Source of the DNA: a virus
Reading direction: 5' to 3' (one strand)
IMG/VR virus record: IMGVR_UViG_3300009379_000003
Coordinates: 1-37,870 of that record
DNA: 37,870 nucleotides
Shown: positions 1 to 37,870 of the stretch, piece after piece
Layout of the letters: each line of letters opens with the position of its first letter
Numbering within the stretch: the stretch's first letter is position 1
Notes under the pieces: generated by a model
What the model was told of the DNA's origin: nothing
The model's database searches: none
Seen by the model: only the letters and a program-made list of their open reading frames with translations
Translations under genes and position numbers: made by a program

Positions 1-63
1 CCCCTCCAATAGGATTATTAGTTGAGCGCTAATATAAATCCTGAAAGGAAAGGAGCCCGTAAT

Positions 64-322
64 ATGCTAAAGGAGTATAATATGCTTAAAGCACAAAATT
101 TTAAAAAACTCGGTTACAAGCAACACGAGATAGCGGAAAGGCTAGGTGTTACTGAACGTACAGTACGAAATTACCTAAAAGCTGAGCCATGTCAAAGGAA
201 AAAAAGAAAATATTCCAGTAAACTTGATCCGTATCGAGATTTTATCAAATCGAAGATAGAAAATAATCCTCATTACAATTCAATACTGCTGTTTGAAAGT
301 CTTCAAAAAATGGGCTACGAGG
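64..322 (+). pseudogene. istA: IS21-family transposase istA, 5' part, interrupted by the prophage
   Basis: The first 86 or so codons read as the N-terminus of an IstA-type transposase: a start of the form MLKEYNMLKAQNFKKLGY, then a helix-turn-helix (QHEIAERLGVTERTVRNYL) that in IS21 elements binds the IS ends. I start at the ATG at 64; a TTG at 22 is in frame but has no support. The homologous reading stops at Gly-Tyr-Glu (313..321), after which the frame runs 10 codons into phage DNA and stops at 351. The rest of the gene resumes in frame at 37799. IstA is a DDE recombinase acting with the AAA+ protein IstB; here it is split and presumably inactive. Confidence 0.88.
317..322. repeat. Target-site duplication, left copy (ACGAGG)
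   Basis: The hexamer ACGAGG lies just left of the phage DNA and again at 37794..37799. Removing one copy plus everything between restores an uninterrupted istA frame (Tyr-Glu-Gly-Lys-Ile-Ser). The bases next to the hexamer differ on both sides, so the direct repeat is exactly 6 bp; a 5-bp duplication (CGAGG) with one chance match is also possible. Confidence 0.88.
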
Positions 323-370
323 TATCTGTACGCGCTTTCAAAATGTGCTAAAACCACAATAATGCAATTG
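323..370. other. Left phage end (attL), probable transposase-binding region
   Basis: The first 48 bp of the phage contain CTAAAACCACAAT followed by AATGCAATTG (361..370). Read inward from the right end, CTAA sits at the same distance (25 bases from the tip), then AACCA and the same AATGCAATTG decamer. This subterminal inverted repeat is expected for transposase binding. The outermost bases are TATCTG here and TATTAG at the other end, so only TAT matches at the tips. Confidence 0.7.
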
Positions 371-390
371 TAAATTCATGTAAATACAAA

Positions 391-421
391 AAATCTGGTG
401 TGATTATATCACACCAGATTT
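391..421 (-). terminator. Intrinsic terminator of the late/methylase transcript
   Basis: A perfect 14-bp inverted repeat (arms 391..404 and 408..421, three-base loop) is followed on the minus strand by a run of T. It sits 6 bases past the stop of the methyltransferase gene and closes the leftward transcription unit. Weaker T-richness on the plus side could let it work in both directions. Confidence 0.85.
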
Positions 422-426
422 TTCTA

Positions 427-1200
427 TTATTTCAAGTCGTAGTTACTTATTAAAAGCTCCTGAGCCTCACACCCATTATTCTTACCTACGGTATATTTCA
501 GGCTTACTTTTTTAATATTATGATTTTTAAATACTTCTCTTATTTCTGGATGATCATTGATACTCAACAACCATTTCCCTTCAGTATTATTTAGAACTGA
601 TTCCATATATATGAAGTCTTCAATTCCTTTAAAATTATGTTTGTACACTGGTTTTTTATGGTACGGCGGATCAATATAGAAAAAAGATTCTAATCTATCA
701 TATTTCTGAATAAATTTATCCCATGATAAATTTTCAATTGTTGTATGTGAAAGTCTTAAATGAACCTCTGAGAGTTCTTCTTCAATCCGTAACAGATTGA
801 TCCGAGGAGGTCTGTCAACAGATGTTCCAAAGACTCTTCCTCTTACTTTTCCACCAAAACAAAGCCGCTGAAGATAGTAATATCTTGCTGCTTTTTGAAT
901 ATCGGTTAAACCCCGTCCATCAAGTTGATCTTTCCAATCTTCAAACCATTCTCTTGATGACAATAACCATTTAAACTGTTTACAAAATTCTTCTAAATGA
1001 TTTTGTAATACTCTATAGAATGCAACAAGATCACCATCAAGATCATTGATTATTTCATATTTTGATGGATCCTTTTTAAAATATACCCATCCTCCACCAA
1101 AACATACTTCACAATATGTTTTATGTTCTGGTATTATCTCAATGATTTGATTTGATAATTTACTTTTTCCACCTACATAGGCCAGCGGACTTTTTTTCAT
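427..1200 (-). CDS. dam: DNA adenine-N6 methyltransferase, D12 (Dam) class
   Basis: This 257-aa protein has the D12-class layout: an N-terminal SPLAYVGGKSKL motif (motif X), the S-adenosylmethionine pocket CFGGGWV near residues 33-39 followed by EIINDLDGDLVAFYRVLQ, and the catalytic DPPY motif at 177-180. It should methylate adenine in phage DNA; GATC is the usual target of close relatives but specificity cannot be read directly. An AGGAG site precedes the ATG. It is the last gene of the late arm, after the tail-fibre genes, the same place that holds the mom DNA-modification gene in phage Mu, which suggests protection of packaged DNA from restriction. A structured leader lies upstream and a terminator downstream. 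Confidence 0.9.
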   Translation of the reverse strand: MKKSPLAYVGGKSKLSNQIIEIIPEHKTYCEVCFGGGWVYFKKDPSKYEIINDLDGDLVAFYRVLQNHLEEFCKQFKWLLSSREWFEDWKDQLDGRGLTDIQKAARYYYLQRLCFGGKVRGRVFGTSVDRPPRINLLRIEEELSEVHLRLSHTTIENLSWDKFIQKYDRLESFFYIDPPYHKKPVYKHNFKGIEDFIYMESVLNNTEGKWLLSINDHPEIREVFKNHNIKKVSLKYTVGKNNGCEAQELLISNYDLK

Positions 1201-1235
1201 GTACTCCTCCAGTTCTTTTGTCGATATATATTTTG

Positions 1236-1305
1236 TGAGTAGCAGTTACTGTGATTCGCGTCCGCTGCGGATCGCCGGGAGAGGTTAGAGACTCCCGGCT
1301 ACTCA
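1236..1305 (-). promoter_or_regulatory. Branched, structured leader upstream of the methyltransferase gene
   Basis: A perfect 8-bp closing stem (TGAGTAGC at 1236..1243 with GCTACTCA at 1298..1305) encloses two hairpins: TCCGC-T-GCGGA (1261..1271) and an 8-bp GC-rich stem GCCGGGAG/CTCCCGGC (1274..1281 and 1292..1299). The outer and inner stems share two bases, so they compete slightly. The segment is much richer in GC than its surroundings and no T-run follows, so it is not a plain terminator. It lies between the last tail gene and the methylase start codon. Function is unknown; translational control or RNA processing are possible. Confidence 0.55.
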
Positions 1306-1347
1306 TTTATGCATAATTTGATATTTAGATTAGAATAATAAAAATTG

Positions 1348-1950
1348 TTACGTAGAAATTATATTTTCTGGGAAAACAATTGAATTCATGATCTCAAGAA
1401 TTTTATTTTCTGTTTCTGCTTTTTCAATCAAAGCTTTATTGTTATAATAAATATTCCTGAAATGTTTTACTGTTTTGCTGTAGTTTTCCAAAGTATAGGG
1501 TGCGGCATATTCTATTCCAGCCAGTAGATTTAAATATTTATATTCAGGAAATAAGTCTTTTCTTTTATCAAAACATATTTGACTTAGTATAGTAGTTGCT
1601 AGGGTCGCTGTCATTTTTTTTACAATATTATTATTTTCAATTTTCTCATCATCCCCTAATTTTATACCCCCCCCCTCAACTTTTTCGGTTATAGTCATAG
1701 GGATAAACTCATTTAATTCGGAATCTACTTTGAATCCTTCGGGGATCTCTTTTATTTTTTCATCCACAATATCCTGTAGAGGCCGCAATGCTCCCTGCTC
1801 ATTATAAATTCGTATGTCTTCTCCTGGTTTTCCATAATCTGCTTTTAGTACTTCATCGGCTTCCGGATAGCGATTTCTAACCTTATCAATAGGTTTGAGA
1901 GTTGCGACTACTTTAATAATAATGTTATCTTTTATAACTCTATAATACAT
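1348..1950 (-). CDS. Putative tail-fibre accessory protein with a G9 tract
   Basis: This 200-aa protein is not recognised with confidence. Its position right after the tail fibre gene and before the modification gene is where Mu-like phages keep fibre assembly proteins. The first half is charged and mentions no obvious domain; the second half is mostly helical. The coding strand carries a run of nine G (complement of 1667..1675) coding Gly-Gly-Gly in the middle of the gene. Loss or gain of one G would shift the frame, so expression may vary between cells. Spacing to the fibre gene is 29 bases. Confidence 0.5.
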   Translation of the reverse strand: MYYRVIKDNIIIKVVATLKPIDKVRNRYPEADEVLKADYGKPGEDIRIYNEQGALRPLQDIVDEKIKEIPEGFKVDSELNEFIPMTITEKVEGGGIKLGDDEKIENNNIVKKMTATLATTILSQICFDKRKDLFPEYKYLNLLAGIEYAAPYTLENYSKTVKHFRNIYYNNKALIEKAETENKILEIMNSIVFPENIIST

Positions 1951-1979
1951 CTTTTCCTCCTATGCTTTATGACAATAAA

Positions 1980-3365
1980 TTATATTTCTTTTCTTTCCCA
2001 TAATATTATAGTAAAACTAATAGGTCGTGTCTGGTTCCCAACCGATACAGAACCATGAGCTCCATCAGATATAACATTTCTAACTCTTGAGTTGGTATAA
2101 TCTTTAACGGTCGCGGACTTACCAAGATGATCCCCTATGCTACCACTCCCGCCTTCAGTGTTATTAAACCATGTTTCATGCCAATGCCCTTGCAATTGGT
2201 GAGACTGCGGATGATTAACGCTTGCATTATATGCTGTTAAAAATGGATCAGCATCAGAACCAGAACCCTGAGCCCTAAAAAACGCTTCCTGGTAATCTAC
2301 TACAACCCAATCAGTACCAAATAAGGTAATCGGATCTGGCAGGCCAGGGAATTGAATATATGGAGTGCCAATTGGATGAATAACCGCCTTGGAGACTCTG
2401 ACTATTTCTTCATCAACATACTTCTTCCTCACAGCCTGATTGTCACTACTAGGATTTGAAGCAGGTAATACAGGAATTGAACCAAATGTTTTAATTCCAG
2501 CAACTGCCTGATTCCCAGTTTTCTTAACATTTTCAGCATCAAGCCCATCTGCATATGTCTTAACCGCTTTTTCTGTAGGTACAGCGGTATCAGAATTTCC
2601 CGCCATTGTACCATCAGTTGAAAATTCATTAATGGTTGCACCAGAATTTAACTTAATCGAACCATCAGCGAATTGAACTCCTTCCAATAACAAATAATCT
2701 GATTCTGCATGTTTAAGAATTTGCCCGGCATGAAGATTATCAAAAGAAGCTTCACCTCCAACATTCAGATGACAAATAGTTGTAATCTCTCCAACAACAG
2801 AAAAATGACTTTGCATAATTCCAGAAAGAGATGCAACTCCATCAGATAAATTTACACCATTAACTTGAAAAGATATATTTATCCGCAAATCATCTCCAAG
2901 TGTAACCGTTGAACCTGACCGGGAAACTTGCCTTAAAGCCAGTTCTCTGTTTGTCAGTTCCTGGCTGACCGGAATACATGTAATTTCAGCAGAATGATTC
3001 CGGCGTGTTTTATTTTCTGAACCTCCATCAGGCACATAGTTTTCAAAGTCCCATAGATGTCTGACAATAATTTTTACAGTTTGCCCATCAGGGATAAGAA
3101 AATCATTAGTAGCTGAAAGGCTAATTCTCCGACCATCATCATCACGGCCTTTGCCTGATGATATATTAACACAGCCTGGTATAGAAGATGAAAACACATC
3201 AAAACCGGAAATTATTCCAGCTGTAAAATAATCCCTTTCTCTCTGTAGTATTTCTTCACCTATACCGAACTGTTCTTCCTGAAGATCTTCCTGAAATAAT
3301 TTTTTCCCATTCTCAGGGTAATTCAAACCCTGAACACCTTTGTAATCCTGATCATAATCTGGCAT
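1980..3365 (-). CDS. Tail fibre / tail collar protein
   Basis: This 461-aa protein fits a phage tail fibre. The N-terminal third (MPDYDQDYKGVQGLNY, then GIISGFDVF) resembles baseplate-proximal fibre domains. The middle has the frequent fibre motif of the type TAVPTEKAVKTYAD and SSDNQAVRKKYVDE (residues about 260-315). The C-terminus has GTDWVVVDYQEAFFRAQGSG and a histidine-rich stretch (HPQSHQLQGHWHE) seen in receptor-binding tips. It follows the gp48-like baseplate gene with a 12-base gap. It probably binds the host surface and is the main determinant of host range. Confidence 0.8.
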   Translation of the reverse strand: MPDYDQDYKGVQGLNYPENGKKLFQEDLQEEQFGIGEEILQRERDYFTAGIISGFDVFSSSIPGCVNISSGKGRDDDGRRISLSATNDFLIPDGQTVKIIVRHLWDFENYVPDGGSENKTRRNHSAEITCIPVSQELTNRELALRQVSRSGSTVTLGDDLRINISFQVNGVNLSDGVASLSGIMQSHFSVVGEITTICHLNVGGEASFDNLHAGQILKHAESDYLLLEGVQFADGSIKLNSGATINEFSTDGTMAGNSDTAVPTEKAVKTYADGLDAENVKKTGNQAVAGIKTFGSIPVLPASNPSSDNQAVRKKYVDEEIVRVSKAVIHPIGTPYIQFPGLPDPITLFGTDWVVVDYQEAFFRAQGSGSDADPFLTAYNASVNHPQSHQLQGHWHETWFNNTEGGSGSIGDHLGKSATVKDYTNSRVRNVISDGAHGSVSVGNQTRPISFTIILWERKEI

Positions 3366-3377
3366 GTTATCCTCCTG

Positions 3378-3965
3378 TTACCACTGAAAATACCCACCGG
3401 GGCGGTTTTCCTGAATGATAAATTCATTGTTAGGATTATATTCATTGAGTTGTTTAATAATGTAATCCCTGTCTATATCTTCACCGGAAAGATCTGGTAT
3501 AATTGCTCTCCAGGTAAACATCATATAATTACTGCTGACACATTTTGCTGTACCGAGAGGAGTCACTCCAACTGTAAAAATATCGGCCATCAGATTTTCC
3601 TGAATGATTTCAGCATCTACATTCAAATATATTCTGAATATTTTTTTATTCAAAGCTGTTGAGGGAGGAGTATAGATAAGGCTTCTCTTTATTTGCAGAC
3701 GTGCTTTAAATTCATCTTTTAATTCGCCAGGCCGGGGATAAAGATGGTATTCCCGGCCAAGCCGTTTCAGTGAAGTAAAATCAGCATATTCAATAAACAT
3801 TTGATTGTATATGTAATTAATTACACCACTCAATTGATCAGAAAAAAAATTGAATATAGCAGATAGCAGTTTATACCATATGCTGTCTTCACCATTTTTT
3901 CTGATAGTAAATCTGGTATTTCTCCAGAGCATTTTTATGAAATTTAGATTATACCTATTCAGCAT
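3378..3965 (-). CDS. Baseplate protein, Mu gp48 / tail protein I-like
   Basis: About 195 aa. The order baseplate J then this gene then fibre is the Mu gp47-gp48-gp49 order, and the sequence has the layout of that wedge family: an aromatic N-terminal half followed by a compact C-terminus ending PGGYFQW. I start at ATG 3965, because the longer frame would begin with TTG at 3971. The gene overlaps the end of the J-like gene by about ten bases, which points to translational coupling. In contractile tails this protein links the baseplate wedge to the fibres. Confidence 0.72.
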   Translation of the reverse strand: MLNRYNLNFIKMLWRNTRFTIRKNGEDSIWYKLLSAIFNFFSDQLSGVINYIYNQMFIEYADFTSLKRLGREYHLYPRPGELKDEFKARLQIKRSLIYTPPSTALNKKIFRIYLNVDAEIIQENLMADIFTVGVTPLGTAKCVSSNYMMFTWRAIIPDLSGEDIDRDYIIKQLNEYNPNNEFIIQENRPGGYFQW

Positions 3966-5085
3966 ATTCAACCTTGCTCCATGTGACAGTTCCTAATAAT
4001 GGGAATTCATATTCTCCAACAGCAAAACCAGAATGTGATGCTATTGTAATAGTTTTAAGATTGTTAACATTGGAAATTAAAGCATAATCAATTTGATCAT
4101 CCAGAATATCTTCACCTCTAACCAATTGCTCAAAATAAATTGAGAGCGCATCGTTCAGTTCTTCATTGGTTGGTATTGTTGATGTATAATAAACTGTGAT
4201 AGCAGCATTCCAAACATGAGTTGACATATTAAAAACAACAACCTTATAAGCGCCAGAGGGATCCATTTCATCATTATTGAAATGTGCTGATATCTCATCC
4301 TTTTGATCCTGAGTAGGCATTCCGGAAGTTGTCAATAATGCAATACCTATTGTACCTCTGCCGGCATAGCGTGGTACTGCAACTGCATCTGTGACAAATG
4401 AAAATTCTTTAGTTTCTGATACGAACCATGACAAAAGACCTCTATAAATTGCATTTTTTCGGGTTACAATTCTTCCCCGGACTTCATCAATTGATTCTAT
4501 GTCCCGGCCATAAGCAGCATCGGCTGTATTATAAACAATATCAATACCCGGGATGTCAGTCAGCAGTTGATTGATTGATCCAGCTGAGACATTATATCTT
4601 ACACCGGCCTCAACTGATTCAATATTTATCTCAATAGTATAACAACCGTTCTCATCAGCCGGAGTGCTGGCATTGATACTTCCACCTGACAACAAAACAA
4701 ACTGCTTTACCTCATCACTGTTTGACCCTTCAGTACCAACAAGTGCAAGCTGAGGAATTGGCTTTTCAGCATCCGGTAAAGTAGTTGACCCAATACGGAC
4801 AGTGGCAATTGCTTTTTTAGCTTGCTTCCATGGCTCCAGTCCGTGATCAGCAAGATGCTGTATCAGGGCCTCTTTATCCGATGAGTATATAAAAATATTG
4901 TTATACACTGGAACCATCATATCAAATATAAAATCATAAATAACTCGGGAAATTGCTTCAATTATTGCTCTGATTTTACCAAGGAGGTTTAAGTTAGCAG
5001 CAAAAAGTTTTTTCAGATCATCATCATCATTAATATTGGTCAGTAATTGTGTTCTTATTTCATCATTAGTCCATGTTAGCTTCAT
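3955..5085 (-). CDS. Baseplate wedge protein J (Mu gp47 family)
   Basis: This 376-aa protein has the family signature near residues 185-215, where GRDIESIDEVRGRIVTRKN follows a segment like the usual GAAYGxD; the rest is a beta-rich body with the typical Gly/Ser-rich SGGSINASTPAD region. Baseplate J proteins form the wedge that holds the tail in the extended state and triggers contraction. The start codon overlaps the stop of the gp46-like gene by 4 bases (ATGA type), and its own end overlaps the gp48-like gene. Confidence 0.88.
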   Translation of the reverse strand: MKLTWTNDEIRTQLLTNINDDDDLKKLFAANLNLLGKIRAIIEAISRVIYDFIFDMMVPVYNNIFIYSSDKEALIQHLADHGLEPWKQAKKAIATVRIGSTTLPDAEKPIPQLALVGTEGSNSDEVKQFVLLSGGSINASTPADENGCYTIEINIESVEAGVRYNVSAGSINQLLTDIPGIDIVYNTADAAYGRDIESIDEVRGRIVTRKNAIYRGLLSWFVSETKEFSFVTDAVAVPRYAGRGTIGIALLTTSGMPTQDQKDEISAHFNNDEMDPSGAYKVVVFNMSTHVWNAAITVYYTSTIPTNEELNDALSIYFEQLVRGEDILDDQIDYALISNVNNLKTITIASHSGFAVGEYEFPLLGTVTWSKVEYAE

Positions 5086-5480
5086 AGTAATTCCTCTTGT
5101 AAAACAGGTATTATCAGGTTGTCATATCTTTTCCCATCAATTGCAGTGAATGATGCGTCAATTGATGTAAATTCACCAGCTACAACTTTTACTTTAATTG
5201 AACCGGATTCTATCCGGGGATCCCGTTTTAAAATATTTTTTGCTTCCTGTTTCATTTCACTAATAGTTATTTTATTTGAAATGTCAGCATTAACAAATTT
5301 GGAAACCATGTTTCCTCGCTCCGGGTGATCTGGATCATCAAGGTATGAAAAACTGAATTCATCCATGACATCCTGTACAAGACAGTCAATTCCTGATGCG
5401 GTACTGAAATCACCCGACCCGGGATTAATTACCAGATCACCAAAATCATTACATTTTATGTCATCACCTAAAAAATTCAT
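5082..5480 (-). CDS. Baseplate assembly protein, Mu gp46 (GPW/gp25-like)
   Basis: A 132-aa protein beginning MNFLGDDIKCNDFGDLVINPGSG, with a conserved segment around residues 45-60 (SYLDDPDHPERGN) that resembles the gp25/W family EPRxxx region, and a C-terminal DPRIESGSIKVKVV stretch. Members sit in the baseplate inner ring and initiate sheath assembly. The gene abuts the spike gene (one shared base at 5480) and overlaps the J-like gene by 4 bases. Confidence 0.82.
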   Translation of the reverse strand: MNFLGDDIKCNDFGDLVINPGSGDFSTASGIDCLVQDVMDEFSFSYLDDPDHPERGNMVSKFVNADISNKITISEMKQEAKNILKRDPRIESGSIKVKVVAGEFTSIDASFTAIDGKRYDNLIIPVLQEELL

Positions 5481-6085
5481 TATGATACCTTGTTTTTCCC
5501 TGATAAAATATCATTACTAAACTGTGAGGCTGTAACACCGGCCAGTGGAGCAATTCCTCCTGCAGGACCAGGTGCAACACCAGTTCCAGCCCATGTAATA
5601 ATTGTCTGTAAAATTTGATCTACATTTTGACACCATGTTTTAAGACTGTCACCCTTAACCATTTTTTCAGCTGATACCGGAGGGCTGTCTGATTCCTCTC
5701 CAATAATTGTCCCAGATGAAGAACATCTGATGCAGTCAATTCCATTAACCTTGACGGACAGGGTGTTTAGTGTATTAATAATGATATCTTTGATTTTAGA
5801 ACATTTTATTATTACAGCCTGGTTCTCTGAATTTTCAGCGAATGCAACCAGGACAATTGAGTCCGTTTCAGGAATAATCAATATCTCAGTATTCCCATCA
5901 ACTACGGCTTTTAATGATGCATTATAAACTGTCCGTGTATCATCATCTTCATCCGTTGTTTTAACAACCCGTGCCATTTTATCTGCAGTAGAAACTGATA
6001 GAATTTTTGCCCTGCAGACGTTTCCTTCAATGTTTTCAGTACCGGCTGCCTTTTTGATTGCATCTACAATATTATGCTTTTTCAT
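5480..6085 (-). CDS. Baseplate spike protein V (Mu gp45-like)
   Basis: This 201-aa protein has an N-terminal OB-fold-like region (NVCRAKILSVSTADKMARVVKTTDEDDD, then ILIIPETDSIVLVAF) followed by a short beta-helix-like C-terminus (NTLSVKVNGIDC) and a Gly/Pro-rich tail. The family forms the trimeric membrane-piercing spike below the hub. Position between the gp44-like hub and the gp46-like protein supports the call. The start overlaps the hub stop by 4 bases. Confidence 0.85.
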   Translation of the reverse strand: MKKHNIVDAIKKAAGTENIEGNVCRAKILSVSTADKMARVVKTTDEDDDTRTVYNASLKAVVDGNTEILIIPETDSIVLVAFAENSENQAVIIKCSKIKDIIINTLNTLSVKVNGIDCIRCSSSGTIIGEESDSPPVSAEKMVKGDSLKTWCQNVDQILQTIITWAGTGVAPGPAGGIAPLAGVTASQFSNDILSGKNKVS

Positions 6086-7020
6086 TCAGCCTTTCTTCCC
6101 AGTGTAATTTTTTGTTTATATCCGGATCCATATGTCTTTTCTACAGAATCAACAAAATAATAGCCTTCCTTTTCAGGATGCCGTTCATCTTCAATTTTAA
6201 TTTGTCCTGAATGTCTGGCTGATGGATAACCAAAGGTCTTTACATCTCCTGAAAAACCCTTATATGTAATATCTTTAAAAATTTCTTTAGCTCTTTTGAT
6301 TGTTTCGGATTTGCTCAGATTATCAAAATATATCCGTTTGATTTTTTTACCGGATCCCTTTGAAGCTTTGAAAATAGTTCCTTTCCCGTCTGTAGATTCA
6401 GACACCGCAATTACTCTGTCATAGTCCGGATCTGCCTGGAATGTTAACGAATCATCAATTAAATTTAGACCATATCTGATAACAGGAATTTTATGATTAT
6501 CAGCATCAGCAAATGGTGTGTTAAAAATTATTTTCTCAGCATCCATATATGCATCAAAACCACACCGCCTGGCCAGATCCTGAATAATAAAACGTTTTGA
6601 TTTATTCCGGTATGCAATGTAATTAATAAAAACACCCATATTGATTTCTGATGTATCAATTTGGGATCCGGAACAAAGTTGTTTAATAATTTCCCCGGCA
6701 TATATCTTTTTAAATGTCCGGGATATAATATCTTTCCTGAGCAACATGAAAAAATCTTCAGCAATAATTTTATAAGGCTGGGTCTGTGTAATTTCTCTTA
6801 CAATTCCATGGAATTCCTTAACCAGTCCATATCGTTTATAACCAGCATGAATAACAACCTGATCACCCTCGGATATATCGGCCGGTTTCAGGTTTCTGTA
6901 TTTGGGTAAAGAAATTTCTGCAACATCACTTATGGTCTCTCTGCTGGATTTAATAGTGATGTTATTCACAACAGGAAAATTCATGTCTTTAATCTGCAAT
7001 TTATGCTCAAGAACAAACAT
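6082..7020 (-). CDS. Baseplate hub protein, tail protein D / Mu gp44-like
   Basis: A 312-aa protein with the layout of the gpD/gp44 hub family: an N-terminal domain carrying ISDVAEISLPKYRNL and GDQVVIHAGYKRYGLVKEFHGIVREI, then a central domain and a C-terminal beta domain ending in PEKEGYYFVDSVEKTYG, where the final 'value needed to see VDSV.H' segment is typical. The hub closes the tail tube and carries the spike. AGGAG is placed 5' of the ATG. Overlaps the LysM gene by 14 bases. Confidence 0.83.
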   Translation of the reverse strand: MFVLEHKLQIKDMNFPVVNNITIKSSRETISDVAEISLPKYRNLKPADISEGDQVVIHAGYKRYGLVKEFHGIVREITQTQPYKIIAEDFFMLLRKDIISRTFKKIYAGEIIKQLCSGSQIDTSEINMGVFINYIAYRNKSKRFIIQDLARRCGFDAYMDAEKIIFNTPFADADNHKIPVIRYGLNLIDDSLTFQADPDYDRVIAVSESTDGKGTIFKASKGSGKKIKRIYFDNLSKSETIKRAKEIFKDITYKGFSGDVKTFGYPSARHSGQIKIEDERHPEKEGYYFVDSVEKTYGSGYKQKITLGRKAE

Positions 7021-7399
7021 TCCTCAGCTCCTGTGCCTTTTTAATATCACTTTGCCTTAACAGTGGTGGTATAATAATTGTTTCACCCGGTATCAGATGC
7101 TGGTAATTATTTTTTGTTGCAATCTCTGTCCAGTGATGAGTGGGGGATCCATAATAATTAAGTGCCAGGGTATACCAGGTATCGCCATCAATAACAGTAT
7201 GATTCAACGGTTCTGTATTGAGATTTATAATTCTGATTTTTTTACCTGCAGGAATATCCCAGGGATCTGAACCGAGCTGATTTTGATTATAATCATATAT
7301 AATCCGCCATAAATGCCAGCGGAGATAAAACATGTTGGCAATACGGTATATTGTATCATCAGAGGTTGTTATGTATTCATCCATTATTGAAAAGTGCAT
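7007..7399 (-). CDS. LysM-containing baseplate/tail protein
   Basis: A 130-aa protein whose C-terminal half is a LysM-like fold: DTWYTLALNYYGSPTHHWTEIATKN followed by LIPGETIIIPP. Such short LysM proteins (tail protein X type) staple the hub to the tail tube in contractile-tailed phages. The N-terminal half is aromatic-rich with YRIANMFYLRWHLWRIIYDYN, followed by DIPAGKKIRI, which may be a second degenerate LysM repeat. It shares one base with the upstream gene. Confidence 0.78.
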   Translation of the reverse strand: MHFSIMDEYITTSDDTIYRIANMFYLRWHLWRIIYDYNQNQLGSDPWDIPAGKKIRIINLNTEPLNHTVIDGDTWYTLALNYYGSPTHHWTEIATKNNYQHLIPGETIIIPPLLRQSDIKKAQELRNVCS

Positions 7400-7851
7400 T
7401 AGTATTCAACCTCAAAATCATAGTCATCATCTGACACAAGATTGATTGTCATACGTTCCGTTCCTTCCTCACCTGCGGATTCAGGATGAGAAAAGTCACC
7501 CCAGACAACTCTGGATATTCCATAAATGTCTGTCTTAGGACAATTGATTGATATAGATCTTTCTTTTTCCCATTCAGTAATCAGTTTTTCGAGTTCTTCT
7601 GTAACATCATCATATGTTCTTTTGTGAATTATAGCATGAACGGTTATTTTGTAATCATCAAATCCAATCAGTTCCTTTACTGTCCCGGACATTCCCGACA
7701 CAGCAGTTTTGATAATTTTTTTCCCACCTGTAATATCAACAAGAACTTCCATTGGGAATTTATAGGCTCCAAGTTTTAATGGCACCAGTTCTGGGCTGAA
7801 ATATTGGAGGCTGCTTCCCTGAAATTTAAAACCAACATTAAGCATTTTCAT
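7399..7851 (-). CDS. Tail/baseplate protein, DUF6046-like
   Basis: A 150-aa protein with the pattern of a small tail protein family: KLGAYKFPMEVLVDITGGKKIIKTAVSG, then TVKELIGFDDYKITVHAII and a C-terminal GISRVVWGDFSHPESAGEEGTE. This resembles the DUF6046 family (my recollection, moderate confidence). It takes the slot between tape measure and LysM protein that in Mu is held by gp43. It may bridge tube and hub. Overlaps the tape measure stop by 14 bases. Confidence 0.6.
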   Translation of the reverse strand: MKMLNVGFKFQGSSLQYFSPELVPLKLGAYKFPMEVLVDITGGKKIIKTAVSGMSGTVKELIGFDDYKITVHAIIHKRTYDDVTEELEKLITEWEKERSISINCPKTDIYGISRVVWGDFSHPESAGEEGTERMTINLVSDDDYDFEVEY

Positions 7852-10036
7852 ACCTCAGGACTTCATTCATAATTGCCTCAGCAATTTTACTGGAAAGATT
7901 ATCCAGATTATCAGTGGTGGATCCACCTGATAAGTTCAGCTCACCAATAAGGTTTTTTATGTTTAAAATAACACCTGCAGATGATTTATGTCCTGCACCT
8001 GTAGTTCCCGGGATTTCATCACCTGTCATTGCGTCCATTGTCTTTTTCATGTAGGGAGCGACTGCAGGTGTTTTTTTGGATTCCTGCTGGATACCTGTGT
8101 TGAATGTTCTGATAAGTGATTTGCCGGAATAAGTAAGTTTAGAAAAAGGCCCTTCTTTGGCATCTGATTGAGGAAATAAATTTCCTATAAAACCAAATAC
8201 ATTTTTTACATTATTTTTTAGCCAGGATGCTTTGGATGCAATCCCTTCCCATAAAGTACTTAAAATTCTGGATCCAGCATTTTTTACATAGCTCCATATG
8301 TTGCTAAAAAATCCATCCATGCTTGAAATAACAGACCCCCATAAACCTGAAAGCCACTCTCCGGTTCCAGACCAGCATCCTTTAATCCAGTCCCAAGCTG
8401 CACCAGCTTTTTCAGCAATCAAATCCCAATATTTAACAATACCATATATTGCCACTCCAAGAGCAACAATTCCGGCTATAATCCATACCAACGGACATCC
8501 CCATAAAGATGTATTCAACACCCATTGAGCAGCAGCTGCAATTTTAGAAACCCCGGCAGATGCAAGTGTCGCAACTTTGTGTGCTGACAATACAGCAGTA
8601 GCTTTTGCTAATCCACCAGCTTTAATTGCGGTGCTCCATATCCATTGCGCACCGGCTGCAATTCTGGAAGCTCCAGCAGAAGCAAGTGTCGCAACTTTAT
8701 TTTTTATTAGTGCCAGGGTACTTTGCTTTGTTGCACCACCTGCAACCATCTGACTTAAAGCATATAAACCCGCTGCGCCTTTCAACATCATTATTCCACC
8801 CCCGGCAATTAAAGCCACTGATCCCAGGGCAATAGTACCACCGACCCATTTAGTCAGGGTAGGATGTTTCATAGCTATTTCATTCAACCATTTTATTCCG
8901 CCTTTCAGCAAATCAATAAATGGCCCAACTGCCGCACCCATGCCTCCGCCCAGAGTACTTTTTAAATTGTTCCATGTGTTTCCAAGCGTTTTTAATTGTG
9001 TATCAATATTATCAATATTAGCAGCTGCCATCGAATCCATGAGTTTTGTTCCTTTGGCATTTCTCAATGCATCAATATTGGTTTTTAACTTACCAGTTTT
9101 ATCCCACAGATTGTTAATTAGTTTCATCGCTTCATCAGATCCAAAAGCTTTTTTCATATCAGCAGCTTCAGAAGCTTCTATTGTGTCACCATATTTCAAT
9201 TTAAGTTTATCTAAAATACCAACAGTTGGTAATAATTTGCCCTTAGCATCGACAAACGACATGCCAAGTTTTTTACCTGCTTCAGCTGCTTTTGATACAA
9301 ATGCTTTAAATCCTGTACCGGCTTCACCTGACTGCATAACATTTTGGAGGATTCCAAGTACATTAAATTGTTCTGCCATATCATAGCCAGCGACAGAGGC
9401 GGCACCTGACACACTTTCAATAGCTTGTTGCATTTTACCGCCATCAGTCTTATACATCTGGACAGCAAAAGATAGGGAATTTCCTATCTTTTTACCAAAA
9501 TCCTCATCACTGAGATTTGAATATAACTTTTTATTTTGATTATAAATTGTACCAAAAAGACCCGCAAATTGTTTTGTATTACCTTTAGTAGCTGTTGCCG
9601 CCTTAGCTACTATCTCAGTAAATGTACCAATTGATGAATTATCTATTGTTTCAATACCGGATTTTATGTCATAAGCTGCATCAAGAAATTCATTCCTGAT
9701 TACTGACATAGAACTGCTTGCATTTGCAGCAGACTCAGATATTTTAGATATTGCATCATCACCTAAATTAAGAGATTTCAGACCTGATTTAAGCACACTT
9801 GTTTCTCGGTTAGCATCAATCATGTTCATTGTGAACATTGCCATACCGGTACCAGCAGCAAGCATCCCCCCACCAATTTTTAAAGACTTAGAACTGTTTT
9901 CAAACTTCTTGACACCTCCATCGATTTCTTCCAGTTTCGATTTCAGTTCATCAGCATTCCCTGTAATTTTTTTAAAAGGCCCACTGATAAGATCAGTTAA
10001 TGACAGTCTGCTGCCTAATTTATATTCACCACTCAT
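7838..10036 (-). CDS. Tail tape measure protein
   Basis: This 732-aa protein has the composition of a tape measure: N-terminal helical region, long alanine/glycine-rich hydrophobic centre (about 365-430 and 505-545) that can cross the host membrane, and a Gly/Ser-rich C-terminus. An internal duplication places KVATLASAG-S-IAA-AQW at 447-466 and again at 487-506, exactly 40 residues apart. At about 0.15 nm per residue the length implies a tail near 110 nm. It follows the frameshifted chaperone gene with a one-base gap, the usual arrangement. Confidence 0.92.
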   Translation of the reverse strand: MSGEYKLGSRLSLTDLISGPFKKITGNADELKSKLEEIDGGVKKFENSSKSLKIGGGMLAAGTGMAMFTMNMIDANRETSVLKSGLKSLNLGDDAISKISESAANASSSMSVIRNEFLDAAYDIKSGIETIDNSSIGTFTEIVAKAATATKGNTKQFAGLFGTIYNQNKKLYSNLSDEDFGKKIGNSLSFAVQMYKTDGGKMQQAIESVSGAASVAGYDMAEQFNVLGILQNVMQSGEAGTGFKAFVSKAAEAGKKLGMSFVDAKGKLLPTVGILDKLKLKYGDTIEASEAADMKKAFGSDEAMKLINNLWDKTGKLKTNIDALRNAKGTKLMDSMAAANIDNIDTQLKTLGNTWNNLKSTLGGGMGAAVGPFIDLLKGGIKWLNEIAMKHPTLTKWVGGTIALGSVALIAGGGIMMLKGAAGLYALSQMVAGGATKQSTLALIKNKVATLASAGASRIAAGAQWIWSTAIKAGGLAKATAVLSAHKVATLASAGVSKIAAAAQWVLNTSLWGCPLVWIIAGIVALGVAIYGIVKYWDLIAEKAGAAWDWIKGCWSGTGEWLSGLWGSVISSMDGFFSNIWSYVKNAGSRILSTLWEGIASKASWLKNNVKNVFGFIGNLFPQSDAKEGPFSKLTYSGKSLIRTFNTGIQQESKKTPAVAPYMKKTMDAMTGDEIPGTTGAGHKSSAGVILNIKNLIGELNLSGGSTTDNLDNLSSKIAEAIMNEVLRYENA
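8519..8698 (-). repeat. 120-bp-period internal duplication in the tape measure gene
   Basis: Two copies of a 20-residue helical module, about 85 percent identical, are spaced by 40 codons (120 bp) in the hydrophobic centre. The nucleotide copies also match closely (both contain GCAAGTGTCGCAACTTT), so the duplication looks fairly recent. Such repeats let tail length change by unequal recombination. Confidence 0.75.
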
Positions 10037-10037
10037 T

Positions 10038-10567
10038 TTAACCGCCGAAAAGTTTCGATATCAATTCCGCCTGATTCTTTAGTTCTCTCTGCTCCAGATA
10101 CAGAGCGTCAATTTTGAGCCTGATCTGGTCTGCAAATTCAAGTGAATCAAAATCAACCAATGGGAAAAATTTTCTGGCCAATACCTCTTCACCGACGCCC
10201 AGATCAAGCTCATTCTGCCGCTCAGCTACAACTTTTTTATGGTTACCTGCTGAGTAACACCTGCCGCATCTACTAACTTGTCTGCAATTGGAACAACAAT
10301 TCCAGAACGCTGTTCAAGAATTTTTGAAAATTCTTGAGGTTCAGGATACAGGATACATTGCAGACAAAGAGCTGTGTTTTTATCCATATTAGCTCCCGTA
10401 GTAGCTTCAGCAATTTTTAAATGATCCGTTGTTGGAACTTTAAAAATCCCATCAAAAGGATCATCCGCAAGCTGTATCATTATAATTTCAGAATTTTCCT
10501 TTTTCCAATTTTCAATCTCGGGCTGAAGTTCAGTCAGTTCTTTGTTATCAATTCTGTAGTTAATCAT
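10038..10567 (-). CDS. Tail assembly chaperone, -1 frameshift product
   Basis: The 113-aa upstream frame ends just before a second open frame in the -1 register. The shift at the A-AAA-AAG heptamer (10232..10238) joins 112 residues to a 64-aa extension (V-V-A-E-R-Q-N-E-L... ending KLFGG), giving about 176 aa. The extension stops at 10038, one base before the tape measure ATG. This is the classic layout of lambda G/GT-type and Mu gp41-type chaperones, in which the long form bridges tape measure and tube during assembly. The extension is helical and acidic, as usual. The frame is seen directly; frameshifting efficiency is not. Confidence 0.85.
10226..10567 (-). CDS. Tail assembly chaperone, short form
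   Basis: 113 aa, starting MINYRIDNKELTEL, ending T-I-K-K-L at a TAG. It lies between the tail tube and tape measure genes, where Mu encodes gp41. The sequence contains TGANMDKNTALCLQCILYP, a segment seen in phage tail chaperones of the ClpX-adaptor-like fold only by position. SD AAGGAG lies about 11 bases upstream of the ATG. The short form should coat the tape measure protein during tail assembly and would be made in large excess over the frameshifted form. Confidence 0.8.
   Translation of the reverse strand: MINYRIDNKELTELQPEIENWKKENSEIIMIQLADDPFDGIFKVPTTDHLKIAEATTGANMDKNTALCLQCILYPEPQEFSKILEQRSGIVVPIADKLVDAAGVTQQVTIKKL
10232..10238 (-). promoter_or_regulatory. Slippery heptamer A-AAA-AAG
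   Basis: On the coding strand the zero-frame codons are ATA AAA AAG TTG TAG. The heptamer A AAA AAG is the strongest known bacterial -1 slippery sequence. Sliding back by one base gives AAA AAA GTT GTA GCT, which opens the 64-codon extension and avoids the TAG. Downstream bases GCTGAGCGGCAG are GC-rich compared with the surroundings and could add a stimulatory hairpin. Confidence 0.85.
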
Positions 10568-10586
10568 AAAATTTTTTCTCCTTATT

Positions 10587-11009
10587 TTATAATGGTACTT
10601 CTATTGGCATGGCCAGATTCTTAAAATCAATATCTACCATGAAAGTAGTATCATCGACCTTGCGTTTATGCCCAATTTTCTCAATCTGAACCAGAGGTAA
10701 AGTTTCTTTCATTTTTTTACCATTTGGTTTTTCATGAAGTCCTACAATTGGAAACGGTGGCAGATCCAACGGATCTCCGCCAAATGGTGCGGCAGCTATC
10801 ACCAGCTTTTCATACTCTTCAAGAGAAATGACCATTTTACCTGATGATTCTTTTTTACCTTTTCCATAACCAACCATTTCATTCCCTTTACCATATGAGC
10901 CTTCGACTTTTTGATTTCGGTCATAATCTATTGACTCAATACCAATCAGCGTCCGGGCCAGAATAGTTGCCTGGTAATTTTTCCATGAATAATTTTCAGT
11001 AACACCCAT
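10587..11009 (-). CDS. Tail tube protein
   Basis: A 140-aa protein directly after the sheath gene, the constant position of the tube gene in contractile-tailed phages. The sequence is beta-rich with YGKGNEMVGYGKGKKESSG and a C-terminal VDIDFKNLAMPIEVPL strand. Tube proteins form stacked hexamers through which DNA passes. An AGG/GGAGG site lies upstream of the ATG. Confidence 0.75.
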   Translation of the reverse strand: MGVTENYSWKNYQATILARTLIGIESIDYDRNQKVEGSYGKGNEMVGYGKGKKESSGKMVISLEEYEKLVIAAAPFGGDPLDLPPFPIVGLHEKPNGKKMKETLPLVQIEKIGHKRKVDDTTFMVDIDFKNLAMPIEVPL

Positions 11010-11020
11010 GCATATGCCTC

Positions 11021-12409
11021 CTATACAGCCTGTTTGTATCCAACATCAATGGTAATCTTTTCCAGTGTGTTGGTTTTATATAAGTGAAGCTCTCCAACAA
11101 GTTCACCCTCAGACAAATCCTGATCTGTATCAATATCAACTTCATGACCAACAATCTCAGCTTCACCTGCAATTTCCATCTCGCTGGAGATAGCCACATC
11201 AATCTCAGCTATTAGAGACTCAATGCCGGAAGTACCGCCTTCAGCAACTCCATTAACAAAAGGCATTATCTTATCATAAGCAAGCCTTCTGGCCTTATCA
11301 GCTGGTCTGAGTTCATGAATTGTCTGATAATCAGAATCTTCAGGACTCATAAGATGATCTTTCTTGATATATATGCCAGGCCACTGGTCATATTTTACTG
11401 CAAGAATTATATTAGCATCATCTATGTCAGATACAAAATCCTGCAGACCATCATTCCAGAATTCAATTTCTGTACCTGTAACAGATCTTAAATCCCGGAC
11501 AAAACCAGGATGAATATTTGTTCTGATTTTAGATAAATTTGCACAAAGCATAATGGCAGCTGATTTATAATCAGTATCATCTCCATACTTGATACGTCCG
11601 CCAACCACAGCAATTTTTTTATCCTGAAAAAGGCGGCATTCATCAATCATTGTCTGAAGATAGTCATTAGTTTCACCTGTGGTTTTTTTTGGGTATTCAA
11701 GGATAAAACCGCTGATAAATATTCTGACAGACTCAAAATCAGCTTTTTTTGATGCAACTGATTCCCAGAATGACCTTTCAAATCCTCCAACAATATGGAT
11801 AAATTTAAATGCTTTCTGTACAGGATCATAACCGGCTCTTGCAGCATCAATCGCTGTAAGAAATTTTGCAGCTGAAGCGGTTGGTGCAGATGTTGTAAAA
11901 CTATAGGTATCGCCTGCAACGAATGTACCAGTGCCGAAAGCTACTGAAACTCCTGCTTCCAGAGTAATTGTTGTTGTTGAGGCTGGTGTTGTATATACAC
12001 TGGACCAGTTAACACCTCCATCAGGTGACCATCTGTATTTTGCCGTTTCATGAGCTCCACCCAGAATAATTTCAATAATAATATTTCTGGTACCTGTAAC
12101 TGTTCCTGTAGCTGTACAAACTGATGTACCGGTTCCAGTTTTAGTTACAGATCCGATTTCTCCGGCTGTATCATTATCAGGCCGGAGTGCAAAGCATTTT
12201 ATACCGCCTTCATTAAAATGCCTTTTTATGGCATCAACGAGTGGGCCTTTTTCAAATTTTGCAACGGCTTCACGATAACTGTTTATTTCATAAACAGCAT
12301 CTTTAGTACCTGTTTCTGCTACACCAATTTTAAGGTGGAGGCCATCAACACCGTTTTTCCCGCGGCCAAGCCCGCCATCTTTTAAATTAATCTCTACTGG
12401 ACTGTTCAC
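11021..12409 (-). CDS. Tail sheath protein (DUF2586-like)
   Basis: 462 aa. The N-terminus (SPVEINLKDGGLGRGK) and the body with CRLFQDKKIAVVGGRI and a C-terminal helical domain fit Mu-type sheath subunits, which contract to drive the tube into the host. Residues about 88-178 form a Thr/Gly-rich beta domain (GTVTGTRNIIIEI, YRWSPDGGVNW) inserted in the otherwise conserved core, probably surface exposed. The start is GTG with AGGAGG five bases upstream; the ATG one base earlier is out of frame. Confidence 0.85.
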   Translation of the reverse strand: MNSPVEINLKDGGLGRGKNGVDGLHLKIGVAETGTKDAVYEINSYREAVAKFEKGPLVDAIKRHFNEGGIKCFALRPDNDTAGEIGSVTKTGTGTSVCTATGTVTGTRNIIIEIILGGAHETAKYRWSPDGGVNWSSVYTTPASTTTITLEAGVSVAFGTGTFVAGDTYSFTTSAPTASAAKFLTAIDAARAGYDPVQKAFKFIHIVGGFERSFWESVASKKADFESVRIFISGFILEYPKKTTGETNDYLQTMIDECRLFQDKKIAVVGGRIKYGDDTDYKSAAIMLCANLSKIRTNIHPGFVRDLRSVTGTEIEFWNDGLQDFVSDIDDANIILAVKYDQWPGIYIKKDHLMSPEDSDYQTIHELRPADKARRLAYDKIMPFVNGVAEGGTSGIESLIAEIDVAISSEMEIAGEAEIVGHEVDIDTDQDLSEGELVGELHLYKTNTLEKITIDVGYKQAV

Positions 12410-12418
12410 ATAAGCCTC

Positions 12419-12646
12419 CTATACTGGTTTTTTCCCAGTAAATTCTTTTAGTTTTTTTACAAAAACATCTTCCGTTACAATTCCATCAGCCGGTAACTGC
12501 ATAAAACATTTCAGACCCCGGGCTATAGCCCGATCAACACCGTATGCTGTACATAAAAAATCAAAATTTGATTTTTTAACAGTGTCAGCTCCACCAGCGC
12601 TTGAATCTTTCCCGTCATTTTTTGCATCTTTATTCTTCTCACTCAT
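12419..12646 (-). CDS. Small protein upstream of the sheath gene (Mu gp38-like position)
   Basis: 75 aa with a charged, low-complexity N-terminus rich in Asp, Lys and Ser, and a folded C-terminal 45 residues (FDFLCTAYGVDRAIARGL, then PADGIVTEDVFVKKL). I do not recognise a family. Mu also has a small gene, 38, in this slot between tail terminator and sheath. Shares one base with the upstream gene, so coupled translation is likely. Confidence 0.6.
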   Translation of the reverse strand: MSEKNKDAKNDGKDSSAGGADTVKKSNFDFLCTAYGVDRAIARGLKCFMQLPADGIVTEDVFVKKLKEFTGKKPV

Positions 12647-13197
12647 CAGGACATTCCTCCCTCTGTTAAATTTACGCCGGTGATTCTTGGAACAGTTATA
12701 TCTTTATATATTCCATCCTCAAATTTCACCTGGCAATATGCCTTATAAACATTATCAACAATCAGACTGTGGTCATCAATCACTCCAGATGGCCCACACT
12801 CAACTCCGATCAGCCGGCCATCAGCAGCAGTAAAAGATTCATTGTTTGCAACCAGTTCAATAAACTGATTTAAAAACCCTGTGTATGTATTATCCTTTTC
12901 TATAAAATCGTAAATATCAGTTGAAAAGAAATCAACCTGGTACACGGGTATGCGATCATATAATTTTTTTGTGTTCGTTATAACTGAAGCAGTCACACTG
13001 CTACTGTCCCATGAGCCATTCTTTTTAGTTTTCCCGGGCAAATGTCTGAGTGCTGCACATGGCATTTGTTGTTTCAGTTTGCCCGGTTTTGGATATATTT
13101 CAAAAAACTTTTTATTAAGCGGATGTGCTGTTCCAGTACGAGCAGTAATATTATTCTCTATAAGCTGCTTTAAATATTTAATATGATCAGCTATCAT
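12646..13197 (-). CDS. Putative tail terminator (Mu gp37-like)
   Basis: 183 aa. Position just before the sheath and the content (N-terminal helix, LYDRIPVYQVDFFSTDIYDFIEKDNTYTGFLNQF, then a beta C-terminus VYKAYCQVKF) fit the tail terminator / DUF1834-type protein that caps the completed tail. The motif content alone is not diagnostic. It ends one base into the small gene before the sheath. Confidence 0.6.
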   Translation of the reverse strand: MIADHIKYLKQLIENNITARTGTAHPLNKKFFEIYPKPGKLKQQMPCAALRHLPGKTKKNGSWDSSSVTASVITNTKKLYDRIPVYQVDFFSTDIYDFIEKDNTYTGFLNQFIELVANNESFTAADGRLIGVECGPSGVIDDHSLIVDNVYKAYCQVKFEDGIYKDITVPRITGVNLTEGGMS

Positions 13198-13206
13198 AAT
13201 ATATCC

Positions 13207-13647
13207 TTACACATTCCGCCACATTTCTGACAAACCACTTTGCAGTTCTTCCAGATATTCTTCAATGCTTGCTTCCAGAGCAGGCTCAACATGAGGCCGT
13301 GCCGGAATTCCGGCAGGTTCATATCCATGTTCCATAGCCCGGCTTTGTGGAAAATTTGTACCTACATGAACTGTATCCCAGGCTTCTTTGTCAGTTGCAA
13401 ATGAAGCAATATAATCACCTTCAGCAATAAGGATCAGGTCTGACTGACTTTTTTTTGCTTTTCTTGCCAGGGTAGCTGGTTTCAATGGTGTATGCCCCAG
13501 ACTTTGGTCACGAATTCCCTTAACAATATAACCTCTTACAATTTCAGCACCCCGTTCAAGGGCATCACCCATATGTTTTTCCATGCTGTTTTGTAGCCGG
13601 GTTGCATCAAGCAATTTGTTCCAGTCACCTGATAATTCCATACCCAT
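13207..13647 (-). CDS. Virion morphogenesis protein, Mu gpG-like (tail completion)
   Basis: About 146 aa from ATG 13647. The sequence has the family features: a helical N-terminus, EIVRGYIVKGIRDQSLGHTPLKPATLARKAKKSQSDLILI and the C-terminal AMEHGYEPAGIPARPHVEPAL, in which the IPARPF-like motif is typical of phage virion morphogenesis / tail completion S proteins. A longer frame upstream to 13743 would overlap the preceding gene by 92 bases; I reject it. The chosen start lies 4 bases after the upstream stop. Confidence 0.82.
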   Translation of the reverse strand: MGMELSGDWNKLLDATRLQNSMEKHMGDALERGAEIVRGYIVKGIRDQSLGHTPLKPATLARKAKKSQSDLILIAEGDYIASFATDKEAWDTVHVGTNFPQSRAMEHGYEPAGIPARPHVEPALEASIEEYLEELQSGLSEMWRNV

Positions 13648-13651
13648 AGAA

Positions 13652-14035
13652 TTACAGCCTTGACAAAAGAAGCTTAGTACAGTCATCAAAAGGATCGACA
13701 TGAACAATCCTGAAATTATCGCCACCATCAATTTCTTCATCACTTATTACTCCACCAATATTTATAATATCACGTTCTTCAATTTCAACACTGATACCAA
13801 TACAGACAACCGCATCGACTTCAAATTTCACACCGGAACTTGTCTGCACTTCATCTTTTGCCACTTTAACTTCACAATTGCTGAGTTTCATAAGATCATA
13901 AGTGTTATTTGTAACAGCATTCAAAAAGCCATCTGATGTGTAACTCCGGAACTGCTTTAATATGATTTCATCGTCTGCAAGAGTTTCCCATATTCGCTCA
14001 ATAATTCCTGATAAATGTTTTTTCCGAATAATCAT
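13652..14035 (-). CDS. Head-tail joining protein, unidentified
   Basis: 127 aa between the gp36-like adaptor and the gpG-like gene. It has a helical N-terminus and a beta C-terminal half (VDAVVCIGISVEIEERDIINIGGVISDE). No family is recognised; a head-tail stopper or connector role follows from position only. The start overlaps the adaptor stop by 4 bases. Confidence 0.6.
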   Translation of the reverse strand: MIIRKKHLSGIIERIWETLADDEIILKQFRSYTSDGFLNAVTNNTYDLMKLSNCEVKVAKDEVQTSSGVKFEVDAVVCIGISVEIEERDIINIGGVISDEEIDGGDNFRIVHVDPFDDCTKLLLSRL

Positions 14036-14451
14036 ATTAAGTAATCCAAAACTGCACGTTCAGCATTCGCCAGGTGTGCTTTTATAATATTAATATGATC
14101 ATCAGAATTAAATGCCTGTAATGTGATCCGAGTACCGGAAGGGAGCTGTATATCACGCTCCACTCCGGCAGACTTATCACGCCATAATTTTTCCATGACA
14201 GCAACATGCATCAGTTCCATTTCAGATTCTTTTATGCATTCAGCTCTGTCTGAATCAGCGGGGGAAGGCAAAGCAGCATCTGTGTATGCCGCTTCTCCAA
14301 TCCATGACTTTAACCTCCGCCCAACCTTGACCGCTTCTTTTTCAAGAAAGCGGTCATAGGCGGTCAGGCTATTGGCATCCAGCTTTGAATCATCAATATT
14401 CAGAGCATCACCCTGCCACATGGCTTTTATGTCTGTAGAACTATTCAGCAT
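14032..14451 (-). CDS. Head-tail adaptor, Mu gp36-like
   Basis: 139 aa, mostly helical, with a central segment ALPSPADSDRAECIKESEMELMHVAVMEKLWRDKSAGVERDI as in gp6/gp36-type adaptors that extend the portal. Lies in the Mu order capsid - gp35 - gp36. Overlaps neighbours by 4 bases and 1 base, so the connector genes are tightly coupled. Confidence 0.65.
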   Translation of the reverse strand: MLNSSTDIKAMWQGDALNIDDSKLDANSLTAYDRFLEKEAVKVGRRLKSWIGEAAYTDAALPSPADSDRAECIKESEMELMHVAVMEKLWRDKSAGVERDIQLPSGTRITLQAFNSDDHINIIKAHLANAERAVLDYLI

Positions 14452-14945
14452 TAAACTGCCTCAATCTCAACAGCTTCAGCTGTGATAACGAATTTTTTAA
14501 TGCCTTTGTTACCGCAGGCTTTCATTACCTTCTTTGTTAAAAGTACCATCTGTGAAATTTCTTCCTCAGCAGCATCTGATTTAAAGGTTACCTGAGATAC
14601 CTTTTTCCCATTCACCATTACCGGCAGAGTAATATCAGTTACTGGATCAGTATTTTCTGTTTTAGAATCTTCTGATTCTGAAGCAGTTATAGTCTCCTGA
14701 GCAGTTTTTATATTATCTACCTGATTGGATGGGACTTCCGGTTTATCAGGTTCCTGAACCGGAATTAATTCTCCGGTTTTAATTTTCTCCGCAACAAATG
14801 ATGACCATTTTAAATCAAATACATGATTTATATCCGGCTTTCCATTTATCACTGGCGGGTAGATGTCCTCCCGAGTGTCCGGATCAAAAAATCCGGCTCC
14901 ACGGGAAGCAATGTCCTTTTTTAGTTTAACTTTAATTTTGCTCAT
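14451..14945 (-). CDS. Capsid-adjacent protein (Mu gp35-like position)
   Basis: 164 aa. The N-terminal 60 residues (MSKIKVKLKKDIASRGAGFFDP, then HVFDLKWSSFVAEKIKTGELIPV) are compact; a linker rich in Ser, Thr, Glu and Pro follows at about 65-110; the C-terminal 50 residues form another small domain. Mu gp35 is in the same place. Function unknown. AAAGGTGATC provides a good ribosome site. Confidence 0.6.
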   Translation of the reverse strand: MSKIKVKLKKDIASRGAGFFDPDTREDIYPPVINGKPDINHVFDLKWSSFVAEKIKTGELIPVQEPDKPEVPSNQVDNIKTAQETITASESEDSKTENTDPVTDITLPVMVNGKKVSQVTFKSDAAEEEISQMVLLTKKVMKACGNKGIKKFVITAEAVEIEAV

Positions 14946-14982
14946 TTGATCACCTTTTTTTATGCAGAACCAAAATTCAGCA

Positions 14983-15984
14983 TTAAATATTCAGCATTAT
15001 AGAAGCTTCTGTAAAAAGCTTTTCCCATCCAGCAACTTCAGATACAACAGCCTCTTCAAGTTGCTTATCAATAACCTTATCAACCTCAACCAAACTGCCG
15101 CCTTTTTCAAAAACTTCATGAAGCGAAGCCTTTGTATCAAGAGCAATGATTTTGTTGCCAGGCATTGCATCACACCTTCTCGGCGCATCTGGCATGTCAG
15201 GTCCATTTTTATCTTTGTATTCAGTAAGATTTAAATAATCAACCCTCATGTCTTTACCGGATATCATCATAGACGGATCAAAATATTTAAATTCTTCAGA
15301 CAGATTAACAACATCTGCATAAGAAAGAGTTCCGGCACTTGAAGCATTAATGCTGGATATGGGATTGCTGTTCCCATCACCATTGATAAGAGTTTCAACA
15401 GCAATATTAACTTTTTCGCGGGTAATGTTTCTGCCAAGAACTTTCATTGTCACACCAAAAACGTTCAAAGCCATTCTGCGGACTGCTTCATAAGTCGCTT
15501 CAATTTTATAACCAACCTTGTAAAGGGTGATTGTTTTATCTTTGAACTTAATAGTGACAGTTGGAAATTCTCCTGATTCTCCAACCCTGCGGGCAATTCC
15601 GTCAGAATCCAAGTCAACAGACGCTCCCTGGAAAACATTTCCGGGTATACCCGTGCTTGTTGCTCTGAGCTGATTAAGAATAACAAATCTTTTGCTTTCT
15701 TCCAGCATTCCAGTGCGGACAAATTTATTAATAACAGCAGGGAACAGTATTTTGTTCTCTTTGGTTTTAAAGAAATCTTCAACAAGACTTGCGCTGTCTC
15801 CTGAAATTGCCAGGTCACGAGCTGCAAGCTGTTGTTGAAGAACATCAAGCCCCTTTAATTCTGCATTCTCGGAAAATTTACCTGCCTTTTTCGCCTGCTT
15901 TTCCAGCAATTGTATAAATGACAGACCCTCTTCTTTGGCATCACTGTACATTTGCCTGGATAAATCAATTTTTTCAATTCTCAT
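14983..15984 (-). CDS. Major capsid protein (Mu gpT-type)
   Basis: 333 aa. It lies after protease/scaffold and decoration genes and shows the elements of a Mu-type capsid: N-terminal helical region, the segment FVRTGMLEESKRFVILNQLRATSTGIPGNVFQG, a central YKVGYKIEATYEAVRRMALNVFGVTMKVLGRNI spine-like helix region and a C-terminal IIALDTKASLHEVFEKGGSLVEVDKVID strand. The fold is probably HK97-like. AAGGAG lies 7 bases before the ATG. Confidence 0.85.
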   Translation of the reverse strand: MRIEKIDLSRQMYSDAKEEGLSFIQLLEKQAKKAGKFSENAELKGLDVLQQQLAARDLAISGDSASLVEDFFKTKENKILFPAVINKFVRTGMLEESKRFVILNQLRATSTGIPGNVFQGASVDLDSDGIARRVGESGEFPTVTIKFKDKTITLYKVGYKIEATYEAVRRMALNVFGVTMKVLGRNITREKVNIAVETLINGDGNSNPISSINASSAGTLSYADVVNLSEEFKYFDPSMMISGKDMRVDYLNLTEYKDKNGPDMPDAPRRCDAMPGNKIIALDTKASLHEVFEKGGSLVEVDKVIDKQLEEAVVSEVAGWEKLFTEASIMLNI

Positions 15985-15994
15985 GAGTTACTCC

Positions 15995-16708
15995 TTACCC
16001 TATGTGGGCCCATACAATATTATTTTCTGTGTCAATAGAGAATATCCTGACCGGAACTCCCTCACCGGCATCAACACCGTTTGAAAGTGCAGTTTTAGCT
16101 ATTGCTGCAACAACACCGTTTCCAGTACTGTCTCCCTCATTTAAAACAGTTATAAGCCCATTGGCTCCACTGGCCTCAATCGCTGTCTTGACCTGAGCGG
16201 CTGTTGATATAATATCTCCACTGCCATCAGTTGCAAGGCTGACTGTTATAGCTTCACCAACAACATCAACACTGAGCGCCTGAGTGTTTCCAGAAGGATC
16301 CTTTAGCTCAATTGTTATGTCATGGCCTGCCAGCCCGAGAACGTCTTTTGCAGTAAACCGGAGAGCATTGTTAGTCTCAATTACACCGGATACAAGATAA
16401 GCCCTTACGCCGGCAGATGGCAATTTAACTCCGCCATCACCATTGCCAACAAGGATTACTCTGCCAAGACCCGGTGCGGATCCGGAATATGCCAGGCCTT
16501 GAAAATTAGCCAGAGCAACAACACCGATTGCATTTCCTTTCTCAATGGTTGCAATAACTCCATCAAACTTTTCTCCATCTTCACAAAGTGCTACAGTACC
16601 ATTGTCTGATACTTTAACAACCTTGCCTTCATCTTCTCCTCTGGTAAAACCAGATGCGAGATTGACTGTAGGTCTGTTTCCAATTCCATTAAATGATATG
16701 CCGAACAT
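15995..16708 (-). CDS. Head decoration protein
   Basis: About 237 aa from ATG 16708; a first ATG at 16714 lies too close to the AAGGGGG ribosome site. The N-terminal half, GRPTV.L...GEDEGKVVKVSDNGTVALCEDGEKFDG..., has the pattern of capsid decoration (DUF2190-like) proteins. A second beta domain (about 110-215: DITIELKDPSGNTQALSVDV, TAAQVKTAIEASGANGLITV) is inserted before the C-terminus and may be exposed on the capsid. It is coupled with capsid and protease genes. Confidence 0.65.
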   Translation of the reverse strand: MFGISFNGIGNRPTVNLASGFTRGEDEGKVVKVSDNGTVALCEDGEKFDGVIATIEKGNAIGVVALANFQGLAYSGSAPGLGRVILVGNGDGGVKLPSAGVRAYLVSGVIETNNALRFTAKDVLGLAGHDITIELKDPSGNTQALSVDVVGEAITVSLATDGSGDIISTAAQVKTAIEASGANGLITVLNEGDSTGNGVVAAIAKTALSNGVDAGEGVPVRIFSIDTENNIVWAHIG

Positions 16709-16723
16709 AGTCATCCCCCTTAA

Positions 16724-17986
16724 TTAATACTGATAATTATCAGTGTTGATTTCTTCAATGCCGTCATCAGTTTTATCATCTGTTTTTTTAGCACTGGCCC
16801 TGGTCAACTTCGCACCGCATGAAGAACATGTAAGCGGAGCTACCTCTTCAGCTTTTTTCTGAAACTCATCTCTCAGTTGAACAGCTGATTCAACATCTGC
16901 GGATAAAATGATTTTACCCATTACTGATTCAGAAAATTTTTCATCATCAGTTTTCCCCTCAGAAATTTTAGCAAAAGACAGAGTTTCCTGTCTGATATCA
17001 TTAAGATATTTATCACCATGGGCCGCATTAACTGCCATGGCCTTCAGTTTAGCCTCATATTCTTCCGGATTTACATCATCACCAAGGACACCTGCAAATA
17101 TGGTCTGTAGCTTTTGATTATTTGTTTTCATCTCACCAAATAATTTTCCCAGGTCAGAAAACAGCATTGTCTTACCTGCATCATCAAGCTCAACTTCTGA
17201 GACTCCGGCATTCAGACCATAAACAGCAAGATTCAGCATACACAGTGATGCGAATGTTTTTGTTAATTTCACAGAATCACCTCCATTTTGTGATTGTTTT
17301 TGATTAACTTTTTCAGGATTTGGCCCCTTGCCTTTATTGCCTGAATCTGTTGAAAATGAATCAATTCGTTTGGCGTAAATATCTGCCCCTTGCCAGACCA
17401 GTGATATTTCACCATAAGAAATAATTTTAGTTACTATCATACGAACCAGCTGACCGCCGATCTCTTCACCCAGATGGTACCAGAAATCCTCTAATTCTGG
17501 ATGAGACTTCTGATATTCAAAAAGGACATTTACAGAAACAGAATGAATCGCACCGTCCTTGATCCCATCAATGACGCGTTCATTCCATTTTTTATTCAGC
17601 TTCAGGTTAACATTTATTCCATGAGGAATATGATCAGATGTGTCCCATATACTTTTAGCTGTAACTCCAACCCATTGATCAACACTGCAATTATGATCTT
17701 TGTATACAGTCTGGCCTTTCATCATCTTAGTTGATTTTTTCAGCACACCATCCATACTGAAGTCAAGTGCCCGTTCATATATTACAAATGCTGACAACGC
17801 TCTGAATGTCGGATAGAAATATTTTTCATCTTCATCAAAATGCAAAACCGGAGCTTTGTCTGGTTCGGCTGAAAATGCAAAAGCCGATGCCAGCTTCAAG
17901 GAACCAACCGCCCGGGTCGCATCAATTGACAGGCCCTGTTTTTTCAGTTCCTCCAGCCGTGCTTTGAATTTTTCTGCTTTATTCAT
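16724..17986 (-). CDS. Prohead protease / scaffold protein (Mu gpI/Z-like)
   Basis: About 420 aa, start at the second ATG (17986), five bases after AAGGAG. The N-terminal half (to about 220) has features of capsid maturation proteases of Mu-like phages: HFDEDEKYFYPTFRALSAFVIYERALDF, KGQTVYKDHNCSVDQWVGV and DGAIHSVSVNVLFEY, consistent with a Ser/His active site. The C-terminal half is helical and acidic like a scaffold (LFSDLGKLFGEMKTNNQKLQTIF). A CSSC pair near residue 390 (APLTCSSCGAKL) is an oddity, perhaps half of a zinc ribbon. A terminator lies just upstream. Confidence 0.78.
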   Translation of the reverse strand: MNKAEKFKARLEELKKQGLSIDATRAVGSLKLASAFAFSAEPDKAPVLHFDEDEKYFYPTFRALSAFVIYERALDFSMDGVLKKSTKMMKGQTVYKDHNCSVDQWVGVTAKSIWDTSDHIPHGINVNLKLNKKWNERVIDGIKDGAIHSVSVNVLFEYQKSHPELEDFWYHLGEEIGGQLVRMIVTKIISYGEISLVWQGADIYAKRIDSFSTDSGNKGKGPNPEKVNQKQSQNGGDSVKLTKTFASLCMLNLAVYGLNAGVSEVELDDAGKTMLFSDLGKLFGEMKTNNQKLQTIFAGVLGDDVNPEEYEAKLKAMAVNAAHGDKYLNDIRQETLSFAKISEGKTDDEKFSESVMGKIILSADVESAVQLRDEFQKKAEEVAPLTCSSCGAKLTRASAKKTDDKTDDGIEEINTDNYQY

Positions 17987-18002
17987 CATATCTCCTTATG
18001 GC

Positions 18003-18055
18003 ACAAAAAAAGCCGATACACCTCGGAAGAATACATATTCCGTGTGTTATCGGCT
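18003..18055 (-). terminator. Strong intrinsic terminator upstream of the protease gene
   Basis: On the minus strand, AGCCGATA-ACAC and GTG-TATCGGCT (arms 18044..18055 and 18011..18021) form a long stem with an inner GGAATA/TATTC pairing, followed by seven T. It lies about 15 bases before the protease ribosome site, inside the late operon, so read-through or a second promoter is needed for the capsid genes. Confidence 0.8.
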
Positions 18056-18143
18056 GTGGTTATGGTTTTCAGGTCTCAGACCTGTCTGTTCTTATTGCTC
18101 AGACGGCTCAAATGGTGTTTAAAAATGTTTAAAAACCATTTTG
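18003..18143 (-). ncRNA. Candidate structured small RNA between immunity and protease genes
   Basis: A TATAAT box (complement of 18150..18155) stands at the start of a 140-base segment without an ORF. In order of transcription it has a hairpin AAATGGT/ACCATTT (18110..18141), GTCTG/CAGAC (18084..18104), AGGTC-TCA-GACCT (18071..18083) and a terminator with T7. The CAGAC of the last two can pair alternatively, as in switches. No -35 box is convincing. Could also be a long leader attenuator of the capsid operon. Confidence 0.45.
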
Positions 18144-18196
18144 GCTGCCATTATATACCTACAGGGTTTATTGCCCGAAAAGGGGCTTATATTTCC

Positions 18197-18535
18197 TCAT
18201 TTATAATACAGTTCTTTTGCCAAATCTTTAACATGGTCAGGCAGTTTGTCTATTGGGTATTCACCCCTTGAAATTAAATCAGGATTCCACATCCATGTGT
18301 TTTTCATTTCATCATCATATTGCATAATTGAACCTGATATAAATTCACCAAGAACTTCAGCGCTTCTGATTATTTTTTTATCTATATCAATAATTTTATT
18401 AATATCATATTTCGAGTCATCATACATATGACGGAAATCAGCAATCTGCTGAGTCTCTGTATCAAATTGATTTTCAATAGAGAGAAGTCTTTCTTCCAAT
18501 AATGTTATCAGATTTTTTTCACTTATATCTTTCAT
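18197..18535 (-). CDS. Putative immunity protein for the MuF-linked toxin
   Basis: 112 aa, acidic, helical, no recognised family. Its ATG overlaps the TGA of the portal-MuF-toxin gene (ATGA, 18532..18535), so the two are translationally coupled. Genes placed directly after a MuF-toxin gene encode cognate immunity proteins in other temperate phages, and this slot has no counterpart in the Mu head gene order. Aromatic C-terminus (TWMWNPDLISRGEYPIDKLPDHVKDLAKELYYK region). The immunity role is inferred from context only. Confidence 0.55.
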   Translation of the reverse strand: MKDISEKNLITLLEERLLSIENQFDTETQQIADFRHMYDDSKYDINKIIDIDKKIIRSAEVLGEFISGSIMQYDDEMKNTWMWNPDLISRGEYPIDKLPDHVKDLAKELYYK

Positions 18536-21183
18536 TTTATTTCTACCATGTGAGTGCCAGGCTTAAATCTCCTGAATTTATGGAATCTTAAAATTTTACT
18601 TTCATCATTTATCTGTAAAAAACTGCCAGTCCCGGAATCAAAGTAAATCCATTCAATTGATTCTTCTCCAAATGTATACACTTTATCATAGTTCAGCAAC
18701 ACTTTTTTTAATGATTTATCATAGCTTCCGGTTTTTTCAAATTCCTTTCCATGTTTGGAAGCATGATATTCTTTACTTTTCCGTGTTGTACCATCAGGCC
18801 ATTCCCTGACTTTATCTTCCCACCAGCTTGTCTTAACCTGACTGTCAACTTTTGATAATAATTCATCCTTTTTTAGTTTATTGAGAATACTTGCTCTCTT
18901 TTTTGCTGTCTCATTTAATGAGTCATAATTTATATTTCCTGAAAAGGTTTCATCTGATGATGACTTATTGATTTTAATTTTTTTAGCAATAACCGTTGTT
19001 GTCCTGCACCGACCATGATAAGGAGGCATAGGGCAGTCTGTTTTATCCAGGATATCTTTTGTTGACATGTCATGATATTCTTTTGCCTGTTTTTCATTTG
19101 GCCAGGCATATTTCTCTGTCAGTTCATTCATTGGTGTTTTCAAAACTTCCCGTACATGCTCAGCCAGATATTTAACAGAAATTCTTCTGCCATTCATCAC
19201 CCTGCAAATCCTTGATGTCTTTTTATCCAGTATGGCAACTACCTCAACCTCTGCAATCCCCAATCTCTCATATTTAAAAACACGACCATAATTACGGGAC
19301 TTGTTTACAGCATTCCGGATACACAAGTCATAATAATTATTCACATAAGGATGTTCAAATGCTTCACCCAGTGATTCCTTCATCCGTTTAACAGTTTCTT
19401 TATCATATGCTCTGGCAGTTCCTTTCAGTTCATCTTCAACTACCTTACGCATATCATCTGAATAATGCTCAAACTGTTTTCCGAAAAAATGCTGATCATG
19501 TTTTTTAAAGAACTTTAATGCATCTTTATCAGTGACTTTCCACTTATCATCAGACCAGTCCTGACCAAGCCCCATTTTATATGCCTTGCCGGTCCAGTCT
19601 TTTATTACAGATAAAGATTCATCCGGCAGTTCATGGGACATTTTGCGGTTCATATCATTCATAATTGCCTCAGCAACATCATCAGTCTTGAAATGTGCAT
19701 CAAGCCCGGATAGAACCTCATTGTATTTTACCCTGTAGATTTCAAAGAACTCAGTGCTGTAATCTTCTTCTAATTCAGCTATTCGTTTATATTCGTTATC
19801 GCTTTTTTTTTTACCCAGAGTAACTATTCTGGGCTTAATAAATTCATACTTTTCTCTTGATTTACTATAATCAAACTTCAGACGCACAAGGCCCTCTGTT
19901 TTATCATTATCTTCTGATGGTTTTTGGTATGCCTCATCATATCCAAGTTCTCGCGCTGCCTGGTCTTCATCTATTGTGCCTTTATCCAGACGTTGGTATA
20001 CCATTCGCTGTTTTATTTCATCAGCTTCAACTTCCTCTTTCCTGTTAAGGGATGGGGGAGCTTTTGACTGCATACTGCAAACTGCAGGGATCCGCCTCAG
20101 TGCAAGATGCAAATTATAAGAATGCTCATTACCGCGTTTTATTATTCTCCAGATATTTTGTATCTGATTTACCAGTGTCATGTAAACCATTTCAGCATAC
20201 GTTTCAGTTGTTGAATATGTATATCCAAGAATTGCCGGATCAATATCCAATCCTGAAGTCAATGCCTGGTGATTTGATTCCAGAATGTCTTTCATCTGAC
20301 CGGCATTTTTTGAAACATTATTATGCTTGAATTCAGTATTTTTCCCGGTTGCAATTATGCCGTCTTTAATATTTGATTTAAATGCCTTAACATGTTTTTT
20401 TAGTGTATCCTGAGATCGTCGCCGAAATTCTGTGTCACTTTCATTAAATTCTTTTCGGAGATCAAAGGCTAAATGTACAAGGCCCATCAGTCCCCATTTA
20501 TCTGTAAAATCATCTATTCCCAGCCATTGTCTTTCCTGTCTTATAATTCCCCGAAGGGCTGAGACAAATGGTGGTATAGCATAAGGATTATCCTCTTCAG
20601 TATATAAAGGCACATATGAAAATGTCTGTTCATTTAGAGGTATTTCTCTTATACCCAATTGCTGATAAGGTAAATATTTCCCATCTTCAAATTTAAATCT
20701 GATGGTAGATGTCCTTACCTGATATACTTCCTCAACTTCCTTCAAGCCAACTGACGGAACTGTCTCCTGACACAAAGCCCCTTTAACAATAATTTGTCTA
20801 AACTGCTGATTAATAAAACCATCAGCCCCTGCATTGTTGGGAAATTTGTTCCTGGCAAAATCATTCAGCTCAGACGCTGCAGCTTCAATTGCTCTTTCAC
20901 CGGCTCCGGAAAATTCCAGTGTATGGCCAACATTTCCCAGACTGATAATCTTTTTAACTGTCTGAGATACATCCGGATTAAATGTTGCAAGCCATGAAAG
21001 TGTATCTATAAATTCAAATCGGAAAACAGGATAAACTTCCTTGAATTCATTACTATATGAAGTAATCGAATCAGAAAGAGTGTTTTTCTGTGCATGCCCG
21101 GGATCAGTAAAACTTACATTAATCACATCCCGCGATAATATGTTTTTGAAAAATTTACCTGTCTTCTGAATTCTGCTATCCAT
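18532..21183 (-). CDS. Portal - MuF - C-terminal nuclease-toxin fusion protein
   Basis: 883 aa in three parts. Residues 1 to about 440 are a Mu gp29-type portal (QERQWLGIDDFTDKWGLMGLVHLAF; DIDPAILGYTYSTTETYAEMV). About 465-740 is a MuF minor head domain ending in the typical CPMPPYHGRCRTTT motif (717-730). Residues about 780-883 resemble the BECR-type (barnase/EndoU/colicin/RelE-like) toxins, with EYHASKHGKEF at 805-815 and beta strands (IEWIYFDSGTGSFLQIN) after it. MuF toxins are injected with DNA or act at release and are neutralised by a neighbouring immunity gene. An A10 run (19803..19812) codes Lys-Lys-Lys in the linker between portal and MuF; a one-base slip stops translation almost at once. 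Confidence 0.82.
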   Translation of the reverse strand: MDSRIQKTGKFFKNILSRDVINVSFTDPGHAQKNTLSDSITSYSNEFKEVYPVFRFEFIDTLSWLATFNPDVSQTVKKIISLGNVGHTLEFSGAGERAIEAAASELNDFARNKFPNNAGADGFINQQFRQIIVKGALCQETVPSVGLKEVEEVYQVRTSTIRFKFEDGKYLPYQQLGIREIPLNEQTFSYVPLYTEEDNPYAIPPFVSALRGIIRQERQWLGIDDFTDKWGLMGLVHLAFDLRKEFNESDTEFRRRSQDTLKKHVKAFKSNIKDGIIATGKNTEFKHNNVSKNAGQMKDILESNHQALTSGLDIDPAILGYTYSTTETYAEMVYMTLVNQIQNIWRIIKRGNEHSYNLHLALRRIPAVCSMQSKAPPSLNRKEEVEADEIKQRMVYQRLDKGTIDEDQAARELGYDEAYQKPSEDNDKTEGLVRLKFDYSKSREKYEFIKPRIVTLGKKKSDNEYKRIAELEEDYSTEFFEIYRVKYNEVLSGLDAHFKTDDVAEAIMNDMNRKMSHELPDESLSVIKDWTGKAYKMGLGQDWSDDKWKVTDKDALKFFKKHDQHFFGKQFEHYSDDMRKVVEDELKGTARAYDKETVKRMKESLGEAFEHPYVNNYYDLCIRNAVNKSRNYGRVFKYERLGIAEVEVVAILDKKTSRICRVMNGRRISVKYLAEHVREVLKTPMNELTEKYAWPNEKQAKEYHDMSTKDILDKTDCPMPPYHGRCRTTTVIAKKIKINKSSSDETFSGNINYDSLNETAKKRASILNKLKKDELLSKVDSQVKTSWWEDKVREWPDGTTRKSKEYHASKHGKEFEKTGSYDKSLKKVLLNYDKVYTFGEESIEWIYFDSGTGSFLQINDESKILRFHKFRRFKPGTHMVEIK
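19803..19812 (-). promoter_or_regulatory. A10 tract, possible slippage site
   Basis: The coding strand reads GGT AAA AAA AAA AGC GAT AAC. A -1 slip (or an A11 transcript) gives AAG CGA TAA; a +1 slip (A9) reaches TAG seven codons on. Either would release a portal-only protein of about 460 aa. Tracts of nine or more A are efficient transcriptional slippage sites in bacteria. Confidence 0.5.
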
Positions 21184-21188
21184 TAAAT

Positions 21189-22814
21189 TTATCCATAATA
21201 GGGATCCACATCCGGAGTAAACAGGCCTCTGCCGATTTGAAATGATATAAAGGCCGAGTTCATCGCCATTCCGAAGTGATTTGCAACATTCTTTTTATAT
21301 ACTGTTTTTTCGTATCCATTTTTATCCAGTAGCTTCTCTTTCTCAAGGTTTTTGATCTGAGATTTAAATTTTTCATATAATTCAAGTTCATCAGGCTTCA
21401 GCATTTTTGGATTAGGAAATTCAAAAAAGCCTTCTTTCAACATATCGGCCATCTCATCAATACTGGTTGTCCGATCATGTTTAACAACAGGGATGCTGTC
21501 TTCACCGTCCTGTTCATCCTTCCTGATCAATGACTGAGCATTGAAATATTGTATTGCTCCCCATCCAGGGTATTTTTTGCATAAGTGCTTACCCAGCGGT
21601 TTATAGGGCATTGCATCTATTACAAAATAGCTCCGGTACAGTTCAATCAGTTCCTCAAATCTGGCTTTATCAGTTGCCAGTACTTCTTCAATATGAATCA
21701 GCCGTAATCTTTTTCCTGTCCAGCCCCAGGCAGTAACATGACAAATGTCTCCAACATCAATTCCCATAAATGAGCTGAATGCAGATTTTTCAAATCCGGA
21801 TCTGTTTGGACTCTGAGATGCCTCAATCAGTGCATCTGTTATGGGGCACATGTCTGAATCTCTGTAGGGTATTCCTATAATTGATATATGAAAGTTTTTC
21901 TTTTCAGATGTTAATATTGCATTAGTAAATTTATCATAAATAAATTTTCCATCAATTGTACTACTAAAAAGTTGGCTTTCCTGATATCCCCTGTGATCCT
22001 TGCTTCTTGACGGATGTTTTGGAACCCATTGACATTTTTCCGGATTCAGTAATTTCTTACATCTTGTACAGCCGATCCATGCCCTGAATTTATCTCCTTT
22101 TCCTGAACTGAAAAGATTCTTAGGGAAACTCTCAACAACATTGTTCCAGCGTCCGCATGATGGACATTTCAGGAGCAAGTATCTTTGATCCGATTTTTTA
22201 AAAGATCTGTTGATTCCATAGTCCGGTTTTGATGGCTGTGAAAGTTCCATAATAAATTTAAATATTGAATGAAGCAGACGGTCTTCAGCAAAAATCATAT
22301 TCTCCTGATCAGCCTCATCCAGTTCATCTTTTACAATAATATCAGCATCAATACTCTTTACTTTCCGTTTAGTCCATACTCCCCGGAAATACAGGGATGA
22401 CTGCCCAATCTGTTTCAGCCCCAAATTATCAGCTTTTTCATAGCTCATCTTTGAACTAAGATATTCAGAGTTGTCAATCATCGGATTTGCCCGATCCTGA
22501 GCAAAATCTTTAACATCTTCATCTGTCGGAAAATAATAAACTGCTTTAAGTGCCTTCCTGTCCAGAAGCCAGAGTACCTTTATTAGACAGTAAGTTGATA
22601 TCCCTATCTGCCCGGCCTTCTGATGTGTCTCCCTGGGTACTTCAGGCATTGTAAACAATTCTCTGAGATATTCATGTCCATCCAGAGAAAAAGGCACCAA
22701 TTTTCCGCCTGCCATTAGACTTATATTTTTCATTGCCCATTCAAGAAGTCCATACTGTTTGAACAGTTTGGATCCCACCTGAGAAGCTATATCAAAAACA
22801 TTAATCTCTTCCAT
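21189..22814 (-). CDS. Terminase large subunit (Mu gp28-like)
   Basis: 541 aa. The ATPase part has a Walker A-like segment QKAGQIGIST (65-74), a Walker B IIVKDELDEAD (159-169) and a zinc site C217-x2-C220...C249-x2-C252. The nuclease part has SFMGIDVGD (Asp 353) and YFVIDAMPY (Asp 400), the acidic positions of the RuvC-like fold. It packages DNA into proheads by headful, cutting host DNA next to the phage ends in Mu relatives. Overlaps the gp27-like gene by 14 bases. Confidence 0.85.
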   Translation of the reverse strand: MEEINVFDIASQVGSKLFKQYGLLEWAMKNISLMAGGKLVPFSLDGHEYLRELFTMPEVPRETHQKAGQIGISTYCLIKVLWLLDRKALKAVYYFPTDEDVKDFAQDRANPMIDNSEYLSSKMSYEKADNLGLKQIGQSSLYFRGVWTKRKVKSIDADIIVKDELDEADQENMIFAEDRLLHSIFKFIMELSQPSKPDYGINRSFKKSDQRYLLLKCPSCGRWNNVVESFPKNLFSSGKGDKFRAWIGCTRCKKLLNPEKCQWVPKHPSRSKDHRGYQESQLFSSTIDGKFIYDKFTNAILTSEKKNFHISIIGIPYRDSDMCPITDALIEASQSPNRSGFEKSAFSSFMGIDVGDICHVTAWGWTGKRLRLIHIEEVLATDKARFEELIELYRSYFVIDAMPYKPLGKHLCKKYPGWGAIQYFNAQSLIRKDEQDGEDSIPVVKHDRTTSIDEMADMLKEGFFEFPNPKMLKPDELELYEKFKSQIKNLEKEKLLDKNGYEKTVYKKNVANHFGMAMNSAFISFQIGRGLFTPDVDPYYG

Positions 22815-23346
22815 GTTTCTTTTTACTCTGCAGGGCCCGGGCTTTGTCCTGGAATCGCTTATTTATCTCATCCCAGTGATTTGAAAGAACTTCTGAAACA
22901 GCTGGTATTTCATTCATCGCTTCAATGAACAAAGTCACCTGTTCTTCAATAGTAATTCGTTTTTTCTGATCTGTTACTTTGTCCTGGTATTTCTGTATTG
23001 CCAGGAATGAATATATAGCAGCATCTTTTGTTTTAAATGTAAGACTGCCAGCTTCAATATCTTTTAACAGGTTGTCTTTTATATCATTTGTTCTGGTGAT
23101 AATATCCTTATGCTGTTTTACAACTGTTCCTTTTTCAGTTTGCTGTACAACAGCAAGATATTCACTTTTACGGTCTTCCCATGTCTGGCCTTTTATGTCC
23201 GGTATTTCAGACCATTTTTTTATTGTGCTGTGTGTAATGGATCCACATCCGGGATGTGTTTTCAGAATATCAGCAATTTGTCTGAAACTGATTCCCTGAC
23301 AGTAAAGCATAAATGCTTCTGATTTTGTTATTTCTGAATATGCCAT
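22801..23346 (-). CDS. Terminase small subunit-like (Mu gp27-like)
   Basis: 181 aa. The N-terminal 45 residues form an HTH (YCQGISFRQIADILKTHPGCGSITHSTIKKW) followed by a long helical region and a basic C-terminus (KALQSKKKHGRD-like). Gene order before the terminase large subunit supports a DNA-recognition subunit of packaging. Starts one base after the previous gene's stop region. Confidence 0.72.
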   Translation of the reverse strand: MAYSEITKSEAFMLYCQGISFRQIADILKTHPGCGSITHSTIKKWSEIPDIKGQTWEDRKSEYLAVVQQTEKGTVVKQHKDIITRTNDIKDNLLKDIEAGSLTFKTKDAAIYSFLAIQKYQDKVTDQKKRITIEEQVTLFIEAMNEIPAVSEVLSNHWDEINKRFQDKARALQSKKKHGRD

Positions 23347-23678
23347 TATTTAGTTAATTCGCCGGTAGGAAGTAAATCTTTCCTTGCCTCATTTTTATAA
23401 TAGTTAATTCCGGTTTCAGCCAGTAATCCAGATATGAATGTTGCTAATGCAGCATTAAACATATCTATTCTGATGATGCAGACAATCGCATAAAAAACTG
23501 CCAGCAGCCTGGACAATGAAAAGAAAAATGCACGCTTTCCGACTTTACCTTTATTGTCACACCACAGGAATTTTATTTTTGACATAAAGGTTCCATCTGG
23601 ATTTTCAGAGTATACAGGTAATGACTTTGATTTTTCTTTGAGTTTTTTAGTTACATCTGCAGGGAATCTTTTTCTCAT
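23346..23678 (-). CDS. Small membrane protein, possible holin
   Basis: 110 aa. After a basic N-terminus there are two hydrophobic segments (about 50-68: FFSLSRLLAVFYAIVCII and 72-90: MFNAALATFISGLLAETGI). It sits with the next gene at the head of the late operon, where Mu-like phages keep lysis and gp25-27 genes. A holin or lysis accessory role is plausible but rests on membrane topology and place alone. Confidence 0.5.
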   Translation of the reverse strand: MRKRFPADVTKKLKEKSKSLPVYSENPDGTFMSKIKFLWCDNKGKVGKRAFFFSLSRLLAVFYAIVCIIRIDMFNAALATFISGLLAETGINYYKNEARKDLLPTGELTK

Positions 23679-23944
23679 TTGTCTGCCTCTTTTTCAAATA
23701 AATCTTTGACCGGTTCAATTTTTAAATGCTGTAATATTTTGACAACATTCCGATTAAGTATTTCCAGTTTGCGTTCAGCTGTTGAATCTCCATGCTCAAG
23801 TTCAGCAATTCGGAAATCATGATTCTCCAGCTGATCATCGTGACGTTTGATTATCCTGTGTATTCGCCATATCAGACGAACCACAGCGCCAACCGCGCCG
23901 CATACTGCTATAATTATATAGATCCAGTCTTTTAGTATTTCCAT
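23675..23944 (-). CDS. Membrane-anchored coiled-coil protein (Mu gp25 / DUF2730-like)
   Basis: 89 aa: one N-terminal membrane helix (IYIIIAVCGAVGAVVRLIW, about 7-26), then a charged coiled coil (HDDQLENHDFRIAELEHGD...). This layout matches the DUF2730 proteins at the start of the Mu head cluster. It is the first gene behind the late promoter; its ATG lies 13 bases after a leader hairpin and has no clear ribosome site. Overlaps the next gene by 4 bases. Confidence 0.62.
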   Translation of the reverse strand: MEILKDWIYIIIAVCGAVGAVVRLIWRIHRIIKRHDDQLENHDFRIAELEHGDSTAERKLEILNRNVVKILQHLKIEPVKDLFEKEADK

Positions 23945-23957
23945 AAATTTAAAATTA

Positions 23958-23980
23958 CCCCGGCCAAACTACAGCCGGGG
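23958..23980 (-). other. Hairpin at the 5' end of the late mRNA
   Basis: CCCCGGC/GCCGGGG arms with a nine-base loop. It would form within a few bases of the predicted transcription start of the late operon. It may stabilise the message, or with the following T-rich bases act as a terminator or antitermination target. Confidence 0.6.
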
Positions 23981-23989
23981 AATTAAGAG

Positions 23990-24019
23990 ATTATATGACT
24001 AACCACAGCCGTTTCTCAA
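23990..24019 (-). promoter_or_regulatory. Probable late promoter
   Basis: On the minus strand a TTGAGA (complement of 24014..24019) and TATAAT (complement of 23990..23995) are separated by 18 bases, upstream of the first late gene. A perfect TTGACA about 60 bases further upstream (complement of 24075..24080) may serve a second promoter. Late Mu promoters need an activator; here a sigma70-like element is visible. Confidence 0.5.
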
Positions 24020-24078
24020 TTATGAACTTAACAAATATTCGGGGGTTGAGTCAATAGCCGAAAGTTATTGATTGTTGT

Positions 24079-24106
24079 CAATTGCATGGATTATTACGGT
24101 TTATTA
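24079..24106 (+). repeat. Internal copy of the phage-end motif
   Basis: CAATTGCAT followed after ten bases by GGTTTATTA. The right phage end reads CAATTGCAT then GGTTATTA, and the left end, read outward, CAATTGCAT then GGTTTTAG. So a third end-like element lies in the late promoter region. It could bind transposase or be chance in AT-rich DNA. Confidence 0.35.
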
Positions 24107-24127
24107 TCATTTGCGTGGGAAAAAAAA

Positions 24128-24343
24128 TTAAAAAAGTGAAAGCTGATCGGTCATCTGTTCTGTTCTTAGTGAACACTCGGATAAATATTTTTCTATTCCT
24201 GACTGGGGGATTTTATACCGGCCGGTATGGGTTGTATATGCCTGAAGTTTGCCATCAAGAATGTAACGTCTGACTGTGCTGGGATCACAGTCCCACATTG
24301 CAGCTACTTCTGATGGCTTGTATAAGGGGTCGTGATTTATCAT
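24128..24343 (-). CDS. Small MerR/excisionase-type HTH protein
   Basis: About 71 aa from ATG 24343. It carries a MerR-like winged helix of the excisionase type: YKPSEVAAMWDCDPSTVRRYILDGKLQAYTTHTGRYKIPQSGIEKYL. The TTG at 24379 could extend the frame, but that TTGACG with TATTCA 17 bases on looks like the promoter of this gene instead, giving an almost leaderless message. Its place just upstream of the late operon suggests a late regulator; a DNA-bending excisionase-like role is the alternative. Confidence 0.65.
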   Translation of the reverse strand: MINHDPLYKPSEVAAMWDCDPSTVRRYILDGKLQAYTTHTGRYKIPQSGIEKYLSECSLRTEQMTDQLSLF

Positions 24344-24396
24344 GATTGAATGAATATCTAAATATAGAGCAATCGTCAAGGAATATTTTTATTAGA

Positions 24397-25905
24397 TTAT
24401 TTAAAAATATTTTGTACAAGCAAGAAAGACTGTTTTAAATTAATATCTGATAATAAAAAAATAGTTACACTAAAAATAATGAGAACACAAATCCATAAAA
24501 CAATTAACCAAAATCTTTTTTCTTTAATGAATTCCACATCATCATCAAACGAGTCATTACTAAAAATAGTTTCAATATCCTTTTCATCTAAAAGATCATT
24601 ATACTGAAGTTTTAAATTTCCATAATAATTTTCAAGTCTTTTCTTGTTTGAATTGATTTCCCATATGGAATAAAAAAGATATAAAATTGAGAGAAAAATA
24701 AGAGCACCAGATATATATGTAATATCTCGTGTAAAAATATTTTCAAATTTACCCGAGTTTATTGAATTTATTACAATAATTGTAATAAAAAATGTAATAA
24801 ATGCAAAAATATTATTTTTAAATGAATCAGCCAAAGAATTAACAATACCATTTACTTGTTTGGATAGATCAAACAATGCTTGTGAAATTTGATTTTTTAC
24901 TTCAATATATTTTACTACATTTTTTTTTAGATAAATATCATAGGATGATTTAATTGATGGTAAGACTTTTTCTTCAATTGAAAAAATATTGTTATTGTTT
25001 AAGTGAATTGTAATGATATTTCGAGCTAATCCGATCTTGTCAGTAACATGACCACCAGAAGAGTAGACCCATTTATAAATATCATAAAAAATCTGTGCTT
25101 TATCTTCTTGCAATTCATCATAAGTGATTGTATTCTCTATACAGTTATATCCATTCAGTTTAAATTCTATGGAATCATCTGTTTTTAAACTTAAAATATT
25201 GAATAAATAAGAAATACTAATAAATATTTTAGCTTTGTTAAAGAAACTACTCACTAATTTATTAGAAGTATGATTTATTAACTGAAAATCTTCTGGGATA
25301 ATTGCCATAAAATCATTATTAAATGAATGACAATGTTCTTTCATTATAGATATAAGATTTTCCCGTTCATCAATTTCAATAGATTTATTTTGAACATCAT
25401 TACCTGTACCATAAAAATAAATATTTTTGGAATTAAAACTTTCAATTTCATGAAAAACTTCAAATTTCAAATAAGAATATTTTTTTAAGATCTCTGAAAA
25501 ATTTTTAAATAAATTAATTTTTGCTAATTTATCAAGACGCTTTATAAATATATTTAAGTCATATATGGAACAAGTGTTTCCTTTTTCTTTAGAAATTCTT
25601 ATACTTACAGCTGTTGAGCTTGAGTGATCAGCCATGATGCTGTTATGATCTGAAATTTCATCAACAAAGCCAATAATGTTTGAATCACCTGTATTACTTA
25701 ATGAAGCAACCTCATCGCTGTCTGCTAAAAATGACAACTCCCATGTATCTCTATCTGGTATTTGTTTTAATACAGTTTTCAATTCTAAGTTATCTATACT
25801 TTTATCTATTTGATGAACAACTGCTTCAAAAACAGTCCAAGTTTCTGTGGCAGTAATTTCAGAATCAGAAAAGATGGATAATATTTTTTCTTTTAAATTA
25901 ACCAT
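24397..25905 (-). CDS. Unknown membrane protein, partner in an accessory pair
   Basis: 502 aa. Residues 1 to about 350 are soluble and AT-rich in coding. The C-terminus has three membrane helices: about 366-384 (FAFITFFITIIVINSIN), 395-415 (YISGALIFLSILYLFYSIW) and 468-490 (FWLIVLWICVLIIFSVTIFLL), with a coiled region between the last two. No family recognised. It overlaps the upstream 379-aa gene by 8 bases and lacks a strong ribosome site, so the two act together. A membrane effector of a defence or superinfection-exclusion pair is a reasonable guess, no more. Confidence 0.6.
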   Translation of the reverse strand: MVNLKEKILSIFSDSEITATETWTVFEAVVHQIDKSIDNLELKTVLKQIPDRDTWELSFLADSDEVASLSNTGDSNIIGFVDEISDHNSIMADHSSSTAVSIRISKEKGNTCSIYDLNIFIKRLDKLAKINLFKNFSEILKKYSYLKFEVFHEIESFNSKNIYFYGTGNDVQNKSIEIDERENLISIMKEHCHSFNNDFMAIIPEDFQLINHTSNKLVSSFFNKAKIFISISYLFNILSLKTDDSIEFKLNGYNCIENTITYDELQEDKAQIFYDIYKWVYSSGGHVTDKIGLARNIITIHLNNNNIFSIEEKVLPSIKSSYDIYLKKNVVKYIEVKNQISQALFDLSKQVNGIVNSLADSFKNNIFAFITFFITIIVINSINSGKFENIFTRDITYISGALIFLSILYLFYSIWEINSNKKRLENYYGNLKLQYNDLLDEKDIETIFSNDSFDDDVEFIKEKRFWLIVLWICVLIIFSVTIFLLSDINLKQSFLLVQNIFK

Positions 25906-27037
25906 GATTATTCTTTTTTTCTTCAGGTGCTTTTGGGAATTGACTGTAACCAGAATCAGTTTGTATTCTTATACATTTGTTCCCATCAGAATCTGTAACA
26001 GCTACAATGATATTCTCCTTTACATTATCTTTTAATAATAAGTCAATATTATTTTCTAATTTATATTTCCTTCGCTTAAATGATTTAAGCTTTGAATCTA
26101 TAATTTCAAAGTGTGTTTCAAACTTTGATTTTTCAGTTACTTTGGAAGGTAATTCATTAAGAGTTTTTTTCAGTTCTTCAATATTTAATTCTGAATTTTC
26201 CGGTCTGTAATCGCCAATTACATATTCGATCATTTCTTTATATTTAAAGACAGGCCTTGTCTGATAATACCCAAGTAAATTTCCATATAAATTATAATAA
26301 TCATCTTTATATTTTTTTGTTTTAGAACTTATAATTTTTTTAATCATATTAAATGAATTATAAGTACTTGCTGCATCATCTGTAACTTGTATTGTTCCGC
26401 AAAAATCTCTCCACCAATATTCTGCAATATTTGTTTTCCCATGATCTCCAAGCTGGATTGAATTAATTTCAATATTGTCATCTATAATTTCGTAGTCAAT
26501 AATACAAACTTTATATACTTTATGTTTGCAAGGTAGTCCTTCTTTTGTCAAATTTTCATCATCGATTATAGAGGTATATTCAACTTTCGCAGCAATAAAT
26601 TTTTTAATATCTTCATTCTCTTTATTATCAATTATAGTTATAAATAATGACCCTTTTAGGATTTCAGTAAATCTATCTAACTTTTCTTGTTTATAATGCT
26701 CTATGCTTAACAATTTATTCGCCATTCGTTTTGATGCAATGTTATATTTTTCAATATAATCATTAGTATTATCAGAAGTTGCAATAGAATTATGATATTC
26801 TGTTGCAATAGTTCGAAAAAGAGTATTAAATTCGGTTGTATCCGACTCAAATTCATACAATCTTGTATCAACATCTTCAATCTTTTTTATTAAATCAACA
26901 AACCAATCTTTAAAATTTCCTGTTTCAATATTTTGAACGGCCTCCTGTACCAATTCCTTTTCGATATCAAGGTTAAAGCGTTTCAAAAAGATTTGGTCAA
27001 ATATTATTGGAGTTTTGTCCTCAATTTTCTTATTCAT
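25898..27037 (-). CDS. Unknown 379-aa protein, first gene of an accessory pair
   Basis: The sequence is rich in Ile, Asn, Lys and Glu. A central part (KLDRFTEILKGSLFITIIDNKENEDIKKFIAAKVEYTS and NIAEYWWRDFCGTIQVTDDAAST) faintly recalls the nucleoid-associated NA37/YejK family, but I am unsure. GGAG precedes the ATG, and a TATAAT box lies upstream (complement of 27102..27107). A terminator separates it from the next unit upstream, so this pair looks like an independently expressed cargo unit (moron). Lower GC than the late genes. Confidence 0.55.
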   Translation of the reverse strand: MNKKIEDKTPIIFDQIFLKRFNLDIEKELVQEAVQNIETGNFKDWFVDLIKKIEDVDTRLYEFESDTTEFNTLFRTIATEYHNSIATSDNTNDYIEKYNIASKRMANKLLSIEHYKQEKLDRFTEILKGSLFITIIDNKENEDIKKFIAAKVEYTSIIDDENLTKEGLPCKHKVYKVCIIDYEIIDDNIEINSIQLGDHGKTNIAEYWWRDFCGTIQVTDDAASTYNSFNMIKKIISSKTKKYKDDYYNLYGNLLGYYQTRPVFKYKEMIEYVIGDYRPENSELNIEELKKTLNELPSKVTEKSKFETHFEIIDSKLKSFKRRKYKLENNIDLLLKDNVKENIIVAVTDSDGNKCIRIQTDSGYSQFPKAPEEKKNNHG

Positions 27038-27123
27038 TTTATTCTCCAGCTGTGGTTAATTGATAACTAATTTATTATCGGTTTTTTTTAAATTAAAATA
27101 CATTATAGAGCTTAAATGTAAAC

Positions 27124-27151
27124 AAAAAAATAGCTCCAAAAGCTGTTTTTT
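27124..27151 (-). terminator. Intrinsic terminator after the 83-aa gene
   Basis: On the minus strand AAAACAGCT and AGCTATTTTTTT flank a five-base loop, 9 bases past the stop codon at 27160. It ends the small upstream unit before the accessory pair. Confidence 0.65.
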
Positions 27152-27159
27152 CTATCAAA

Positions 27160-27411
27160 TTATTTAATAATCTCTTCCAGAATATTCCTCTGCTTCTCAA
27201 TCCGATCCTCAATATCCTGAATCCCAATATCTTTACCATACTTCCCCAGGGTAATCAGCAATGAATCAATAATAGATTTAACTTCCCTGGGAATATCTTC
27301 ATAACTTTCATAAATTAAAAGCTGCTTGTTGATGAAATCCTCTAATTCATTTTCCTTTTCCCGGAAAACATTCAGCTGGGCCAGTTTTTCAGTACCGAGT
27401 GGTTTTAGCAT
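27160..27411 (-). CDS. Small coiled-coil protein of unknown function
   Basis: 83 aa, acidic, almost wholly helical (EKENELEDFINKQLLIYESYEDIPREVKSIIDSLL, then IGIQDIEDRIEKQRNILEEIIK). AGGAG lies 6 bases before the ATG. No family recognised. Terminators lie on both sides, so it forms its own transcription unit among the accessory genes. Confidence 0.6.
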   Translation of the reverse strand: MLKPLGTEKLAQLNVFREKENELEDFINKQLLIYESYEDIPREVKSIIDSLLITLGKYGKDIGIQDIEDRIEKQRNILEEIIK

Positions 27412-27505
27412 ATGATTCTCCTGTTTTTAATGATTTTAAGAAGAACTGTATGGATTTATATGGGAATATATAGCAGGGTTGTTTTTTGGAGTCAATGTTT
27501 ATTGC

Positions 27506-27536
27506 AAAAAAAACAGCCACTGAAGGCTGTTTTTTT
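27506..27536. terminator. Bidirectional intrinsic terminator
   Basis: AAAACAGCC (27510..27518) and GGCTGTTTT (27525..27533) form a perfect 9-bp stem with A-runs on one side and T-runs on the other. It lies after the stop of the 215-aa gene. Confidence 0.9.
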
Positions 27537-27562
27537 AATTTAGTTTTTATGAAATAAAATTA

Positions 27563-28210
27563 TTATTCAATAGTAATCATGGCGGAAATTGGATTCACAC
27601 CCCATGAACCATTGATATCCGGATTTCGGGGACCGGATTCACATATTACATTCGGAGTCATTATATAATTTTTTGAATCACCCTGTATTTTTAAAGATAC
27701 TTTAAATGATTTCAGCACATCACCATTTTGTCTTATTTTTTCAATTTTATAGAAATGTATTTTTTGGTAATACTGATTTTTTAATTTGTTAGCCAGTAGT
27801 TTCACATCCTGTCTGTTCCGCCAGGTGTCTGTAGTTTTATAGACAGCCTGCTCAAATTCACCTCTTTTAATTGCATGGAGATAATACTTTAAAATATTTT
27901 TTGCAGCTTTTGTGTTTTCATCCATATCAATATTTGAAATTGGTGATGATTCTTTTTCCTTTAATTTACTTTTTCCCTCTGTTTCATCAATACTTTTCTC
28001 TGGTTCCATTAATTTTGCAACAGCTGGTTTATCCTTGGAAGTTTGCTTTGTTTGTGGTGTTTCAAGAAAAATTAGAGAAACCGAGAAAATTAGAATAAAA
28101 TAACCAAAAACCTTCCACCTGCTGGGATTTGTGTGCCATATCAAAATCTCAGGTTTCACAAAACCAACAATTGCAAAAACAACTGCTATTAGTGATAAAA
28201 ATAGATACAT
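27563..28210 (-). CDS. Membrane-anchored protein with extracytoplasmic domain (moron)
   Basis: 215 aa. Two hydrophobic helices at the N-terminus (about 2-20 and 33-50), a charged linker (about 52-95), then a C-terminal domain of about 110 residues (AAKNILKYYLHAIKRGEFEQAVYKTTDTWRN...) that looks like an NTF2/SnoaL-type alpha+beta fold. It has its own promoter and terminator. Lysogenic-conversion proteins that block superinfection have this plan, but the function is not shown. GGAGG precedes the ATG by 6 bases. Confidence 0.6.
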   Translation of the reverse strand: MYLFLSLIAVVFAIVGFVKPEILIWHTNPSRWKVFGYFILIFSVSLIFLETPQTKQTSKDKPAVAKLMEPEKSIDETEGKSKLKEKESSPISNIDMDENTKAAKNILKYYLHAIKRGEFEQAVYKTTDTWRNRQDVKLLANKLKNQYYQKIHFYKIEKIRQNGDVLKSFKVSLKIQGDSKNYIMTPNVICESGPRNPDINGSWGVNPISAMITIE

Positions 28211-28266
28211 ATCATTCCTCCAAAAAATTTAATTTGCCAGTTCAACTATTCCTTATGGCACAGGAC

Positions 28267-28296
28267 AATATAAAAAACGATAGAATAGTATGTCAA
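28267..28296 (-). promoter_or_regulatory. Promoter of the 215-aa gene
   Basis: A perfect TTGACA (complement of 28291..28296) and TATATT (complement of 28267..28272) spaced by 18 bases, about 55 bases upstream of the start codon. A repressor-operator-like site lies 38 bases further upstream. Confidence 0.7.
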
Positions 28297-28333
28297 GAAG
28301 CCATTATAAAAAAATGCTTTTTTTTATCAATAA

Positions 28334-28345
28334 ACTGTATACTAT
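28334..28345. promoter_or_regulatory. Operator-like site upstream of the 215-aa gene
   Basis: Read on the minus strand this is ATAGTATACAGT, 10 of 12 matches to the operator core ACAGTATACTGT of the early promoter. It lies downstream of the repressor gene and upstream of the moron promoter, so the repressor may also regulate this gene. Confidence 0.4.
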
Positions 28346-28415
28346 TGTGTTTTCGTAGAATTGGAGCAAGGTTTTAATGACGATACTGATAATAGATATT
28401 TCTGAAAGGAACTGA

Positions 28416-28940
28416 TCAAGCAGTTTCCCCTTTTTGAATTTTTTTTCCGGCTGCAGCCTTCTTTTGATCTCTTTCTTTATCCACTTCATAATTAATGTGA
28501 TCTTTTGTCATGTTGAGATAGTGTTCATCACTGATTTCATCAATCCCGGCAATTATGAATTTTTTTACGTCTGATAAATCTCTGAACCAGGCAGTTCTGG
28601 ATATTTTTTCCACATCATCTACCTGTGGATAATTTTCAGCACCTCCATCCAGTACATCAAGGCCATTATTGTTGACATTGATTGATTTTTCATATTGGGC
28701 ATGTTCTTCCTGACATGTTTTTTCTGACATATCAGATACAAACATTTCACCTTCACCCGTAAGGAGCCAATTTATATTCACATTAAAATTTTTTACTAAT
28801 GCATATAGACTCTGTTCAGAAAGCCCTTTTGAACGACCTTTCAATAATTCAGTTATAGCATTTCCTGAAATACCAATTTTTTCAGCAAATTCTTTTTGAT
28901 TTAACCCAGTAAACTGTATTATTTCTTTTATTCTGTGCAT
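28416..28940 (-). CDS. Phage repressor, XRE/cI-type
   Basis: About 174 aa from ATG 28940 (the frame could begin at TTG 28949). The N-terminal HTH is clear: IKEIIQFTGLNQKEFAEKIGISGNAITELLKG, then NVNINWLLTGEGEMF, the typical end of XRE DNA-binding domains. The C-terminal half (about 80-174) is charged and lacks the Ser-Lys protease signature of LexA-like repressors, so induction is unlikely to be self-cleavage. It is divergent from the early operon, and operators overlap its promoter, so it likely regulates itself. Confidence 0.88.
   Translation of the reverse strand: MHRIKEIIQFTGLNQKEFAEKIGISGNAITELLKGRSKGLSEQSLYALVKNFNVNINWLLTGEGEMFVSDMSEKTCQEEHAQYEKSINVNNNGLDVLDGGAENYPQVDDVEKISRTAWFRDLSDVKKFIIAGIDEISDEHYLNMTKDHINYEVDKERDQKKAAAGKKIQKGETA
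28906..28917. promoter_or_regulatory. Repressor operator, site 1 (within the repressor gene start)
   Basis: CCAGTAAACTGT, 10 of 12 matches to ACAGTATACTGT, inside the first codons of the repressor gene. Confidence 0.45.
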
Positions 28941-28955
28941 TTTTTCCAAAAAATC

Positions 28956-28967
28956 ACAGTATAATGG
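28956..28967. promoter_or_regulatory. Repressor operator, site 2
   Basis: ACAGTATAATGG, 10 of 12 matches to the palindromic site, 16 bases upstream of the repressor start. On the minus strand it contains TATACT, the probable -10 box of the repressor promoter, so binding would limit repressor synthesis. Confidence 0.6.
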
Positions 28968-28976
28968 GTTTTTTTA

Positions 28977-29005
28977 TTGACGACCACAGTATACTGTATT
29001 ATATT
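28977..29005 (+). promoter_or_regulatory. Early promoter with embedded operator
   Basis: TTGACG (28977..28982) and TATATT (29000..29005) are spaced by exactly 17 bases. The spacer contains the perfect palindrome ACAGTATACTGT (28986..28997). This arrangement lets repressor block polymerase directly. It drives the rightward early operon that starts at 29115. Confidence 0.8.
28986..28997. promoter_or_regulatory. Repressor operator, site 3 (perfect palindrome)
   Basis: ACAGTATACTGT is a perfect 12-bp palindrome in the spacer of the early promoter and is the best of four related sites near the repressor gene. Confidence 0.75.
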
Positions 29006-29046
29006 AGTTTAAAGCATAAGCCTTATAGCTTTTAGGCTGAAAACAT

Positions 29047-29060
29047 ACCGGAATTCCGGT
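29047..29060. promoter_or_regulatory. 14-bp perfect palindrome in the early leader
   Basis: ACCGGAATTCCGGT, a perfect palindrome without loop, lies about 55 bases before the Ner-like gene, downstream of the early promoter. Palindromes of this kind bind dimeric regulators; Mu Ner binds in the same interval. It differs from the repressor operator. Confidence 0.45.
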
Positions 29061-29114
29061 TTTAATTCAACCTAACGGCTTACAACTTTCAACCTTACTA
29101 AATAGGAGCATGAA

Positions 29115-29381
29115 ATGACAAGAAAAAATTTAAAAATTATTATGCAAATTAAAAATTTTTCACTTATTAAAATTGCTAATCAATTAAAAGTTTCAACAAC
29201 CGTTGTTTATGAAGTAGTCAACGGAGCAAAATCCTCAAAACGTATCGAAGCCGCCCTTGAAGAAGCCTTCAGCCTTCCCATTGAAAAAATCCGCAAAGCA
29301 TGGAACGACAAAGGCGCACCTGAAATCACACCTGAAATTAAAAAGGCTTTTAATGAACTTGGCGTATCGGTTCCGGCTTAG
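29115..29381 (+). CDS. ner: Ner-like early regulator (HTH)
   Basis: 88 aa, basic N-terminus with a lambda-repressor-type HTH (FSLIKIANQLKVSTTVVYEVVNGAKSSKRIEAALEEAF) as in the Ner/Nlp group. It is the first gene of the early operon, divergent from the repressor, as in Mu, where Ner turns down early and repressor transcription. AGGAG precedes the ATG by seven bases. Confidence 0.78.
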   Translation: MTRKNLKIIMQIKNFSLIKIANQLKVSTTVVYEVVNGAKSSKRIEAALEEAFSLPIEKIRKAWNDKGAPEITPEIKKAFNELGVSVPA

Positions 29382-29436
29382 GGGGAGAGATTTTATTTCA
29401 ACAAATTAATAAAACCACAGCAAGGAGGAAAGCCTA

Positions 29437-29616
29437 ATGAAAAGTTTTATGAGTTGGGAAGTCGGCGGAAATAGTCTTGAAAAACATCTCGCTGACCAAA
29501 GAAAGGAAATGAACAAAGCCAGAGGCAAAGTAAAAAGACGATCAAGTTTTACAAGAGCGGAAGAACGTGATCTCCGTAGAAGTTACAACCCATATAAATG
29601 CGGGATTCAAACATGA
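29437..29616 (+). CDS. 59-aa basic early protein
   Basis: Begins MKSFMSWEVGGNSLEKHLAD; rich in Arg and Lys in the second half (RGKVKRRSSFTRAEERDLRRSYN). A strong AAGGAGG site lies 8 bases before the ATG. The TGA overlaps the next ATG (ATGA at 29613..29616). No family recognised; small size and charge suggest nucleic-acid or protein binding. Confidence 0.55.
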   Translation: MKSFMSWEVGGNSLEKHLADQRKEMNKARGKVKRRSSFTRAEERDLRRSYNPYKCGIQT

Positions 29617-29774
29617 CACAAAAATATAATGAAATGAATGGTAACTGGAGACCGGGCAGAACAATCAACATGGTTAGCCATATAAAAAATGGACAAAAGA
29701 TATTTATACCTGAATTTGAAAAGGAGGAATGTTATGGGACAGGCACTGAACACAAATCCACACCCCATGCTTAA
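29613..29774 (+). CDS. 53-aa early protein
   Basis: Begins MTQKYNEMNGNWRPGRTIN. Coupled to the upstream gene by ATGA. Its last 14 codons overlap the start of the next gene, whose ribosome site AAGGAGG lies inside it. No family recognised, and it could be non-coding leader. Confidence 0.4.
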   Translation: MTQKYNEMNGNWRPGRTINMVSHIKNGQKIFIPEFEKEECYGTGTEHKSTPHA

Positions 29775-29982
29775 AGATGGACTCTATCATAAACGGGTTG
29801 CAGGAAGTATGATCTGTGTTGGGGATGATCTGTATAGTGTTGATTCAACACTTAATGATCATCATGTTTATGTAAAAGTTGAAGGTGGTGAAATTTATCT
29901 GTGCAGTTCAACAGGTGATCAGATTTGCCGGCTGGAAAAAATCAATTCAAGTCCAACAGGTATAATGAGGGCTGTAATATGA
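29734..29982 (+). CDS. 82-aa early protein of unknown function
   Basis: Begins MGQALNTNPHPMLKDGLYH. I use ATG 29734 because AAGGAGGA stands just before it; the frame is open from 29689. The beta-rich sequence has GSMICVGDDLYSVDS and GGEIYLCSSTGDQICRLEK, like a small beta-barrel. The TGA overlaps the next ATG. Confidence 0.55.
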   Translation: MGQALNTNPHPMLKDGLYHKRVAGSMICVGDDLYSVDSTLNDHHVYVKVEGGEIYLCSSTGDQICRLEKINSSPTGIMRAVI

Positions 29983-30254
29983 ATAAAAATCCTTCATTAA
30001 CAATCCTGCATAACATGCTGCTTAATGCTGACAGGATAAAGCCCTGGGTTGCTGAAGAACTGGCAATCCAAGCTTGTATACCAGTATCATCTGCCTACAG
30101 ACATTTAAAAAATTTAGCTGATGCTGAAATGATAAATCGTACCACATCAGGTTATGTACTCAATGAAATAATCCTTGAGGCAGGACCAAAAGCACAGATG
30201 GCTCTGGCTCGACTTACAACAAAGAATTTCAAGGAGAAATTGTATGGGAAATAA
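29979..30254 (+). CDS. Winged-helix DNA-binding protein
   Basis: 91 aa from ATG 29979 (ATGA coupling to the upstream gene). The HTH is of the IclR/MarR type: RIKPWVAEELAIQACIPVSSAYRHLKNLADAEMINRTTSGYVLNE. Probably an early transcription regulator of the phage. Overlaps the following gene by 11 bases. Confidence 0.68.
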   Translation: MNKNPSLTILHNMLLNADRIKPWVAEELAIQACIPVSSAYRHLKNLADAEMINRTTSGYVLNEIILEAGPKAQMALARLTTKNFKEKLYGK

Positions 30255-31101
30255 AGATGTAATTAAACACATGGATTTTGAGATACCTACAGAAATTATT
30301 GACGAAGAAACTGGTGAACAACTGCCGGCGGATCCTGAAAAAATAAATAAAGCCTTAATGCTGATTAGTGATGTACAGCACGATACTCTCAGAATGGCAA
30401 AAAATATAGGAATGTTTTTTGAAGAGAGACTTTACCTTTATGTAGGACTTACAAAAACAGAGGCAGCACAAAAATGTTTTGGACTACATATTGATACAAT
30501 CAGAAAGTTTATCCGAATTAATCAGACATTCGGCGATCAAATTGACCAGTTTATGCATCTGGGTGTAACAAGAATGGATAAACTAACAGGTCTACCGGAA
30601 GAACAAAAACAGGAATTGCTTCAGCAACAATCAATAACTCTGGATGATGGGTCAGTAATAAGCATTAAGGATCTTAAGGAAATTAAAACATCTGATCTGG
30701 AAAAAACCCTCAAAGCTGAAAGGTTAAAAAGTTCAAGGCTGAATGTTCAGAACACAGAAATGAAAGAAGAATATGAAGCAGAAATAAACAATCTCAAAAC
30801 AGAAAATCAGCATCTTAACAACCTGATAGACATCCCTGAAGATGAACAAAAGTTTCATAAAAAAATTACAAAACTAAATGAAGCCCGGCATAAAATCTAT
30901 GAAGCCCAGGCAAACATTCATGCCGCATTTCTTAACATACATCAGATTCAACTGGATAATGACAATAAATCAATCGTATCTGAAGTTGAAGGCTTTATGA
31001 TAGCAAACGCAAAACGTTTGCTCGACCTTGAAGCTGAGTATGGAACTCAACTGGGATACTATAAAGAATCGCTAAAAACCATGGCCGGTGAACCTGCATA
31101 G
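30244..31101 (+). CDS. Coiled-coil early protein before the transposase gene
   Basis: 285 aa from ATG 30244, with AAGGAG 8 bases upstream. The N-terminal 110 residues contain KALMLISDVQHDTLRMAKNIGMFFEERLYLYVGLTKTEAAQKCFGL, resembling DUF3102-like helical regions in phage and plasmid proteins, with an HTH-like part (GLTKTEAAQKCFGLHIDTIRKFIRIN). The rest (about 160-235) is coiled coil. Precedes the transposase as an accessory gene does in Mu-like phages; role unknown. Confidence 0.6.
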   Translation: MGNKDVIKHMDFEIPTEIIDEETGEQLPADPEKINKALMLISDVQHDTLRMAKNIGMFFEERLYLYVGLTKTEAAQKCFGLHIDTIRKFIRINQTFGDQIDQFMHLGVTRMDKLTGLPEEQKQELLQQQSITLDDGSVISIKDLKEIKTSDLEKTLKAERLKSSRLNVQNTEMKEEYEAEINNLKTENQHLNNLIDIPEDEQKFHKKITKLNEARHKIYEAQANIHAAFLNIHQIQLDNDNKSIVSEVEGFMIANAKRLLDLEAEYGTQLGYYKESLKTMAGEPA

Positions 31102-31114
31102 TATGGAGAAACCA

Positions 31115-32770
31115 ATGTCAAAGATAACACCAATAGAAGCAAGATCATATTATGAAGAATATCTGAATTGCAAATCTAAATTTGAACGCGGAGAATTTAT
31201 CCGGAATTTGTCAGTATCTCTGAATGTTGATAAAGCTACAATACACAGATCCTTCCAGAGATTCAAAAATGGTGAGCTTACAACTAAACGATCTGATAAA
31301 GGAAAACCCCGATTTAATGGGGTTACACAAGAACATGCAAAGCATTATGCTCAACTGGTAATTGCTGCCAAACTACAGTTGGCAACAAAAGATGAAAAGA
31401 CAGGGGAAACCGGGCGGATAGTTAAAGCATTGTATAATGCCGGTCAATTGCCTTTTGTCATTCCAACTTCAACAATGAACCGCTGGCTCAATCAGTTCGG
31501 CTATTCATACAAACAAATCAAATCTTATCAGGAAAGTACTGGTGTGCGTCTGATGACCGATGCACCCAATCGCTGGTGGTTTGTGGATTCTTCTGTATCG
31601 GAATTATACTATCTTAATCGTAAAGGTCGAATTATCAGAGATGCATCCGGGATTATAACAGATAAAAATCACCGTGAAGAACGCCTTACAAAAAAAGGAC
31701 TGAAAAAACTTTTGATATTTGCCGCAGTTGATCTTTATTCAGATGCCTACTGGGTCAATGGATATATTACACCTGGTGAATCAGCCACTTCATGGCTGAT
31801 GTTCTTTATGGATGCATTTGCGCAGAAAGCGGATCCGAAAAATCCTTTTAGAGGAATTCCTCAAAACATTTATTCAGACAGAGGCTCAGGTCTGAAAAAC
31901 CAGCAAATGACTGATATGTTTGATTCACTTGGAATTAAATTCTGGGATCATACTGCAGGTAATGCTAAAGCCAAGGGCCGTGTTGAGGCTCGTATAGGTG
32001 CATATAAAAATACAATAGAGAGATACCTGAAGTTTGAACAAATCGACAGCCTTGAGCGATACAGGGAACTGACTCAAAAGATGATAGTTGCTGATAATAT
32101 AAAAAAAGGACATTATGCACGATGGATGGAGATACACCAAATCCCTGAACAGCTAAAAGAATTTGATCAATCGCTAAGATCAAAAGTTGGGCATAAGATG
32201 ATTGAAAGGAAGGTCGGAGCATATGGAACTGTATCATTAGAAGGTACTGAATATTTTGTCAGCAGACGGTTAAATGGCGAATGGGTTTCAATTTACAGTT
32301 TGTTTAATGATAAGCTAAAGGCCACTGATAGGTTTGGAAATACCTATGAGCTAACAGATACAACACATCAGCAGCGGTTAATGGGAAAATATAAAGCTGA
32401 GAAAAAAACAGATTATGACAGAGAACTTGAAGACATTAGTGAAACCGGAAAAATTCTGAGACAGCAGTTGAAATCTGAACACTTCCTGGATGAAACACCT
32501 GAAAACCTTGTCATTTTTGACCGTAAAGGAAAGGACGTTGAAGTCACATCACCTTTTGATTCTGAAAAACTAACTACATCAGAATCAGCATGGTACCAGG
32601 TCTATAGATCCACAGGATATTCAAAGGCATCAATACCGTCACATATTACAGATAAGATTGATACTATATTTGATTTTATGCTGCAAACAGACGGAGAAAT
32701 AAATCCAGAAAAATTTACTGAAATTCTGGAAATAATAACAGATACAATAAGGGAGGCTCAGGCGTTATGA
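31115..32770 (+). CDS. A: DDE transposase, MuA family
   Basis: About 551 aa from ATG 31115 (GGAG six bases upstream; a GTG at 31088 is in frame). Residues from about 10-65 contain an HTH (SLNVDKATIHRSFQRFKNG). The catalytic rve domain has Asp 158 in NRWWFVDSS, Asp 255 in IYSDRGSG and Glu 291 in AKGRVEARI, a D-x96-D-x35-E spacing like retroviral integrases and shorter than the 55 of Mu. A C-terminal domain (about 350-551) contains the segment GAYGTVSLEGTEYFVSRRLNGEWV and is followed by a tail that should contact MuB. It joins phage ends to target DNA. Confidence 0.93.
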   Translation: MSKITPIEARSYYEEYLNCKSKFERGEFIRNLSVSLNVDKATIHRSFQRFKNGELTTKRSDKGKPRFNGVTQEHAKHYAQLVIAAKLQLATKDEKTGETGRIVKALYNAGQLPFVIPTSTMNRWLNQFGYSYKQIKSYQESTGVRLMTDAPNRWWFVDSSVSELYYLNRKGRIIRDASGIITDKNHREERLTKKGLKKLLIFAAVDLYSDAYWVNGYITPGESATSWLMFFMDAFAQKADPKNPFRGIPQNIYSDRGSGLKNQQMTDMFDSLGIKFWDHTAGNAKAKGRVEARIGAYKNTIERYLKFEQIDSLERYRELTQKMIVADNIKKGHYARWMEIHQIPEQLKEFDQSLRSKVGHKMIERKVGAYGTVSLEGTEYFVSRRLNGEWVSIYSLFNDKLKATDRFGNTYELTDTTHQQRLMGKYKAEKKTDYDRELEDISETGKILRQQLKSEHFLDETPENLVIFDRKGKDVEVTSPFDSEKLTTSESAWYQVYRSTGYSKASIPSHITDKIDTIFDFMLQTDGEINPEKFTEILEIITDTIREAQAL

Positions 32771-33678
32771 TTAACATTAAAACAAATAATTTTAACTCAG
32801 CTAAACGTTTTATCTCAGACACAATCAGCCGGCATGGCATGGGAGCTGTAATAGGTGAAAAAGGCAGTGGTAAAACTCACATCAGACGCCAGATTATCGG
32901 TGAGCTTGAAGAAAAAAAAGGGACATACAGAGTTATCTTCATAACACCCATGGCTGGTGAAGTTAAATGTATTACACAAATCATGAGTGCGATGATTGAA
33001 GACATTTCAGGAGAAAATCCCAGACGAGACACAGAATCCAGAAGGCGGCAGCTTCGGCGAATCCTTGGAGAGACAAGTCATGATGTTATCCTGGCAATTG
33101 ATGAAGCACAGGATCTTCATAAGTCAACTATCCGGGGACTTAAAAAAATACATGAACTCGGTTTCGGGATGAGAGACCGTTTATTCAGTATTATTCTCAT
33201 GGGTCAAAACAGTCTTAAGGACAAAATATCAGATGATGAACTCCGCCCACGAATTAAACGTATGCAAATGAAAGACCTTACAATGAAAGAGAAAGAATTG
33301 TTTATTGAAAAGTCTTCAGTATTCTCAGACAAGGCTCTGCAAATCTTTTTAAAAAGAACCAGAAAAACCCCTCTCTCAGTAATATCAGCATTTGATGATG
33401 TCTATATGATAATGGATGATCTGAATGTTAAAAAAATTACAGAACAGATTGTCCAGGATTACTTTTCTGTTGATAGACGCGAGGCCCTTTTGTCACTCAA
33501 CAAATCATTCAGAGAAATGGCCAGAGAGATTGAAGAAGTGACTGGAACCAAAGTGTCAGCTACTGCTTTAAACCAGCACTCAAAAGGGCTGTATAGAGGA
33601 AAGACAGACAGACTTGATGAAATAATAGATGAATTTTTACAGAAAACAGGGGAATCAAGGAAGATTGCCAATGCATAA
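32767..33678 (+). CDS. B: Transposition target-selection ATPase, MuB family
   Basis: 303 aa. Walker A is GEKGSGKT (30-37), Walker B ILAIDEAQDL (108-117), with a sensor region near SIILMGQNSL. The C-terminal part (about 235-303) is helical and basic. MuB-type AAA+ proteins coat target DNA and activate the transposase. The start overlaps the transposase stop (ATGA), typical of A-B pairs. IstB of the interrupted IS21 element belongs to a related ATPase group. Confidence 0.93.
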   Translation: MINIKTNNFNSAKRFISDTISRHGMGAVIGEKGSGKTHIRRQIIGELEEKKGTYRVIFITPMAGEVKCITQIMSAMIEDISGENPRRDTESRRRQLRRILGETSHDVILAIDEAQDLHKSTIRGLKKIHELGFGMRDRLFSIILMGQNSLKDKISDDELRPRIKRMQMKDLTMKEKELFIEKSSVFSDKALQIFLKRTRKTPLSVISAFDDVYMIMDDLNVKKITEQIVQDYFSVDRREALLSLNKSFREMAREIEEVTGTKVSATALNQHSKGLYRGKTDRLDEIIDEFLQKTGESRKIANA

Positions 33679-33714
33679 AAAACCGGCTGCAGGCACGCAA
33701 ACCGGTATTTAAAA

Positions 33715-33732
33715 AGTAACATTGAAGTTACT
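33715..33732. repeat. Small inverted repeat after MuB
   Basis: AGTAAC/GTTACT with a six-base loop lies between B and gam, followed by TATAATATAAT. A second GC-rich pair ACCGG/CCGGT lies just upstream. It may be a weak terminator or an operator for the gam operon. Confidence 0.4.
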
Positions 33733-33757
33733 ATAATATAATTCCAGGAGGGAAAAA

Positions 33758-34264
33758 ATGTCAAGAACAAAACCAGTCATTAAAAAAATTGAGGATCTTG
33801 ATCAGGCTAACGAGGCACTTAAGGAAATTGCTTTATGTGAATTAAAGCTGAAAGAGATCGATGCTGATGCCTTAAAAAAAATTACAAGGATTAAAGAGGA
33901 AGCGGAAAGAATCGGTAAAGATGATCGTGAAACAATAGCTGCTTTAGGGAATGCCCTGGCGGTTTTTGGAGAGTATGAAAAAACCGACCTTTTCAAAAAG
34001 AAAAGAACACTCTCTCTTACATTTGGTGATATTGGCTTCAGAAAAAGTTCAAAAATTTCAGTAAAGAAGACCACAATTGATTTACTGAAAAAATTTAAAT
34101 TCAATGAAGCGATAAGAACCAAAGAGACTATTGACAAGGATGAATTGAAGAAATGGCCGAAAGAAAAACTTACTCAGGTCGGCGCAAAACTTAAAGAGGA
34201 AGACACATTCTTCTATGAAACCAAGAAAGACAAACTTAATGAAGAGATGGTAAGAACAGCATGA
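33758..34264 (+). CDS. gam: Host-nuclease inhibitor Gam
   Basis: 168 aa, helical, with the Mu Gam pattern: an N-terminal coiled region (LDQANEALKEIALCELKLKEIDADALKKITRIKEEAERIGKDDRET), the LSLTFGDIGFRKSSKISV beta hairpin, and a C-terminal basic helical region. Gam dimers bind double-strand DNA ends and block exonucleases. AGGAGGG lies 6 bases before the ATG. The TGA overlaps the next ATG. Confidence 0.9.
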   Translation: MSRTKPVIKKIEDLDQANEALKEIALCELKLKEIDADALKKITRIKEEAERIGKDDRETIAALGNALAVFGEYEKTDLFKKKRTLSLTFGDIGFRKSSKISVKKTTIDLLKKFKFNEAIRTKETIDKDELKKWPKEKLTQVGAKLKEEDTFFYETKKDKLNEEMVRTA

Positions 34265-34770
34265 TTTCTGCTGAAAACAGACGCCGTATTTTTTACTATG
34301 TCAATAAACTGGGACTGGATGATTCTACAAGGCGAGCCATCCAGTTCTCAGTGACTGGCAAAGAGTCTCTTACGGAAATCAATAATTTTGAAGCAGATAT
34401 GATTATAAAAACTTTAAAATCTGAGCTGTTTAAAATTCGAAAAAATATACAAAAAACAGCAGGCCCAGGAAGAAAGATGACAGCTGAAGAAAGCCTGAAG
34501 CCGGGTAAACATATAAATAAAATCCCACATGCTGACAATGTATATTCTTTAATTACACCAGAGCAAATTGGAAAAATTAAAGCAATGTCTCTGCAAATAT
34601 ATGGAAAATATGATGAACTAAATATGGATCGTTTCTGTCAGAGACAATTCAAAAAAAAATTTAGAAGGCTCAGGTCTGACGAAGCTATCAAATTAATCGA
34701 AATTCAAAAAACCATGCTTAGAAGAAAAATAGCAAAGGAGAAAAAGAATGACACCATACATACGAGGTGA
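34261..34770 (+). CDS. gemA: Mu gp16/GemA-like protein (DUF1018)
   Basis: 169 aa. ISAENRRRIFYYVNKLGLDDSTRRAIQFSVTGKESLTEINNFEADMIIKTL near the start and KIKAMSLQIYGKYDELNMDRFCQRQFKK later match the DUF1018 family of transposable phages, which lies after gam in Mu (gemA modulates host gene expression). Coupled to gam by ATGA and overlapping the endolysin gene by 23 bases. Confidence 0.85.
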   Translation: MISAENRRRIFYYVNKLGLDDSTRRAIQFSVTGKESLTEINNFEADMIIKTLKSELFKIRKNIQKTAGPGRKMTAEESLKPGKHINKIPHADNVYSLITPEQIGKIKAMSLQIYGKYDELNMDRFCQRQFKKKFRRLRSDEAIKLIEIQKTMLRRKIAKEKKNDTIHTR

Positions 34771-35470
34771 CCAAGGCCCTGAAATTGAAATGCTGCAGAT
34801 TTTATTAGCTGGTTTTCGCGGTACCGTCTGGGATGGTGACTTCGGCCCAGGCACAGAACTGCAGGTTGTAACATTTCAAAGAGATTATATGCAGATTAAA
34901 CCCACAGGTATTGTTGACGCATTAACTCTAAAAGCCCTGGAATCGTTTCAAAAAGATTATCCGGTAAATATGAACAAATTATTATGCCCCTGTGGAGAAT
35001 GTAATGGATTTGGCAACCAGTTACATTTTGGAGATTACAGGGAAGGTAAACCTCAAATTGAAAGATATTATATGTTTGAGTATCCTGGAATCCATCGCGC
35101 AATTATTGAAACATACAGAGCTGCTGTTTTTTATATCACAAAGTCAGGAATAAAAGAACCTAAACTGTCCTGTGGATATAGATGCCATGCAAACAATGTT
35201 AAAAAGGAAAGAGAATCTACAAATCATATGGGTAAAGCAATTGATTGTGATGTACCATTAAGCCACGATGAAGACAAAAGAGATGATTTTAACCGATGTG
35301 AATCTATTCGGAATATACTGGTTGAAAAATGTAATTTCCAAATTGGATGGGGATCAAAAAATATGAAGTCTTTAGAGCCCGGGACGATTGCACCTACATG
35401 GCTACACATGGATGTAAGACGCTATTCACAGCACTACTTGGCAGACAGATTTTTTGTAAAGGCAATATAA
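34748..35470 (+). CDS. Endolysin: peptidoglycan-binding domain and M15 peptidase
   Basis: 240 aa. Residues 5-72 are a PG_binding_1 domain (RGDQGPEIEMLQILLAGF, then DGDFGPGTELQVVTFQRD, GIVDALTLKAL). The C-terminal half is a zinc M15A-type D-Ala-D-Ala peptidase: SCGYRCHANN, then His 160 and Asp 166 in NHMGKAIDCD, and His 220 in WLHMDVR. It should cut peptide bridges at lysis. Odd: it lies in the early operon, not beside the holin-like genes of the late arm. Confidence 0.87.
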   Translation: MTPYIRGDQGPEIEMLQILLAGFRGTVWDGDFGPGTELQVVTFQRDYMQIKPTGIVDALTLKALESFQKDYPVNMNKLLCPCGECNGFGNQLHFGDYREGKPQIERYYMFEYPGIHRAIIETYRAAVFYITKSGIKEPKLSCGYRCHANNVKKERESTNHMGKAIDCDVPLSHDEDKRDDFNRCESIRNILVEKCNFQIGWGSKNMKSLEPGTIAPTWLHMDVRRYSQHYLADRFFVKAI

Positions 35471-35634
35471 TGACTGATAAAATTGAAAAGAAGATTCCTA
35501 CAGAAATTTATTCAAGAGTAGTTGGTTATTTCAGACCAGTAAGCCAATGGAACAAAGGAAAAAAATCTGAATTTGTCGATAGGAAGCATTACAAATTACC
35601 AAAATTAGAAAATGACCACAGGAGGAAAATATAA
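35470..35634 (+). CDS. Stand-alone glycyl-radical domain of anaerobic ribonucleotide reductase (NrdD-like)
   Basis: 54 aa, ATG sharing one base with the endolysin TAA. The sequence from Ser 15 to Tyr 42, RVVGYFRPVSQWNKGKKSEF then VDRK.Y, matches the C-terminal glycyl-radical loop of class III NrdD, with the radical Gly at position 19 (RVVGY). The rest of the 600-700 aa enzyme is absent. By analogy with the GrcA/YfiD spare part of pyruvate formate-lyase, it may replace the damaged radical domain of the host enzyme and keep dNTP supply up during replication. Zinc cysteines of NrdD are missing. Stop and next ATG overlap (TAATG). Confidence 0.78.
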   Translation: MTDKIEKKIPTEIYSRVVGYFRPVSQWNKGKKSEFVDRKHYKLPKLENDHRRKI

Positions 35635-35969
35635 TGATTTTTAGATTATCAGGTGGAAACAACAGAGAATCAAAGTTAAATCCTTTTAGTGTAATAATGA
35701 AAAAAATAACTAAACAGTATAACTTTAATACTGAATTTACAATAGAAGCAATCAGAGAATCATGGCCGGCACTTGTAGATTCATTAGCAGCTAATTCCAG
35801 ACCGGAAGAAATAAAAAATGAAATTCTAATGCTTTCATCAACACACCCGGCGATCAGCAATGAAATAATAATGCTGAAGTCAACAATCATTGCCAGGTTA
35901 AATGAGAAGTTTGGTGTCAAAATTAAAGATATAAGAATAGCATCCAGGAGGTCATCACATGCCAAATAA
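35634..35969 (+). CDS. DUF721 / DciA-like protein, possible helicase recruiter
   Basis: 111 aa. The pattern AIRESWPALVDSLAANSRP, then IKNEILMLSSTHPAISNEIIML, and IIARLNEKFGVKIKDIRIA follows the DUF721 fold found in DciA, the bacterial DnaB loader. In Mu, helicase loading after transposition uses host DnaC; a phage-borne DciA-like protein would give its own link to host DnaB. Tightly packed between the NrdD fragment and the DUF2786 gene, with AGGAGG 6 bases before the ATG. Confidence 0.68.
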   Translation: MIFRLSGGNNRESKLNPFSVIMKKITKQYNFNTEFTIEAIRESWPALVDSLAANSRPEEIKNEILMLSSTHPAISNEIIMLKSTIIARLNEKFGVKIKDIRIASRRSSHAK

Positions 35970-36654
35970 TGAACTGGAAATAATTATAAAAAAAATTAAA
36001 AAGCTGCTCGCTTTATCTCAAAGTCCAAATAAGTCAGAGGCAACACTTGCTTCACTAAAAGCGAATGAATTACTAATTAAATATAATCTTAAACATGATG
36101 ATGTCAAAGAAGATGAATCAAAAATAATGTCCATCAATGTTTCTTCAGGAAAACGGGAAAAACCATGGAGAATAATTCTTATAAATGCAGTTGCAGATGT
36201 TAATTTTTGTAAATTCTTACTTGTTGGCACCCTTGATGGATACCGATTTGACTTAATAGGCAAACATCATAATGTAATTATAGCAAAATCAATATACGAA
36301 TATCTTGAAAAAACTATTACCCGGTTATCTCTAAAAAAAATCCGTAAAAATGCTAAATTAAAATATAGAGAAAGTTTCAAATATGGAATGGCGACAGAAA
36401 TTGGTATGCGTTTAATGATTCAAAAAAAGGATCAAATGAACCAAAACAATGATGATTCAGAAAAAGCATTAATTGTATCAGCATATCATAATGCTCAGCG
36501 GGATATTGATAAATTTTTGAGCAATTTTAACATTAAAAATGGAGCCGCAAATCAAAAAAATCTCAAAAAAGATGCCTTTAATTCAGGTATAGAAGCCGGA
36601 AAAAATGTTGGTCTTGATAAACAGGTAACATCAAACAACTTAAGACTGAGGTAG
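35959..36654 (+). CDS. DUF2786 domain protein
   Basis: 231 aa. Residues 8-45 (IIKKIKKLLALSQSPNKSEATLASLKANELLIKYNL) are the DUF2786 signature found in early regions of many transposable phages. A longer helical and basic C-terminal region (about 115-231) with NAQRDIDKFLSNFNIKNGAANQ follows. Function unknown. AGGAGG lies 7 bases before the ATG, inside the upstream gene (11-base overlap). Confidence 0.8.
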   Translation: MPNNELEIIIKKIKKLLALSQSPNKSEATLASLKANELLIKYNLKHDDVKEDESKIMSINVSSGKREKPWRIILINAVADVNFCKFLLVGTLDGYRFDLIGKHHNVIIAKSIYEYLEKTITRLSLKKIRKNAKLKYRESFKYGMATEIGMRLMIQKKDQMNQNNDDSEKALIVSAYHNAQRDIDKFLSNFNIKNGAANQKNLKKDAFNSGIEAGKNVGLDKQVTSNNLRLR

Positions 36655-36675
36655 TAATTACAGGAGTAAAAATAA

Positions 36676-36840
36676 ATGAAACCTATTAAATGTATTCGCT
36701 GTAATAAAAATTTAAAAAATTTTGAATCCCGTAGAATCGGATATGGAAAAACTTGCTTAAAAAGATTGGCTGAGGAAGATAAAAATAATCAACTTTTTCT
36801 ATTTGAGAAAACAACCAAGGAGCAATATAAAAATGATTAA
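36676..36840 (+). CDS. Zinc-ribbon miniprotein
   Basis: 54 aa, too short to be called by length alone. MKPIKCIRCNKNLKNFESRRIGYGKTCLKR has a CxxC and a GYGKTC motif, resembling DUF6011-type zinc miniproteins common in phage early operons (three Cys seen; a fourth ligand is not obvious). AGGAG stands 8 bases before the ATG. Overlaps the next gene by 8 bases. Confidence 0.6.
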   Translation: MKPIKCIRCNKNLKNFESRRIGYGKTCLKRLAEEDKNNQLFLFEKTTKEQYKND

Positions 36841-37042
36841 TAGATACGATCTTGCAGAATTAGACTATGGCATAACAATGGGTATTAACGCCTTGATAAC
36901 AGCTTTAGGGATGCATGCAGAGAATCAAAAAAGATTAAGTAATGATGAAAGTCCGGCTTATACAGAAGATGATTTTAATAAACTTATTGAAGAAAAAGGC
37001 ATACATCATAATGCAGTGATATCCCGTTGGTTCCCTACTTAA
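36833..37042 (+). CDS. Small early protein, unknown
   Basis: 69 aa from ATG 36833 (AAGGAG upstream). One moderately hydrophobic helix (YGITMGINALITALGMHAE) and a C-terminal acidic part. No family recognised. The longer frame to 36803 lies inside the miniprotein gene and is unlikely. Confidence 0.5.
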   Translation: MINRYDLAELDYGITMGINALITALGMHAENQKRLSNDESPAYTEDDFNKLIEEKGIHHNAVISRWFPT

Positions 37043-37086
37043 TTATAATACTAACCACAGCTCCAATAAATTTAAAGGAGCTACTT

Positions 37087-37518
37087 ATGAAAAAAATTAT
37101 GATCTCATTAACAACAGGAATTCTTCTCGGTTCAGCAGTAACATTCTTCATCTTAAAACATGATCCAATTGATGAAAAACAAATTAAAACAACCCAGATC
37201 TCTGGGGAAAAAATCACTCACTCCAATTGGTCAACAAAAGGTAATATCATAAAATTTCGGACAGCCTCTGAAGGTAAAGGTGAAATTGAAACAGAGATCC
37301 CAAAGCATTTAATTCCTGAAGCAAATGCCTGGATAAACAACATTCATTCAATTGGTCCAACAGCTTCAATTAATTATCATCAAAGAGAATTTTATCCTTT
37401 AATTGGCCTTGAATATCAACGCCGCTGGAAAAGTATTTCAGCTTCACTGGGAGCTGCTGGCTGGAAAAATGCAGCCCAATTTTCAGGATCAATTAAATAT
37501 ATATTTCCATGGAAGTAA
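37087..37518 (+). CDS. Membrane-anchored protein near the right end
   Basis: 143 aa from ATG 37087 (AAAGGAG upstream). The N-terminus MKKIMISLTTGILLGSAVTFFILK is a signal anchor. A charged linker follows, then a beta-rich C-terminus (LIGLEYQRRWKSISASLGAAGW, ending IKYIFPWK), reminiscent of envelope-facing accessory proteins. Perhaps a spanin-like or exclusion protein; evidence is only topology. Confidence 0.5.
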   Translation: MKKIMISLTTGILLGSAVTFFILKHDPIDEKQIKTTQISGEKITHSNWSTKGNIIKFRTASEGKGEIETEIPKHLIPEANAWINNIHSIGPTASINYHQREFYPLIGLEYQRRWKSISASLGAAGWKNAAQFSGSIKYIFPWK

Positions 37519-37740
37519 GAGAAAAAAACATCTGCGGATTTTTAAGAACCTCATACAAAATTAACCATTTCAAGGGGGGTATTCGTTGATTTTTCAGTCA
37601 AATATTACAGGCGCGCGCGAAAAAATAAGAGTATTCCGCCGCCTGAAATTTAAAAAATCCTTGCCAAAATATGCCAAATCATTCTTAATATATAAGAATT
37701 TAAGGCCTTTTCCCGCATAATTCCGGCGCTTTTTGGAAGA
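37519..37740. other. Non-coding right-end region
   Basis: About 220 bases without a credible gene. Contains a GCGCGCGCG stretch (about 37610..37620) and ATTCTTA/TAAGAAT around 37681..37699 (seven-base arms, five-base loop). It probably holds additional transposase contacts of the right end. Confidence 0.5.
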
Positions 37741-37793
37741 TTTCAATTGCATTTAATATGGTTATTAGTTAGTTAGTAATGTGGGGGCTAATA
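37741..37793. other. Right phage end (attR)
   Basis: Read inward from 37793: TATTAGCCCCCACATTACTA, then CTAATAACCA and AATGCAATTG, the inverted counterpart of the left end (CTAA at 25 bases and the same decamer at 38-40 bases from the tip). CTAACTAACTAA is repeated. The terminal dinucleotide is TA, not the CA of Mu. Confidence 0.75.
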
Positions 37794-37799
37794 ACGAGG
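37794..37799. repeat. Target-site duplication, right copy (ACGAGG)
   Basis: Second copy of the hexamer at 317..322, immediately next to the resumed istA frame. Confidence 0.88.
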
Positions 37800-37870
37800 G
37801 CAAAATCTCGATATTAAGAGATTTTGTTTCACAGATCCGAAAAAAAATCATAACAGAAGCTGTAATTAGA
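37799..37870 (+). pseudogene. istA: IS21-family istA, continuation (open to the window edge)
   Basis: From 37799 the sequence reads G-K-I-S-I-L-R-D-F-V-S-Q-I-R-K-K and on, matching the GxxSILxDYV segment that follows the Gly-Tyr in IstA proteins. The frame fits the left part when the phage and one hexamer are removed, and stays open to the end of the window. Confidence 0.88.

Follow-up and report, generated by a model that had tools for sequence, protein, structure and literature searches.

Frameshifting in the tail gene that lies just before the tape measure gene is known from numerous phages, among them lambda, P2 and Mu (Xu et al. 2004, as cited in the relevant parts of PMC2628397, PMC4378225 and PMC5009743). 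In lambda, a short chaperone (G) and a frameshift-extended one (GT) are encoded between the major tail protein and the tape measure protein, ribosomes slipping by -1 shortly before the first frame ends, and the section of PMC5009743 dealing with them assigns tape measure binding to the short form and tube recruitment to the long one. Mu, FluMu and P2 are contractile-tailed phages with a frameshift gene directly before the tape measure gene, as set out in excerpts of PMC2628397 and PMC4378225, and Mu is also a transposable phage. Shifts of -1, -2 or +1 in different phages are already described in that section of PMC5009743, and the authors of PRFect state (PMC10885494) that such shifts had previously been identified by manual curation only.

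The locus described here has the same layout and lies in a virus record of 37,870 bases with 36% G+C, hereafter the window, whose features of interest are the following:

11021..12409, minus strand: tail sheath of the DUF2586 family (PF10758, E 1.6e-38; phrog_907 tail sheath, E 1.2e-46)
10587..11009, minus strand: tail tube protein, from position and profile (phrog_4579 'tail protein', E 3.6e-29)
10226..10567, minus strand: short tail assembly chaperone (G-like), 113 aa plus TAG stop (open reading frame; phrog_5128, E 3.2e-10; NF047505; predicted fold)
10232..10238, minus strand: putative slippery heptamer A AAA AAG, read directly, with place and register matching those of relatives
10226..10228, minus strand: zero-frame stop TAG, one codon (TTG) past the heptamer
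10041..10232, minus strand: -1 frame extension (T-like), 64 codons, predicted helical
10038..10040, minus strand: extension stop TAA, a single base (10037) before the tape measure ATG at 10036
7838..10036, minus strand: tape measure protein, 732 aa (PF10145, E 1.8e-20; phrog_28, E 6.3e-65; TIGR01760, E 1.2e-23)
at 3958: baseplate J
at 21192: GpA terminase
at 31088: transposase-like rve protein (PF00665, E 4.4e-5, below the family cut-off)
at 32767: AAA ATPase

The genes of the window are those of a transposable, Mu-like phage whose tail is contractile. By profile matches, the order on the minus strand is sheath, tube, the 113-aa chaperone frame and tape measure, so the chaperone gene lies between the tail tube and tape measure genes, as G/GT does in lambda. 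With a probability of about 0.93, judged from sequence, the locus would be the tail assembly chaperone gene of this phage, expressed with a programmed -1 ribosomal frameshift. Compared with Mu, whose shift is reported as -2 in the excerpts of PMC2628397 and PMC4378225, the window and most of its relatives would shift by -1; the likeness is one of layout.

The chaperone was modelled by AlphaFold from a 48-chaperone alignment with a pLDDT of 87, and its top three PDB matches in Foldseek were 3fgx, YqbN (3klu) and the HK97 tail assembly chaperone (2ob9), the best having an E of 1.4e-3. The VIA Z of the model is 12.1 to 3fgx, 6.3 to 2ob9 and 5.7 to 3klu; identity to the three structures is 8-17%, and a Z near 6, taken by itself, may reflect no more than a shared arrangement. 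A sequence profile also matches 3fgx (E 9.3e-29). The predicted fold is that of a tail assembly chaperone, mainly through 3fgx, a structure itself named only RBSTP2171. The identity proposed in the first-pass annotation, a tail chaperone, is thus borne out by its position between tube and tape measure, the 3fgx profile and the fold matches to 3fgx, 2ob9 and 3klu. Taken alone, the extension is predicted to be helical (AlphaFold pLDDT 85), and a fold search with it gave no significant match (best E 0.2).

Regarding curated families, the best for the chaperone (10229-10567) is NF047505 (LIC_10177), with an E of 2.5e-11 and 43.6 bits against a cut-off of 100, so the protein is a relative and not a member. 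LIC is a prefix of Leptospira loci, so a spirochaete host for the phage is possible. Of the 48 sequences in alignment A4, 37 match DUF6848 (PF20941) at E up to 0.01, and the window is not one of these 37; the window protein itself scores 16.3 bits (E 0.015) against a gathering score of 27 and is not assigned to the family.

The chaperone frame ends in ...VTIKKL*, encoded by ATA AAA AAG TTG TAG on the minus strand, where A AAA AAG (10238..10232) stands in the X XXY YYZ register of a slippery site. Read in the -1 frame, the sequence continues as K K V V A E R Q ... L F G G *, with 64 codons after the two lysines, so that this second frame overlaps the chaperone frame and runs on to the tape measure start. 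Every number given earlier for this region is right: the coordinates, the 64-codon extension and the one-base gap to the tape measure gene. Most ribosomes would end at TAG and release the short chaperone, while a minority would slip back one base on A AAA AAG, both lysine tRNAs re-pairing on AAA AAA, and would add the 64 codons up to the tape measure start to give the long chaperone. By analogy with lambda G/GT, the short form would coat the tape measure protein and the long form, which is rarer, would recruit tail tube subunits via the extension; neither would stay in the finished tail. The lambda slippery site is G GGA AAG; the window phage differs from lambda in its contractile tail, its Mu-like character and the letters of its heptamer, the likeness again being one of layout.

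The same A AAA AAG heptamer is used by dnaX of Escherichia coli (PMC3711429, in the part that covers it). The stimulators of dnaX are a Shine-Dalgarno-like element and a hairpin, neither of which is clear in the window, and its shifted product is the shorter one. Downstream of the window site, no stimulatory hairpin was found (z +0.04 to +2.18 over 25 stretches and +2.41 in the main test), and upstream only a weak AGG resembles a Shine-Dalgarno stimulator; an Rfam search of the window returned nothing at gathering scores. Because no hairpin was found in the window, ribosomes probably slip at a modest rate, for which a few to some ten per cent is a guess. Among the relatives described below, downstream hairpins with z below -1.5 occur in 15 of the 45 loci with a heptamer, and they are strong in L009 (z -8.1), L040, L060, L071, L081 and L050. 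The very stable predicted hairpin of L009 (about 7170-7245) follows an A AAA AAG, whereas the window has none despite a letter-identical site.

Relatives were reached mainly through the sheath. With the window chaperone as query, none were found in viral contigs, nor in phage records at E 0.01; the tail tube as query gave no relatives, and the sheath alone gave none in viral contigs and nine distant records among phage records. A sheath alignment (A1) with five distant phage sequences led to 60 viral loci; a closer one gave 23 in genomes of bacteria, chiefly Bacillota. The gene was then sought with a chaperone profile made from 19 open reading frames chosen by hand, that of the window included. 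Of 89 sequences, comprising 88 loci and the window, 78 gave a hit, and several of the 11 that did not are too short. From these 78 loci, three with too little downstream sequence were dropped, and 15 near-copies (over 80% identity in 300 nt) were removed from the remaining 75, leaving 60 dereplicated loci, window included.

An in-frame X XXY YYZ heptamer lies 10-24 nt before the end of the stop in 45 of the 60 dereplicated loci, window included, and all 45 have an open -1 extension of at least 44 codons. At control frame ends in the same loci, a heptamer occurs in 16 of 605 cases and a heptamer with a -1 extension in 7 of 605 (Fisher p 3e-49 for 45/60 against 7/605). In a tally where a locus with two heptamers can count twice, the commonest are A AAA AAA (12), A AAA AAG (8), A AAT TTG (7) and G GGA AAA (7), followed by A3T3A (3), T3A3G (3), T6A (2), T6C (2) and six singles. 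The letters thus vary freely while the register and the place persist; the ending of L009 is identical to that of the window, ATAAAAAAGTTGTAG. The 15 remaining loci comprise seven that use the +1 frame and eight (L008, L022, L032, L037, L042, L054, L059 and L075) whose open -1 frame goes with a weaker site (A AAA G, for example, or a run of T); one of these, L059, is at the same time the poorest match to the chaperone profile (E 0.003). Loss of the heptamer in homologues had been named as an observation that would speak against the frameshift, and what the homologues hold is 45 canonical sites, eight weaker ones and seven of the +1 type. The register kept across differing heptamers, together with the selected and homologous extension described below, supports the A-AAA-AAG site of the first-pass annotation as the likely point of the shift.

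Frame transitions at runs of A can also arise when RNA polymerase slips, so that a mixed mRNA pool would yield the fusion, and the window does hold six consecutive A. This run is shorter than the An, n>7, linked to slippage in the pertinent part of PMC3711429, and the mixed heptamers of the relatives, such as A AAT TTG and G GGA AAA, allow tRNA re-pairing and not homopolymer slip. Transcriptional slippage is accordingly a very improbable source of the long protein.

A further question is whether the -1 frame is open by chance and yields no product. A AAA AAG is common in this A+T-rich window, with 19 copies on the strand of the gene and 12 on the opposite strand, so the heptamer by itself means little; a -1 frame as long as the observed one appears in 1.9% of 5000 dinucleotide shuffles. 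The case for frameshifting rests, for this reason, on the combination of features and on the homologues. The architecture is conserved, the extension is under selection in relatives, and its codon usage in the window is that of a real gene of this phage: the log-odds per codon are +0.269 in the -1 frame, compared to -0.577 and -0.530 in the other frames. Across 26 window genes, none of 416 off-frame windows scores as high as the extension, while 49 of 208 in-frame windows score equal or below it. A chance opening is the least credible of the alternatives considered.

The strength of selection was measured in relatives rather than in the window, because the nearest relatives have sheaths only about 30% identical to that of the window. 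For relatives' pairs with pN < 0.30 and pS > 0.05, the pN/pS of the extension in the -1 frame ranges from 0.10 to 0.57. In eight chosen close pairs, it is 0.10-0.31 in this frame versus 0.99-2.89 in the other two frames (one value being undefined), and purifying selection at the protein level on the shifted frame of the relatives follows from this restriction of low values to a single frame.

As the window has no near relative, it is tied to these selected extensions through homology. By blastp among 53 peptides, its extension matches those of L071, a Paenibacillus ehimensis contig (39% over 59 aa, E 1.7e-7), L009 (39% over 49 aa, E 1.6e-4) and L068 (31%, E 0.018). Against a profile of 22 nearer extensions, it ranks top of 1054 six-frame pieces, though with an E of 0.041, and its 11.5 bits exceed the best of 2000 shuffles, which reach at most 8.5 bits; it was missed by a profile that mixed all 53 other extensions. 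The homology link of the window extension appears good, if not perfect, and it is the selection in relatives together with this link that indicates conservation in the shifted frame, as in a G/GT-type gene. In addition, phrog_8523, a family to which no function is assigned, has matches in 10 of the 21 extensions belonging to the nearer group, that of the window not being among them.

The extension might instead be a small gene in its own right, with translation beginning at an internal start codon or resuming past the TAG by re-initiation. The 16th and 23rd codons after the stop, both TTG and the first start-like codons of the window extension, could serve as starts, and in the four annotated relatives examined (Riverbug, MMP7, Mx4 and Mushu) a separate 'hypothetical protein' CDS is called there, ending at the stop of the shifted frame and joined to the chaperone in none. 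The window extension itself holds no ATG and no GTG; 19 of 54 -1 extensions lack ATG, GTG and TTG in their first 25 codons, and elsewhere such codons are scattered. A separate gene would, moreover, leave the conserved in-frame heptamer unexplained. An internal start is therefore considered unlikely, at odds of only a few in a hundred, and a -1 frameshift remains the preferred reading. The same annotated relatives bear on the earlier remark that the extension would be missed by automatic annotation, and the list of open reading frames of the window (at least 60 aa) holds nothing in the extension frame.

Seven of the 60 loci, from Thermus/Meiothermus-like and some other phages, carry the extension in the +1 frame: L002 (Riverbug), L003 (MMP7), L013, L015, L016, L029 and L044. 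Within the overlap, each of the seven carries a TTT C read in the zero frame, and so do seven near-copies or short loci examined (L011, L012, L014, L019, L023, L026 and L039). Six of the seven +1 extensions match a profile of 30 -1-frame extensions with E 1.6e-10 to 1.4e-8, and that of L015 reaches only E 0.004, a value that the best of 1000 shuffles surpasses (0.003). From these matches, it follows that one homologous extension would be reached by opposite shifts. Access to the +1 frame could be gained by a +1 shift, with re-pairing from UUU to UUC, or by a -2 slip, two routes that sequence cannot separate. Given the -1 heptamers on one side and the +1 frame at an invariant TTT C on the other, it is fairly likely that the direction of frameshifting changed within this one chaperone family while the product was kept. 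The chaperone tree is rough, the branch of the window being long, and the +1 group forms one side of a weakly supported branch (37/76), so that a single switch of direction is allowed by the tree rather than shown.

It is this change of direction inside one alignable family, and not the diversity of shifts itself, that would be the part worth following. If true, the family would let the replacement of a recoding signal by its opposite be traced while the fusion protein is retained. The 60 loci amount to a series of naturally occurring slippery sites, some followed by hairpins and others not, which shift in two directions and all serve one homologous protein. Mu-like phages with a DUF2586 sheath would also gain, through this locus, a frameshift gene that has good support; among the papers searched, none paired DUF2586 with frameshifting and none mentioned DUF6848. 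Correct gene models matter here for the understanding of tail assembly and for finding tape measure genes.

Two further observations concern the tape measure side of the locus. In Mushuvirus mushu Zape3 (L005; BK063464, from palaeofaeces), the N-terminal part of the tape measure protein lies at 7520-8185 in a frame other than that of the annotated CDS starting at 8185, which is what a disrupted gene or an assembly error would look like. In L007, L008, L009 and L010, a spacer of about 310-430 bases with no evident same-strand gene separates the extension from the tape measure frame, whereas in most relatives there is almost none.

Follow-up and report, generated by a model that had tools for sequence, protein, structure and literature searches.

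The window analysed here, i.e. the whole stretch of 37,870 bases that makes up one virus record, represents a Mu-like transposable phage. Its late operon lies on the minus strand and comprises the genes for TerL, a portal-MuF fusion, a protein of 112 amino acids, a protease/scaffold, a small head protein and the major head protein. Between the 112-aa gene (18197-18535, minus strand; phrog_9741), which takes the position of Mu gene G, and the gene for the head maturation protease/scaffold (16724-17989, minus strand; phrog_8158, 3.8e-51) at the position of Mu gene I, there is a non-coding gap of 207 bases (17990-18196, with the minus strand as the late strand). A MuA-like transposase (phrog_310) and a MuB-like ATPase (phrog_296, DNA transposition protein) are encoded on the plus strand at 31088-33678; the phage replicates by transposition, a process served by a strong gyrase site (SGS). 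Portal and MuF, which are two genes in Mu, are fused in a single protein of 883 amino acids (18532-21183). Early and late operons diverge (24379-29115), whereas the main operons of Mu are co-directional, and the repeat described below is central nonetheless. At the left end of the record (1-351), an ORF with transposase/HTH matches (phrog_1157) may be an insertion sequence of the host that has been interrupted, marking the border between phage and host.

The protease, employed as a single query in viral contigs, yielded no relatives, and these were obtained by alignment of TerL instead. The closest relative in a named genome is contained in a Spirochaetota MAG (L053, 68% identity in TerL), and the host is therefore probably a spirochaete. 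Using tblastn, the 112-aa gene was found to be kept through the clade (matches in L011, L012, L014, L017, L019-L021 and L053, strongest at the C-terminus). Considering this conservation, its first-pass labelling as part of a toxin/immunity unit is doubtful, and a structural role is more likely for the gene than one in toxin-specific immunity.

The first-pass annotation had described the gap as a promoter-hairpins-terminator segment. The respective features are present on the minus strand; for the most part, however, they do not constitute an RNA gene. The hexamer TATAAT is located at 18155-18150 (minus strand) but lacks a usable -35 element, and the list of sigma-70-like sites for positions 15000-22000 does not include it; 20 such sites were found there as compared to 21.7 expected from shuffled sequences, and thus no excess. 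Moreover, an alignment of six clade members reveals that TATAAT is not kept in place. Likewise, hairpins can be drawn at about 18141-18110, 18104-18084 and 18083-18071, but only the hairpin of the terminator recurs in relatives. The first of them (18110-18141, minus strand) is formed by two palindromic TTTAAA units and their flanks; it is a by-product of the repeat and not kept as RNA. The other two small hairpins (GTCTG/CAGAC and CAGGTCTGAGACCTG; 18071-18104, minus strand) are not conserved. A conserved RNA hairpin built from the repeat was rejected as well, because pairing follows from the palindromic TTTAAA sequence by itself and the adjoining base pairs are not conserved from phage to phage. 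A frameshift slippery heptamer (UUUAAAC) was set aside, since the gap is non-coding.

The annotation further proposed a phage small RNA or a processed leader, which would start at TATAAT, form a structured RNA of about 140 nucleotides and stop at the T7 terminator. Indeed, the gap folds better than expected by chance (MFE -61.3, z -4.87, 0 of 200 shuffles), the terminator is conserved and TATAAT is present. However, when the terminator was removed, the z value for folding amounted to -3.0 in the window, as compared to -1.8, -1.1, +1.1, -1.9 and -1.6 in the relatives. TATAAT without a -35 element, the lack of conservation of both this hexamer and the inner hairpins, and an Rfam search of the gap in which no family reached the gathering score argue against a small RNA, as does the finding that the conserved repeat can be central without lying near gene I, and is reversed at some loci. 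We consider a small RNA or processed leader at this locus very unlikely.

A search for DNA similarity between the gap and phages returned chance-level matches only. To determine which parts of the gap are kept, we compared the six gaps that share the same neighbouring genes, namely those of the window, L011, L012, L017 (= L053), L081 (= L152) and L132. Only two blocks are kept, a 10-bp direct repeat and the terminator preceding gene I. The conservation of the stems, which had been proposed as a test, thus gives a divided answer, as the stem of the terminator is kept in the clade and the other stems are not.

The terminator (18005-18055, minus strand) consists of a AGCCGATA...TATCGGCT hairpin (18055-18011) followed by a run of seven T residues (18011-18005), which ends 15 nucleotides short of the protease start codon (ATG). 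Each of the six clade members has a hairpin with six to eight T residues 10-22 nucleotides before gene I, so that the first-pass assignment of a terminator is borne out. The outer stem CCGATA...TATCGG is common to the window, L017, L081 and L132 and has diverged in L011 and L012 (6 of 8 pairs); one pair of the outer stem changes from G-C in the window to A-U in L017, L081 and L132. Like known intrinsic (rho-independent) terminators, the element thus combines a GC-containing hairpin with a run of T residues, and this arrangement is kept in relatives. In contrast to these, it directly precedes a gene that is needed in the same programme, and hence it must be leaky, regulated or bypassed. We conclude that, in the clade of the window, the terminator forms an element of its own that acts at the RNA level. 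It could end transcription coming from the portal/MuF side and thereby determine the proportion of early head transcripts relative to capsid transcripts; the protease and capsid genes beyond it may be expressed through leakage, through antitermination or from a promoter within the gap. The earlier idea of an attenuator separating portal/toxin expression from the capsid genes therefore finds support for one component of the gap, a terminator or attenuator, with the boundary drawn between the portal/MuF side and the capsid genes.

The second block, which the first-pass annotation had overlooked, is the exact 10-bp direct repeat TTTTTAAACA-TTTTTAAACA (18116-18135, minus strand). It is the best-conserved part of the gap and nearly invariant in the clade, where it reads TWTTAAACRNTTTTAAACR as compared to TTTTTAAACA-TTTTTAAACA in the window. 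With up to three mismatches the direct repeat is unique in the window, TTTTAAACGNTTTTAAACG has a single match in the whole record, and the form of the paired unit with a one-base spacer matches the window at 18116-18134 only (up to three mismatches). The repeat is positioned at 18126 of 37,870, corresponding to 0.48 of the contig as measured between the ends of the record. This central location, together with the placement between the gene at the position of G and the protease gene I, is that of the SGS of Mu.

The comparison with Mu extends to the sequence itself. In Mu, the gap between G and I comprises 196 bp (17860-18055) as compared to 207 in the window and contains the annotated gyrase cut at 17879/17880, corresponding to 0.49 of the Mu genome. 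Directly past the cut the sequence reads ATTTTTTAAAACGCGCCACGGGATTTTTAAACCGGTATTTAACGG. When whole records were searched for TTTTAAACG-N2-TTTTAAACG with at most three mismatches, a single match was obtained in Mu; it lies at 17914-17933 in the right arm of the SGS, and thus starts 34 bp past the cut. Phage D108 likewise contains a single match (17963-17982), and SuMu displays a cluster of repeat matches at 18366-18406. The backward pattern, employed as a control, gave one match over 31 records. As the paired unit has its sole match in Mu at the SGS, a motif that was first seen in the gap of the window finds the SGS of Mu. In addition, the centres of the AT blocks in the window (TATATAAT, TTTTTAAA and TTTTTAAA) are spaced by 22 and then 10 bp, as compared to 21 and then approximately 11.5 bp in Mu. 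With this matching spacing, TATAAT occupies the position of the first AT block in Mu. Consequently, TATATAAT (18150-18157, minus strand), the '-10 box' of the earlier annotation, which lacks a -35 element and is separated from the next AT block by 22 bp, i.e. two turns, is more convincingly interpreted as the initial phased AT block in a right arm.

These observations suggest that the gap contains a Mu-type SGS with an adjacent late-operon terminator, a prediction to which we assign a probability of roughly 0.8. With the SGS of Mu (Oram et al. 2006) the site shares the position between G and I, the genome centre, the gap size, AT blocks about 21-22 and then 10-11.5 bp apart, the common TTTTAAAC unit and the setting in a transposable phage. 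It differs in the probable spirochaete host, in the terminator located 3′ of the site in the same gap and in the repeat, which ends in A rather than in C or G; moreover, cleavage by gyrase is a prediction only in the case of the window.

To assess how widely the repeat occurs, we searched the IMG/VR viral contigs for the exact pair TTTTAAACGN{1,2}TTTTAAACG. At least 120 loci were found, as opposed to 4 for a permuted control of the same composition, and at least 81 of the 120 matches listed encode Mu-like head proteins. Among the matches listed, the pair lies at 0.45-0.55 of the length in 33 of 47 contigs of 27-46 kb; after removal of similar flanks this applies to 14 of 23 contigs (p = 3e-9 versus a uniform distribution). 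As the gap between G and I is itself central, phages with another gene order are the telling cases. In these (L062, L079, L098, L119, L125 and others) the pair follows the capsid gene, approximately 2.5 kb downstream of where gene I starts, and is nevertheless found at 0.45-0.53 of the contig. In most records the repeat is present in one copy per genome, at the centre. As for further copies, the L038 record (G016) carries extra clusters at 10979-11008 and 23600-23629, which flank the central cluster (17181-17220) at distances of about 6.2 and 6.4 kb, and the L034 record (G013) has a second cluster at 36241-36292, near the end of the contig.

With respect to orientation, the pair is co-directional with gene I in all 55 loci, among the matches listed, in which gene I was detected. 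A pure DNA site does not require such a uniform direction, and we count this against the assignment as an SGS. The directional asymmetry of the repeat fits the asymmetric arms of the SGS of Mu, and it also leaves room for a role in transcription. In Mu, the late promoter PI precedes gene I. The gap could correspondingly be a control region of the capsid operon, in which a late promoter uses the repeat as its activator site or UP-type element and the hairpin acts as an attenuator. The common direction at the 55 loci, the conserved terminator and the 10-bp spacing of the direct repeats, which suits activators, would be in line with such a function. However, the repeat abuts the start codon in L037 and L038 and is located about 30 bp before a gene other than I in phages of the L062 type, which leaves no room for a promoter after the repeat. 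Furthermore, its orientation is reversed in D3112/Ab30 and appears reversed in L076 and L080, and most records contain the single central copy. A transcription-control region is thus very unlikely. A repeat that remains central away from gene I, and that is reversed in a few loci, fits a DNA site and does not fit a transcript. The assignment as an SGS, for its part, does not account for the RNA-level role implied by the terminator, which also counts against it. Among 34 Mu-like sites, terminators beside the repeat were detected upstream in two cases and downstream in four, by a finder that missed the long-loop terminator of the window itself.

We further analysed the flanks of the pair at 34 non-redundant Mu-like sites. 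Upstream of the pair, the AT content between -110 and -20 oscillates coherently with a period of 9.5 bp (p = 0.001), with a strength of about ten times the null, and no coherent periodicity was seen at these sites from -150 to -110. The extent of the periodic flank fits the gyrase footprint of approximately 130 bp (PMC6379681). The E. coli gyrase motif, however, has a longer period (10.75 bp) than the 9.5 bp seen here, a further point against the assignment as an SGS. When individual flanks were compared to the mean phasing profile, that of Mu ranked 20th of 12790 positions; the flank of the window fits moderately (rank 1076 of 75528 positions, top 1.4%). The window thus displays the phased AT blocks of a right arm, at 22 and 10 bp, with a flank of its own that is only a moderate fit.

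The central SGS of Mu is a site of strong gyrase binding, and its ability to promote end synapsis and replication depends on a central position (PMC10052514, PMC3820752). Its right arm is essential, contains AT repeats and wraps the C-terminal domain of GyrA, with the AT minor grooves facing inward (PMC11626157). By analogy, gyrase is predicted to bind the site in the window. Laying the geometry of the E. coli gyrase motif (PMC6379681) on the window by alignment of the repeat with the SGS of Mu, we predict a footprint of 130 bp (18102-18231, from -63 to +66 relative to the cut) that reaches the end of the 112-aa gene. The host gyrase would cut near 18168 (18160-18176), 34 bp 5′ of the first TTTTAAAC, as in Mu. 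The DNA 3′ of the cut on the late strand, including the AT block at 18157 and the repeat pair at 18135-18116 as the predicted right arm, would then wrap the C-terminal domain of GyrA with its AT minor grooves facing GyrA. Processive supercoiling from the genome centre would extrude a loop and thereby join both phage ends for the MuA-like transposase. Located 60-125 bp further on, the hairpin and the T-run would wholly or partly block read-through from the portal/MuF side into the protease and capsid genes.

Alternatively, the site at the genome centre could be bound by a protein other than gyrase, either encoded by the phage or a nucleoid protein, and act like an SGS. The unit is kept at the level of sequence (AAAC, often CG), and hence is more specific than the degenerate AT/GC phasing of gyrase, even where the flanks of the phages have diverged to less than 50% identity. 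In Mu, however, the arm containing the unit is wrapped around GyrA (PMC11626157) and footprinted by gyrase. We therefore regard a non-gyrase protein as highly improbable and retain gyrase as the predicted partner of the site in the window.

The window site would accordingly be a new member of the SGS type, and the wider result is a searchable repeat that marks the genome centre in several phyla. The phased repeat, i.e. TTTTAAACG units at 10-11 bp, may mark the genome centre as a signal widely shared by transposable phages of proteobacteria, Firmicutes and spirochaetes. It would be kept as exact bases, beyond AT/GC phasing, and hence be read directly by gyrase or another partner; we put forward this generalisation tentatively, as the chances are slightly below even. 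Such a repeat bears on a question that was called unclear in 2021 (PMC8705779). A short signature that has its sole match in Mu at the SGS and lies mid-genome in many Mu-like phages can be tested host by host, and the repeat sites provide natural material for studying the choice of DNA by gyrases from different phyla.

The repeat is common and not universal, which also counts against the assignment as an SGS; it is absent from B3 and RcapMu, diverged in D3112/Ab30 and, in whole-record searches for the paired unit, lacking in many high-GC relatives. Oram and Pato reportedly described SGS candidates in 2004 in the Mu-like prophages Sakai Sp18, FluMu, S. Typhi and Pnm, with an activity that is said to differ by site. 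These candidates occupy the same gap as the site in the window, and in Sp18 we found a degenerate repeat of three units; in contrast to the window, all of them derive from Gammaproteobacteria or Neisseria. The putative SGS of Ab30 and D3112 (PMC5977238) is likewise located in this gap near the middle of the genome, where we found TTTCTAACGGGGTTCTAACGGGG. It differs from the site in the window by its reversed orientation, its diverged unit and the anti-CRISPR genes inserted in the gap. It has been suggested that the gyrase site may favour the insertion of anti-CRISPR genes there (PMC8705779). In the corresponding records (L188 for D3112, 3798-4918; L184 for Ab30, 1240-2276), the G-I gap of D3112 holds acrF2, and the diverged repeat TTTCTAACGGGGTTCTAACGGGG is located further along.
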